From positions 1 through 53,808 of the forward strand of contig JAUXNU010000126.1 of assembly GCA_030682655.1 (NCBI GenBank): DNA of 53,808 bases. The letters run 5' to 3'. Under the pieces are notes generated by a model, which was given only the letters and a program-made list of their open reading frames with translations, was not told the origin of the DNA and made no database searches. A program made the position numbers and the translations under genes. Origin of the DNA: Actinomycetota bacterium. Its GTDB lineage: Bacteria; Actinomycetota; Coriobacteriia; Anaerosomatales; JAUXNU01. Below are positions 1 through 53,808 of this stretch, piece by piece. Positions within the stretch are counted from its first letter, which is position 1, and each line of letters starts with the position of its first letter.

Positions 1-93
1 GCACAGCGTGTCCAATATCTTGCCCTTCTCCTTCTTCATCGCCCGCCGGTACTCCTCGGCGAGCTTCCGTGTCACCGCATGCTTCTCCGCCAT
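1..93 (-). CDS. Transposase/integrase N-terminus (partial, runs off left edge)
   Basis: The minus strand opens with ATG at 93 and stays open to the window edge, giving 31 residues that begin MAEKHAVTRKLAEEYRRA and continue with a Lys-rich KKEKGKILD stretch. I recognise this as the typical start of DDE integrase-type transposases whose N-terminus reads roughly 'xAVxRxxxxRYRxAxKKEKGKILDE' (IS1202/ISNCY-like 'integrase catalytic region' proteins). That is family recall, not a search. Two tandem repeats lie just upstream (162-219), as expected of the end of such an element. The catalytic domain is outside the window, so intactness cannot be judged. Confidence 0.6.
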   Translation of the reverse strand, partial: MAEKHAVTRKLAEEYRRAMKKEKGKILDTLC

Positions 94-161
94 CGTCAAA
101 GGCACCTTGCTTGCGCCTCCTCGTCGTCGATCGGCCTGACGGCTGCGACGCTACACTTTTC

Positions 162-219
162 GACGACATCTTTACGTGAGGCAACGAATCGGTTTGGACG
201 ACATTTCTGGTGAGGCAAC
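162..219. repeat. Two tandem 23-24 bp repeats at the end of the insertion element
   Basis: Positions 162-185 and 197-219 are near-identical direct repeats, both beginning GACGACAT and ending GTGAGGCAAC, with a period of 35 bp. They sit between the transposase start (93) and the infC promoter (from 228). Repeats of this kind next to a transposase start are usually transposase-binding subterminal sites, so the element probably ends near 219. The exact terminus and any target-site duplication cannot be fixed without the other end. Confidence 0.55.
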
Positions 220-227
220 TCGGCGGG

Positions 228-257
228 TAGACACCGGCGGCGCACCCCTTGTATACT
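228..257 (+). promoter_or_regulatory. Promoter of infC-rpmI-rplT
   Basis: TAGACA (228-233) and TATACT (252-257) are spaced by 18 bp, matching the sigma-70/SigA consensus 5/6 and 5/6. Transcription would start near 264, leaving a leader of about 214 nt before the infC start. The -35 box begins only 9 bp from the last repeat of the insertion element. Confidence 0.65.
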
Positions 258-263
258 CCGGTA

Positions 264-477
264 GCCAATCGCATAGAGAAGAAGCGGGACCCCGATCCCT
301 CCGGGGTCGAGACAGGTCCCCACCTTGCGGCGCCGGATTCGGCAGCTGTCTGGTCGAGAAGAGCGCGAGGACACGAGTCCTCGGCGCTTATCGTCCCGTC
401 GGCTACGCTGCGGGACGTTTTGTTTGTCGGGAGCGGTCGGACGCAAAGAGGCCGCAACGTATGGAGGTGAACTGCCC
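264..477 (+). promoter_or_regulatory. Structured infC leader, probable attenuator (L20-leader-like)
   Basis: The leader contains three clear hairpins: GACCCCG/CGGGGTC (288-294 with 302-308), GAGGAC/GTCCTC (367-372 with 377-382, extended by AGCGC/GCGCT at 362-366 and 384-388) and CGTCCCG/CGGGACG (392-398 with 411-417). The last is followed by TTTTGTTTGT and looks like an intrinsic terminator. CGGGAC at 285-290 could alternatively pair with GTCCCG at 393-398, which would break both the first hairpin and the terminator. In other bacteria the infC-rpmI-rplT leader is bound by ribosomal protein L20 to control the operon. That this leader answers to L20 is inference. Confidence 0.5.
392..427 (+). 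terminator. Intrinsic terminator (attenuator) inside infC leader
   Basis: A perfect 7-bp stem CGTCCCG (392-398)/CGGGACG (411-417) with a 12-nt loop is followed by TTTTGTTTGT. It lies between the promoter and the infC start, so it can act only as a conditional terminator. Confidence 0.6.
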
Positions 478-1089
478 ATTAGCGCAGTCGAACCGAGGGT
501 GAACGAGCGGATCCGTGTGCCTCGCGTGAGGCTCATCGGCGTGGACGGCTCTCAACTTGGGCTATTTGCCACGGCCGATGCACTTAGGATCGCAGACGAT
601 CAGAACCTCGATCTGGTCGAGGTAGCGCCGAACTCGGACCCGCCTGTCTGTCGCATCATGGACTTTGGCAAGTACAAGTACGAACAGGCGATGAAGGCCA
701 AGCAGGCGCGCAAGCATCAGACCACGATCCAGATCAAAGAGATCAAGTTCCGCCCCAAGATCGACAAGCATGACTACGAAACCAAGAAGCGCCATGTCGT
801 GCGCTTCCTTGAAGCAGGCGCGAAGGTGAAGGTCACCATCATGTTCCGCGGTCGCGAGATGGTGCATGCCGAGCGCGGGCTAGCCATTCTGGAACGGCTT
901 GCAGGAGAGCTCGAGCATCTTGCCATCATCGAGAGCCCGCCCAAGCTCGAGGGGCGCAACATGTTCACGCTGATGGCTCCGATCAAGAAGGACCCGAAGG
1001 AACTCGAGAAGTCCGAGTCCCCCGAGGGCGACGAGGTTGAAGACGCTGGCGTGGTTGCAGTCGCGGACGACGCAGTCGAGAAGGAGTGA
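478..1089 (+). CDS. infC: Translation initiation factor IF-3 (AUU start)
   Basis: IF-3 binds the 30S subunit, blocks premature 50S joining and proofreads the start codon. From Ile478 the protein reads [20 protein letters not shown], the usual IF-3 N-terminus, followed by the linker and the C-terminal domain ([22 protein letters not shown] and [12 protein letters not shown] stretches). About 203 residues result, a little long because of an acidic Glu/Asp-rich tail. I chose ATT at 478: homology starts exactly there, a strong GGAGGTG (463-469) sits 8-10 nt upstream, and infC is known for its AUU start, which lets IF-3 repress its own translation. The frame is open further upstream (ATG at 325), but that part is leader RNA and unlike IF-3. 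The rpmI ribosome binding site overlaps the stop codon. Confidence 0.93.
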
Positions 1090-1094
1090 CGCAC

Positions 1095-1292
1095 ATGCCG
1101 AAGATGAGGACGCACAAGGGAACCGCGAAGCGCTTCAAGCTCACCGGTACCGGCAAGATCAAGCGGGCGAACGCTTTCAAGAGCCACATCCTTGAGAAGA
1201 AGAGCCCCAAGCGCAAGCGTGCATTCCGCGCTGATTCGCTCGTGCACACGAGCGACGTGAAGGTCATAAAGAAGAACCTCGGCATCGGCTAG
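1095..1292 (+). CDS. rpmI: 50S ribosomal protein L35
   Basis: This 65-residue, very basic protein begins [20 protein letters not shown], the L35 signature, and ends with the conserved VKVIKKNLG-type tail. The start at 1095 is set by homology and by AAGGAG at 1081-1086, which overlaps the infC stop, suggesting translational coupling. An in-frame ATG three codons upstream (1086) lies inside the ribosome binding site and is not used. It is the second gene of the conserved infC-rpmI-rplT operon. Confidence 0.96.
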
Positions 1293-1329
1293 TGCCGGCG
1301 CTTACATAACCCCGGAGGAGTGATCACCA

Positions 1330-1689
1330 ATGCCTAGAGTCAAACGCGCCGTCGCAGCCAAGAAGAAGCGCCGCACCATGCTCACGAAGGCGAAGGGCTA
1401 CTACGGAAACAAGAGCCGTTCGTACCGTGCCGCCAAGGAGCAGGTGCAGCACTCGCTGCAGTATGCCTATCGCGATCGCCGCAACAAGAAGCGCGAGATT
1501 CGCCGCCTTTGGATCGCCCGAATCAACGCCGGCGCCCGCATCAACGGGATGTCCTACTCGGCGTTCATGCACGGTCTCAAGGAGGCCGGTGTGACGCTGG
1601 ACCGCAAGATCCTGTCGGACATGGCTATCAACGATTCCGCCGCCTTCGCCAAGCTCGTCGAGATGGCCAAGGAGAAGGTCTCCGTGTAG
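1330..1689 (+). CDS. rplT: 50S ribosomal protein L20
   Basis: The 119-residue basic protein begins [20 protein letters not shown] and contains the conserved [19 protein letters not shown] and [16 protein letters not shown] segments of L20, an early 23S rRNA-binding assembly protein. Length is normal. GGAGGAG(T) at 1315-1321 is the ribosome binding site. In several phyla L20 also represses its own operon through the infC leader, and a structured leader exists here. A very strong terminator follows immediately. Confidence 0.96.
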
Positions 1690-1713
1690 GCTTCACCGAC
1701 GACAACCGTAGCT

Positions 1714-1749
1714 TCCGAGGGCCCCGCCGATGCGGGGCCCTCGGACTTT
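1714..1749 (+). terminator. Intrinsic terminator after rplT
   Basis: A perfect 14-bp GC-rich stem, TCCGAGGGCCCCGC (1714-1727) with its complement at 1732-1745 and a 4-nt loop, is followed by CTTTC. It closes the infC-rpmI-rplT operon 24 nt after the rplT stop. Confidence 0.85.
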
Positions 1750-1935
1750 CGGGTTGCTCGCACGTGAACGAGCCGCCGAAAGAGGCGAATTGCGCGGCCT
1801 GCGATAGGGATGAGGAAGACATCGTTTCGCTCTCGGTTGGGGTCTTCGTGCAGCGTGGGTGACGGGCTGGCGCGCCACCACCCGCAAGGACACTGGCCGG
1901 CGACTCCTCCGCTGGCACCGAGAGAGGGGAACGAT

Positions 1936-2418
1936 ATGAAACGTACGACGATAGCGGCCGCATTCGCGGTGTGTGCTCTCTGCCTGGTGGCAGCGGGCGC
2001 TTACTTCTCTGGTCAAGCGCAGGTGCCGGAGAACATGATCAGGGCGGGCAGCGTGGACGTCTCGACCGAACCGACCTCTGCTGCCCTGAGTATTGAGGGG
2101 CTTGCACCAGGTGGCACCGTGGAGAAGACGCTGACCGTGCGCAACAGCGGGTCCATCGCCGAGACCATCGTGGTCACCGGCGCGAAGAAGCTCGGCATCA
2201 CGGACTTCTACGAGGCACTTGTGTGCACTGTCACTCACGAAGGCTCGGTGATCTACGCAGGCCCCATGTCGGGATTGCGGACCGCGCCGGTGGCGATACA
2301 GCCGGGGGCGCGAGCGAACCTGCGCGTGTCGGTGGGATTGCCCGCAACGGCCGGCAACGACCTCGAGGGCGACTACGTCAAGATGACGCTGTATGTCGAC
2401 GCAGAACAGCTCCGCTGA
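1936..2418 (+). CDS. TasA/CalY (camelysin)-like secreted protein
   Basis: A 160-residue exported protein. Residues 1-30 form a signal peptide (MKRTTIAAAFAVCALCLVAAG followed by AYFSGQAQ). The mature start PENMIRAGSVDVS resembles the TasA/CalY/camelysin family, whose members form extracellular fibres or surface proteins, and the rest is beta-rich (LTVRNSGSIAETIVVTG). The start at 1936 is preceded by GAGAGGGGAA (1922-1931). Its 3' end overlaps the SipW-type signal peptidase by 26 nt, the same partnership as in Bacillus tasA-sipW. An open frame continues upstream to 1810, but without signal-peptide character or a good ribosome binding site. It is shorter than Bacillus TasA (about 260 residues), so calling it a fibre protein is inference. 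The 186 nt before it hold no riboswitch that I recognise. Confidence 0.65.
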   Translation: MKRTTIAAAFAVCALCLVAAGAYFSGQAQVPENMIRAGSVDVSTEPTSAALSIEGLAPGGTVEKTLTVRNSGSIAETIVVTGAKKLGITDFYEALVCTVTHEGSVIYAGPMSGLRTAPVAIQPGARANLRVSVGLPATAGNDLEGDYVKMTLYVDAEQLR

Positions 2419-2779
2419 GAGCGAAGGGAGCCGCTGGCGGTACGCGCCGGGTCTGGTGCTTCTCGCCATGGGGATCGTTCTGTCGCAGTGGGGGTGTCTG
2501 GCCGTGTGCACGGGCGCGTCGATGGAGCCTGCGCTTTCGCGAGGGGATCTGTGCGTGGTTGCTCGTTCGCGAGAGGCGACCGTCGGCGACATGGTTCTGT
2601 TCCGAAGCGGCACATCCAGGCGCCCAGTCCTACACCGGGTGATAGCAGTCGGCAAAGACGGGTTCCTGCACACGCAGGGCGATGCGAACAAGACCCCCGA
2701 CCGCAGCGGCGTATCGCCGACGGAGGTGAGCGGGACTGTGATCGCCGTGTTCAGGCTCGGTCACCGGCTCGGCTTTTGA
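2393..2779 (+). CDS. SipW-like signal peptidase I (ER/archaeal type)
   Basis: 128 residues with one predicted membrane segment (residues 16-37, APGLVLLAMGIVLSQWG). The catalytic Ser box is TGASMEPALSRGDLCVV, and the ER-type His appears in RPVLHRVIAV, where ordinary bacterial enzymes have Lys. TQGDANKTPD is the box III equivalent of SipW (GDANxxxD). ER-type signal peptidases of this class process TasA/CalY-like substrates, and the overlapping upstream gene encodes such a protein, so this is very probably its dedicated processing enzyme. The family often has a second, C-terminal membrane segment, which is absent here. The pheS promoter overlaps its stop codon. Confidence 0.85.
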   Translation: MSTQNSSAESEGSRWRYAPGLVLLAMGIVLSQWGCLAVCTGASMEPALSRGDLCVVARSREATVGDMVLFRSGTSRRPVLHRVIAVGKDGFLHTQGDANKTPDRSGVSPTEVSGTVIAVFRLGHRLGF

Positions 2780-2803
2780 TTCACCGGAGCACAGTGCTAA
2801 ACT
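2776..2803 (+). promoter_or_regulatory. Probable promoter of the pheST T-box transcript
   Basis: TTGATT (2776-2781) and TAAACT (2798-2803) are spaced 16 bp and match the consensus 4/6 each. They overlap the sipW-like stop codon and precede the T-box leader by about 20 nt. Confidence 0.4.
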
Positions 2804-2819
2804 GCTGAACCAATCTCAC

Positions 2820-3170
2820 ATACGGCGATGACGGAGAGGCGTTTGCGCCTAGCGTCGCCGCTCAGGGAGGAGCCTCGTTGACTGCAAAGGCTCCCGGAGA
2901 CGGCGCAGACGGTTCACTCTATCAGCCGCGACCTGAACGCTTCGACCGCTCCATCGCGGCGAGCTGGTAGGGAAGCCGGAGCCCCCGATATCGGGCCAGC
3001 GCGAAAGAGGGTTCGTGCAGCGAAACCGCCCGAAAGGGCGAACGCGAATGAGTGGGTCCGCTCGCGCGGGCCAACCAAGGTGGTACCGCGGGAGCCGGCT
3101 CCCGTCCTTGGAGGAATCCGGGACGGGGTCGGCTCCGTTCTGTGTACGGGTACAGACAAGCGACGGGAGT
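2820..3170 (+). promoter_or_regulatory. T-box leader of pheST, probably translational
   Basis: The T-box hallmark AAGGTGGTACCGCGG (3077-3091) is followed by the palindrome GGGAGCCGGCTCCC (3090-3103) and CCTT (3106-3109), which closes against AAGG (3077-3080) to form the helix that holds the tRNA acceptor end. TGGT (3081-3084) pairs with ACCA of uncharged tRNA-Phe. UUC codons at 2913-2915 and 2941-2943 are specifier candidates. CTCCCGTC (3099-3106) is perfectly complementary to GACGGGAG (3162-3169), which contains the pheS Shine-Dalgarno. So without uncharged tRNA the ribosome binding site would be hidden, as in actinobacterial ileS T-boxes. CCCGTCC (3101-3107) also fits GGACGGG (3121-3127), but no U-run follows, arguing against a transcriptional terminator. 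Confidence 0.85.
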
Positions 3171-3180
3171 TGGTCGGTAC

Positions 3181-4242
3181 ATGAGCGTCATCCAGGACCT
3201 CGAAGCCCTGCGCAAACGTGCGCTCGTCGAGATAGCCGCTGCAGGGGACCTTGCAGTTCTCGACGAAGTGCGTGTTGCGTATCTGGGCAAGAAGGGGTCG
3301 CTCACCGCAGTGCTTCGTGGTCTGGGCCAGCTTTCCGCCGAGGAACGTCCTGCGGTCGGCAAGACCTCCAATGAAGTGCGCATCTCGCTCGAGGCCGCGC
3401 TCGAAGAGCGCAAACTCGCACTCGGTTCAGCGGCTCTTGAGGCGAAGGTGGCAGCGGACGCCGTCGACGTCACACTCCCCGGTCGCGCCCGGCTCCCGGG
3501 TCGCGAGCACCTCATCGAGCAGATCCGGCGCGAGGTCGAGGACATCTTCCTCGGCCTCGGATATCGCATCGTCGAGGGGCCGCAGGTCGAGCTTGACTAC
3601 TACAACTTCACGGCGCTGAACCATCCGCCCGCGCATCCGGCGCGCGCCGCGACCGACACGTTCTACGTGCGCGACCTCGAGTCTGGCGCAGTGACCGCGA
3701 CCGGCGAGTCGGACGTGCTGCTCCGGACTCATACGAGCCCGGTACAGGTACACGTCATGGAGAACGAGAAGCCTCCGATCTACGTTCTGGCACCCGGCAA
3801 GGTCTACCGGCGCGATATCGCCGACCCAAGCCATCTCCCGCAGTTCACGCAGATCGAGGGGCTCGTTGTCGACGAGGGCATCACGTTTGCCGACCTCAAG
3901 GGCACACTCGACTACTTCTGCAAAGAGATGTTCGGCACCGACCGCCGGACACGCTTCCGTCCGCACTTCTTCCCGTTCACGGAGCCCAGCGCCGAGGTCG
4001 ATGTCTCATGCGGCATCTGCGCCGGCGCGGGGTGCCGGTTCTGCAAGGGCACCGGCTGGCTCGAGATTCTCGGGTGCGGCATGGTCGACCCCAATGTCTA
4101 TGGCTACGTCGACATCGACCCGGAGCGCTACACGGGATTCGCCTTCGGCATGGGAGTCGAGCGCATCGCCGCACTCAAGTACGATCTACCTGACCTTCGG
4201 ATGCTCGTCGAGGGTGACATGCGCTTCCTGCGCCAGTTCTGA
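3181..4242 (+). CDS. pheS: Phenylalanyl-tRNA synthetase alpha subunit
   Basis: Charges tRNA-Phe together with PheT as an alpha2-beta2 tetramer. From ATG 3181 the protein is 353 residues and starts MSVIQDLEALRKRALVEIAA, the expected N-terminal coiled coil. Class II motifs are present: the GLGYRIVEGPQVELDYYNF region, DTFYV, LLRTHTSPVQ (motif 2 neighbourhood), RPHFFPFTEPSAEVDV and GFAFGMGVERIAALKY (motif 3). CGIC...GCRFCKGTGW marks a cysteine-rich loop seen in many bacterial PheS. The start codon is 11 nt after GGGAG (3165-3169), the sequence the T-box can mask. The frame is open to 3052, but that part is T-box RNA. Confidence 0.96.
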   Translation: MSVIQDLEALRKRALVEIAAAGDLAVLDEVRVAYLGKKGSLTAVLRGLGQLSAEERPAVGKTSNEVRISLEAALEERKLALGSAALEAKVAADAVDVTLPGRARLPGREHLIEQIRREVEDIFLGLGYRIVEGPQVELDYYNFTALNHPPAHPARAATDTFYVRDLESGAVTATGESDVLLRTHTSPVQVHVMENEKPPIYVLAPGKVYRRDIADPSHLPQFTQIEGLVVDEGITFADLKGTLDYFCKEMFGTDRRTRFRPHFFPFTEPSAEVDVSCGICAGAGCRFCKGTGWLEILGCGMVDPNVYGYVDIDPERYTGFAFGMGVERIAALKYDLPDLRMLVEGDMRFLRQF

Positions 4243-4308
4243 CATGCCGACCTGCCAAGGACAGCCCCGCGGCCATGCCGCGACGTGAAGCGAAAGGACC
4301 AGCGAAAA

Positions 4309-6759
4309 ATGCGAGTCTCGCTGAAGTGGCTCAAGGAACTCGTCGATGTGGACCTGCCGGTTGCAGACCTCGTTGACCGTCTCGACATGACCGGCACGGC
4401 CGTTGAGGGTGTCGAGACAATCGGCGCCGCGCTCGAAGGTGTGGTCGTCGGTCAGATCCTGGTCAAGGAGAAACACCCGGAGGCTGACACGCTGTGGGTC
4501 ACGACGGTGGATGTCGCCGCGGACGAGCCGCTGACGATCGTGTGCGGCGCGCAGAACTTCGAGGCTGGCGACAAGGTGCCGGTGGCACTCGTCGGCTCGA
4601 CGTTGCCGAACGGGATGACGATCAAGAAAGCCAAGCTGCGCGGGATCACGAGTCATGGCATGAACTGCTCGGCTGCGGAGCTCGAGATCGGCTCCGACCA
4701 GTCCGGACTGCTCATCTTGGCACCTGACGCTCCGGTGGGTGTGCCGTATGCCGAGTACCGGGGTATGTCGGACACCGTGGTCGAACTCGAGGTCACGCCA
4801 AATCGCCCCGACTGCCTCTCTATGGCGGGTGTTGCGCGTGAAGTCGCGGCGATCACCGACAGGACCTACCGTCATCCCGGCGGGACGCCTGATGAGACCG
4901 GCGAGCCGGTCGCGGAGTCAGTGCGTGTCGAGATCGATGACCCAGAGCTGTGTCCGCGCTACACCGCGCGTCTGATTCGCAACGTCAAGATCGGTCCATC
5001 GCCTGACTGGCTCGCCGAGCGCGTGTCTGCTGCAGGTGCCCGACCCATCAGCAACGTGGTCGACATCACCAACTACGTTATGTTCGAGCTTGGTCAGCCG
5101 CTGCATGCGTTTGACGCGTCCACGCTCGGGGAGACCGACGGGCAAGCGCACATCGTCGTGAGACGCGCCCGGGCGGGGGAGACGCTTACCACGCTCGACG
5201 GTCAGGAACGAAAGCTCTCCGAGGACATGCTACTCATCTGCGACCCAGGTGGCCCAGTGGCGCTCGCTGGCGTAATGGGAGGCGAGAGCACCGAGGTCGG
5301 CAAGGAGACGGTGGACATCCTGCTCGAGGCGGCCTGCTTCGACACAGTGTCCGTGAGCCGCACGAGCCGGTCTCTCGGGCTCATCTCGGAGGCATCTTCG
5401 CGCTTCGAGCGCGGCGTGGACCCAAATGGCTGTGCAGCCGCTGCCGACCGGGCCGCGCAGCTCATGGCGGACCTTTGCGGCGGCGAGGTCGCTCCGGGAA
5501 TCGTCGATGCGTACCCGCGCCCTGCCGAGCCATGGACCGTGAAGCTGCGCGTATCTCGGGCGAACGCGATCCTAGGCACAGCTCTTCCTGCCGAGGAGAT
5601 GGTAGGCATCCTCACGTCCATGGGGCTCGCTGTCGAGGGCGGCCCCGACGTGCTCGACGTGACCGTGCCGACGTTTCGTCCCGATCTTGAGCGCGAGATC
5701 GACCTCGTCGAGGAGGTTCTGCGCGTGTGGGGCATGGAGTGCGTTGAGCCTACGTTGCCCGGGGGACGCGAGCGGACGGGTCGCCTCACGGAGGCGCAAC
5801 GCTGGCGCGAGCGAATAGGGACCACGATGCGAGGCGCCGGCCTGAACGAGACGATGACGTACGCGTTCGTCGATCCGACCGACATCACACGCATGTCCGA
5901 CGAGCTACCCGAGGGTGAGATGCTCGTCGAGCTTCTCAACCCCATGTCCGAGGAGCAGACGGTTCTGCGCCGTTCGCTCGCGCCGGGGCTGCTGCGGTCC
6001 GTTTCGTACAACCAGCGCCGCGATGTTGCCGATGTGCACCTCTACGAGATCGGCGCCACCTTCGTCACCTCCGGTGGTCGCAAACTGCCAAAGGAGTGGC
6101 CGATGCTCGCGGGCGTGCTCACGGGCCGGTGGTACGAGCCCTCGTGGCACGACCCCAAGGCCTCCGAGAAGGGTCCCGACTCATCGCTGCACGGCCCGAC
6201 GATGCAGTTCTTCGACGGCAAGGGAGTCATCGAGGCGCTCATGGTCGATCTCGGTGTCTGCGGTTGGTCTGCTCGCGCCGCCGATATCGCCTGGCTTCAG
6301 CCTGGGCGAAGCGCCGAGGTACTCTTGGGCGGCGAGGTTGTGGGCTGGCTCGGGGAGGTGCACCCAAGCGTGCTCGCAGCGTTCGAGGCCGATGGGCCGG
6401 TCGTCGCGTTCGAGCTCTCGCTGGATGCGCTCATTCACGCTGCCGTGACGGTCAAGGCGTACGAGGATATCCCGCGCTTCCCGGCTGTCGAGTTCGATGT
6501 CGCCCTGGTGGTCGACGAGGGTGTCACGGCCGAGCGGGTCGAGCAGGCGATCGTGTCTGCCGGAGGGAAGCTCCTTGATGGCGTCCGCCTCTTCGATGTC
6601 TACCGTGGCCCGGGGGTTCCCGAGGGCAAGAGGAGTCTCGCCTTCGCACTCAGCTACCGCGCTCCGGACAGAACGCTTACCGATGACGAGGTGCGCCCGC
6701 AGCACGAGCGGCTGCTCCGGAAGGTGAGGGGGGCGGTCGGAGCCGAGATGAGGGGATAG
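4309..6759 (+). CDS. pheT: Phenylalanyl-tRNA synthetase beta subunit
   Basis: 816 residues, the usual PheT length. Domains in order: N-terminal MRVSLKWLKELVDVDLPVAD, tRNA-binding OB fold (about 40-155, containing GAQNFEAGDKVPVAL and LRGITSHGMNCSAAEL), B3/B4 editing-type domain (about 200-385, RPISNVVDITNYVMFELGQPLHAFD and the LGLISEASSRFERGVDP stretch), B5, the inactive catalytic-like core, and a C-terminal anticodon-binding FDX-ACB domain (from about 710, YEDIPRFPAVEFDVALVV). Start at 4309 was chosen over an in-frame ATG at 4285 because homology begins here and AAAGGA (4293-4298) is well placed. It is co-transcribed with pheS and thus under T-box control. Confidence 0.96.
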   Translation: MRVSLKWLKELVDVDLPVADLVDRLDMTGTAVEGVETIGAALEGVVVGQILVKEKHPEADTLWVTTVDVAADEPLTIVCGAQNFEAGDKVPVALVGSTLPNGMTIKKAKLRGITSHGMNCSAAELEIGSDQSGLLILAPDAPVGVPYAEYRGMSDTVVELEVTPNRPDCLSMAGVAREVAAITDRTYRHPGGTPDETGEPVAESVRVEIDDPELCPRYTARLIRNVKIGPSPDWLAERVSAAGARPISNVVDITNYVMFELGQPLHAFDASTLGETDGQAHIVVRRARAGETLTTLDGQERKLSEDMLLICDPGGPVALAGVMGGESTEVGKETVDILLEAACFDTVSVSRTSRSLGLISEASSRFERGVDPNGCAAAADRAAQLMADLCGGEVAPGIVDAYPRPAEPWTVKLRVSRANAILGTALPAEEMVGILTSMGLAVEGGPDVLDVTVPTFRPDLEREIDLVEEVLRVWGMECVEPTLPGGRERTGRLTEAQRWRERIGTTMRGAGLNETMTYAFVDPTDITRMSDELPEGEMLVELLNPMSEEQTVLRRSLAPGLLRSVSYNQRRDVADVHLYEIGATFVTSGGRKLPKEWPMLAGVLTGRWYEPSWHDPKASEKGPDSSLHGPTMQFFDGKGVIEALMVDLGVCGWSARAADIAWLQPGRSAEVLLGGEVVGWLGEVHPSVLAAFEADGPVVAFELSLDALIHAAVTVKAYEDIPRFPAVEFDVALVVDEGVTAERVEQAIVSAGGKLLDGVRLFDVYRGPGVPEGKRSLAFALSYRAPDRTLTDDEVRPQHERLLRKVRGAVGAEMRG

Positions 6760-6886
6760 GCGCTGCGGTCCGGCTGCGGTCCGGCGAGAACAACGACGCT
6801 ACTCTCTGGTGCCACTACGGTTCAGGAGACACCTCTGCAAACTCCAGTAGACCTGCTTGGCGGCCTGCTCACCGGCGTCTGGTGAG

Positions 6887-6985
6887 CCGACGGCGGATGA
6901 CTGTTGGTATAGAATCGGTTCAACACCGTCTGCCTGGGGAGGATGCATCGTGTGAGGCTTGTGTCAGACCCGATTGGTAGTCTGA
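6887..6985 (+). promoter_or_regulatory. Candidate promoter and operator before the SNF2-methyltransferase pair
   Basis: A good -10 box TAGAAT (6910-6915, within TATAGAAT) has only a weak -35 (CCGACG, 6887-6892). Downstream lies a perfect 6-bp inverted repeat TCAGAC (6964-6969)/GTCTGA (6980-6985), which could be an operator or a short RNA hairpin. The 257-nt gap after pheT also holds an 11-bp tandem repeat (GCTGCGGTCCG, about 6763-6784). No gene is visible in the gap. Confidence 0.3.
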
Positions 6986-7016
6986 TTCGAACACACAACC
7001 CTTCTGGAAACGCCTC

Positions 7017-10000
7017 ATGAGCCCATCTCCCCAACTCCCACGTCCTGGCATGTTCGCGACGGTCCGCAATCGCCGCGGGGTGATTTCCGCCGTCGAACCG
7101 TTCGATGGCGACAACGGCCGCCTCCATCTCGTCCATCTTGACTACAAGGACGACCAGCTTCCCGTCGAGGAGCAGCTCATCTGGGAGCTCGAACAGCCGC
7201 ACGCACGCCTGCATGAGCCGAACGCGCTGCCCGACCCCGGTCGCTCCGACGCCATGCCTGCCGAGGATTTCGATGCGCTCCTGCGCTCCGCGCGCTGGAC
7301 TTCCGCGATGCCGTTTCTCGACCCGGACGGCTCGGGTCCGCTAGACCGGCTCCCGTTCCGAAGCCCCTTCCACGGCGCGGTCGAGGTCGACGATTATCAG
7401 CTCGTGCCGTTGCTCAAGGCCCTCCGGATGCCTCGGGTCAACCTGCTCATCGCCGATGACGTCGGTATCGGCAAGACGGTCGAAGCGGGCCTCATCCTCT
7501 CGGAGCTCCTCATCCGCCGCCGCATCCAGCGGGTGCTCATCCTCACGCCGGCTTCACTGCGCCTGCAGTGGCGCGACGAGATGTGGGACAAGTTCTCGCT
7601 GCCGTTCGACCTGGTCGATCGCGGTGAGACGCAAGCCCTCAGACGTCGCCTGGGCATGGATGCCAACCCGTGGCGCGCGTTCCCGCGCGTCATAGCCTCG
7701 TACCACTACCTGCGTCAGCCCGATGTGCTCGAGCAGTTAGACTCCGCGTGCCGGATGCCCGATGGCTCGCCGCACCTGCCGTGGGACCTGCTCATCGTGG
7801 ATGAGTGCCACAACCTCATGCCCTCGCCATTCGGGGAGGACAGCGACCTCACCAAGATGCTTCGGTCCATCGCGCCGCACTTCGAGCACCGGCTGTTCCT
7901 GTCCGCCACGCCGCACAACGGCCACACCCGCAGCTTCACCGGGCTGCTCGAACTGCTCGACCCGGTGCGATTCAGCGCCACCGACGAGCTCAAGCCCGCG
8001 GAGCGCTCCCGCGTGCAGCAGATCGTCATTCGCCGCCTCAAGCGCGAGATCAACGCTCGGACCAGCCCGCCGAAGTTCTGCACTCGCCTCGATCCGGCAG
8101 CGCTCGTGCTCGCGCCATCCGCCGAGGAGACGGCTCTGACCGAGGCGTTCGGTGAGTTCCGCACAGCCATGCGCTCGTGGATCGCCGCAGGAGACCGCAA
8201 GCGGCGGCGGGCGGGCAGCTTCGCTGTCGAGATACTCGGCAAGAGGCTGCTCTCATGCCCGGTGGCGTTCGCGGAGTCCTGGCGGCGGTGCAAAGAGGGG
8301 CTCGCCGAGGCGGACGAGGCCTCGGAGGCCGAGGTCGACTCGGTGCGTAGGAGCGTCGAGGGGGAGACCGGTGACGATCGCGAGGCGCAGTCGCGCGAGT
8401 CGGTGGCCGCGGGGGTTGTGGGCGCATGGCTCAAGAAGGCCGCGCCTCACATCACTTTGCAGATCGAGACGATCGACACGGCGCTCGCTCGGCTCGGGCT
8501 TGCCGACGCGTCCGCTGGGTCGTGTGCCGACTTGGACCCGATGGCCGACGCGCGCCTCGACGCACTGCTGGCCACCATCGACCGTTCGCTGCGCGTCGAC
8601 GGCGCGTGGCGCGACGATGAAAGGCTCGTGGTGTTCACCGAGTACAAGACCACGCTCGACTACCTCGCGCGACGCCTGCGTGAGCGCTACGAGCCCGATC
8701 GCATCCTCACTCTCTTCGGCGGGATGGACGAGTTCGAGCGCGATGCTGTCAAGCGCGCGTTCAACGATCCGTCGGAGCCCGTGCGCCTCCTGCTCGGCAC
8801 CGATGCGGCGGCCGAGGGTCTCAACCTCCAGCGCACCGCGCGCCACCTGCTCCACTTCGATCTGCCGTGGAACCCGAGCAGGATCGAGCAGCGCAACGGC
8901 CGTCTCGACCGCCACGGGCAAGCGCGTGACGTGCAGATCCTCTACTTCGCGAGCGACACCGACGAGGACCTGAAGTTCCTCGCGCACATCATGCGCAAGG
9001 CCAACGACATCCGCGAGGACCTAGGCTCCGCCAACGAGCTCTTCGACGAGGCGGCGCACCGCCGACTCGTCGATGGCGAGAGCGCGACGGCGGTGGCGGA
9101 CGACCTCGACAAGCGCCTCATGCTCACCCGAGGTCGCGCGCAGGTGGACGCCGACGACACGGTGGAGACCGGCACCGAGGACACGGCCGCCGCCGAGCAG
9201 CTGTCCGCGCTCGCATGCGAGCTCGACCTCGATCCCGACGCGATGCGCGCCACGCTCGAAGCCGCGCTCGCGATCCGCGCGGGGCGCCCTCAGCTCGAGG
9301 CGTCGAGCGAGCCGGGGACCTGGCGTCTCACCCACCCCGACCTGCCCGGTTGGGTCGAGGTCGTCGACGAGAGTCTGCGGACGGACGCCGGCCGCGGCGG
9401 CCGGGGCGCGCTGAGGCGGCTCGCCTTCGACAGAGAGCCATTCATCGAGCGTGTGGGCGAACGCACGGTCTTCAACCCGCGCCCTGATGTGGCGATGATG
9501 CACCTCTCACATCCGATGCTCGATCGCGCGTTCTCGGCTCTCTCGCGCCGCCGCTTTCCCGGCACCGGCGAGGAGGTCTCGCGCTGGACGGCGCGCGTAG
9601 GCGACGTGCCCGACGGCGCTGACGCTCTCGTGCTGCTGTCGGTCGAGGAGATCGGCGTCAACGAGCTGCGCGAGACGTTCCACCATTGGGTGCGCACCAT
9701 CGTGTTCCCGGTGCGCGGGGGCGCTCTCGGCGAGCCCCTGCCGCACGCCGCCGCCCTGAAGCTCCGCTGCGCCGAGTTCGACGCGGACTCCGGGCTCGTC
9801 GAGTGCGCGACCGACGTCTTCGACGACACGTCGGCCGACCTCAGGGCGTATCTCACCCGCCACGCCGAGGCGCTGACCGCCACGCTGCGCGACGAACTCG
9901 CTACCGTCGGCGAGCAGGCGAAAGCCGATGAGGACAAGCGATACGCGAGCCGTGCGGGCGAGGTCTCCTCGCTCATCGCGGAGAACACGCTCTCCAAGCT

Positions 10001-10277
10001 CGAGCGCGAGATCGCCAAGCTCGAGGCGCAGCGCGCCCAGGGCGCGCTCTTCGACGAGGAGGCGCGCTTGGAGGACCTCGCGCGCTCCATCGAGGAGAAG
10101 AGCGCCGAGATCGAGCGCCGCCGCCGCCACTACGAAGAGGTCCGCGAGCAGCTCGAACGCGAGCGCGAGCGCATCACCAAGCACCTGCTGCCCAAGCGGC
10201 ACGCGATGGCAGGCGCGGCCCAGGTCTTCCCGGTATGCGTCGAGATCCGCCTCGCGGCCGTGGATGGTGCGCGGTGA
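7017..10277 (+). CDS. SNF2-type helicase/translocase (DISARM DrmD-like)
   Basis: 1086 residues with both RecA-like lobes of an SF2/SNF2 ATPase. Walker A is DDVGIGKTVEAGL (K153, T154), the DExH box is DECH (262-265), SATPHNGHT is motif III, and QRNGRLDRHGQ (625-635) is motif VI. Residues about 390-470 are a charged insertion, and 990-1065 form a Glu/Arg-rich coiled coil (LEREIAKLEAQRAQGALFDE). This layout, directly followed and translationally coupled to a large adenine methyltransferase, matches DrmD of class 1 DISARM, a phage restriction system in which DrmD is the SNF2 component. The start has only a weak ribosome binding site (GGAAA), so it is uncertain. The role in defence is inferred from family and neighbours. 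Confidence 0.8.
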   Translation: MSPSPQLPRPGMFATVRNRRGVISAVEPFDGDNGRLHLVHLDYKDDQLPVEEQLIWELEQPHARLHEPNALPDPGRSDAMPAEDFDALLRSARWTSAMPFLDPDGSGPLDRLPFRSPFHGAVEVDDYQLVPLLKALRMPRVNLLIADDVGIGKTVEAGLILSELLIRRRIQRVLILTPASLRLQWRDEMWDKFSLPFDLVDRGETQALRRRLGMDANPWRAFPRVIASYHYLRQPDVLEQLDSACRMPDGSPHLPWDLLIVDECHNLMPSPFGEDSDLTKMLRSIAPHFEHRLFLSATPHNGHTRSFTGLLELLDPVRFSATDELKPAERSRVQQIVIRRLKREINARTSPPKFCTRLDPAALVLAPSAEETALTEAFGEFRTAMRSWIAAGDRKRRRAGSFAVEILGKRLLSCPVAFAESWRRCKEGLAEADEASEAEVDSVRRSVEGETGDDREAQSRESVAAGVVGAWLKKAAPHITLQIETIDTALARLGLADASAGSCADLDPMADARLDALLATIDRSLRVDGAWRDDERLVVFTEYKTTLDYLARRLRERYEPDRILTLFGGMDEFERDAVKRAFNDPSEPVRLLLGTDAAAEGLNLQRTARHLLHFDLPWNPSRIEQRNGRLDRHGQARDVQILYFASDTDEDLKFLAHIMRKANDIREDLGSANELFDEAAHRRLVDGESATAVADDLDKRLMLTRGRAQVDADDTVETGTEDTAAAEQLSALACELDLDPDAMRATLEAALAIRAGRPQLEASSEPGTWRLTHPDLPGWVEVVDESLRTDAGRGGRGALRRLAFDREPFIERVGERTVFNPRPDVAMMHLSHPMLDRAFSALSRRRFPGTGEEVSRWTARVGDVPDGADALVLLSVEEIGVNELRETFHHWVRTIVFPVRGGALGEPLPHAAALKLRCAEFDADSGLVECATDVFDDTSADLRAYLTRHAEALTATLRDELATVGEQAKADEDKRYASRAGEVSSLIAENTLSKLEREIAKLEAQRAQGALFDEEARLEDLARSIEEKSAEIERRRRHYEEVREQLERERERITKHLLPKRHAMAGAAQVFPVCVEIRLAAVDGAR

Positions 10278-13200
10278 GCGCGCGTGCCGGGGTCGTCGCA
10301 CCCCCCAGCATCCCCGGCTGGGAGGCACTGCGTCACGGTGGCCTTCTTCTCGACCCGCCACGGCTGCGCCGGATCGCCGACCACGTCCCGGCCCCGCTTG
10401 ACGCCTACACGGAGCGCGAGCTGCGCAAGCGCCGCGCGTTGCTCCTCGACTCCTCCGCCGACGCATCCGAGTTTGCCGCGTTCGTGCTCGAGCGCGTCTG
10501 CGGCTTCGACGCACACGTCGGCGGCTCGTGGCTGCGCGGCTCGGCCGTCGGCTCCGAGCACGGTCGTCGCGCGATCACCGGAGAGGTGATCAAGCCGCGC
10601 CACTTGTGGCTGGGTCCGCAAGGCGCGGTGCTCCCGGTCTTCCTCGACGCCGAGAAGCGCATCGGCCTCGGTCGCGGTCGTCGCGCCACGGGCCATGTGT
10701 TGCAGTGGCTGCGTGCGAGCGGCAACCGCTTGGCGCTGCTCACGAACGGCCGTCAGTGGCGCCTCGTCTTCGCGGGCCTCGACTTCGACGCGTACTGCGA
10801 GGCCGACGCCGAGCTCTTCTTCGCCGAGGGCGCGATCGCCCCGCAACTCGATGCGCTGCGCACGCTCATCCAGCCCGTGCTCTGGACGCCGTCCGAGCCG
10901 GGTCTCGCCGCTCCGCTCGAGCAGGCGATCCTCGACGCACGCAAGGGCCAAGCGGAGCTGTCCGCCGTTCTCGGCGAGCGGGTGCGCGAGGCTGTCGAGG
11001 TGCTCGTGGACGCTCACGGTGCCGTGCTCACCGAGCATGGCACCGACATCGCGCCCGCCGCCATCTACCGCGCCGCGGTGCGCATGATCATGCGCATGGT
11101 CGTGGTGCTCTTCGCCGAGTCACGCGACCTGCTCCCGCGCGAGAACGCGCTCTACCACGCGAGCTACGGCCTCTCGGGTCTGATCGAGGCGCTCGAGAAG
11201 GTCGCTCATCGCTCCGGCGGCCGTCTGACGCGCAGCCACGCCGCGTGGCCGCGCGTGCTCGCGCTCTCCAGCCTCGTGTTCGAGGGCTCGTCGCACCCGG
11301 CGCTGCTCGTGCCGTCCTACGGCGGCGAGCTCTTCGCGCCCGGCGACGCGGAGGGTGCGGACGGCGTCTCGCGCGCGCTGTCGCTGTTCGAGCGCGGCTG
11401 CTACGAGCGGGAATGCGTCTCGGACCGTGACGTGCACCGTATCCTCGAGCTCATCACGCGCACGAAGGTCAGGATCCGCCAAGGCCGCGGGAGCACGTGG
11501 GTGCCCGCACCGGTCGACTTCTCAGACCTGTCGAGCGAGTACATCGGCATCCTGTACGAGGGCCTGCTCGACTTCGAGCTCAAGACCGCGCCCGCACAGG
11601 ACCCGGTGATCTTCCTCGCGGTGGGCAAGGCCCCGGCGCTCTCACTCTCTCGCCTCGAGGCGATGGACGACCGCGCGATCGCTGCGCTGCTGGAAAGCAT
11701 GAAGGAGTCCGCCGAGGAGGGCGGGAGCGAGGACGAGTCCGCCAAGGAGGACGCCGCCGAAGAGCCCGTTGAGGATGACGACGAGGACGTCACCCCCGAC
11801 GCCCCCGATGACATCGAGCCCGCCGAGGAGTCCCTCGACGCGCTTGCTGCCGAGGATGCCGTCGCCTACGCCGCCGACACTCGCCATACCACCCGCACTC
11901 GCGCGGAGGAGTGGGCGCGCCGCGCTGTCGAGGCCGGCAAGCTCGTGCGCGAGCTGCGCGGGGCGATGACGCCCGAGAGGCGTCTCGCCCATGAGGAGGC
12001 CGTCTCGCGGAAGGCCCGCCAGCTTGTCAGCCGCGTGGTGCTCCCCGGCGAGTGGTACCTCGTGCGCTGGGGCGGCACGCGCAAGGGCTCGGGCACCTTC
12101 TACACGCGTCCCGGGCTTGCCGTGCCGACCGTGCAGCGCACCCTGCGTCCGCTCGCCTACGATCCGCCCACGCACGCGGGCGGCACGCCTAACACCGACG
12201 CGCCGCCAGCTGCATGGAAACCCAAGCCACCCGAGGAGATCCTCGCACTCAAGGTCTGCGATCCGGCGTGCGGCTCCGGGACGTTCCCGGTCGCCGCGCT
12301 GCGGTTCCTGACCGAGGCGCTCTATGAGTCGCTGCTCTTCCACGACCGCATCTCCGATGACCCAGGCTGCGAGCGCGCGGTGGTGCGGCTCATCGAGCCG
12401 CCGCAGCCGCCCGGCGACACGCCCGAGGAGCGCTTGGGCCAGGAGCTCGTGCCGTGCCGTGCCGAGGAGCCCGAGTTCGAGCCGCGCCTGAAAGCCCTGC
12501 TCCGCCGTCACGTGGTGGAGCGCTGCATCTACGGCGTGGACCTCGACCCGCTCGCCGTGGAGCTCGCCCGCCTCTCGCTGTGGATCGAGACGATGGACCG
12601 CTCGCTGCCGTTCTCCTTCCTCGACCACAAGATCAAGTGCGGCAACGCGCTCGTGGGCGCATGGTTCGACACCTTCCGCCACTTCCCGGCGATGGCGTTC
12701 AAGAACCGCGAGGGCGGCGACAAGGGACACGGCAACGGCGTGCACTTCGAGAAGGACGCCCGCACGAAGGCCATCAAGGAGTTCGCGCATGGGCCGCTCA
12801 AGTCCGACCTCGCGCGGTTCCTCTCAGGACCGTCGCTCTTCGACCCGCGTGACCTCGCGCGCGACGCCGCCGGCGTGCACGACGAGGCGCTCGCCACTCT
12901 CGCGCGCCTTCACGAGCTGCCCGTGCACGACACCGCCGAGCGGGCCCGCATCTACCGCGAGGAGCTCGTGGGCTCGCCCGCGTACCGCCAGCTCAGGGAC
13001 GCGATGGACCTGTGGTGCGCGTGCTGGTTCTGGCCCGCCGACGAGCTCGACCGCGCGCCGCTGCCAACCACACTCGCTTCGCCCGCCGAGGAGACCCGCC
13101 AGGTCGCCGCCCGTCTCGCCGCGCGGCTGCGGTTCTTCCACTGGGAGCTCGAGTTCCCTGACGTGTTCCTGGAGGCGGCCTCGGGTTTCGACGCGATCCT

Positions 13201-15595
13201 GGGCAACCCGCCGTGGGACATCGCCAAGCCCAACTCCAAGGAGTTCTTCAGCAACATCGACCCACTCTACCGCGGCTACGGCAAGCAGGAGGCGCTGCGC
13301 CACCAGACCGGGTACTTCGCCGACGAGACGGACGAGCGCGCGTGGCTCGACTACAACGCGGACTTCCGCGCGCAGTCCAACTTCATGAAGTACGCGGCCG
13401 GTGCCTTCGGCGATCCGTCCGAGGGCGAAGCGAGCGGCGATCGCTTCTCAATCTCACGCGGACGCGAGAACGACAGCCTGCACGCGCGCTGGCGCGACAT
13501 GCGAGCGAAGAGCGGCGGATACGCGGACGCGGCGCACCCCTTCCGCCACCAGGGCTCGGCGGACATCAACCTCTACAAGCTCTTCCTGGAGGCGGCCCAC
13601 GCATTGCTGCGGCGCGGAGGGCGGCTCGGCTTCATAGTGCCCTCGGGACTCTATTCCGACCACGGCACCGGCGGTCTGCGCGAGCTCTTCCTCGATGGGT
13701 GCAGCTGGGAGTGGCTCTTCGGCTTCGAGAACAAGGACGGAATCTTCGACATCCACCGCTCCTTCAAGTTCAACCCCGTCATCATCGAGAAGGGCGGGCG
13801 CACCGAGGCCATCCGCACGGCGTTCATGCGCCGCTCGCTCGAGGACTGGGAGCGCGCGGAGGAGATCGCCGTTCCGTACACGCGCGAGCAGGTCGAGCGC
13901 TTCAGCCCCAAGAGCCGCGCGATTCTCGAGATCCAGTCCGCGCGCGACCTCGAGATTCTTGAAAAGATCTACGCGAACTCGGTGTTCCTCCGCGACGACG
14001 GTCCCGACGGGTGGGGTGTGAAGTACGCGAGAGAGTTCGACATGACGAACGATTCGAAGCTCTTCCCGCCGCGCCCGGTATGGGAGGCGAAGGGCTATCG
14101 GCCCGACGAGTACAGCCGCTGGCTGCTGGGCAACTGGCGGCCGATCGAGGAGCTCTGGCCCGAGTTCGGCGTCGACCCCGCGCGCGTGGTGCCGGCCGAG
14201 GTCGTGCTCGAGGAGTGGCTGTTCGACACGAGCGCCGGCCCCGAGCGCCGCGAGGCCGAGGCGCGCGTCGTGCACGGGCACCTGCTCAAGCCGGGCGACG
14301 TCGCGCGTACGGAGTGGCGACTGCGCTGCGCTCAACCGCCGTACGATGCGCTGCCGGTGTCGCGCGCGGAGGTCCCGGCGGGCGTAGTGCTCTCGCGCGA
14401 GGCGGACGCGTGGGTGCGGGAGGACGAGATCCAGGACGTGGCGCTGCCGCTGTATCAGGGCGTGATGATGAACCTTCTCAACCCATACGCCGCACGCCAC
14501 GTGTCGGGTTCAGGTGCGAACGCGGTTTGGGACAAGGGGGCCAACCCTGCTGGCGCAATCCAGCCCCAGTTTCTCGTCGACGCTTCAGCAGCACGAGCGT
14601 CGGGCAAGTGGAATCCGCGCGCGCGCCTCGCGTACCGAAGAATCGCGAGGACAACGGATGTTCGCACCGTGATTGCATCTGCACAGACCGGGCTCCCGGC
14701 GGGCGACAGCCTCTTCTTCTACGTCCCCGATCACGAGGATCCGGTGAGAGCCCTGCTCCTCTCTGCAGCGATGAGCTCGTTCTGGTACGACCACCAGGTT
14801 CGCATGCGCCTTGGCGGAACGAACCTCAGCGACTTCATCATGGCGGAGACGGCTCTGCCGGAGCCCAGGGCGACCGGATTGCTGCTTGGGACTACCGCAG
14901 GACTGACACTGAATTCGACTCGCGATTCGGTGGCGTGGTCCACCATCGGCACGCGGGACCTACCGCATCGTGGGCATTGGCGCATCCAACCCTCGGCGAG
15001 GCTCGCTGCTCGCGCCGCTCTGGATGCTGTCGCAGCGGTGCTGTTCGGTCTCGACTCGTCCTCGGCAAGCTCGATCCTCGAGGACTGCGATCTGCCTGGT
15101 GAAGCCGTTTCCTCTCGAGCCAACGCTCTTCGCGCAACTGGTTTCTGGCGCGTCGACAAGGACAAGGACCCCGAGCTCCGCCACACGGTGCTCACGCTCG
15201 TTGCCTTCCACGACCTCGAGGAGAAGATCCGCGCGTGCGGCGGTGACCGCGACGTCGGCATCGAGGCATTCCTCGGCCAGAACGAGGGCGAGGGCTGGAT
15301 GCTACCGGAGACGCTTCGGCTCGCCGACTACGGCCTCGGCCACGATGAGCGTGCGAAGCACCCGCAGCCGGTCGCGAGCCGGCTCGGCCCGCGGTTCTAC
15401 GATTGGCAGCTCGCGCAGAGCGCGGAGGAGTCGTGGCGCGAGTGCCACCTGCATGCGCGCAACCTGCTCGGCGAGCAGGGCTACCGCGAGCTGCTCGACG
15501 AGATTGCCGGGTGCGAGCGCGGAGAGGGGCCCTCACGGGCGGAGGAGCCGCAGGCGACGCTGCTGGATGATGCGTCGCAGGGGAGGTTGTGGTGA
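10274..15595 (+). CDS. Large adenine-specific DNA methyltransferase (Eco57I / DISARM DrmMI-like)
   Basis: 1773 residues from GTG 10274, whose GTGA overlaps the stop of the helicase gene (an alternative ATG at 10235 would overlap further). The AdoMet motif DPACGSG (663-669) and catalytic NPPW (978-981) identify an N6-adenine methyltransferase. YGVDLDPLAVELARLSLW (motif II area) and GGRLGFIVPSGLYSD fit Eco57I-type enzymes. The N-terminal 450 residues include LLTNGRQWRLVF, as in type IIG/BREX-like proteins, but I see no clear PD-(D/E)xK nuclease. A very acidic linker lies at about 475-550. The C-terminal half resembles target-recognition regions. Proteins of 1000-1300 residues are more usual for DrmMI, so this is oversized. 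It probably marks self DNA for the coupled helicase. Confidence 0.8.
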   Translation: MSARAGVVAPPSIPGWEALRHGGLLLDPPRLRRIADHVPAPLDAYTERELRKRRALLLDSSADASEFAAFVLERVCGFDAHVGGSWLRGSAVGSEHGRRAITGEVIKPRHLWLGPQGAVLPVFLDAEKRIGLGRGRRATGHVLQWLRASGNRLALLTNGRQWRLVFAGLDFDAYCEADAELFFAEGAIAPQLDALRTLIQPVLWTPSEPGLAAPLEQAILDARKGQAELSAVLGERVREAVEVLVDAHGAVLTEHGTDIAPAAIYRAAVRMIMRMVVVLFAESRDLLPRENALYHASYGLSGLIEALEKVAHRSGGRLTRSHAAWPRVLALSSLVFEGSSHPALLVPSYGGELFAPGDAEGADGVSRALSLFERGCYERECVSDRDVHRILELITRTKVRIRQGRGSTWVPAPVDFSDLSSEYIGILYEGLLDFELKTAPAQDPVIFLAVGKAPALSLSRLEAMDDRAIAALLESMKESAEEGGSEDESAKEDAAEEPVEDDDEDVTPDAPDDIEPAEESLDALAAEDAVAYAADTRHTTRTRAEEWARRAVEAGKLVRELRGAMTPERRLAHEEAVSRKARQLVSRVVLPGEWYLVRWGGTRKGSGTFYTRPGLAVPTVQRTLRPLAYDPPTHAGGTPNTDAPPAAWKPKPPEEILALKVCDPACGSGTFPVAALRFLTEALYESLLFHDRISDDPGCERAVVRLIEPPQPPGDTPEERLGQELVPCRAEEPEFEPRLKALLRRHVVERCIYGVDLDPLAVELARLSLWIETMDRSLPFSFLDHKIKCGNALVGAWFDTFRHFPAMAFKNREGGDKGHGNGVHFEKDARTKAIKEFAHGPLKSDLARFLSGPSLFDPRDLARDAAGVHDEALATLARLHELPVHDTAERARIYREELVGSPAYRQLRDAMDLWCACWFWPADELDRAPLPTTLASPAEETRQVAARLAARLRFFHWELEFPDVFLEAASGFDAILGNPPWDIAKPNSKEFFSNIDPLYRGYGKQEALRHQTGYFADETDERAWLDYNADFRAQSNFMKYAAGAFGDPSEGEASGDRFSISRGRENDSLHARWRDMRAKSGGYADAAHPFRHQGSADINLYKLFLEAAHALLRRGGRLGFIVPSGLYSDHGTGGLRELFLDGCSWEWLFGFENKDGIFDIHRSFKFNPVIIEKGGRTEAIRTAFMRRSLEDWERAEEIAVPYTREQVERFSPKSRAILEIQSARDLEILEKIYANSVFLRDDGPDGWGVKYAREFDMTNDSKLFPPRPVWEAKGYRPDEYSRWLLGNWRPIEELWPEFGVDPARVVPAEVVLEEWLFDTSAGPERREAEARVVHGHLLKPGDVARTEWRLRCAQPPYDALPVSRAEVPAGVVLSREADAWVREDEIQDVALPLYQGVMMNLLNPYAARHVSGSGANAVWDKGANPAGAIQPQFLVDASAARASGKWNPRARLAYRRIARTTDVRTVIASAQTGLPAGDSLFFYVPDHEDPVRALLLSAAMSSFWYDHQVRMRLGGTNLSDFIMAETALPEPRATGLLLGTTAGLTLNSTRDSVAWSTIGTRDLPHRGHWRIQPSARLAARAALDAVAAVLFGLDSSSASSILEDCDLPGEAVSSRANALRATGFWRVDKDKDPELRHTVLTLVAFHDLEEKIRACGGDRDVGIEAFLGQNEGEGWMLPETLRLADYGLGHDERAKHPQPVASRLGPRFYDWQLAQSAEESWRECHLHARNLLGEQGYRELLDEIAGCERGEGPSRAEEPQATLLDDASQGRLW

Positions 15596-15613
15596 GCGCA
15601 TTCAGCGGTGTCC

Positions 15614-15650
15614 TTGACAGCGTACACATGCGATGAGTACGATACGCGCC
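15614..15650 (+). promoter_or_regulatory. Leaderless promoter with palindromic operator for the XRE-Mrr-STAND gene
   Basis: TTGACA (15614-15619), 18 bp, TACGAT (15638-15643). The ATG lies only 8 nt beyond the -10, so the mRNA is likely leaderless. Between and overlapping the boxes is a near-perfect palindrome (15621-15641): arms CGTAC-a-CAT and ATG-a-GTACG around a 3-nt centre. That is an ideal site for the XRE domain at the N-terminus of the encoded protein. Confidence 0.6.
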
Positions 15651-18600
15651 ATGAGTGATGCATTCGACGCATGTCTTCGGCAACGACGCACGGACCTCAA
15701 CCTGACACAGGCCGAGGTTGCCCGTCGAGCTGGCGTCAGTCAGCAATCCGTGGCTCGCTGGGAGAAGGGTTCGCTGCCGAGCGAGGGTGCCGTGTTGAAA
15801 CTCGCGGCTGCCATCGGCGGTTCACCTGACGAGTGGCTATCACGAGCGGGATTCGAAGTCCGGGAGAGCACGATGCGAAGCGTCCCAGCTCGGCCGCTCG
15901 TTGGGCGGCTGCCCCTCGATCAGCTGACCCCTGATGATTTCGAGCGCCTTACTCACTCGCTGGCCGCAGCGCTCTACGGTGTGTCAGCGGAGGTGCATCG
16001 GGTGGGTGGTCCGGGTCACACCCAGCAAGGGGCCGACGTGATAGTGGAGACCTCGCGGGACGGCCGCGTTGTCTTCCAATGCAAGCGTGTCAGCGGCACT
16101 GCCACCTTCGGTCCCCTGAAGGTTGAGCAGGCTGCAAGAGCGGCAGACGGGCTCCGGGCCGATCGGCGCGTTCTTGTTCTCTCCCGAGTGGCGTCTCCTC
16201 ATGCCCGCGAACGAGCACGGGAACTCGGGTGGGATATCTGGGATCACGCCGACATCGTTCGGCTGCTTCAGCAGGACCTTCCCTCGGAGGCGTCGCGTCG
16301 GGTTGTGCGCACCTTCTTCCCCGGCTACGCTGAGCATTTCCTCGGTCTGGGGAGCCCCGCCCCTTGGCTGACGTGCGACGAGTACTTCGCCGGGCTTCTC
16401 GAGACAGGCGACTTCTTCTCTCATGGGTGGCAACTCGTGGGCAGACAGGACGAAATGACTGCGCTCAGAGAATGGGCATCGTCAGGGGAGTCACAGTTCG
16501 GCCTCTTGGTCGGTGCCGCCGGCATCGGGAAGACCCGGCTGGTGCTTGAGTTGGTGCGACAGGTCGCACGCTCCCGTGCGGTCTACTTGGTGGAGCCGAA
16601 CGTCGATGTGCGCCCGGATGACTTCGACACCCTCGATGGCGGGCCGACGGTCGTCATCGTGGACGACGCCCACGAACGCCAAGACATCGACGTGCTCGTG
16701 CGAGGGGCGCTGAGGCGCGGCGCAGGGTCCGAGACGAGGGTGCTGTTCGTCACCCGCCCGTACGGCAAGACGGGACTCGAGCGTTCGTTGGCCGCCATCG
16801 CCCCGGGGCGTGAGCGGCCCACGGTGGAGCTCGCGCCGCTTGCGCGCTCGGACGCACGCCAGCTGGCGGCCGCTGTTCTTGGCGCAGCCGAGCATTCGCC
16901 GCTGGTGGAGCGGGTGGTGGCGGTCACGGGAGACTGCACGCTCCTCACGGTTGCCGCCGCCCATCTACTCAAGACCGAGCGCATTGACCCGTCCTTGATG
17001 GCGAATGAAGACTCCTTTCGGTCGCTTGTACTTGATGCCTGGTATGACGAGTACACGCGCGCGATTGACGGGCTTCCGGGAGCCCTCGAAGTACGCGATG
17101 TGCTCCGCGTGTTGTCTGCTGTACAGCCGCTCGATTTGACCGACACGGAGGCGATCGATGCCTGCAGTACCGTCTTGGGCAGGGATAGCCGTGATGAACT
17201 GATGCAGATCCTTGATCGGCTGGTCCGGGCAGGAATCGTCTCGAAGCGCTCCACCCGGCTTCGGATTCAACCCGACATGCTCGCGGATCACATACTTGCG
17301 GACGCATGCTACAGCACCGCGCTTGCTCGGCCCACGGGCTATGCCGACCGGATCTGGGAGCGCGTGGCACCCGGACTCAAGCGGAACCTTCTGGTCAACT
17401 TGGCGCGCATCGACTGGCGGCTTTCGGTCGGCGGGGTCACTGGCGACACCCTGCTCGGGCTGGCGTGGGCTACGCTTGAGCGGGAATTCCAGGCAGGTGG
17501 AATCCAGGAGAGGCTGGCCCTGCTCTCGCTGCTCAAGGATGCTGCGCATTTCCAGCCCCGTCGGTCACTTGAACTCGCACGTTGGGCGATGGAGAACGAG
17601 GTGCCAGGCGAAGAGCCCGGTTTCCTGGGCCACGTGTCAACGTATGCTGACATTCGCGCCGCCATACCTGACGTGCTCCGCGGATGCGCCTACCACGTTG
17701 ATTGTCTTGATGAAGCGTGTGACCTGCTGTGGGAACTGGCGAAGAACGATCGCCGGCCGACAGGCCCTCATCCTGAACATCCCCTCAGGGTACTCACCGA
17801 CCTAGCGAGCTACTCGTTGCTCAAGCCCTTCGAGTATTCGAGGCGGGTCATCGAGCGGGCTCTTGGTTGGCTTGAGGCGGACGGTCGCCCTGAAGCGCTG
17901 GAGGTTCTTGACGAGGCGCTGAAGTGGGACGCAGAGGACCACGTGGCCGAGGGCTACACGATCCACATGCGGTCGTACTCCGTCCCCCTCGTGATTGGCA
18001 AAGAGGTTGTGCTGGGGCTGCGCCATCGCGTCTACGAAGGGGTGTTGGCGGCGCTTGGCGCGCCGGATCCTCCTCTGTCAGTGCGGGCGGCGCACAGTCT
18101 GGGGAATGCGTGGCGACGACCGGGTCGCCTGTTCGGGCACGAGCCGAGCGAGCATGAGAGCGCCGTTTGGGCGGCAGAGGCGGCTCACTTATTGGCGCTC
18201 CTCCGCGAGCATGCTGAACTCGCGAAACTCGATGCCTCGGTCCGGGCTGAGCTGCTGGAGGCCGTGGAGCGGCTCGCTGACAGCCAAGAAGGACAGGTCG
18301 TTACGGAGGCCCAGCGAGTCGAAGCGCTCCTGGATGAGGATCTCGATCTGGAACTCGCCGAGGCGCTCATGCACGGGCCGTGGCGACGCCGGTTCCGGCG
18401 GAGAAGCGAGAGCGCGACATCCGAGGACGAGCAAGAGCGGCTGCGAGACGTTGCCCAGCGTCTGCTTGCCAGGGAGAAGGGCCCGGAGTCCACTGTCCGT
18501 GTCGTCGAAGAGCGCTTGAACGTCGCTGCAGGTTCGGCCGGTCAGATCTCCCTCGTCCCCGGGCCGCTGATCGCAGCGTTGGTCGGGCAGGAGCCGGCTG

Positions 18601-19757
18601 TGGCTCCGAGCATTGTTGCGCGAGTGCTGGAGAAGTCCGACTCGGCTCTTCTCGGGGTGGCGGGCTACGCCCTGTCGATCCTTCGACGCGATGACCCAAG
18701 CAGAGCTCTCGAGTTGGCTCGCGCTCTGATCGCTACCAACCATGTCGATGCTAGGCGTCAGGTTGCGTACGCATACGGATGGGGCCTCGCATCTGCCCCG
18801 GGTGTCAACAGTCATGAGATTCAACTCATGCGGGAGCTTGCTGCGGATGACGACGTCTTTGTGGCGCGCAATGTCGCCGGGGGCCTTCGCCAGCTCGCCG
18901 CAAGTGAACCTGCGCTGGCTGTCGAGATTCTGCTCGACATGCGGATCGGGCGATCATCGGATCTCGCTGACGATGCCTTGGTCTTGTTCTCCAAGGGTGA
19001 GCCGCTGTCGATCGAGCTTCTCGACGAGGACGCGCTCGATCGCATTTTCGAAGAGCTCAAGCAGTGCACAAGCATCGACGAATACTGGGTCGAGCGGTTC
19101 CTCGGACAGCTCTGCGCGCGAGCGCTCGAACGAGTCATCGACCTGCTCAAGCGCCGCGTGGAGCTGGCTGAGGTTCACGATTTCGGTTATGACGACTACA
19201 GGCCCCTGCCTTTCGGCTGGGAGGACAAGACGCCCCTGTCGTCCAAAGGGCACGCTTCGCGACGGAAGCTTCTCGAGGAGCTCCGTGAGTGGGCGGCGGC
19301 TGACGTGCCCGGCTGGCGCAGGCACTTCGACGGGCCGCGGCTGTTCGCAGCAGTGGTCGGCGACTTCGATGATGAAGCACTCGGCGTCTTGGAGGCGGGA
19401 CTGAGCGGTCCGCTTCCCGAGGCGAAGAGGGTCGCGCATCTGCTGTCCGAGATTCCTAGGTCGATCATCTGGCAGGACGTGCCGTGGGTGAGCCGGATTC
19501 TCGAGAACGCGCTGCGGCGCAACGCTGATCTGTACAAGGGGGTTGCATCCGCGCTGCACTCCGCGATCACCTCGGGCGTTCGCTCAGGAACGCCTGGCCA
19601 GCCCTATCCTCAGGACCTTGAACAGCGCGACCGCGCGCGCAAGATCGCCGACAAGCTGCCGTTAGGTTCGGCGGCGGAGCGCTTCTATCGTGGGCTGCAG
19701 CGCTCCGCGGAGGCGGACATCAAGCGCAAGGGCGAAGACGACGAGGAGTGGAGTTAG
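15651..19757 (+). CDS. XRE HTH - Mrr-like nuclease - STAND NTPase (Avs-like)
   Basis: 1368 residues. Residues 1-70 are an XRE helix-turn-helix (NLTQAEVARRAGVSQQSVARWEKG). Residues about 85-215 are a Mrr-type restriction endonuclease fold: D129 in QQGADVIVE and Q143-C-K145 in VVFQCKRV form the D...(E/Q)xK motif. A P-loop NTPase follows (Walker A GAAGIGKTRL, K294; Walker B VVIVDDAH, D338-D339), then about 800 residues of alpha-helical repeat-like sequence. This nuclease-STAND-repeat order is that of Avs antiviral NTPases, which sense phage proteins and activate DNA cleavage (Avs4 has a Mrr-like effector). The extra N-terminal HTH is unusual. I chose ATG 15651 over 15633 because the latter lies within the promoter. 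A DUF3800 gene follows 3 nt later. Confidence 0.7.
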   Translation: MSDAFDACLRQRRTDLNLTQAEVARRAGVSQQSVARWEKGSLPSEGAVLKLAAAIGGSPDEWLSRAGFEVRESTMRSVPARPLVGRLPLDQLTPDDFERLTHSLAAALYGVSAEVHRVGGPGHTQQGADVIVETSRDGRVVFQCKRVSGTATFGPLKVEQAARAADGLRADRRVLVLSRVASPHARERARELGWDIWDHADIVRLLQQDLPSEASRRVVRTFFPGYAEHFLGLGSPAPWLTCDEYFAGLLETGDFFSHGWQLVGRQDEMTALREWASSGESQFGLLVGAAGIGKTRLVLELVRQVARSRAVYLVEPNVDVRPDDFDTLDGGPTVVIVDDAHERQDIDVLVRGALRRGAGSETRVLFVTRPYGKTGLERSLAAIAPGRERPTVELAPLARSDARQLAAAVLGAAEHSPLVERVVAVTGDCTLLTVAAAHLLKTERIDPSLMANEDSFRSLVLDAWYDEYTRAIDGLPGALEVRDVLRVLSAVQPLDLTDTEAIDACSTVLGRDSRDELMQILDRLVRAGIVSKRSTRLRIQPDMLADHILADACYSTALARPTGYADRIWERVAPGLKRNLLVNLARIDWRLSVGGVTGDTLLGLAWATLEREFQAGGIQERLALLSLLKDAAHFQPRRSLELARWAMENEVPGEEPGFLGHVSTYADIRAAIPDVLRGCAYHVDCLDEACDLLWELAKNDRRPTGPHPEHPLRVLTDLASYSLLKPFEYSRRVIERALGWLEADGRPEALEVLDEALKWDAEDHVAEGYTIHMRSYSVPLVIGKEVVLGLRHRVYEGVLAALGAPDPPLSVRAAHSLGNAWRRPGRLFGHEPSEHESAVWAAEAAHLLALLREHAELAKLDASVRAELLEAVERLADSQEGQVVTEAQRVEALLDEDLDLELAEALMHGPWRRRFRRRSESATSEDEQERLRDVAQRLLAREKGPESTVRVVEERLNVAAGSAGQISLVPGPLIAALVGQEPAVAPSIVARVLEKSDSALLGVAGYALSILRRDDPSRALELARALIATNHVDARRQVAYAYGWGLASAPGVNSHEIQLMRELAADDDVFVARNVAGGLRQLAASEPALAVEILLDMRIGRSSDLADDALVLFSKGEPLSIELLDEDALDRIFEELKQCTSIDEYWVERFLGQLCARALERVIDLLKRRVELAEVHDFGYDDYRPLPFGWEDKTPLSSKGHASRRKLLEELREWAAADVPGWRRHFDGPRLFAAVVGDFDDEALGVLEAGLSGPLPEAKRVAHLLSEIPRSIIWQDVPWVSRILENALRRNADLYKGVASALHSAITSGVRSGTPGQPYPQDLEQRDRARKIADKLPLGSAAERFYRGLQRSAEADIKRKGEDDEEWS

Positions 19758-19760
19758 CCC

Positions 19761-20531
19761 GTGCTGTGGCACGCATACGTGGATGAGACCGGTGATCGCG
19801 GGTGGACGCGTCGTGCGCCGGAAACCCCTATCGGCACCCGCGCCGGATCCTCCGAACACTTCTCCATGGGCGCGATCATCGTCCCCGACGGCTACCAGAC
19901 GGCCGTCTTGGATCGGTGGGACGAAGTAGCCCTTGAAATCGGCCGCAACCCGGGTGATGTCATCCATTGGATCAATATCAGGTCACATGCCCAGCGCCTG
20001 TACTTGGCTCAGACCGTCGCCGGCTTCGATCAGGCCTTTGTGGCGGCGGTGGTCTTCAGCAAATGGGACACTCCGAACGTGAATGCCAACGGAGTTCAGC
20101 AGCCTGAATATTTGTACAACTGGCTGCTCCGCATGATAGTCGAGCGGCTCTCATGGTTCGCCAGGGACCGGGGCGACACGATCAAGCTGACTTTCGGGCA
20201 GGTGAGAGGTCTTGACCCACGGAAGCTCCATGACTATCTCACGCGGCTCCGAGGACTCGACACGACCATCGCGTGGGAGGCTTTGCATCTGCCGCCTCGC
20301 ATCGACACGCCAGCGAATCGTCGGATGCTTCAGGTGGCCGACACGGTATGCGGAACCTTGAGCTCGGCGTTCGAGTGGGACAATTTCGGGAACGTCGAGA
20401 CGCGCTACCTGGAGGCGCTACGTCCTCGGCTGTGGATTCGCAACGGGAATCTGAGCAGCTACGGGCTGAAAGTGAATCCATGCCCTCATCCGCGGCATGG
20501 TTGGCTGACGGAGTTCTGTGCAAGGCGGTAG
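19761..20531 (+). CDS. DUF3800-family protein (RNase H-like fold)
   Basis: 256 residues from GTG 19761, 3 nt after the XRE-Mrr-STAND stop, hence co-transcribed. The N-terminal AYVDETGDRG and the distal LQVADTVCGTLSSAFE motif are the two signatures of DUF3800, proposed to have an RNase H-like fold with conserved acidic residues. DUF3800 proteins are often found beside restriction and abortive infection genes. Whether it is a nuclease accessory or immunity partner for the STAND protein is unknown. The 201 nt after it contain no gene that I can support. Confidence 0.7.
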   Translation: MLWHAYVDETGDRGWTRRAPETPIGTRAGSSEHFSMGAIIVPDGYQTAVLDRWDEVALEIGRNPGDVIHWINIRSHAQRLYLAQTVAGFDQAFVAAVVFSKWDTPNVNANGVQQPEYLYNWLLRMIVERLSWFARDRGDTIKLTFGQVRGLDPRKLHDYLTRLRGLDTTIAWEALHLPPRIDTPANRRMLQVADTVCGTLSSAFEWDNFGNVETRYLEALRPRLWIRNGNLSSYGLKVNPCPHPRHGWLTEFCARR

Positions 20532-20732
20532 AAAAACAGAGGCCCGGGACGTCGTCCGCTTTCGCGGTGTCACTGTCACCAGCGACTGACGTTGTTCCCG
20601 AACCTGCTATTAGTATACCCAGATGGGTCTGACATGCAAACGACGCGACGGGCGGACGGGGTCCACGGGGGGCAGTCTTCAATCGTCAGTGATCGCAGAT
20701 CTCGTGTTCAGTTTGCGGCCGGTGTTGACAGC

Positions 20733-22124
20733 TCACACCTCCCGGTCGTCAGGGATCTCGCCGGTCCAAAGCACGCGAAGCAGCGATGATGTCTGCTCGG
20801 CGCTGAACGCGGCCGGATCGAACTCGCCCCCGTACCATGTCTTCAGCGCCCTGTGCTCCGGGTGCCTGGTATCGGCCATCGCCTCGACGAACTCGGCGAA
20901 GCCGGGGATGCCTCCGCAGTCCTCCGGTGGGCAGGCACGCTCTCCGGCGGTGCATCGTGGATAGCTGACGCCGGATTCGGGCTTGGCGAGAGACTCGACC
21001 ACGATCTCGTGTTGCCAGCCGTCGCCGAAGTCGTACTCGTATTCGAACCGCTCGACACCGACGCCGACCAGGTCGGTCAGCACGATCTCCTCCTCCGGCA
21101 AGGTGTCGTCGAGGCCGAACGAGTCATCAGGCACACCGTAGCGGCGTCCATCGATCTCGAACGCGTGCAGGTGGTAGTCGAACCACCCCATCGCGGTGAC
21201 GAGCAGCTCGTGGAGCCGATCGAGCGTGAGCGACGCCGGTACTTCGAGCCTTCGCCAGACAGGTGGCTCGGTGCCGCGCAGCGTCACCTTGAGCGTGACC
21301 ACCGGGTCGCCCGAGGACGCTGCCGCAGCGCTCCCCATGCCGAGTTCGAAGCGTATCGCGGCATCGAACAATGGGGTGACTCGCCACAGCGGCGGCCCTT
21401 CGCCCTGATCCTCGTGCTCGCGTGCGAGCAGCCCGAAGTCCCAGAGTGGTTCCAGCAGGCGGCGCTGCACCGCGATCCGCAGGTTGCCGGGTCCTCCGGG
21501 CCATGGCCGACCCTCGAGCCAGACTGTGTTGCTCACGGCCACGCTCGACGTGATCTCGTCGGCAGTGGCGCCCTTCGCGGCGAGCCGGCGGATCGTCCAC
21601 AGCGCATGCACGCAGTAGCTCTGCATCGCGCGGTCTTCAGGGCCCACGTCGACGAACGCCCAGTTCAGGCGGCCGAGATAGGTTCGCAGCAGCAGGTCGA
21701 ACAGCTCACCGGCGCGCTCCGGGGCGAGCAGGCGCTTGCCGAGCCGGGTCGCGTGAAATGCGCCCTTGCGGCGGTTCACGAGTCCCGCGACCTCCATGAG
21801 GTGGCGCAGGATGAACAGGCGCGGCACATCCGTCTCGTCGAGCACACGGTTGTGGCGCCAGACCTGCTCGACGTACCCGGGAGGCCACGACATCTCCTCC
21901 GTCATGCGCTTCACGAACGCTCGGGTGAGGTTCTTGAGTTCGGTCGTCACCTTCGCGGGCTGCTCGACGAGCGCGGCTAGCAGCGTCCGCGCGTTGACGA
22001 GCGTGCGCGACCCTGCCAAGGGCTCCAGCCCAAGGGCGGTATCGGTGCGGAGGACTCCTTCGGCGTCGAGCGGATCTGCAGCGAAGAAGCGCTGCTCCAT
22101 TGTGTGGGGAATGGACTGCGACAT
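20733..22124 (-). CDS. Plasmid pRiA4b ORF-3-like protein
   Basis: 463 residues. The C-terminal 190 residues (from VVTLKVTLRGTEPPVWRRLE through YDFGDGWQHEIVVE and YPRCTAGERACPPEDCGGIPG to the C-terminus) are the PRiA4_ORF3 domain (PF07929 by recall), common on mobile elements but of unknown biochemical function. The N-terminal 270 residues look alpha-helical and resemble no family I can name. The ATG at 22124 is preceded on its strand by GGGAGGA. It lies downstream of, and on the same strand as, the toxin-antitoxin pair, with a 95-nt gap that includes a TAGAAT-like -10 (22172-22167). Confidence 0.75.
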   Translation of the reverse strand: MSQSIPHTMEQRFFAADPLDAEGVLRTDTALGLEPLAGSRTLVNARTLLAALVEQPAKVTTELKNLTRAFVKRMTEEMSWPPGYVEQVWRHNRVLDETDVPRLFILRHLMEVAGLVNRRKGAFHATRLGKRLLAPERAGELFDLLLRTYLGRLNWAFVDVGPEDRAMQSYCVHALWTIRRLAAKGATADEITSSVAVSNTVWLEGRPWPGGPGNLRIAVQRRLLEPLWDFGLLAREHEDQGEGPPLWRVTPLFDAAIRFELGMGSAAAASSGDPVVTLKVTLRGTEPPVWRRLEVPASLTLDRLHELLVTAMGWFDYHLHAFEIDGRRYGVPDDSFGLDDTLPEEEIVLTDLVGVGVERFEYEYDFGDGWQHEIVVESLAKPESGVSYPRCTAGERACPPEDCGGIPGFAEFVEAMADTRHPEHRALKTWYGGEFDPAAFSAEQTSSLLRVLWTGEIPDDREV

Positions 22125-22219
22125 GTGGTCCTCCCGGGAGGGGACGTGCGGAATCTGGTCGTTAGCATTCTACCTCTGACGGGATAAGCTGCGCGACCGG
22201 CTGTTGAGTGCCTGCCGGG

Positions 22220-22741
22220 TCAGTCAATCTCGAGGAGTGGCCTCGCCTTGTTCAGGGACAGGTACATGGGAATCTGCCGAGGACGCGCGGTTGAGGAGCC
22301 TCTGAGCACGGCGAGCTGTCCGAATCCGAGGGTCTCGTAGTAGTCGACTGCCCCAGGGAGGGCATCCACGGCTACGCCCGCGTATCCTACTTGCCCGCGC
22401 ATCGTCCATGCGACGCGTAGCGCGAAATCCACGAGAGCGCTTCCGACACCGACGCCTTGCACCCGAGCGTCGACGGCCAAGCGCGCGAGTCGTAGAAACG
22501 GCAGCGGATAGCGCGGGTACGCCGCAACAGGATCCGTGGGGACAACGTCCCTCTCCAGCGCACCCGCGGCGAGGGTGACGTACCCAGCGATTTCACTGCC
22601 TGGGGTCGCGACGTAGGTCACTCCTATGCCCAAGGCATCTTGGTTCTGCCATGCGTGCCGCTGTAGGAATCGGTCGAGCCCGGCATCGCCACAGGCGAAG
22701 GAAGCGGTGGCGTCAGAAGCCCTCAGGTGCCTGACCTGCAT
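22220..22741 (-). CDS. GNAT acetyltransferase toxin (TacT/AtaT-like)
   Basis: 173 residues with the GNAT acetyl-CoA loop (R-V-Q-G-V-G-V-G-S-A, about residues 94-103) and a C-terminal YYETLGFGQL segment typical of motif B. TacT-type toxins acetylate aminoacyl-tRNAs and stop translation. The start at 22741 (MQVRHLRASD) is chosen because GAGGTGAG precedes it and family members start this way; the frame is open to 22819. It overlaps the antitoxin gene by 29 nt, the standard arrangement in which the antitoxin comes first. Substrate is inferred. Confidence 0.8.
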   Translation of the reverse strand: MQVRHLRASDATASFACGDAGLDRFLQRHAWQNQDALGIGVTYVATPGSEIAGYVTLAAGALERDVVPTDPVAAYPRYPLPFLRLARLAVDARVQGVGVGSALVDFALRVAWTMRGQVGYAGVAVDALPGAVDYYETLGFGQLAVLRGSSTARPRQIPMYLSLNKARPLLEID

Positions 22742-23015
22742 CGAGCTCACCTCGCAGCAGCGCTCTGAGCGCAGGCGTCGGCTCGTCTGGGTTGAACATC
22801 TGCTCGACGACCCAGTCATAGGACTCGTTCGTGAGCACCAAGGTCGAAGGCACCAGGTACTCGGCAGGGATTGTGTCTACCGAGGACAGGTAGCCGTCGA
22901 GCGCCTGCTCCAGGATGTAGCCCTTCTTCAGGCCGCTCTCCCGCGCGAACTCGTCGAGCCGTTGCTTCGTCGTGGCCGAGATGTATGCCGAGATCTGGGT
23001 CTGGTCATCGCTCAC
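22713..23015 (-). CDS. Ribbon-helix-helix antitoxin (TacA/DUF1778-like)
   Basis: 100 residues from GTG 23015, with CAGGAGGCG upstream as ribosome binding site. The N-terminal half (QISAYISATTKQRLDEFA) is a ribbon-helix-helix DNA-binding domain. The C-terminal half (STLVLTNESYDW, then NPDEPTPALRALL) matches the toxin-neutralising tail of TacA/DUF1778 antitoxins. It should bind the GNAT toxin encoded just downstream and repress their shared promoter. A minus-strand TATAAC lies 5' of the gene, within 23050-23060. Confidence 0.8.
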   Translation of the reverse strand: MSDDQTQISAYISATTKQRLDEFARESGLKKGYILEQALDGYLSSVDTIPAEYLVPSTLVLTNESYDWVVEQMFNPDEPTPALRALLRGELDAGQAPEGF

Positions 23016-23142
23016 GTGAATCGCCTCCTGTAGAGAAATCTAGCAAGTTATAGACACGGGGGAATGGCCAAGCCGAAGCACTTCTCGCACCGACCACCCC
23101 GGCCGTCTTGACCCGGTGCCCAACGAGCTGTGGTGAGCATGC

Positions 23143-23183
23143 CACTTGTGTAATCGGACGATAGAGGGTATATTACGGAAGTG
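23143..23183 (+). promoter_or_regulatory. Promoter/operator of the AbiEi-type gene
   Basis: TTGTGT (23146-23151), 17 bp, TATATT (23169-23174) form a promoter with a start point only a few nt before the ATG. It is enclosed by an inverted repeat, CACTTGTGTAAT (23143-23154) against ATTACGGAAGTG (23172-23183), matching at 10 of 12 positions. AbiEi antitoxins are known to autorepress through inverted repeats at their promoter. Confidence 0.6.
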
Positions 23184-23185
23184 AA

Positions 23186-23995
23186 ATGGACGTTCAAGCT
23201 GATCACAACCGTGAACCGCTGTCAGCCCGCCTGGATGATATGCAGGCGGGCGGTCGCTACTCATTCACGGAGTCGGATCTTCAGCAGACTCCGACCAAGT
23301 CCAAGATGGCCACTGACAAAGCTCTCGGGCGGCTCAGAGATCGGGGCCGTATTGTCACTCCTCGGCGAGGCTTCCACGTGATCGTACCCACGGAGTACCG
23401 GGTTGTCGGATCACCGCCGCCCTCGTGGTTCATCGACGACTTGATGCGTTTCCTTGGCCAGCCCTACTACGTGGGGTTGCTGTCCGCCGCTACGATTCAC
23501 GGTGCCTCGCACCAGCAGCCGATGACGTTCCAGGTGGTCACTGACCGTCCCACGCGCCAAGGCGTAGCGGGGGGCGCCCGCATCGACTTCCATATGAGCG
23601 GTTCCGTGGCGGAGACTCCCGCAGCCTGGGTGCAGACGGAGACTGGCACCATGCTTGTGTCCACGCCCGAGTCGACCGCTCTCGATCTCGTTCGCTTCTC
23701 GGCGTCGAGTGGCGGATGGAGCAACGTCGCCAGTGTCTTGCAGGAACTTGCCGAACGCATCCAACCTGATGCCCTCCGCGCCGTCGCACGGCTGCGCAAG
23801 ACCCCCGAGATCCAGCGCCTCGGCTATCTTCTGGACCGCGTAGGTCAGCCGCGTCTCGCCGACCCACTGCTGCGAGTGCTCGGCTCTCGGCGATATCGAC
23901 CCGTGGCGCTGGCGCCCGACGCACCACCGATTGAGAAGGCTGCCGCGAGTCCCTGGCGCGTGATTCCGAACGTGGAAGTGGAGGTCGACCAGTGA
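23186..23995 (+). CDS. AbiEi-type antitoxin/transcriptional regulator
   Basis: 269 residues. The N-terminal winged-helix part (GGRYSFTESDLQQ...ALGRLRDRGRIVTPRRGFHVIV) and the following PPPSWFIDDLMRFLGQPYYVG...AATIHGASHQ segment are the hallmarks of AbiEi family 4 antitoxins of type IV abortive-infection systems. AbiEi normally represses its own operon and counters the nucleotidyltransferase toxin AbiEii without direct contact. Here the toxin gene that should follow is only a 45-codon scrap starting in the GTGA overlap at 23992. The gene may therefore now serve as a regulator of the downstream helicase-recQ unit. Confidence 0.8.
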   Translation: MDVQADHNREPLSARLDDMQAGGRYSFTESDLQQTPTKSKMATDKALGRLRDRGRIVTPRRGFHVIVPTEYRVVGSPPPSWFIDDLMRFLGQPYYVGLLSAATIHGASHQQPMTFQVVTDRPTRQGVAGGARIDFHMSGSVAETPAAWVQTETGTMLVSTPESTALDLVRFSASSGGWSNVASVLQELAERIQPDALRAVARLRKTPEIQRLGYLLDRVGQPRLADPLLRVLGSRRYRPVALAPDAPPIEKAAASPWRVIPNVEVEVDQ

Positions 23996-24129
23996 TTCCA
24001 CGAGCAGATATCACGGCACGGCAAGCCCAGGCGCGAAGGCCCGGGTGTCAGAGCTCCGTGGCACGCTGCACTCGTGCACGACCGTTTATCGCCCATTTCC
24101 CCGGCGAACCGTGGAAGGGTTATAGCTGA
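23992..24129 (+). pseudogene. Remnant of AbiEii nucleotidyltransferase toxin
   Basis: A GTG (23992) overlapping the AbiEi stop as GTGA opens a 45-codon frame beginning VIPRADITARQAQARRPG. This resembles the start of AbiEii/AbiGii toxins (MIPxxxITxWRxxAPW), and the position is exactly where the toxin belongs. After about 18 codons the similarity stops. The frame ends at TGA 24127-24129, which overlaps the ATG of the giant helicase gene (TGATG), so it could still couple translation. The nucleotidyltransferase domain is entirely missing. Confidence 0.5.
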
Positions 24130-27100
24130 TGGCACTCAACCCCATCGTCTTCACCGAGAACGTGGTCAAGAGCTTCCTGCGCTACCAACTCACCACGTAC
24201 GCGTTCGCCGACGAGCGCCTCCGCGTCCAGATGCGCGAATTGCTCTCTCTCGACGCCACCCGACGCTCCCCGCTGCTCAGGGGACCGTACGTGAGCCTGT
24301 CTCGGCCGTTCCGCGAGGGCGCGGCGGTGGATGCGCTCATCGCCGAGGGTCTGCTCCATCCGCATATGCGCCAGCGCATCCCGGCGGAGATCACGCATCT
24401 GTACGGCCACCAAGAAGAGGCGATCCGCGCGGTCTCCACAGGCAAGACGACGCTGGTCTCTACCGGGACCGGCTCGGGTAAGACCGAGTGCTTCCTGTAT
24501 CCCATCGTGAGCAAGTGCCTGCAGCTTCGCGACGACCACGTGACGCCCGGTATCAGCGCGGTGATCGTCTACCCCATGAACGCACTGGCCGAAGACCAAC
24601 TCATGCGGTTGCGCTCGCTGCTCGCCGGTACCGGCATCACTTGCGGCATGTACGTGGGCAAGACCCCCGAGCACGAGAACGAGGTGGTGGGTATCAGGCT
24701 GCCCCAAGGTGCCTCGCGTGCGGACTACGAGGCCAAGCTCGCTCAGGTGCGGGAGCGCGGCTCGGGCGAGACGGTCTTCCCGTACGAGGAGGCGTGCTCG
24801 CGCGAAGCGATGCGGACTCCCGGCGGGCAGCCGCGCATCCTGCTCACCAACGTCAAGCAGCTCGAGCTGCTGCTCACGCGCCAGAAGGACGTCGAACTGT
24901 TCGCCGACGCACGTCTGGACTTCCTCGTGTTCGACGAGGCGCACACGTTCACCGGGGCGCAGGGCGCGGAGACCGCCTGCCTCATCCGGCGCCTGCGCGC
25001 GTTCTGTGGGCGCGGGGAGCAGGACACGGTCTGCGTCGCGACTTCGGCCACGATCGTCGATGAGAGCGATCCAGACGCAGCGCGCGTCTTCGCTTCGCGG
25101 TTCTTCGGCGTAGCGGCCGCGGCGGTTGCGACGGTGGGTGAGGCGTATGAGCGCGCGGTGTGGGCGAGTGAGCGATTCGTGCCGCCTATGCCTGCGGAGG
25201 ACGCGGCCGCACTGCTCGACGTGTGTGTCCAGTCGGTCGAGGCGCCGGCTGATGAGATTGCCACCGTGGTTGCGGATGCGTATCGCCGTCTCTCCGGCCG
25301 CTCATTGCCGACCGGCGACTGGGCTGATGCGCTCAACACGGAGCTCGCACACAACGAGATCGCCTTCCAGTTGAGCGAACTGCTCGCCCAGCCACGCGCG
25401 CTCGACGAACTCCCGGTAGAACTCGAGCCGCTTATCGGCCGCGCAATCACCGAGGCAGAGATTCTCGCGTGGCTCACCCTCGGCGCCGCTGCGCGCCACG
25501 AGGGGAGGCCGCTGCTCCGACCGGTGGTTCACGGCTTCGTGCGCGGCGTGAGCGGGGCGGTCGTTTCCTTCCCCCAGGACGACACCCCGGCGCTCTGGCT
25601 TGCCGCTGAGGATGAGATCGAAGCGGGGGGCGGCGAGCGATTCGCGCACCTTCCGGTACTGACGTGCACCACCTGCGGGCAGCACTACTTCATCAGTGCG
25701 CTGAAGGACTTCGAGTTCACAGGGCGGCGGCCCGACGGCGGAGATGCCAGTGGTGACGGGAGCTTCTGGGAGCCGCTCGAGGAGGCGCAGGGCGGAGTTC
25801 GCGTGCCCCTGGTGGACCGCGTGGTCGGCGGTGCTGATGATGAGGACCTCGACGAAGGCGACCGGACCTCGGCGGTCCATCTCTGCAGGTACTGCGGCGC
25901 CGCACACCCCGAACCGGTATGGCGCTGTCTGCACTGCGGTATGGCCGGGGAGGCGGTGCGTCTTTTCGCCGTGCGCCAGAACAAGGACAACCCGGGCAAG
26001 CTCACGAGTTGTCTGTCATGCGGCGCCACGGGACGGCGACTCGGCGGGCTCTATCGCGAGCCGGCGAAGCCCGTGCGCGCCGTCAATGTCGCCGACGTGC
26101 ACGTGCTCGCGCAGGACATGGTGCATCACTCGGAACGCCCTCGGCTGCTCGTTTTCTGCGACAACCGGCAGGATGCCGCATTCCAGGCGGGGTGGATGAA
26201 GGACCACGCCCGTCGGTTCCGCCTGCGAGCGCTCATGGCTGAGGGGTTGCAGGCCGGGTCGATCTCAGTCGGCGACCTCACCCTGTTCCTCGATGACAAG
26301 CTCGAGGAGGACGAGTCGCTCTCTCGCGCCCTGGTCCCCGAGGTCTGGCAGGTCGTTCGCAAGGAGGGCGGCGGCACGCGCCACGAGCAGGAGCGGCGCA
26401 AGTTCCTGCGCATCCAGGTTCTGCGCGAGATCACCTTGTCGTCGCGCCAGTCGATCGGACTCGAGCCTTGGGGCCGCCTCAAGGTCGACTATGAGGGACT
26501 CGACGCCTCGCTTCCGTGGATCCAGACCAACGCCAATGCGCTCAGCATGCCTGCCGAGGACCTTCGGGACGGCGTCGCCACGGTGCTCGACTACCTCCGC
26601 CGCAAGCGCGTGTTCCACGACCCGGAGCATGAGATCTTCGGCCAGTACTGGATGGACGGCGATACCGAGGTTCAGCACGGCTACCTGCCGCAGATCGGCG
26701 CGCCGGTCGGCACCAAGCTCAGGCGTGCCCCGGACGAGAAGAAGGAACTCGTCACCCAGTGGTGGAGCGACAGCGGCGACACGACCATGCGTCAGATCGC
26801 CAAGAAGTGGGGAGTGGCGGCGGACGACATGGAGCCGTTCCTCCGGGGGTTCTTCGAGACGCTCGCGCAGCGAGGTCTGCTCGTTGGCGTGCGGCTGAAG
26901 GGCTCGCGCGGCAATCCGCTTCCGAATGTGACCGAGGTATTCCAGGTCGACGCCGATCGAGTGAGGTTGAGCGGAGGCCACGGCGTGTGGCGATGCAAGA
27001 GCTGTCGCCGCCGCTATCCGCACCGCACGCCGAAGATGTTGTGCCCTGCGTGGCGCTGCAACGGCGAACTCGAATGGGTCGCCGAAGACGCGGACAGCTA

Positions 27101-30067
27101 TGACCTGCAGATCCTCGACTCGGGCTACTCGATGTTGCGGCCCGAGGAGCACACGGCGATGGTGCCCTCTGATGAGCGCGAGCGCTTGGAGAACCTATTC
27201 AAGGGCCAGTGTGACGCGGTGAATGCTCTGGTGTGCACTCCCACGCTCGAGCTCGGCGTCGACATCGGTCAGCTCGACGCAGTCCTCATGAGGAACGTGC
27301 CGCCGCTGCCAGCCAATTACTGGCAGCGAGCGGGTCGCGCTGGTCGGCGCCATCGCATGGCGGTCGATCTGACGTACTGCCGGCCGGTCTCGCACGATCG
27401 CGCGTACTTCGCGGATCCCGTGAAGCTTCTGGCTGGCAGGGTGGATCCGCCGGCATTCAACCTGGCCAACGAGGTGATGGTCTCCAAGCACGTGCACGCG
27501 ACAGTCATCACGCGGCTGCATCAGTACGCGCGGGACACGGCCCGCTCCGAACCGGAGCGGGCAGACATCGCCGAGGTGCTGAAGACCTGCTTGCCCAATC
27601 AGGTCTCCACATATCTGTTCGATGGAGGACGCGTACGTTCGGAACCCTTCGACATGGCACCTCTCAGCCGCCTGATTGAGCGCAATGCGGATGACCTCGT
27701 CGCGTATGTCGAGAAGGCGTTCCGCCAGGGGTGGCCCGAAGCGGACGCGAAGGTCGTGAGCCCCGAGCGGTTGCATGCCTATGTCCTCGGTATGGGCTCG
27801 GAGCTTGAGGCGGTGCTCGTTCGACTGCGCCGGCGGCTCGCATGGGCTATGGAGCAGATCCATCGGCTCAACGCCGTACGCGAGCGAGAAGGTGATCTTG
27901 GTCCCGAGGATGACTCGCTGTTCAAGCGATGCGATCGTCTTGTGAAGCGGCTCAAAGGTACGACGCGCCGCAGCCGGCGCGAGGCTGAGGGCTATGACGA
28001 CGTGAACACCTTCGGCATGCTCGCCGGTGAGGGCTTCCTGCCCGGCTATGGGCTTGAAGTCGGTTCGATTCTCGGCACCGCTGAGATCCCATTCTGGCGT
28101 GTCGGCGCGGCCGACTTCGTGCTGCCCCGGCCTCCGAGCGTCGCCCTGCGGGAGTACGTGCCTGGCAACCTGATCTACGCCAATGGGAACCGGTTCGTGG
28201 CGAGGCGGTTCCATCGCGACATCGATGAACAGCGCGCGGAGATGCCCACGTTCGAGGTGTCGGTAGAGCGACAGGCGATCAAGCAGACGAATGTCTCTGC
28301 GACGTCGTCCTCGTTCGGTTCGAGTTCCCTCCAGGCTATCGCGGTGTGCGACGTCGACCTCGTGCATCAGTCCCACATCTCCGATGACGAGGTGCTCCGG
28401 TTCCAGATGGGCGTCGCCGTTCATGGGGTGGAGCGAGATCAGCACAACGGAGGTCAGGCCTACCGCTGGGGCGCACAGGACGTGCAGCACCTGCGTGGTG
28501 ATCGGTTGCGCCTCGTGAACATCGGGGCCGCAAACGCGATTGCTCGCAAGGAGCCGCTCCTCGGCTACCCGGTTTGCACCGTGTGCGGGCAGAGCGTCTC
28601 CCCGCTGTCATCCGAGCGACAGCTGGAGCAGTTCACTGCGGATCATCTGGAGCGATGCGGTCGCCAGGTGACGCCGGTCGGCTTCTATGCTGACGTGACC
28701 TCCGACGCCTTGGTGCTGCGGGCGGTGGCGGACCAGACTGTAGCGTACAGCGTCCTTGAGACGCTGAGGATTGCCGCATCCCAGCTGCTGGACATGCACC
28801 GCGATGACCTGCAGCTCCTCGTCGTCGGGCATGTTGACCGCGATGAAGTCGACGCTCTGCTCTGGGACCCGATGCCGGGCGGTTCGGGGCTGATCGATCA
28901 GATTGTCGGACGTTTTCATGAGGTGCTGGCTGTGGCCCGTGCCGTCGTCGAGAGCTGTCCTGCGGCCTGCGCCTCCTCGTGCATCGACTGTCTGCAGACG
29001 TTCCGGAACGGGTACTACCACAAGCACCTCGACCGCACCGTGGCGCTCGAGTGCTTTGAGGCGTGGGGTGATTTGCTCACGGCGGCTCATCCGATTCCGC
29101 CCAAGCAGCCCTCGCAGGAGCCGTCAGAGGGCTCGTATCCAGTGAACGCTGCGGAGCAACGCCTGCGTGCGCTGCTGTTGGCGGCGGGCTTTGAAGAGGG
29201 TGTGCGCGGCGAGCAGGTCAGGCTCGACCGGACAATCGGTACCACCACTCCGGATGTCATCTGCCGTGCCCCTCATCACGACGACGATGAGGGCATTGCG
29301 ATCTACCTCGACGGGCTGAGCGCACACATCCACGGGAGTCCGGCCACCGCGGAGAAGGACCGCGAAATCCGCGACTGGCTGCGGGGCCACGGATGGGAAG
29401 TCATCGAGATCGCGGCCAACCAACTCGGCGACGCAGACGCGATGACACGCCACTTTCGACGACTGGCCGGGTACTTGGGCGATACGGAACGGCGGGATGC
29501 GGTGCGGGCCGATCATAGTTGGTTCGAGGGTGCGGCTCATGGTGCGGTAACCGCCGTTCAGTCGACACTCCGAATCGTGAAGCCCACGCCGGTGCGGCGC
29601 TGGGTGAGCGCGGTGCCGTTCGTGCCGCTGGCTGCGGCCGCCGGATCATTCAGCGATGCGCAGCAAGTTGGCGCTGAGGACGAGTGGGAGTGGGTGGAAC
29701 TCGATGCCGGGCGCTCGCTGCGCCCCGGCATGTTCGTGACTCAGGTGATCGGCAAGTCGATGGAACCGCTGATTCCAGATGGCTCGTACTGCCTCTTCTC
29801 GACGCCGGTGATCGGGTCTCGGCAGGGCCGCGTAGTCCTGGCCGAGCTGCGTGATGGTGTTGATCCAGAGAGTGGTGAGCGTTACACGGTGAAGCGGTAT
29901 GGGAGCGAGAAGGTCGATTCGGGAGGTGGTTGGCGGCATTTACGTGTGACGCTCAAGCCGGAGAATCCTGGATTCGAACCCATCGTGCTCGCAGCCAGCG
30001 ATGAGTCTGAGGTAGCCGTCGTTGCCGAGTTCATTGCGGTGGTCGCCGAGTCAGTGGCTGGCGAGTA

Positions 30068-30068
<1 letters not shown>
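24129..30068 (+). CDS. Giant helicase-nuclease with LexA-like S24 peptidase tail
   Basis: 1979 residues; GGAAGGG at 24113-24119 precedes the ATG. In order: SF2 helicase lobe 1 (Walker A TGTGSGKT 112-119; DEAH 269-272); four CxxC pairs (513/516, 586/589, 600/603, 628/631) and another cluster from 956, all likely zinc sites; helicase lobe 2 (QRAGRAGRR 1066-1074); a DUF1998/MZB module with C1610, C1614, C1618, C1621; a PD-(D/E)xK Vsr/DUF559-like domain (P1708-D1709, YLDG 1726-1729, later GHGWEVIEI); and an S24 domain (SMEP, S1877; VKRY, K1922). AAAAG at 1835-1839 fits a LexA-type Ala-Gly cleavage site. The helicase plus MZB part resembles DruE, DrmA/B and MrfA. Nuclease and peptidase activity are inferred from motifs. 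recQ overlaps its stop codon. Confidence 0.75.
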
Positions 30069-31876
<1,808 letters not shown>

Positions 31877-32026
31877 AAGTTGCGCTGAGGAAAGACGGGC
31901 GGCCGATTCAGACCCGGGCTCCGTATCGCTTGATCAGCTCCTGCCCGGCGATTCTGCCCCGAAACGCATAGAACGCCGACTGAGGGGCCTGTGAGCGAAT
32001 CAGCATCAGGACTTATGCACTAGCAC

Positions 32027-32040
32027 CGAATACACATTGA
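32027..32040. promoter_or_regulatory. Candidate ARG box (ArgR operator) at argC promoter
   Basis: CGAATACACATTGA matches 8 of the 10 conserved positions of the ARG box TGAAT-N4-ATTCA and overlaps the -35 box. An argR gene is part of the operon it would control. Only one box was found, whereas ArgR usually binds two. Confidence 0.4.
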
Positions 32041-32065
32041 CCCGTATGCGCTCTTATCGTAGAAT
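32037..32065 (+). promoter_or_regulatory. Promoter of the arginine operon
   Basis: TTGACC (32037-32042) and TAGAAT (32060-32065) are spaced exactly 17 bp, each 5/6 to consensus. Transcription should start near 32072, about 27 nt before the argC ATG. The rest of the 222-nt gap after recQ holds no gene that I can see. Confidence 0.8.
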
Positions 32066-32098
32066 CCTCCTACTTGTATTCTTCGAGGGGAAGGGTTC

Positions 32099-33139
32099 AT
32101 GACCGACGTTGCGATCATCGGTGCCCCCGGGTATGCCGGAGTGGAGCTCACGAGGCTCGTCCTCGGCCATGCTGGGTTGAACCTGACTTTGGTGACATCG
32201 CAGGCCGAAGCCGGGACTCGCGTCGGCGACGTCTACCCTGCTCTGGGTGCGCTTACCGACTTGGCGTATGTTGCTCCCGATGTCGAGCAGATAGTGTCCA
32301 GCGCACAGCTCGCGTTCCTAGCAGTTCCGCACACGGCGGCTCTGGGACTTGCGCCCGCGCTGCTGGCGGCCGGACTCACCGTCGTGGACGCTTCCGCTGA
32401 CTACCGTCTCAAGGACGCCGGACTCTACGAGCGGTGGTACGGCGTCGCGCACACATCGCCAGAGCTGCTCGACGACGCAGTCTACGGGCTGCCCGAGTAC
32501 GATCGCTCGAAGCTCCCGGGCGCCAAGCTGATCGCCTGCGCGGGCTGCTACCCCACAGCCACGCTGCTTGCCGCGTTTCCCGCGCTCGAAGCGGGGGTGT
32601 CCCTTGGCGAGCACATCGTCGTCGACGCCAAGTCCGGGGTCTCGGGCGCGGGCCGGACGCCGAATGCGGTCACGCACTTCCCGACGGTCAACGAGGCCAT
32701 ACAGCCCTACAAGGTCACCGCTCATCGGCATACGCCCGAGATCGAGCAGGGACTTTCCCTGGCTGCGGGTCGCGACGTGTGTATCACCTTCACGCCGCAC
32801 CTCGTACCGATGACGCGCGGTCTGCTCTCAACTGTCTATCTGCCGCTTGCCAAGGAGCTCACTACCGAGGATGCTGTCGCGCTGTACCGCGAGCGCTTCT
32901 CCGGCGAGCCGTTCGTGACCGTTCACGAGTCGGGCCGGATGCCGTCGACCGCCGAGGTGCGGGGCACGAACCGGGCTCACATCGGCCTCGCTGTCGACGA
33001 GCACACCGGAACGCTGGTGGCGGTGTGCGCCATCGATAACCTGGTCAAGGGCACCTCGGGCCAGGCAATCCAGTGTGCGAACCTCGCTTTGGGATACGAA
33101 GAGACGGCGGGGCTTGCCCATCCGGCCCCGGTCATCTAG
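32099..33139 (+). CDS. argC: N-acetyl-gamma-glutamyl-phosphate reductase
   Basis: Third step of arginine synthesis: NADPH reduction of N-acetylglutamyl phosphate to the semialdehyde. 346 residues, the normal length. The N-terminal GAPGYAGVELTRL is the Rossmann loop, and C150 in ACAGCYPTA is the catalytic cysteine. GAGGGGAAGG directly precedes the start. It is the first gene of the arginine operon. Confidence 0.96.
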   Translation: MTDVAIIGAPGYAGVELTRLVLGHAGLNLTLVTSQAEAGTRVGDVYPALGALTDLAYVAPDVEQIVSSAQLAFLAVPHTAALGLAPALLAAGLTVVDASADYRLKDAGLYERWYGVAHTSPELLDDAVYGLPEYDRSKLPGAKLIACAGCYPTATLLAAFPALEAGVSLGEHIVVDAKSGVSGAGRTPNAVTHFPTVNEAIQPYKVTAHRHTPEIEQGLSLAAGRDVCITFTPHLVPMTRGLLSTVYLPLAKELTTEDAVALYRERFSGEPFVTVHESGRMPSTAEVRGTNRAHIGLAVDEHTGTLVAVCAIDNLVKGTSGQAIQCANLALGYEETAGLAHPAPVI

Positions 33140-33149
33140 AGGGGGACAA

Positions 33150-34370
33150 GTGTCGTTCGAGCTCACATACACGTATGTCGATGGCGGCATCATCGCACCG
33201 CAGGGATTCCTCGCGGCAGGCGTGAGTGCCGGCATCAAGAAGTCCGGAAAGCGCGACGTCTGTCTGCTTGCGGCCAAGGAGAGCGTCCCGGCAGCGGGCG
33301 TCTTCACGCTGAGTTCGATGGCTGCCCCTCCAGTTGTCGTGAGCCGGGCTCATCTCGCCAACGGTCACGCGCGCGCCGTCATCACAAACTCCGGCAATGC
33401 GAACGCGTGCACCGGCGAGCAGGGTCTCGCCGACGCCGTGTCAATGGCAGCAGCCACGGCCGACGCGCTCGGGTGTAGCCCGGACGAGGTTGTCGTCGCC
33501 TCGACCGGGGTCATCGGCGTGCGGCTGCCGATGGAGGCGGTCCTTGGCGGAATCTCCGACGTTGCGGCCGCGCTCGACAGCAAGGGCGGCGACAATGCCG
33601 CGCAGGCGATCATGACCACCGACACCTTTCCCAAGCAGATTGCAGTGCAGTTCGAGTGCGACGGCCAGACCTACAGGGTCGGCGGGATGGCCAAAGGCAG
33701 CGGCATGATCATGCCGAACATGGCCACCATGCTCGCGTATGTCACGACCGATGCGCCGCTCGACCCCAACGCCTGCGACGCGGCGCTGCGCTCCGCGGTC
33801 GATGTGACATTCAACAGGATAACCGTCGACAGCGACACCTCCACCAACGATATGTGCCTGCTCATGGCATCAGGCGCCGGGGGCGGCATGGAGATAGCCA
33901 CTTCGAGCCCGACCTACCCTCAGGTCGCAGCCGCCATCCATCACGTGTGCAGCGAGCTTGCGCGCATGGTCGTGCGTGACGGTGAAGGTGCGACCAAGTT
34001 CATTGAGGTCACCGTACGTGGTGCCGAGACCGATGCCGAGGCACGCGACGCGGCCATGTCCATCGCCAACTCACCTCTCTTCAAGACCGCGATCTTCGGC
34101 GGGGACGCGAACTGGGGCCGCGTGGTGATGGCGGTGGGGAAGTCCTCGGCCACGGTCGAGCAGAGCAAGGTGGACGTGACGTTCGCAGGTATCACGACGT
34201 GCAAGGATGGCACCGGATTCGACTTCGACGAGGACGCAGCCGCGGAAGCGCTTGCTCGTGACGAGATAGAGGTTGTAGTGGACCTGGGGCTCGGGGAGGG
34301 CGCATGCACCGTTTGGACATGCGACCTGTCCTACGAGTACGTCCGCATCAATGGGGACTACCGAACGTAG
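33150..34370 (+). CDS. argJ: Glutamate N-acetyltransferase / N-acetylglutamate synthase
   Basis: ArgJ moves the acetyl group from N-acetylornithine to glutamate, closing the acetyl cycle; some forms also use acetyl-CoA. 406 residues from GTG 33150, with AGAGGGGGA just upstream; the frame is open back into argC but homology starts at SFELTYTYVDGGI. KGSGMIMPNMATMLAY holds the Ala-Thr self-cleavage site, with T193 as the nucleophile of the beta chain. NSGNANACTGEQGL is also conserved. No argA is seen in the window. Whether ArgJ is bifunctional cannot be read from sequence alone. Confidence 0.95.
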   Translation: MSFELTYTYVDGGIIAPQGFLAAGVSAGIKKSGKRDVCLLAAKESVPAAGVFTLSSMAAPPVVVSRAHLANGHARAVITNSGNANACTGEQGLADAVSMAAATADALGCSPDEVVVASTGVIGVRLPMEAVLGGISDVAAALDSKGGDNAAQAIMTTDTFPKQIAVQFECDGQTYRVGGMAKGSGMIMPNMATMLAYVTTDAPLDPNACDAALRSAVDVTFNRITVDSDTSTNDMCLLMASGAGGGMEIATSSPTYPQVAAAIHHVCSELARMVVRDGEGATKFIEVTVRGAETDAEARDAAMSIANSPLFKTAIFGGDANWGRVVMAVGKSSATVEQSKVDVTFAGITTCKDGTGFDFDEDAAAEALARDEIEVVVDLGLGEGACTVWTCDLSYEYVRINGDYRT

Positions 34371-34442
34371 CGGCCGAGAGCCGCCGACCGGACCTGAACA
34401 CAACCGCGGCGTGCACGCGCCGCTAGTCGAGCAGGAGCAGAC

Positions 34443-35339
34443 GTGGAACACCCGTTGCAGAAGGCAGAGATACTCACCGAGGCGCTGCCGTATATCAAGC
34501 GCACGTGGGGCAAGACCGTGGTCATCAAGTACGGCGGCGCCGCAATGACCGACCCGGCGCTGCGCGAGATGGTTGCAAGCGACATCGTGCTGATGAAGCT
34601 TGTGGGCATCAATCCGGTCATCGTGCACGGGGGAGGTCCGGAGATCACGAGCTACATGGAGCGCCTCGGCATGCCCGTCGAGTTCTACGACGGGCTTCGC
34701 GTGACCTCGGACGAGGCCATGGAGGTCGTCAAGATGGTTCTCGTTGGCAAGGTGAACAAGGAACTTGTCGCCGAGATCAACTCGCATGGAAGGCTCGCCG
34801 TCGGTATCGCGGGCGATGACGCGAACCTGATTCGCGCCACGCAGCGCGACCCCCGCCTCGGGCGTGTCGGCGACATCACCGAGATCGACACGACGGTGGT
34901 CAACAATCTGATCGACGACGGCTTCATCCCGGTCATAGCGACTGTTGCAGCTGGCGATGACGGCGGCTCCTTCAACATCAACGCGGACTTCGTCGCCGGG
35001 GAGCTTGCGGCAGCACTCTGCGCCGAGAAGGTCATCTTCCTCACTGACGTCGACGGCCTCTACGCCGACTTCGAAGACAAGTCCTCGCTCATCAGCGCGC
35101 TCTCGCTCGCGAACGCGCTCGGCATGATCGCGGCCGACGAGCTCGCACACGGCATGATTCCCAAGGTCGCCGCGTGCACGCATGCGCTAGAGGGCGGCGT
35201 CTCGCGGGCTCACATTCTCAACGGCACGTTGCCCCATGCGCTGCTCCTCGAGGTCTACACCGACGAGGGCGTCGGTACCATGATCACGCGCAATGGTGAC
35301 TCCAACGCCGAAGTCGTCGGCTCAGGGGAGGCGTTCTAG
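34443..35339 (+). CDS. argB: N-acetylglutamate kinase
   Basis: Phosphorylates N-acetylglutamate, the usual arginine-inhibited step. 298 residues from GTG 34443. VVIKYGGAAM (ATP-binding Lys), VIVHGGGPEI and the FNINADFVAGELAAALCAEK segment are typical. The N-terminal helix QKAEILTEALPYIKRTWG is the one found in arginine-sensitive hexameric enzymes, so feedback inhibition is likely. The 72-nt gap after argJ carries no obvious terminator. Confidence 0.95.
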   Translation: MEHPLQKAEILTEALPYIKRTWGKTVVIKYGGAAMTDPALREMVASDIVLMKLVGINPVIVHGGGPEITSYMERLGMPVEFYDGLRVTSDEAMEVVKMVLVGKVNKELVAEINSHGRLAVGIAGDDANLIRATQRDPRLGRVGDITEIDTTVVNNLIDDGFIPVIATVAAGDDGGSFNINADFVAGELAAALCAEKVIFLTDVDGLYADFEDKSSLISALSLANALGMIAADELAHGMIPKVAACTHALEGGVSRAHILNGTLPHALLLEVYTDEGVGTMITRNGDSNAEVVGSGEAF

Positions 35340-35341
35340 CG

Positions 35342-36556
35342 ATGGGCGCCCTCTACGAGATGCTCGCCGCCAAGGACGCCGCCTTCCACATGGGCACGTA
35401 CGCGCGCAAACCCGTGCTCTTCGTGCGGGGAGCCGGTATGCGTCTCTACGACGATGACGGCCGCGAGTACCTCGACTTCGTGGCGGGAATCGGCGCCGTC
35501 AACCTCGGCCATGCTCATCCGGCGGTCGTCTCCGCCGTCGCGGTCCAGCAGGCGACGCTCGTTCACGTCAGCAACCTCTTCCATGTCGAGCATCGTGCCG
35601 AACTCGCCGAGGAGATCGTCGGGCTCGCCGGTGGAGGCATGAAAGTCTTCTTCTGCAACTCGGGAACCGAGGCGAGCGAGGGCGCGATCAAGCTCTCCCG
35701 GCGCTGGGGCAAGGCGCAGCGCGGGGAAGACTGCGTAAAGATCATCACGGCCGAGCGCAGCTTCCACGGCCGGACGATGGCTGCTCTCGCTGCGACGGGT
35801 CAGGCCTCCAAACAGGAGGCGTTCGCGCCGTTGCCGCCTGGCTTCGTACACGTGCCGCTCAACGACGTCGCGGCACTCGAGGCCGAGATGGACGAAACCA
35901 CGTGCGCAGTCATGCTCGAGCCCGTGCAGGGCGAGGGTGGTGTCTACCCCTGCACCGAGGAGTATCTCGCCGCCGTGCGTGCTCTGTGCGACGAACGAGA
36001 CAGTCTTCTCGTGTTCGACGAGGTCCAGACCGGCTTCTACCGTACGGGCCCCGTCTTCGCCCATTGCGCGTATGGTGTCAAGCCCGACATCATGACGCTC
36101 GCCAAGTCGCTCGCGAACGGACTACCGATCGGTGCCGTCGTGGCACGGGACGGTGTTGCCGCCGCATTCCAGCCTGGTGACCACGGTTCCACCTTCGGCG
36201 GGGGACCAGTCGTGTGTGCTGCGGCACGCGCCACCATCGCGGCACTGGCGGCGGAGAACGCGGGCGACAACGCCATTTCCGTGGGCGCGCACCTGCGTTC
36301 CGGTCTCAATGGGCTCGCTCACGACACCGGAGCCATCACGGAAGTCCGCGGCCGAGGACTCATGCTGGCCGCGCAGCTCGCACGGCCCGTCGCTGCGGAT
36401 GTCGCAACGGAGGCGCTCGCGCGCGGAATCGTCCTGAACAACATCGGGGCGGATATCATACGGTTTCTCCCGCCGCTCGTGTGCACGAACGCAGAAGTTG
36501 ATACACTTCTTGGCGTTCTGTCCGACATTCTTGACAACATCAGTGAGGCGTCATGA
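35342..36556 (+). CDS. argD: Acetylornithine aminotransferase
   Basis: PLP-dependent class III aminotransferase converting N-acetylglutamate semialdehyde to N-acetylornithine. 404 residues. K255 in TLAKSLANGLPIGA is the PLP lysine, VFDEVQTGFYRTG holds the ring-contacting Asp, and GSTFGGGP is the phosphate site. The start lies 2 nt after the argB stop with AGGGGAGGCG as ribosome binding site. Its stop overlaps argF by ATGA. Family members can also act on succinyldiaminopimelate in lysine synthesis. Confidence 0.95.
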   Translation: MGALYEMLAAKDAAFHMGTYARKPVLFVRGAGMRLYDDDGREYLDFVAGIGAVNLGHAHPAVVSAVAVQQATLVHVSNLFHVEHRAELAEEIVGLAGGGMKVFFCNSGTEASEGAIKLSRRWGKAQRGEDCVKIITAERSFHGRTMAALAATGQASKQEAFAPLPPGFVHVPLNDVAALEAEMDETTCAVMLEPVQGEGGVYPCTEEYLAAVRALCDERDSLLVFDEVQTGFYRTGPVFAHCAYGVKPDIMTLAKSLANGLPIGAVVARDGVAAAFQPGDHGSTFGGGPVVCAAARATIAALAAENAGDNAISVGAHLRSGLNGLAHDTGAITEVRGRGLMLAAQLARPVAADVATEALARGIVLNNIGADIIRFLPPLVCTNAEVDTLLGVLSDILDNISEAS

Positions 36557-37491
36557 AGACGAGTATTTCAGGCCGGGATCTGCTCACCCTCGGCGACCTT
36601 ACGCCGGACGAGGTGATGCTCGTTCTCGATACTGCGATACGCATGAAGGGTCGCAGGGCGGTCGGCAACTGCGCACGGGAATTCGAGTGCAAGGCCGCAG
36701 CACTCATCTTCCAGAAGCCCTCGATGCGCACGCGGGTGTCCTTCGAAGTCGCGTGCGGCCGCCTCGGCATACAGCCCATCGTGCTGGCCGGTACTGACTC
36801 GGCGTTCTCTCGCAACGAGACCGTGCATGACACGACGAAGGTCCTCGAGCGCTATGTCGACGTGATCGTGATCCGCACCTTCGACCAAGCGCTTCTGGAG
36901 GAGATGGCGGAGGTCGCCAGCGTGCCGATCGTCAACGCGCTCACTGACGACCACCACCCCTGCCAGGGGCTTGCCGATCTGCTGACCATACGGGAGCACC
37001 TCGGCCACCTCGAAGGCGTGCGCTTTGCCTACGTTGGCGACGGCAACAACATGGCTCACACGTATCTGCTTGCGGGCGCGCTCACCGGCATGCACGTCAC
37101 GTGCGCTTGTCCGGACGGCTTCATGCCAAGGCCCGCGGTTGTCGAGCGTGCCCGGGAGATTGCAGTGACTTCCGGCGCCGAGCTGGCCGTCGTGAACGAC
37201 CCGCGCGAGGCGGTGGCCGGGGCGAACGTCATCGCTACCGATACCTGGGCCTCGATGGGCCAGGAGGACGAGCACGCTCAGCGGAAGAAGGCGTTTGAGT
37301 GTTTCACCGTGGATTCGACACTCCTGTCACTCGCGGATTCGGGCGCGCTGTTCATGCATTGTCTTCCCGCGCACCGTGGCGAGGAAGTGCTCGACGAGGT
37401 CATCGACGCGCCCTGCTCGATCGTGTTCGACGAGGCGGAGAATAGGCTGCACGCCCAGCAGGCGTTGCTGTCGCTTCTCCTTGGCGAGTAG
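36553..37491 (+). CDS. argF: Ornithine carbamoyltransferase
   Basis: Makes citrulline from ornithine and carbamoyl phosphate. 312 residues. SMRTRVSFE (from residue 57) is the carbamoyl phosphate loop (more often STRTR), DDHHPCQGLADLLTI is the ornithine region, and C270 in HCLPAHRGEEV is the catalytic cysteine. ATGA overlap with argD shows coupled translation. Confidence 0.95.
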   Translation: MKTSISGRDLLTLGDLTPDEVMLVLDTAIRMKGRRAVGNCAREFECKAAALIFQKPSMRTRVSFEVACGRLGIQPIVLAGTDSAFSRNETVHDTTKVLERYVDVIVIRTFDQALLEEMAEVASVPIVNALTDDHHPCQGLADLLTIREHLGHLEGVRFAYVGDGNNMAHTYLLAGALTGMHVTCACPDGFMPRPAVVERAREIAVTSGAELAVVNDPREAVAGANVIATDTWASMGQEDEHAQRKKAFECFTVDSTLLSLADSGALFMHCLPAHRGEEVLDEVIDAPCSIVFDEAENRLHAQQALLSLLLGE

Positions 37492-37534
37492 GCGGGTGAG
37501 GGTGAGGTACTGTGACGGTATTGCGGACGACGGG

Positions 37535-37972
37535 ATGAGCATGAGAAAGCGACAGCGCAGACAAGATGAGATCAGACGCATCGTCCGGCACGAGCGGATT
37601 CGCACGCAACGGGATCTCGTGGACCGCCTGAAGGAGGAGGGCTACGTCTGCACGCAGGCGACCGTCTCACGCGACATCACCGAGATGGGACTTCGCAAGC
37701 TGCCCGAAGGCGTGTATGTGCTTGCCGAGGACCTCCACTTGCAGCGGATGATCACCGAGCTTGTCACGAACGTGCTGTCCACCCACAACCAGGTGCTCGT
37801 GAAGGCATCCCCGGGCACCGCGCCGGGCGTGGCCGCCGCTCTCGACGGTGCCGAGCTTGAGGGGATCCTCGGCTCTGTCGCCGGTGACGATACGATTCTG
37901 GTCATCACGACCGACGAGAAGCACGCTGGACGGCTCGTCGACCACCTCAACAAGTTCCGCGGACGCGACTAG
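37535..37972 (+). CDS. argR: Arginine repressor
   Basis: 145 residues. The N-terminal winged helix (RRIVRHERIRTQRDLVDRL...TQATVSRDITEMGL) binds ARG boxes. The C-terminal half (KASPGTAPGVAAALDGAELEGILGSVAGDDTILVI) makes the hexamer and binds arginine; the GTA and GDDT residues are the expected contacts. Start could be ATG 37535 or 37541; neither has a strong ribosome binding site, so translation may rely on coupling to argF. It sits inside the operon it probably controls. Confidence 0.93.
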   Translation: MSMRKRQRRQDEIRRIVRHERIRTQRDLVDRLKEEGYVCTQATVSRDITEMGLRKLPEGVYVLAEDLHLQRMITELVTNVLSTHNQVLVKASPGTAPGVAAALDGAELEGILGSVAGDDTILVITTDEKHAGRLVDHLNKFRGRD

Positions 37973-38001
37973 CGCCGCCTAGAGAAGAGGACGCGTACCA
38001 A

Positions 38002-39228
38002 ATGGCCAAGGACAAGGTGGTTCTTGCGTACTCCGGAGGACTCGATACCTCCGTAGCGATCCAGTGGCTCAGGGAGAACCACGACCTCGACGTCATTGCG
38101 CTTGCCATCGATGTGGGTCAGGAGCGCCAGGACCTCGAGTTCGTTCGCACGAAGGCTCTCGACATCGGTGCAGTCGAGTCGATCGTCAAAGATGTTCGCG
38201 AGGAGTATGTCGAGGAATTCCTGAGCAAGGCGCTGATGACGAATGCACTGTACGAGAACAAGTACCCTCTGGTCAGCGCGATGTCGCGGCCGATCATCGT
38301 GAAACACCTTGTCGAGGAGGCGCACCGCTGCCGGGCGCGCTACATCGCGCACGGGTGCACCGGGAAGGGTAACGATCAGGTGCGTTTCGAGGTCGGCATC
38401 GCTGCCCTCGACCCCGACCTGGAGGTACTGGCACCTGTTCGGGTCTGGGAACTCAAGACCCGCGAGCAGGAGATGGAATACGCACGGGAGCATGGCATCC
38501 CTGTGCCGACCACGAAGGCGAACCCATATTCCATCGACGACAATCTGTGGGGCCGTGCCATCGAGTGCGGCGTGCTCGAGGATCCCTGGGTAGAGCCGCC
38601 TGCGGACATATACACGCTCACATCCGACACTCTCGGCCACCAGTGCGACGAGCCCGAGTACGTCGAGATCAGCTTCGAGCAGGGCATCCCTGTCGCGCTT
38701 AACGGCGAACTCTGCAGTTTCCACGAGATCATCAACCAGATGAACGAGCTTGCCGGCAAGCACGGATTCGGCCGCATCGACATGATCGAGAACCGGCTCA
38801 TCGGTGTGAAGAGCCGCGAGATCTACGAGGTGCCGGGTGCGCTCACGCTGATCACCGCACACAAGGCGCTCGAAGACCTCTGTCTGGAGCGCGAACTCCT
38901 GCACTATAAGCTGCATATCGAGCAGAAGTGGGCGGAGCTCGTCTACAACGGCATGTGGTTCTCGCCGTTGAAGGAAGCCCTCGACGGCTTCGTGGAGACC
39001 ACGCAGCAGCTCGTTACCGGTGACGTGCGTTTGCGCTTCTACAAGGGTTCGTGCGTGACCGTCGGTCGGCGTAGCCCGTACTCTCTCTACGACTACAATC
39101 TTGCGACCTACGACGAGGCCGACAGTTTCGACCACAAGGCGGCAAAGGGCTTCATCGATTTGCACGGTCTGCCCGTGAAGGTCTGGGCGCGCCAGCGCCG
39201 CAAGGTCGGCAAGGAAGGCGAAGTCTAG
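38002..39228 (+). CDS. argG: Argininosuccinate synthase
   Basis: Joins citrulline and aspartate with ATP to give argininosuccinate. 408 residues. The PP-loop AYSGGLDTSVAI lies at the N-terminus, and HGCTGKGNDQVRFE and SREIYEVPGALTLI are conserved family blocks. AAGAGG (37985-37990) precedes ATG 38002. It lies 29 nt after argR. Confidence 0.96.
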   Translation: MAKDKVVLAYSGGLDTSVAIQWLRENHDLDVIALAIDVGQERQDLEFVRTKALDIGAVESIVKDVREEYVEEFLSKALMTNALYENKYPLVSAMSRPIIVKHLVEEAHRCRARYIAHGCTGKGNDQVRFEVGIAALDPDLEVLAPVRVWELKTREQEMEYAREHGIPVPTTKANPYSIDDNLWGRAIECGVLEDPWVEPPADIYTLTSDTLGHQCDEPEYVEISFEQGIPVALNGELCSFHEIINQMNELAGKHGFGRIDMIENRLIGVKSREIYEVPGALTLITAHKALEDLCLERELLHYKLHIEQKWAELVYNGMWFSPLKEALDGFVETTQQLVTGDVRLRFYKGSCVTVGRRSPYSLYDYNLATYDEADSFDHKAAKGFIDLHGLPVKVWARQRRKVGKEGEV

Positions 39229-39264
39229 GCCCGGGCATAGCGATTTGCCAAGGAGGATTCTCGC

Positions 39265-40680
39265 GTGAGCGATGCCAAGAAGCCATGGGGCGGGCGGTTC
39301 GAGAAGACCCCGAGCGCGTTTCTCGACGAGTACGGCGCTTCTCTCCCCGTTGACAAGCGCATGTGGGCCGCCGACATCAAAGGGTCCATCGCGCACGCCC
39401 GCATGCTCGCGACACAGGGCGTGATCAGCTCCGGCGACGCCGACGCTATCGAAGCGGGGCTCTCCGAGATCTTCCGGGAGATCCGTGACGGTTCCTTCGA
39501 GTTCAGGATCGCCGACGAGGACATCCACATGGCCATCGAACGTGCGCTCACCGAGCGGATCGGGCCGGCAGGAGGCCGACTCCATACCGCGCGGTCGCGC
39601 AACGATCAGGTCGCACTCGACACGCGCATCTACGCCAAGGAGACCTCAGCCGACCTCGTTCGCCGCGGCAACAAGCTCCGCGCGACGATCCTGCACCTCG
39701 CGCAGGAGTTCTTCGGCCAGGTCATGCCTGGCTACACTCACCTGCAGAAGGCGCAACCCGTGCTGCTATCGCATCACCTGCTCGCGTACTTCTGGATGCT
39801 CACGCGCGACGTGACGCGCCTGCGCCACGCTCACGAGGCGGCCGATGTCATGCCGCTGGGCAGCGCAGCGCTCGCCGGCACGACGTTCGATATCGATCGC
39901 GAGTTCGTTGCGGATCGGCTCGGGTTCTCCTCGGTCAGCCCGAACTCGATGGACGCGGTCTCGGACCGGGACTTTCTCGTCGACCTGACGTACGCCTGCA
40001 CGCTTGGGATGGTTCACCTCTCCCGCCTGTGTGAGGAGCTGATTCTCTGGTCGACCGAGGAGTTCGGCTTCATCAAGATGGACGACTCGCATTCCACGGG
40101 GTCGAGCATCATGCCACAGAAGAAGAACCCTGACTTCGCCGAGCTCACGCGCGGCAAGACGGGGCGCGTGGTAGGCGATCTGACGGCGCTACTGGTAGTG
40201 CTCAAGGGACTGCCGCTCGCCTACAACAAGGACATGCAGGAGGACAAGGAAGCCGCCTTCGACGCGATCGACACGTTCGCCGACGCGCTGCGTGCGGTCG
40301 ACGGCATGCTTGCGTCGATGCACATCGACACCGACCGGATGCTCGCCGCCGCTCAAGGCGGATACATGGCGGCGACCGATCTGGCGGACTACCTGGTCGG
40401 GACCGGCATGCCCTTCCGCCAGGCGCACGAGGTCGTCGGGCGGCTGGTGCTCGGACTCGAAGGCGAGGGACGCACGCTCCAAGACCTCACCGCCGAGGAG
40501 TTCGCCACATTCAACGCCGCCTTCGGCGACGACGCGCTTGAGGTAGTCGACATCTACTCGGTCGTAGCGCGGCGCAACAGTGTCGGTGGTACCGGCAATG
40601 ATGCCGTCACAGACCAGCTCGTGACGGCGCGCGACGCACTGGCGGTCGACACGGCCTGGGTCGAAGCGTTGTCGGAGTAG
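39265..40680 (+). CDS. argH: Argininosuccinate lyase
   Basis: Last step of arginine synthesis, releasing fumarate. 471 residues from GTG 39265 with AGGAGG upstream. WGGRFEKTPSAFLDEY is the usual N-terminus, HTARSRNDQVALDTR holds substrate contacts, and GSSIMPQKKNPDFAE (from residue 279) is the fumarase/lyase superfamily signature with the catalytic serine. It ends 4 bp before the convergent glycosidase-like gene. No terminator is visible between them. Confidence 0.96.
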   Translation: MSDAKKPWGGRFEKTPSAFLDEYGASLPVDKRMWAADIKGSIAHARMLATQGVISSGDADAIEAGLSEIFREIRDGSFEFRIADEDIHMAIERALTERIGPAGGRLHTARSRNDQVALDTRIYAKETSADLVRRGNKLRATILHLAQEFFGQVMPGYTHLQKAQPVLLSHHLLAYFWMLTRDVTRLRHAHEAADVMPLGSAALAGTTFDIDREFVADRLGFSSVSPNSMDAVSDRDFLVDLTYACTLGMVHLSRLCEELILWSTEEFGFIKMDDSHSTGSSIMPQKKNPDFAELTRGKTGRVVGDLTALLVVLKGLPLAYNKDMQEDKEAAFDAIDTFADALRAVDGMLASMHIDTDRMLAAAQGGYMAATDLADYLVGTGMPFRQAHEVVGRLVLGLEGEGRTLQDLTAEEFATFNAAFGDDALEVVDIYSVVARRNSVGGTGNDAVTDQLVTARDALAVDTAWVEALSE

Positions 40681-40684
40681 CCTG

Positions 40685-41599
40685 CTACGGCGCGGGGAAA
40701 GGCCTGGTAGGTACACGTTCGAGCCAGATGTCGCTGACATACGGCAAGGCCCCGGCCGAGCGTGCGGCTGCGACGGACTCCTCCTCGGCAGTGGAGCGAG
40801 GCTGCGCGACGTAGTCGGTGGCCAGCGTAAGCAGCCCTCGCACGCGCATGTCTCTGAGTGCACGGATGGCGGACTGATGGTCGCGCTCGCTCACGCGCAC
40901 GTAGGACTCGGAGTCGAAGTCGTAGGTCCAGGTGACGTCTTCGCGATTCCAGCCGTCGAGCATATCGACCATCCCGCCGAGAACGTCCTCGCCGTTCTGC
41001 GCGAGCACGTAGCCGCCAACAGCGTGCGTGCGGTTGGCGATTCGTTCCACGAGCAGTCGCATTCCGGCGTCCTGCTCGGGGTGCGTCTCAATGATGTCGA
41101 CGTTGTCGAGGAACAGCCCGTCGAGGTCCTTGGCGAGCATCGTTTCGGCCACCCCTGTCAGCTCGTTGCGGAAGCCGGGTTTGGAGACGTCTGCGTACCA
41201 TTCGTCCCAGTCCTCGAGCTTCCCCAGACGGTGGCGTTCGACTGCGGGGAACCATGAGCGGTCCTTCTCGATAGTGCCGACGCTCAGGTAGCCAAGGACG
41301 AGCGTGCCCTTGCGGTGTAGCAGGGCGACCTGTTCGGGTGTGACCTTCTCGCCATCAACGACTACGAGGTCGAACCGGCCAAGACGCTCCAGCGACCGCT
41401 CGTTCAGGTCGCCACCGATCGCCAGGGCCCAATTGCGCACGGGAGCGAGACGCGACGTGTGCTCCGGGGCGGCGATGGGCTGCGGGGTGGTTGTCTCCTC
41501 GGCCGGGTCGACCGACACCGGTGTCGGCGGAGGGGGGGAGCATGCTACCGTCACAGCCAAGACCGTTGCGAGCAGCACGCCTACGAGCAAGCCTCTCAT
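40685..41599 (-). CDS. GH114-like lipoprotein (TM1410 family glycosidase)
   Basis: 304 residues. The N-terminus MRGLLVGVLLATVLAVTVAC is a lipoprotein signal with Cys at residue 20, followed by a Pro/Thr-rich linker. The body, including VLGYLSVGTIEKDRSWF and DLDGLFLDNVDIIE, matches TM1410/glycoside hydrolase family 114 (endo-alpha-1,4-polygalactosaminidase) beta/alpha barrels; FLDN carries a conserved Asp. Such enzymes cut galactosamine-rich exopolysaccharide. ATG 41599 has CAGGAGGTG upstream; an upstream in-frame start at 41701 would lose the signal peptide. Substrate is inferred. Confidence 0.75.
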   Translation of the reverse strand: MRGLLVGVLLATVLAVTVACSPPPPTPVSVDPAEETTTPQPIAAPEHTSRLAPVRNWALAIGGDLNERSLERLGRFDLVVVDGEKVTPEQVALLHRKGTLVLGYLSVGTIEKDRSWFPAVERHRLGKLEDWDEWYADVSKPGFRNELTGVAETMLAKDLDGLFLDNVDIIETHPEQDAGMRLLVERIANRTHAVGGYVLAQNGEDVLGGMVDMLDGWNREDVTWTYDFDSESYVRVSERDHQSAIRALRDMRVRGLLTLATDYVAQPRSTAEEESVAAARSAGALPYVSDIWLERVPTRPFPAP

Positions 41600-41733
41600 C
41601 GCACCTCCTGTTTCGCTCCTGCCAAGGATACCGCTACGGAGTCGCGCTGTGCGCTCTTGCCGCCGCAGATGTGGAGGTGCGAGCCGCCAGGGCGGGTACA
41701 ATCAGCCGAGACGATTCCCGAGAGGATCCGCAC

Positions 41734-42423
41734 ATGAGCATCGAGCTCGACCCCTCCTGGGGAGTCCTCGCACCGTGGGCGAACCAGGACCGCGGGCGTG
41801 TCCCGCTGCCAACCGCGTTCTTCGATCGCGACCCGCGCGAGGTCGCCCCGGATCTCCTTGGCTGCCTGCTCTCGAGCAGAGCGGGGGGAGTCGAAACGGG
41901 AGGCGTGATCGTCGAGACGGAAGCGTACCTTGGTAGAGACGACCCCGGCAGCCACGCCGCGACGAGGGGTGTCACGAAGCGCAATGCTGTGATGTACGGG
42001 CCCCCTGGCACGGCGTACGTGTACTTCACATACGGGAACCACCACATGTTGAACCTCGTGTGCTGTCGGAACGGGACTGCCGGCGCCGTGCTCGTGCGGG
42101 CGCTGGAGCCAGTCTACGGCCTTGTGGCCATGCGCGACCGTCGCCATGGACGGCACGGACGCGATATCACCAATGGTCCCGGCAAGCTCGCAGCTGCACT
42201 CGGGGTCGACCTCACGGACAACGGCACCGTTCTCGCAGATGGCAGACTCATCGTGTACGATGGCGCGGTGCCGCCAGGGGAGATCGCGGTGTCCGGTCGC
42301 ATCGGTCTGTCCGCAGGGCATGAACTGCATATGCGCTACTACGTCCGAGCGAGCGAGTTCGTGTCGAGGGGTCGCACCGATCCTTCCGCGAGGGATTGCC
42401 GGACGGATGGCCAGCCTGCTTGA
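41734..42423 (+). CDS. mpg: 3-methyladenine DNA glycosylase (AAG/MPG family)
   Basis: 229 residues. EVAPDLLGCLL, VIVETEAYLGRDDPGSHA (holding the catalytic Glu), TKRNAVMYGPPGTAYVYFTYG and NGPGKLAAALG are the characteristic blocks of alkyladenine DNA glycosylases, which start base-excision repair of alkylated purines. The start at 41734 follows GAGAGGAT and is chosen over a long upstream extension without homology. TACAAT (41697-41702) may be its -10 box. Confidence 0.92.
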   Translation: MSIELDPSWGVLAPWANQDRGRVPLPTAFFDRDPREVAPDLLGCLLSSRAGGVETGGVIVETEAYLGRDDPGSHAATRGVTKRNAVMYGPPGTAYVYFTYGNHHMLNLVCCRNGTAGAVLVRALEPVYGLVAMRDRRHGRHGRDITNGPGKLAAALGVDLTDNGTVLADGRLIVYDGAVPPGEIAVSGRIGLSAGHELHMRYYVRASEFVSRGRTDPSARDCRTDGQPA

Positions 42424-42436
42424 GAGGAGCCTGAAC

Positions 42437-43396
42437 ATGAGTGTCACACTTGGAGACATCTATCGCATCGCCGTCGAGAAGGGTGTCGCCGAGGACGCGC
42501 GCGACCGCTCCGAGATCGACAGGCTGCTCGCCGAAGCCCGGAAGACGTTCGACAAGCTGGACGATGACGAGAAGGAGTTCTTCGACTCCGAGAGACTCAC
42601 GAACCCGTACTCGGACACGCGCATCTGTTGCGGAGACCCCGACTTGGAGGTCCGCGGCATCATCACCGGGGTCGACATGGAGGTCGGGGAGGTTCTCCTC
42701 GCGGACCGGCTTCGAGAGAGGGGTGACCGCATCGACCTGATCCTCGCGCACCACCCGGAGGGTCCCGGGTATGCGAACCTCCACGAAGTCATGGGAATGC
42801 AGGCCGACCTATGGGCCGCGGAAGGTGTGAGCATAGCGGCAGGTGATGCTCTGATGGCGCCGCGTGCCGAGGAGATCCGCCGCCGGATCATGCCGGTCAA
42901 CCACTACCGGGCAATCGATGCTGCGTGCGTGCTCGACATCGCCGTGATGTCTTGCCACACCCCAGCCGACAACTCGGTCAACTCGTTCGTCCAGCGCTTC
43001 CTCGATGCCGAGAAGCCTGCCACGCTCGACAAAGTCGTCAAAGCACTCCGCACGATTCCGGAGTACGCCGATGCTGCACGGAAGGGCTACGGGCCCGCGC
43101 TCGTTCAGGGAAGCGGCTCCGCCCGTCCCGGGAGGATGGTCGCCGACATGACCGGCGGGACCGAGGGACCGAAAGAGGCGCTCGATCGCCTCTCGCAGGC
43201 CGGGGTCGGGACGCTCGTCGGCATGCACTACTCCGAAGAACACAGGAAGCGCGCCGAGGAGCTCAAACTGAACCTTGTGATTGCGGGACACATCTCCTCG
43301 GACACGCTCGGCATGAACCTTGTGCTCGACGAGATCGAGAAGGCCGGAGACGTCGAGATCATCACAGTCTCGGGCATGATTCGCGTCAAGAGGTAG
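42437..43396 (+). CDS. NIF3-like dinuclear metal-centre protein
   Basis: 319 residues. The metal-binding HH pair in LILAHHPEGPGYAN and the C-terminal VIAGHISSDTLGMNLVLDEIE segment match the NIF3 (NGG1p-interacting factor 3 / YbgI / DUF34) family, which carries a two-metal site resembling GTP cyclohydrolase I; its substrate is not settled. GAGAGGAG at 42422-42429 overlaps the mpg stop region, so the two genes are likely co-transcribed. An open frame runs further upstream but lies within mpg. Confidence 0.75.
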   Translation: MSVTLGDIYRIAVEKGVAEDARDRSEIDRLLAEARKTFDKLDDDEKEFFDSERLTNPYSDTRICCGDPDLEVRGIITGVDMEVGEVLLADRLRERGDRIDLILAHHPEGPGYANLHEVMGMQADLWAAEGVSIAAGDALMAPRAEEIRRRIMPVNHYRAIDAACVLDIAVMSCHTPADNSVNSFVQRFLDAEKPATLDKVVKALRTIPEYADAARKGYGPALVQGSGSARPGRMVADMTGGTEGPKEALDRLSQAGVGTLVGMHYSEEHRKRAEELKLNLVIAGHISSDTLGMNLVLDEIEKAGDVEIITVSGMIRVKR

Positions 43397-43418
43397 ACGC
43401 GCGCAACGACGCGAACCG

Positions 43419-45632
43419 CTACGGGGTCGCCGTGGGTTCGACGGTCTGCGTCGGAGGCTTGCCCGGCTGTGGCGCAGCGGGCTTCTTGCCGCCCGATACA
43501 ACAACCCCCACCGTGCTGCCTAGCTTGGCCTTGCCGCCGGCCTTCGGACTCTGTGAGATGATTCTGCCCTTGGGCACGGTGCTTGAGTAGTCAGTCTTGG
43601 AGGACAGCTTCAGGTCGGCCTCTGCGAGCAGGGCCTGCGCCGCTTTGAGCGTAAGTCCTACGACCCCGGGGACTTCGATCTCCTTGTTCTGGTCCCAGTC
43701 GCTCTTCCAGGTGTACCTGGGTTTCTTCTGCTTTGGAAAGTCGAGTTTGGGCTCGTTCTTGAGGGCAGCGCTCATGTACTTCGCCCAGATCGGCGCGGCG
43801 AGCGTGCCTCCGAATCCTCGCACACCGTTGACGTAGCGCATCGATCTCTCTGTCTTGTAGTAGCCGACCCAGACTGAGGTCACGAGTTGCGGGGTGTAGC
43901 CCACGAACCAGGCATCGCGGTAGTTCTGGCTCGTGCCGGTCTTGCCGGCGGCGGGACGTCCGATCTGTGCCCGCCTGGCTGTGCCGCCGGTAATGACTCC
44001 CTTGAGGATAGACGTCGCCGCATAGGCGATCTCCGGCTTGAGCACCTGTTCACCTTCGTCGTCGGCTTTGTAGATCGTCTTGCCGTGCGCATCGACCACT
44101 TTCGTTATCGCGGTGGCGGGGACATGCTTCCCGTTTGTCGCAAGCGTGCCGTATGCCGATGCCATCTCGAGGGGCGTGACGTTCTGGGCCCCGAGAGCAA
44201 TCGATGGGTAGGGGGGCATCTTCGAGGTTATCCCCATGTCGTGCGCGGTTTCCGCTACCTTCTCGGCACCGGTCGAGTCTTTGTCGTTCAGCTCCCATAT
44301 CAGCCGGGCGAATACCGTGTTGACCGAGGAGCGCGTTCCTGACTCCAACGTGATGCGACCCCTGCCGGAGCCTTCGCTGTTCCCAACGATCCAGACGGGG
44401 TTGGAGGGGATCTTGGCCGGAGAGGACGAATCGACGTACCGGTAGGGCGGCATGCCCTCCTTGAGCGCCGTTACGAGCACGAACGTCTTGAAGGACGATC
44501 CGGGTTGTCTCTTTCCTTGGGTGGCGAGGTTGAACTTGTTCTTGTCGTAGTCTCGTCCGCCGACCAGCGCGACGATGTGACCGTTTCGTGGGTCGATGGA
44601 CACGAGTGCGACGTCGGGATCGCTCTTCTTGCCGAGCTGGGATTTCACCGCGTCTTCGGCCATCTTCTGGCGTTTGAGGTCGATTGTGGTGTGAACGGTC
44701 AGGCCGCCCTGGAACACGGTCGCCTGGTCGAACTTCTGCTGGAGGACCTTCTTGACGTGGGCAACGAAATAGGGCGTCTTGAAGATGCCTTCGTTGGGTT
44801 GTTCGGCGCGCTTGAGCTCGAGCGGAGTGGCGATGGCTTCGTCGAAGGCCGCCCTCGTGATACGGCCCTGATCGAGCATGTGCCTCAAGACCTCGTCCCT
44901 GCGTTTGAGGGCACCTTCGGGGTTGTCGTATGGCGACAGCCTGCTCGGCTGCTGTGGGAGGCCCGCCAGAAGTGCAGCTTCTGGCAGCGTGAGATCGTCC
45001 GCGTTCTTGGAGAAGAACACCCGGGACGCTGCCTGAGCACCGTGCGCACCCTCGCCGAAGTAGATGGCGTTGAGGTACAACTCGAGGATCTCTGACTTCG
45101 TCTTGCGTTTCTCAAGCTCGATCGCCAGGAAGGCTTCGCGCACCTTGCGGCGTGCGGAGATGTCCGTACGCTCGTTCAGCAGAACGGTGTTGCGGATGTA
45201 CTGTTGTGTGATCGTGGACGCACCTTCATCGAGGTTCCCCGAGATGATGTCTTTCACCGCAGCACGGGCAATACCGTAGAGGTCGACTCCCTGGTGCTGG
45301 TAGAATCGCTCGTCCTCGACCGCGACGACGGCGTTCACCAGGTCGGTCGCTATCTTGGACATGGGTACTACGGTTCGGTCCTCGAGGTAGAGGCGCGCAA
45401 GGAGCGTTCCATCGGCCGAGTAGATCTTCGTTGCCTGGGCGACATTGAACGCATCTGGTGCTTCGTAGTCGGGGAGTTCATCAAGCCAATCCTGCATCAC
45501 GCCGTAGGCCGTGAGAGCCCCGGCAAGCACGAGGATCAGCAGCGCAACGACAGCAAGAATGCTCCCGCGAACCACATATCTACCCGCGCCGCTGCTACCG
45601 CGTCGCCGGATGCGTCTGCGCCGACTTGACAT
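43419..45632 (-). CDS. Class A penicillin-binding protein with PASTA domain
   Basis: 737 residues. Arg-rich cytoplasmic N-terminus, one membrane segment (about 22-47), then a GT51 glycosyltransferase domain (VEDERFYQHQGVD with the catalytic Glu; EGASTITQQYIRN). The transpeptidase follows: SSFK in RQPGSSFKTFVL (nucleophile Ser), SVN in TRSSVNTVF and KTG in AAGKTGTSQ. A C-terminal PASTA domain (EIEVPGVVGLTLKAAQALLAEA) and a Pro-rich tail complete it. It polymerises and cross-links peptidoglycan. GGAGGTGAGG precedes ATG 45632. Confidence 0.93.
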   Translation of the reverse strand: MSSRRRRIRRRGSSGAGRYVVRGSILAVVALLILVLAGALTAYGVMQDWLDELPDYEAPDAFNVAQATKIYSADGTLLARLYLEDRTVVPMSKIATDLVNAVVAVEDERFYQHQGVDLYGIARAAVKDIISGNLDEGASTITQQYIRNTVLLNERTDISARRKVREAFLAIELEKRKTKSEILELYLNAIYFGEGAHGAQAASRVFFSKNADDLTLPEAALLAGLPQQPSRLSPYDNPEGALKRRDEVLRHMLDQGRITRAAFDEAIATPLELKRAEQPNEGIFKTPYFVAHVKKVLQQKFDQATVFQGGLTVHTTIDLKRQKMAEDAVKSQLGKKSDPDVALVSIDPRNGHIVALVGGRDYDKNKFNLATQGKRQPGSSFKTFVLVTALKEGMPPYRYVDSSSPAKIPSNPVWIVGNSEGSGRGRITLESGTRSSVNTVFARLIWELNDKDSTGAEKVAETAHDMGITSKMPPYPSIALGAQNVTPLEMASAYGTLATNGKHVPATAITKVVDAHGKTIYKADDEGEQVLKPEIAYAATSILKGVITGGTARRAQIGRPAAGKTGTSQNYRDAWFVGYTPQLVTSVWVGYYKTERSMRYVNGVRGFGGTLAAPIWAKYMSAALKNEPKLDFPKQKKPRYTWKSDWDQNKEIEVPGVVGLTLKAAQALLAEADLKLSSKTDYSSTVPKGRIISQSPKAGGKAKLGSTVGVVVSGGKKPAAPQPGKPPTQTVEPTATP

Positions 45633-45714
45633 GTCTTGACCTCACCTCCAGGCTTTCATTGTGCCCCATGGCGCGAACTGTGTGCCAGGTGGATGATGCA
45701 CCGTTGCCGATCGG

Positions 45715-48135
45715 ATGGATACCCCCATGACCCGCACCCCCGACACTCGCGCGCCCGAGTTGCTTGCGCCTGCGGGTGGACCGGAGGCGCTTCGTGCGGC
45801 CGTCGCGAACGGTGCGAACGCGGTCTACCTCGGCACGACGGCCCTCAACGCTCGACGGGGTGTCGAGAACTTCGCCCTCGAGAAATTGCCGGAGGCGACC
45901 CGCTACGCCCATATTCGTGGCGTGAAAGTCTACCTTGCCGCGAACGTCCTCGTGACTGCCGAGGAGATGCCCGGCGCACTGACGATGATCGACACAGCGT
46001 GGGCGGCGGGGGTCGATGCGGTCATCGTGCAGGATCTCGGACTCCTTGGCATGGTTCGGAGCGAGTTGCCGGAGGTACGACTGCATGCCTCCACGCAGCT
46101 CGGGGCGCACAACCTCGCTACTGTGCGCGATCTCGCAGACGCAGGCGTGTCGCGCGTGACGCTCGCTCGTGAGCTGTCGATCTCGGAGATAGCGCATCTG
46201 AGCGCAGCCGGGGGTGTGGAGATCGAAACGTTCACGCACGGCGCTCTGTGCCTCTGCTACTCGGGGCAGTGCCTCATGTCGTCGATGATTGGCGGGCGAT
46301 CTGGGAACCGTGGCCTGTGCGCCCAGCCGTGCAGGCTTCCGTACGAGCTCATCGACGAAATGGGCGCGACCCTGCCTGCTCCCGGACGCTACCTTCTAAG
46401 TCCACGCGACCTTTGCGGCATCGATGCGCTCCCGGGACTTCTAGCGGCGGGCGTGAGTGCTCTCAAGATAGAGGGCCGCGCCAAGTCGCCCGAGTATGTT
46501 GCGCTCGTCACGGGTGTCTACCGCAAGGCGATCGACCGCGCCGTCGCGGACCCGGAGGGCTTTCGCGCTACCGACGCCGAGCGCTCCGTACTTGAGGAGG
46601 CGTTCAGCAGGGGTTTCTCACGGGCGTATCTTGAGGGCGTTCGCGACGATCAGATGATGTCGTACACGCGCCCGAACAACCGTGGCGTTCCTGTTGGACG
46701 CGTCGTGGCTCTCGAGGGCGAGCGCGTGGTCGTCGCCCTGGAACGCCAGCTTGATGCCGGTGACACGGTCGAGTTCTGGACGTCCAGTGGCCGGTTCGCC
46801 CAGAAGGTCGGGCCGATGGGGTTTGCCGGACGCGCGGTGAGCGCCGCACCAGCAGGCGAGAAGGTGGAACTCTCTGTCGAGCGAGCGGTTTCTCGCGGCG
46901 ACAGGGTGTTCCGTGTCGCGAATGCATCGCTGGCACAGGCCGCGCGGCGAACGTTCGCCGAAGGAGCCGACGCCGCTCGTGTTCCCGTTGACGTTGCCGT
47001 CCGTCTCGTCGAGGGATCGCCGCTTCAGGTCACGCTGTCCGACGGCGACCGCAGTGCCTCGGCGATGGGCCCGGTCGTCGAGCGAGCCCGCACGAAGCCG
47101 ATACTTGCCGAGGAGATCATCGAGCATGTCGGCCGTTTCGGCGGCACGCCCTTCAGTGCTCGCTCGTGGGATGTTGAGCTGCAGCCGGGAGTGGGCATCG
47201 GCTACTCGACGCTTCACGCCGTTCGGCGTGAAGCTGTCGAGGCGCTTGAAGCCCGATTCCTTGAGCCCTGGAACAGGCGCCGGACCCATGGTCCTTCTGT
47301 CCCCGCGTTCGCCGTGACGCGAAAGCCGCTGTCCGGCGAGCCGGCGGTCGTAGTGTGGACAGCGGACCCCGCAGTCGCACGTGCATGTGTCGGCGAGGGT
47401 GCCGACACCGTTATCGTGCCGGTGGAGATACTCTCGCGCGTCCGATCGAGGGAGCGGCTGGTTATCGAGCTGCCGCGGATCGCCCACGATGCTCAGGTTC
47501 CCACGCTCCTGAACGCCGCTGCGAAGCAGGAGGTCGTGGTCGTTGGCAATCTAGGGCTTGTGCGTGAGGTTGCGTCCCGCGGGGTCAGCGCATCCGGGCA
47601 CTGGGGGCTGAATGTGTTCAACCCCTGGGCCGCGCAGTTGCTCGCTGACCGCGGCGCCGACTTCCTATGGCTCTCCCCGGAACTTGCGGGACGCCAGATC
47701 GCCGAGATAGCGCGCCACTGTGCGGTTCCCGTGGGAATGGCCGTCTACGGCCGTCAAGAGATGATGGTCACCGAGCATTGCGTGCTAATGGCCGAGGGAC
47801 CATGCGAGCTAGATTGCACTTCTTGCCCTCGACGTCGCGAATGGCACATGCTGCGCGACGCGAAGGGATACGCCTTTCCGGTGACCACCGACCGCCTTGG
47901 CAGATCACACATCTTCAACTCGGTGCCGCTCGATCTTTCGCACGCCCTGGACGAAGTCGTGGCAACTGGAGTCGCTGCCGTGCGGCTGGACATGACGATG
48001 GAGAGCCCCGAGGAAGCCGTGCGGATTCTCCAGCATGTTCGAAGCGGTGTGCGCGCTGCGTCGGCGGGCGTTGCGCCGAACGTGCGCGTCATCGGGCATG
48101 GGACCACGGGCCATTTCTTCCGAGGAGTGCGATAG
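45715..48135 (+). CDS. U32 peptidase family protein (RlhA/TrhP-type RNA hydroxylation)
   Basis: 806 residues. The N-terminal part (PELLAPAGGPEALRAAVANG) is the U32 barrel. Conserved cysteines C179, C181, C186, C202 and C206 (GALCLCYSGQC and GLCAQPC) probably bind an iron-sulfur cluster. Residues about 380-480 match the DUF3656/collagenase-like insert, and a second U32-like half with CELDCTSCPRRREW ends the protein. Despite the name, characterised relatives (RlhA, TrhP) hydroxylate rRNA or tRNA with prephenate-linked chemistry rather than cut proteins. ATG 45727 is an alternative start. Which RNA is modified cannot be told. Confidence 0.85.
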   Translation: MDTPMTRTPDTRAPELLAPAGGPEALRAAVANGANAVYLGTTALNARRGVENFALEKLPEATRYAHIRGVKVYLAANVLVTAEEMPGALTMIDTAWAAGVDAVIVQDLGLLGMVRSELPEVRLHASTQLGAHNLATVRDLADAGVSRVTLARELSISEIAHLSAAGGVEIETFTHGALCLCYSGQCLMSSMIGGRSGNRGLCAQPCRLPYELIDEMGATLPAPGRYLLSPRDLCGIDALPGLLAAGVSALKIEGRAKSPEYVALVTGVYRKAIDRAVADPEGFRATDAERSVLEEAFSRGFSRAYLEGVRDDQMMSYTRPNNRGVPVGRVVALEGERVVVALERQLDAGDTVEFWTSSGRFAQKVGPMGFAGRAVSAAPAGEKVELSVERAVSRGDRVFRVANASLAQAARRTFAEGADAARVPVDVAVRLVEGSPLQVTLSDGDRSASAMGPVVERARTKPILAEEIIEHVGRFGGTPFSARSWDVELQPGVGIGYSTLHAVRREAVEALEARFLEPWNRRRTHGPSVPAFAVTRKPLSGEPAVVVWTADPAVARACVGEGADTVIVPVEILSRVRSRERLVIELPRIAHDAQVPTLLNAAAKQEVVVVGNLGLVREVASRGVSASGHWGLNVFNPWAAQLLADRGADFLWLSPELAGRQIAEIARHCAVPVGMAVYGRQEMMVTEHCVLMAEGPCELDCTSCPRRREWHMLRDAKGYAFPVTTDRLGRSHIFNSVPLDLSHALDEVVATGVAAVRLDMTMESPEEAVRILQHVRSGVRAASAGVAPNVRVIGHGTTGHFFRGVR

Positions 48136-48161
48136 CGCGCGGGTCAGGTTCCCCGGCGGCC

Positions 48162-50798
48162 CTACCTGACCGTGACCAGCTTGGTGGTGGCGGCGGTCTG
48201 CCCGGTGTCGTCGGTGACCCAAAGCGTGACTTCGACGGCTCCAGGGCTGCCAAAATGGTACGTGACCTGCTTCCCCTCGGCCTCGTTGCCATCGCCGAAC
48301 TCCCAGAGGTACTTCACAATCTTGCGGTCGTCGGTCGACGCACTCGCATCGAACGACACGGGCTGATCGACAAAGGGGTTCACCGGACCGTACTCGAATC
48401 TCGCGGTCGGTGGCATGTCGGAACCCCCGCCGTTGGAGACCACGATCGTCACCACCGTCCGGGTCGTCCCCTCGCTACCCGCCTTGGGCGACTGGCGCGC
48501 CACGATTCCAGCGGGAACCCCCTTCACATCCTTCTCAACAACCTTGAACAGCAGGCTCAGCTTCTTGAGCAAGGCAAGCGCGTCGGCTTTCGCCATGCCA
48601 ATCAGGTTGGGAATGTCAATCTTGGTGGGTCCGGCGTGAGCCTCACACGGCTCCGGCAGGTGGTTCGCCAGGAAGAGACCGTTGAGCGTGTTGGGACAGT
48701 ACTCCGTGGCCTTGAGCCCAGTCTCCGTACATATCTTGACCGAGGAGATACCCGAGGGCTTCTTGAACTGGCTCTCAGCAGTGTCCACAAGCGCGTCCAC
48801 CATGAAGGCCTTCCAGATCTCCGCGGGGAAGGATCCGCCCGTGACGGCTCGCCCGTGGACGTCCTTCATCTCCTTCTGGGATTCTGCGTAGCCCACCCAC
48901 ACTGCGCACGCGAGGTCCGGCGTGTAGCCGACGAACCACGCATCGCGGTACTCCTGTGTGGTACCCGTCTTGCCCGCGGCCGGACGCCCGATGCCTGCTT
49001 TGGTGCCGGTTCCGCGCTTGATGACTCCTGTGAGGATATCGGTCGTAAGATATGCAACCGCGGGCTCTATCGCCTCCGTCGAAGACGGTTCGGCCTCGAA
49101 CATGACATCGCCCTTCGCGTTCGCCACCTCAGAAACCGCGAAGGGCTCCGCGTGGATACCGCCATTGGCCAGCGTGCCGAATGCAGACGCCATTTCCAGC
49201 GGGGAGACACCTTCCTCAAGACCACCAAGGGCGATCGCGGGAACCGGGAAGATGCCCTCGTGCAACCCCATCTTCTCTGCCGTTGCGACAACGTCCGACG
49301 CGCCTACATCCAGGATGAGTCTCGCAAAGACGGAGTTCACCGACTTCTCGGTTGCCTGACGAAGGCGCATGAGGCCCGTCTGGCCGCCACCGGCGCCCGT
49401 TACCTTCCATGTCTGGCCGTTCGGGAGCTTGAAGGAGGCCGGTCCGGACGGGAAGGTCTTCTCAGGGGAGATGCCCTCAGCGAGTCCGGTTGCGAGAACG
49501 AATGGCTTGAACGAGGAGCCTGGTTGACGTCGACCCTGGGTGGCCACGTTGAACTGCTGGGTCTTGAAATCGCGGCCGCCCACCATGGCGAGAATCGCCC
49601 CGGTCTTCGGATCCACGGCTACGAGGGCCGCAGACGGGTCGTCTTCGCGGTCCAAGGACTCCGAGATCGCCTTCTCCGCCGCTTTCTGCATGCGCAGGTC
49701 GAGAGTCGTCTTGATGGTGATGCCGCCACGGTACACTGTCTCGGACCCGTACTCCTCCGTCAGCTGCATCTTCACGTGCTCGACGAAGTACGGAGCCAGT
49801 GTCGAGTCGTCGCCAAGGCCTGTCAGGTGGAACTTGGCCACATCCGCCTTGTCGTGTGTCTCCTGGTCAGCGAACCCGAGTTCGAGCATCTGGTCCAAGA
49901 CGGTGGAGCGGCGATCACGGGCGGCATCCGGATCGATGTAGGGGCTGTGCCGACCGGGGGATTTGATGACGCCCGCGAGCATGGCACACTGCGATGTCTT
50001 GAGCTTGTCGACCGGTTGTCCAAAGTAGGTCTTCGCCGCAGACTCCACGCCGTAGGCCCCATGTCCGAAGTAGATGGTGTTGAGGTACAGCTCCAGAATC
50101 TGGTCCTTTGAGTAGCGCTTCTCGAGACGGTAGGCGAGTATTGCTTCCATGATCTTGCGCTTGAGGGAGCGTTCCGGCGTCACGAAAGCGATCTTCACGT
50201 ACTGCTGGGTGATGGTGGATCCGCCGTGCATGGCCTTGGGGTTGCGTATGTCGACCCAGAGGGCTCTCAGGATACCGAGCGGATCGACACCCTTGTGCTC
50301 GTAGAAGCGTTGATCCTCGGTTGCGATGACTGCCTGGCGCAGGGCGGTCGGAATCTCCTCAAGGGGTCGATCGGTGCGGTTCTGTTCGGCGAAGAGCTTG
50401 GCGATGACTTCGCCGTTGCGGTCGGTGATCGTCGAGGTCTGGTCGCGCCCCTTTGGCTTGACGCCGGGGTCGGGAATCTGCTTGAGAACGGCCGCGTACG
50501 CGACCGCGCCGACTATGAGGAGCGCGATGAAGGCGAACAGCGCACCCAGGCCGACGTACTTGAGTATCGTACGGCGGCGCGACATCGGCTTGCGGTTCGC
50601 GGATGGCTGTCCTTTGCGGGGCTTGCGGCCCGCGGCGCGTGGAGGCTGCCCGCCGGTCCGGCGTCTTGGGTCTGCCGAGGATGCGGAGCGGCCCGGGTCT
50701 GACGACGATACGGACCGCGCGCGCGGCCGGGGTCGAGGCCGCGGCTTGTCATTGCGGCTTCCGGTTCGGTCATCCCTGTTGTACCCAGACTCGTCCAT
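48162..50798 (-). CDS. Class A penicillin-binding protein with PASTA and PKD domains
   Basis: 878 residues from ATG 50798 (a GTG at 50828 is possible). The first 75 residues are Arg/Pro/Ser-rich and cytoplasmic, followed by one membrane segment. GT51: TEDQRFYEHKGVD and GGSTITQQYVK. Transpeptidase: QPGSSFKPFV, KSVNSVF and AGKTGTTQ. A Cys-containing stretch (ICTETGLKATEYC) precedes a PASTA domain (IDIPNLIGMAKADALALL). The last ~95 residues are a PKD domain (VSFDASAST, YLWEFGDGNEAEG, VTLWVTDDTG), usually a glycan or protein interaction module and rare on PBPs. It is a paralogue of the PBP at 43419-45632. It converges with the U32 gene. Confidence 0.93.
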   Translation of the reverse strand: MDESGYNRDDRTGSRNDKPRPRPRPRARSVSSSDPGRSASSADPRRRTGGQPPRAAGRKPRKGQPSANRKPMSRRRTILKYVGLGALFAFIALLIVGAVAYAAVLKQIPDPGVKPKGRDQTSTITDRNGEVIAKLFAEQNRTDRPLEEIPTALRQAVIATEDQRFYEHKGVDPLGILRALWVDIRNPKAMHGGSTITQQYVKIAFVTPERSLKRKIMEAILAYRLEKRYSKDQILELYLNTIYFGHGAYGVESAAKTYFGQPVDKLKTSQCAMLAGVIKSPGRHSPYIDPDAARDRRSTVLDQMLELGFADQETHDKADVAKFHLTGLGDDSTLAPYFVEHVKMQLTEEYGSETVYRGGITIKTTLDLRMQKAAEKAISESLDREDDPSAALVAVDPKTGAILAMVGGRDFKTQQFNVATQGRRQPGSSFKPFVLATGLAEGISPEKTFPSGPASFKLPNGQTWKVTGAGGGQTGLMRLRQATEKSVNSVFARLILDVGASDVVATAEKMGLHEGIFPVPAIALGGLEEGVSPLEMASAFGTLANGGIHAEPFAVSEVANAKGDVMFEAEPSSTEAIEPAVAYLTTDILTGVIKRGTGTKAGIGRPAAGKTGTTQEYRDAWFVGYTPDLACAVWVGYAESQKEMKDVHGRAVTGGSFPAEIWKAFMVDALVDTAESQFKKPSGISSVKICTETGLKATEYCPNTLNGLFLANHLPEPCEAHAGPTKIDIPNLIGMAKADALALLKKLSLLFKVVEKDVKGVPAGIVARQSPKAGSEGTTRTVVTIVVSNGGGSDMPPTARFEYGPVNPFVDQPVSFDASASTDDRKIVKYLWEFGDGNEAEGKQVTYHFGSPGAVEVTLWVTDDTGQTAATTKLVTVR

Positions 50799-50870
50799 GC
50801 GTCCCCGGAGGTCGTGTTGGCGCTGCACGGGTCCGCCCTTTCGGGCAGTAGGCGCCGCGTTTCATCGTGC

Positions 50871-50989
50871 TAGTATGACGTGCAAACCGCTAGGCAACCA
50901 GGTACCGCAAGGTTTCGGTTCGGCAAACTCGTCCGAACCGACAGTCTGGTCTGCGGCGTCCGATGTGTCCGTAGGAGGGCGAAGCCCTG
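50871..50989 (+). promoter_or_regulatory. tyrS promoter -10 and structured leader
   Basis: TAGTAT (50871-50876) is a good -10 box without a clear -35. The leader then forms a perfect 9-bp hairpin TCGGTTCGG (50915-50923)/CCGAACCGA (50933-50941). A smaller hairpin GGGC-GAA-GCCC (about 50977-50987) lies between the ribosome binding site GGAGG and the ATG. No U-run follows the large hairpin, so it is not a normal terminator. A regulatory role is possible but unproven. Confidence 0.35.
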
Positions 50990-52195
50990 ATGGTGAGCCA
51001 GACCGAGCAACTGCATGTCATGAAGAGCGGCATCGCTGATCTTGTGCCCGAGAGCGACCTGGTTTCGAAGCTCGCGCGGGGCCGGGCGCTGACCATCAAG
51101 CTCGGCGTTGATCCGACCGCACCGGACCTCCACCTGGGGCACGCGGTTCCCCTCCGTAAGCTGCGGCAGTTCCAGGATCTCGGACACACCGTCGTGCTCA
51201 TCATCGGCGACTTCACGGCGCTCATCGGCGACCCATCGGGACGCAACTCGACTCGCCCGCCTCTCACCCGAGAGCAGATCGATGCCAATGCCCAGACATA
51301 CATAGAGCAGGCGTTCCACATACTCGATTCCGAGCGAACCGTCATGAGGCGCAACTCCGAGTGGCTCGGTCAACTGGACTTCGAGGCACTCCTGCGACTG
51401 ACAAGCAAGTTCACCATCGCCAGGATTCTTGAGCGTGATGACTTCGCGAAGCGGTATGCCTCCCAACAGGCGATATCGCTCCATGAGTTCCTCTACCCGA
51501 TGGCACAGGCATATGACTCAGTGGCGATCCAGGCGGATGTCGAGATCGGGGGCACCGATCAGCTCTTCAATCTCCTCGCGGGACGCGAGCTCATGGAGAA
51601 GAGCGGGATGGAGCCGCAGGTCTGCCTCACGCTGCCGCTTCTTGAGGGCACCGACGGCGTGCAGAAGATGAGCAAGTCCTACGGCAACTACATCGCCCTC
51701 ACGGACTCCGCAGAGGAGATGTTTGGCAAGATCATGTCGATTCCCGACGAGCTGATGCTCAAGTACTATCGCCTCTGCACTGCTGTGGCGGTCGATGAGG
51801 TCGACGCCATAGAAGTCGGGCTCGAGAGCGGGGCCCTGCATCCGAATGCCACAAAACGGCGTCTTGCGCGCGAAGTAGTATCTCTCTACCGATCCGCCGA
51901 GGCCGCCGAGGCCGCCGAAGGGGCTTTCGATCGCGTATTCAAGCAGCGGGAGCTACCCGCCGATGTGCCGGAGATCCGCGTCTCACTGGCCAAGGAGATG
52001 CACCTTCCCGCGCTGCTGAACGAACTTGGACTGGTCGCCTCCAATGGCGAAGGCCGGCGCATGATCGATCAGGGTGGCGTGAAGATCGACGGTGTGCCGG
52101 TGGTGTCAGGAACCTATGACGTGGCCGAGGAGACCCTCTCCGGCAAGGTCGTGCAGGTTGGAAAGCGACGCTTCGCACGAGTGCTTCCCCTGTGA
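50990..52195 (+). CDS. tyrS: Tyrosyl-tRNA synthetase
   Basis: 401 residues. Class I signature HLGH (48-51, in DLHLGHAVPL) and KMSKS (226-230) are intact. QAYDSVAIQADVEIGGTDQLFN recognises tyrosine and ATP. The C-terminal 65 residues form an S4-like RNA-binding domain (ASNGEGRRMIDQGGVKIDG). Overall it is closer to the TyrZ-type subgroup (HxGH/KMSKS) than to E. coli TyrS. Start ATG 50990 follows GTAGGAGGG. It is transcribed divergently from the PBP gene. Confidence 0.95.
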   Translation: MVSQTEQLHVMKSGIADLVPESDLVSKLARGRALTIKLGVDPTAPDLHLGHAVPLRKLRQFQDLGHTVVLIIGDFTALIGDPSGRNSTRPPLTREQIDANAQTYIEQAFHILDSERTVMRRNSEWLGQLDFEALLRLTSKFTIARILERDDFAKRYASQQAISLHEFLYPMAQAYDSVAIQADVEIGGTDQLFNLLAGRELMEKSGMEPQVCLTLPLLEGTDGVQKMSKSYGNYIALTDSAEEMFGKIMSIPDELMLKYYRLCTAVAVDEVDAIEVGLESGALHPNATKRRLAREVVSLYRSAEAAEAAEGAFDRVFKQRELPADVPEIRVSLAKEMHLPALLNELGLVASNGEGRRMIDQGGVKIDGVPVVSGTYDVAEETLSGKVVQVGKRRFARVLPL

Positions 52196-52464
52196 GGTCG
52201 CTTGAGTGACTGATCGTTCTGCGTGATCTTGAACAGCGGAACGGTAGTCCGGGCAGTTACTCCACCATCCAGAGCGGGTATATAGAAAAGCCAGCTTGAG
52301 GTGCGTGCGAGTGTTGCGTGGTGACCTGGCCGGTGGTAGTCTTATCGAGCCGCTTCTTCGGACCGTAGTGATTCGGAGCGCAGGTTGATAACAGTCCAGC
52401 CCGAGGGGTTCATGATTCTGCGATGAGCAGGCCGATATAGTCGGCGGTTCACCGTCGGGCGGGG
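52196..52464. other. Intergenic stretch after tyrS, no gene recognised
   Basis: About 270 nt without a supportable coding frame or tRNA. TATAGA (52281-52286) could be a -10 box, and the strong terminator at 52465-52490 follows 180 nt later, so a small RNA of about 200 nt is conceivable. I see no family resemblance, and the terminator may simply serve tyrS. Confidence 0.3.
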
Positions 52465-52494
52465 CGCCTCCTGGAAGCAGGGGGCGTTTTCATT
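52465..52494 (+). terminator. Intrinsic terminator between tyrS and the rRNA operon
   Basis: A 9-bp stem CGCCTCCTG (52465-52473)/CAGGGGGCG (52478-52486), with one G-T pair and a GAAG tetraloop, is followed by TTTTCATT. It insulates the rRNA promoter from upstream transcription. Confidence 0.8.
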
Positions 52495-52551
52495 GCCCCT
52501 GGCGGGACAAATGACCTGGAAACGCCGAGAACAAGACGCAAGAAGTAGTTG

Positions 52552-52580
52552 TTGACACGTCAGTGGGGAATGCGTAAAGT
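52552..52580 (+). promoter_or_regulatory. rRNA operon promoter
   Basis: A perfect TTGACA (52552-52557) is followed after 17 bp by TAAAGT (52575-52580). It lies 60 bp after the terminator and about 290 bp before the 16S gene, the normal place for an rRNA promoter. Transcription should start near 52587. Confidence 0.8.
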
Positions 52581-52586
52581 ATCCCC

Positions 52587-52868
52587 TTGCCGCCGAGCGA
52601 CAGCCCGGCGCGTGACGGTGGGCAAAAGACCCGCTCAAGTGGGGTGCCTGCCGCGCCTGAACCTTGAAAACCGGATACTGTGACAAGCCAGTTAGGTTCG
52701 CATAGCGAACCACACAAACCCGTCAAACCGAGAGGGTCCATCAAAAGACCAAACCGGTATGACAACTCCGGATTCAAACCGTATCGGCCTCCTTACCGAT
52801 ACAGGTGGATCCACCCGGATCGAGCAGATCCAAACTTTCGTGAATCGCAGGGCTTGCCCTGTGAACAA
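52587..52868 (+). promoter_or_regulatory. 16S rRNA leader (antitermination/processing region)
   Basis: A non-coding leader with a boxA-like CCTTGAAAACCGG (52662-52674) and several tight hairpins: GGTTCGC/GCGAACC (52695-52701 with 52705-52711), GTATCGG/CCGATAC (52781-52787 with 52796-52802) and the palindrome GGTGGATCCACC (52804-52815). Such leaders recruit the Nus antitermination complex and form the RNase III processing stem, whose 3' partner is outside the window. Confidence 0.6.

Positions 52869-53808
<940 letters not shown>

Follow-up and report, generated by a model that had tools for sequence, protein, structure and literature searches.

The helicase-nuclease and its genomic island

The window, the whole stretch of DNA analysed here, comprises 53,808 nucleotides from the metagenome-assembled genome (MAG) of an Actinomycetota bacterium. 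Its open reading frame at 24129-30068 on the plus strand encodes a protein of 1979 amino acids, to which the residue numbers refer and which lies in the following setting.

7017..10277, plus strand: BrxHII/DrmD-type SNF2 helicase of an ARMADA-type system (PADLOC DrmD, E 1.4e-201; BrxHI/BrxHII, E 6e-69)
10235..15595, plus strand: PglX/DrmMI-type methyltransferase of an ARMADA-type system (Pfam Eco57I; PADLOC type IIG, E 0; DrmMI, E 1e-124)
15633..23995, mixed strands: cargo between PglX and YprA, by Pfam HTH-Mrr_cat-AAA, DUF3800, PRiA4_ORF3 (minus), GNAT (minus) and AbiEi-type
24129..29537, plus strand: YprA/DruE-type helicase body, residues 1-1803 (PADLOC DruE3, E 1.9e-100; Pfam DEAD, Helicase_C, MZB)
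29196..29528, plus strand: Vsr/DUF559-like PD-(D/E)XK nuclease domain, about residues 1690-1800 (aligned motif positions)
29538..30065, plus strand: C-terminal S24 (LexA-type) tail, residues 1804-1979, Pfam core 1835-1966 (PF00717; AlphaFold; absent from close relatives)
29640..29645, plus strand: predicted scissile bond Ala1838-Gly1839 (alignment of 18 tails with host LexA)
29757..29759, plus strand: predicted nucleophile Ser1877 in GKSM (Ser in 18/18 tails)
29892..29894, plus strand: predicted general base Lys1922 in VKRY (Lys in 18/18 tails)
30068..31876, plus strand: RecQ helicase (DEAD, Helicase_C, RecQ_Zn, RQC, HRDC), whose listed GTG start shares one base with the YprA stop

The DEAD helicase and MZB module proposed in a first-pass annotation of this DNA were borne out by the three Pfam matches of the body, and the zinc clusters it had mentioned correspond to zinc-type cysteine motifs visible in the helicase sequence. 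Its Vsr/DUF559-like nuclease stands in part: the window protein has no Pfam match in this domain at E 0.01, but the PD...LDG...H motif is conserved in six relatives. Positions E, PD, LDG, H and D are kept in all seven aligned sequences (the window protein and these six), and the nuclease domain of one relative, L043, is recognized by Pfam as MTES_1575 (E 1e-7) and DUF559 (E 1e-5). The close relatives in genomes G016, G006 and G023, which are 81%, 77% and 69% identical to the window YprA, all have readable ends; each terminates at about residue 1803, and the whole S24 domain is absent from all three.

Taken with its neighbours, the window helicase-nuclease looks like an ARMADA-type island. The likeness lies in a YprA helicase with a C-terminal Vsr nuclease, its Vsr motif being recognized in the window by alignment and without a Pfam match of its own, and in the presence of BrxHII/DrmD-type and PglX-type genes, although in the window cargo intervenes between them and YprA. 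In G006 the three ARMADA genes adjoin one another, and no tblastn match to the cargo genes was obtained in that stretch; the G023 stretch that was read held no match to either the SNF2 helicase or PglX. The G016 contig starts just before YprA. In contrast to ARMADA, the window YprA has an S24 tail, and the words S24, LexA, peptidase and protease do not occur in the main text of PMC12458937. The next gene is RecQ and not RelE-GajB as in ARMADA type II. The suggestion that recQ might be a constant neighbour was not supported, the window RecQ yielding by tblastn no more than weak helicase-motif matches in the stretches read around the relatives in G016, G006 and G023.

DruE models are the best PADLOC matches of the window helicase, a feature in common with Druantia III (DruE/DruH). 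However, no DruH was among the PADLOC matches, up to 25 of them listed, for the six neighbours scanned, and the C-terminal nuclease is Vsr-like instead of PLD, a Vsr-like C-terminal domain also being described for some Druantia III-like proteins in PMC12458937. The term S24 is likewise without an occurrence in the main text of two Druantia III papers (PMC13316683, PMC13192584). The first-pass annotation knew of no described system with the complete set of domains. With its neighbours, the helicase-nuclease resembles the known ARMADA system (PMC12458937), and it is therefore the tail that is unusual; no description of an S24 tail on such defence enzymes was present among the open-access PMC text matches listed.

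The LexA-type domain at the C terminus

On the basis of sequence and predicted structure, the last ~170 residues of the window protein are a genuine S24 domain. PF00717 matches residues 1835-1966 of the whole protein with E 2.2e-6 and 27.8 bits, above its cut-off of 23.3, and the tail alone with E 2e-8 and 34.4 bits. None of the NCBIfam models fits the tail; UmuD comes closest with 16.4 bits, below its cut-off of 110. The tail as modelled by AlphaFold (pLDDT 82.5) matches the folds of LexA, lambda CI and UmuD at Z 12.4 to 10.2; the best LexA match has Z 12.4 and an rmsd of 3.3 over 121 residues, and 8gms, LexA on a RecA filament, gives Z 12.0. Foldseek TM-scores, normalized by query length, are about 0.4-0.6 only, and the stretch around the cleavage site belongs to the parts that are weakly modelled (pLDDT 53-81 in blocks of 10 residues). 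The S24 fold assigned in the first-pass annotation is confirmed to the extent that Pfam exceeds its cut-off and the model resembles LexA. Ser1877, Lys1922, the alanine run followed by Gly1839 and the spacing of 38 residues were found exactly as it had described them: AAAA occupies residues 1835-1838, Gly1839 follows, and Gly-Ser and Ser-Lys are 38 and 45 residues apart. In S24 domains an Ala-Gly (or Cys-Gly) site is expected some 33-38 residues ahead of the Ser, which agrees with this distance. That the tail might be a repressor fragment or a stray S24 gene was ruled out, since it forms the in-frame C-terminal end of a long ORF.

Fold, Ser-Lys dyad, Ala-Gly site and the distance from site to Ser are thus shared with LexA, UmuD and lambda CI, yet here the protein that carries them is a helicase-nuclease of 2000 residues rather than a repressor or a subunit of a polymerase. 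Ser-Lys spacing also differs, being 45-50 in the tails of this kind as opposed to 37 in host LexA, and the tails form a subfamily of their own. The earlier interpretation is partly supported: this applies to the predicted S24 fold, the dyad and the candidate Ala-Gly site, and also to the notion that a defence effector has a control domain capable of cutting itself.

The same tail on unrelated enzymes

Sequence comparison newly reveals tails of the same subfamily at the C termini of unrelated ATP-driven enzymes of restriction and defence. Eighteen tails were counted, on HsdR (seven), YprA (four), PglX/DrmMI (two), Res (two), Schlafen-g3 (two) and SNF2 (one). Those outside the window come from other genomes, IMG/VR contigs and one plasmid, and the YprA-S24 fusions among them are in G378, G504 and G621. 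When aligned with host LexA, all 18 have the catalytic Ser and Lys and an Ala at P1; Gly is present at P1' in 16 (Ser replaces it in L046 and Thr in L054), and Ala-Ala precedes the cut in 17. Gly-Ser spacing ranges from 33 to 41, compared with 33 in host LexA, and identity to the window tail falls to 36%. The points of attachment are structurally different, namely the HsdR C-terminal domain, PglX, Res, the Schlafen helicase and the Vsr nuclease. HsdM, HsdS or Mod-type genes adjoin five tails (L047, L048, L053, L054, L091 and L093 scanned), so that the tail-bearing enzymes there belong to modification-dependent systems.

The first-pass annotation would have taken the idea as refuted if homologues lacked the dyad, and such homologues do exist, the dyad being absent from all three close relatives; it is intact, however, in the same tail on 17 other proteins. 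As 14 of these 17 are of other kinds, the tail-less homologues do not refute a function. In the phylum sample the tail is present in three of the ten genomes with a YprA match and absent from seven, and the tail profile detected no separate S24 gene near tail-less relatives at seven loci, of which some were short or truncated where the contig ended.

Fifteen of the 18 tails end ORFs of at least 584 aa (the L050 ORF has 765 aa); the exceptions are L052 and L092, both short, and L046 (584 aa, 5' cut). The count includes L052, whose tail ORF overlaps the helicase ORF in another frame, L043 and L046, whose 5' ends are cut by the contig, the contig-cut L092 (239 aa, HsdR by similarity) and L050, probably a damaged SNF2 gene. 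It leaves aside fragments of 98 aa in G353 and 54 aa in G615 at the ends of contigs, L045 in G350, where the frame of the tail differs from that of its partner, L096 in G616, a decayed HsdR with tail and an internal stop, and weak S24 matches (E 1e-4 to 7e-4) in G124, G261, G300, G426 and G450:C176. Phages gave no tail match by tblastn, plasmids one record with a match, from Halomonas, and a viral scan with the L094 tail as query none. Apart from L053 and L054, the viral-contig matches that were read are shorter S24 proteins of 192-397 aa, by size of the phage-repressor type, with an HTH discernible by eye only in L055.

Resolution of the tail tree is poor, with only loose clustering by kind of partner. 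The window tail groups with the HsdR tail L053 (support 96/93 in a 17-row tree; 91/46 in a 19-row tree including LexA and L050), and the window YprA body is nested in tail-less YprA proteins (98/99). A single clade was rejected for YprA tails (p 0.025) and for HsdR tails (p 0.010), with groups picked after the first tree had been seen and a test tree excluding L050 and LexA. These sequence relationships suggest that the tail was grafted repeatedly onto unrelated enzymes. In five tail pairs dN is 0.13-0.38 and dS 0.91-2.11; the tails are under purifying selection.

A possible damage-responsive switch and its alternatives

It has long been asked how a host whose DNA is damaged or freshly replicated escapes being killed by its own DNA-destroying defence enzymes. 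The tail suggests a built-in switch by which DNA damage turns defence enzymes off (or on). The best reading, to which we assign just short of an even chance, is that a grafted LexA-type module acts as a RecA-triggered, self-cleaving off-switch and provides built-in restriction alleviation. Damage to host DNA would give rise to RecA-ssDNA filaments that stimulate the tail to cut itself at Ala1838-Gly1839. The cut would remove the tail and leave a new C terminus ending in Ala-Ala, resembling the latent degron of LexA, a likeness that does not equal degron activity, and the cleaved enzyme would be inactivated or degraded. In this manner, the cell could put a DNA-destroying enzyme out of action at times when damaged, new or unmethylated DNA of its own lies exposed, and control would be post-translational, independent of LexA and located inside the enzyme itself.

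Restriction alleviation acting on HsdR works through ClpXP, DNA-damage stress included, and the ClpX degron of EcoKI HsdR is reported as unidentified (PMC4231737). LexA-like proteins have a ClpXP C-degron beside the cut (PMC5742171). The proposed purpose is the same as in EcoKI HsdR alleviation, post-translational disarming when host DNA is damaged or unmodified; the difference is that in the window enzyme both the RecA-triggered cut and the degron would be built in.

The host genome encodes LexA (site VAA-G) and RecA, with exact GAACN4GTTC boxes upstream of lexA and just before the RecA match, one at each. An SOS box driving the island is not supported, as no exact GAACN4GTTC occurs within 7017-31876 and the window has just one, at 49872. 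Of the 19 genomes in which a tail or fragment was detected, all but G353 and G615 were searched for LexA and ClpX, 17 in total. LexA was found at E<1e-18 in 14 of the 17, with no match in G202 and weak matches only in G504 and G450. The ClpX zinc-finger family PF06689 was found in 15 of the 17, but not in G202 or the window's MAG (97.4% complete). This absence possibly reflects an assembly gap or the use of another AAA+ protease; the protease step may accordingly involve such an enzyme, or may be wrong.

Domain identity, fold, intact dyad and site, recurrence, purifying selection and the host LexA and RecA make up the computed support for the off-switch. Counted against it are the missing ClpX, the missing or weak LexA of G202, G504 and G450, the loss of Gly in two tails, the weak modelling of the stretch around the cut, the tail-less majority of YprA matches in the phylum sample, the poorly resolved tail tree and the SOS independence of plasmid-induced EcoKI alleviation in E. 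coli (PMC11109961).

The same dyad, site and LexA fold would equally serve an on-switch, in which the tail holds the enzyme inactive until RecA filaments on invading or damaged phage DNA induce cleavage and free it. The position of the tail directly after the nuclease domain in YprA proteins favours this possibility, as does the fact that RecA-coated ssDNA can arise in phage infection. However, with tails attached to structurally unrelated ends, one shared autoinhibitory interface is improbable, and we infer that a generic removal tag fits better. Activating nucleases amid host DNA damage would also be dangerous, and HsdR and Res, which tell DNA apart by its methylation, require no damage signal, all of which makes an on-switch unlikely. 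Similarly improbable is a tail that undergoes no physiological cleavage and serves only to bring the enzyme to RecA filaments or to pair it via the S24 dimer interface. The S24 domains of LexA, UmuD and CI do dimerise and bind RecA filaments, the titles of entries 8gms, 8gmt and 8gmu among the structure matches of the tail agree with such a role, two tails lack the Gly, and tail-less relatives exist; yet pure docking would not keep the dyad, which together with the P1 Ala is retained in 18/18 tails down to 36% identity.

UmuD-type domains are capable of trans cleavage, and the substrate motif is common to the tails and host LexA, so the tail might cleave another S24 target (a prophage repressor or LexA) or compete with LexA for RecA. 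This is very improbable, as cutting in cis is simpler where every tail has its own candidate site by its own dyad at LexA-like spacing, and nothing in the data examined points to a trans target. Equally hard to credit is a chance fusion or MAG assembly artefact without function. Among close relatives with readable ends the window protein alone is tailed, and contamination of the MAG is 4.6%, but the fusion is in frame exactly at the native C terminus without a stop, 17 further tails occur elsewhere, three of them on YprA, and the tails are under purifying selection.

A broader form of the off-switch proposal, which we regard as tentative and somewhat on the doubtful side, is that of a portable SOS-responsive self-destruct cassette, repeatedly grafted onto type I, type III, ARMADA and Schlafen-type enzymes, whose self-cut on RecA filaments marks them for removal. 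If true, DNA-damage sensing would be wired straight into restriction enzymes without transcription, and the tail common to HsdR, Res, PglX, YprA and Schlafen-type proteins would form a direct link between RecA and immunity. The tail might then also find use in protein engineering as a portable damage-responsive off-tag.

The S24 tail of the YprA protein

The helicase-nuclease body of the window's YprA protein runs on in frame into an S24 (LexA-type) tail, and the parts of the protein are as follows.

24129-30068: YprA/DruE-type helicase with S24 tail, ORF of 1979 residues
Residues 94-183: DEAD domain (Pfam)
Residues 1009-1074: Helicase_C (Pfam)
Residues 1546-1622: MrfA zinc-binding domain MZB (Pfam)
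Residues ~1690-1800: Vsr/DUF559-like nuclease domain (aligned relatives)
Residues 1835-1966: Peptidase_S24 (Pfam)

Residues 1-1803 form a YprA/DruE-type helicase, for which the top PADLOC model is DruE3 (E 1.9e-100). The C-terminal S24 domain proposed in the first-pass annotation is borne out by a Peptidase_S24 match above the curated cut-off, and the Vsr/DUF559-like nuclease by its motifs, as the E, PD, LDG, H and D positions are kept in six aligned relatives. At this domain one relative (L043) has MTES_1575 and DUF559 matches; the window's own domain had none in the Pfam search. The predicted S24 fold likewise agrees with an AlphaFold model of the tail (pLDDT 82.5; 24 input sequences, mostly short viral S24 proteins), in which the cleavage-site stretch is weakly modelled. 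This model matched LexA (Z 12.4), lambda repressor (12.1) and UmuD' (10.4), and Foldseek returned LexA at E 1.6e-5 with TM-scores of ~0.4-0.6; a sequence profile against the PDB matched only two LexA entries (E 0.005 and 0.01).

The tail is a graft onto the YprA body. Among 41 neighbourhood genomes, three close relatives with a readable C terminus, in G016 (81% identical), G006 (77%) and G023 (69%), all stop where residue ~1803 lies in the window's protein; searched with the tail profile, the sequence read on either side of them gave no S24 domain. The relatives in G028, G040 and L005 are cut before this end. A whole-protein query of a 396-genome phylum sample gave 12 matches at E 1e-40, with the helicase parts covered in 10 (two candidates scored per genome). 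The tail is present in three of these 10, namely the window's genome, G378 and G504; for the other seven, the tail search of this sample gave no match.

Recurrence, conservation and history

The tail is also a recurrent module. It matched 15 of the 396 phylum-sample genomes at E 0.001, and in 12 the match reached E 1e-14 or better (both counts including the window's own). In the class sample two of 197 genomes matched, the window's own among them. A profile of nine tails, used for other classes, matched 3/36 and 4/27 genomes in two of them, all known from earlier matches, and 8/299 in a third, including the already known G504. Strong matches outside genomes came from two IMG/VR contigs (L053, L054) and one Halomonas plasmid. 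Reading of the ORFs left 18 usable tails, among them the imperfect rows L043, L046 and L092 (contig-cut), L052 (helicase and tail ORFs overlapping in different frames) and L050 (probably a damaged gene).

Partners of the 18 usable tails (kind; n; loci)
HsdR (type I); 7; L046, L047, L048, L053, L091, L092, L094
YprA/DruE helicase; 4; window, L043, L049, L095
PglX/DrmMI methyltransferase; 2; L041, L042
Type III Res-type subunit; 2; L054, L093
Schlafen-group-3 helicase; 2; L044, L052
SNF2 helicase; 1; L050

Cognate genes adjoin several of the tail genes: HsdM at L047, HsdS at L048 and L091, an N6 methylase at L053, type III-kind methylases at L054 and L093, and a PglX-like methylase at L095. Tails occur in broken genes too: L096 (8269-9261, genome G616) is a decayed HsdR-S24 gene, and at L045 (7832-8330, genome G350) the tail lies in a different frame from its partner.

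The putative catalytic residues and cleavage site named in the first-pass annotation held up across the alignment. Ser and Lys are kept in all 18 tails, as is Ala before the predicted cut; Ala-Ala directly precedes the cut in 17/18 and Gly follows it in 16/18, the exceptions being Ser (L046) and Thr (L054). The distance from site to Ser is 33-41 residues vs 33 in the host LexA. Ser and Lys are 45 residues apart in most tails (15) and 50 apart in the remaining three, vs 37 in the host LexA. Across five tail pairs dN is 0.13-0.38 and dS 0.91-2.11, the latter near saturation in some, so the tails evolve under purifying selection.

In a 17-row tail tree the window's tail pairs with that of the HsdR protein L053 (support 96/93; 91/46 in an earlier 19-row tree including LexA and L050). 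Identity between this pair is 59-63%, varying with the alignment used, vs 44-49% between the window's tail and the other YprA tails. Single groups of the four YprA tails (p 0.025) and of the seven HsdR tails (p 0.010) were rejected, these groups having been chosen after the first tree was viewed. The tail tree is poorly resolved, with about as many changes of partner kind as under shuffled labels. In the YprA body tree, the window is nested within a tail-less set (98/99) that includes the cut G028 relative. The simplest account is that the tail was gained in the window's lineage from another effector class.

A proposed off-switch and its alternatives

A LexA-type domain with the parts for self-cleavage is carried by many unrelated DNA-translocating and DNA-modifying defence enzymes. 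We favour its use as an off-switch, in which the tail would cut its own chain and the enzyme would then be removed or degraded. A common inhibitory contact is unlikely because the tails follow structurally unrelated domains, whereas removal or degradation would suit any partner. The converse reading, that cleavage turns the enzyme on, and a docking role for the tail are less likely alternatives, about equal to each other; cleavage in trans is very unlikely.

The tail-bearing enzymes include kinds for which host cells need alleviation, which speaks for the off-switch. According to excerpts of PMC4231737, EcoKI HsdR is destroyed by ClpXP, including in periods of DNA-damage stress, through an unidentified degron. 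In LexA and IrvR the cut exposes an adjacent ClpXP C-degron (excerpts of PMC5742171); in 17/18 tails the predicted cut would expose Ala-Ala at the new C-terminal end. However, the ClpX zinc-finger family, found in 15/17 tail genomes, was not found in G202 or in the window's own MAG, the Gly after the cut is missing in two tails, and plasmid-caused alleviation of EcoKI in E. coli does not need the SOS response (excerpts of PMC11109961).

The window's genome encodes a LexA that has a VAA-G site and the dyad; the contig with this gene also encodes RecA. One exact GAACN4GTTC box lies upstream of lexA, with two near-copies by eye, and another just before the RecA match. No exact box was found within the island, so LexA-binding control of the YprA-S24 gene is not suggested. 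LexA was matched at E<1e-18 in 14/17 tail genomes, weakly in G504 and G450, and not in G202. A bolder version of the off-switch, in which the tail would serve immune enzymes as a portable SOS off-tag, is plausible, and we put it forward tentatively. ARMADA, HsdR and S24 are already known; what appears new, judging from sequence, is a putatively self-cleaving tail common to defence enzymes, which none of the papers listed in searches of the open-access literature describes.

The ARMADA-type island

The island lies between pheT and argC.

4285-6759: pheT, flank
7017-10277: BrxHII/DrmD-type helicase, preceding the YprA gene
10235-15595: PglX/DrmMI-type methyltransferase, preceding the YprA gene
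32099-33139: argC, other flank

The YprA gene and the two genes preceding it make up the gene set that Bell et al. (PMC12458937) name ARMADA: a YprA helicase with C-terminal Vsr nuclease, a BrxHII-like helicase and a PglX-like methyltransferase. The window differs in its cargo between PglX and YprA (HTH-Mrr_cat-AAA, DUF3800, PRiA4_ORF3, GNAT and AbiEi) and in the RecQ gene after YprA. A term search of that paper's main text found no S24, LexA, peptidase, protease or RecQ. The three genes are contiguous in G006, and at L005 the end of a PglX relative directly precedes YprA; in G016 the contig starts just before YprA, and in G023 neither partner was matched within the 20 kb read. At L041 (204-12870), an ARMADA-type locus, YprA comes first, then an SNF2/BrxHII-type gene and lastly PglX-S24, and L042 (2149-14854) matches it in ORF sizes and order. 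Thus, the tail sits on the last of the three genes both in L041 (PglX) and in the window (YprA).

The window's genome holds a second ARMADA-like locus (L021, contig C181, 9159-20000), where a YprA relative is followed by BrxHII-like and PglX-like genes. None of the S24-family matches listed for this genome is on that contig. Within the window's cargo, a 1374-residue protein (15633-19757) with HTH, Mrr-type nuclease and AAA-type ATPase domains, followed by the DUF3800 gene, appears to be an additional defence gene. Near the AbiEi-type antitoxin-like gene (23186-23995), none of the scanned ORFs was recognisable as an AbiEii-like toxin. A small ORF upstream of pheS (2393-2779) with an S24/S26-like peptidase match is probably signal-peptidase-like. 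In G016 too, the YprA relative shares a contig with pheS-pheT (L017, contig C11; ~9 kb upstream), hinting at a preferred integration neighbourhood.
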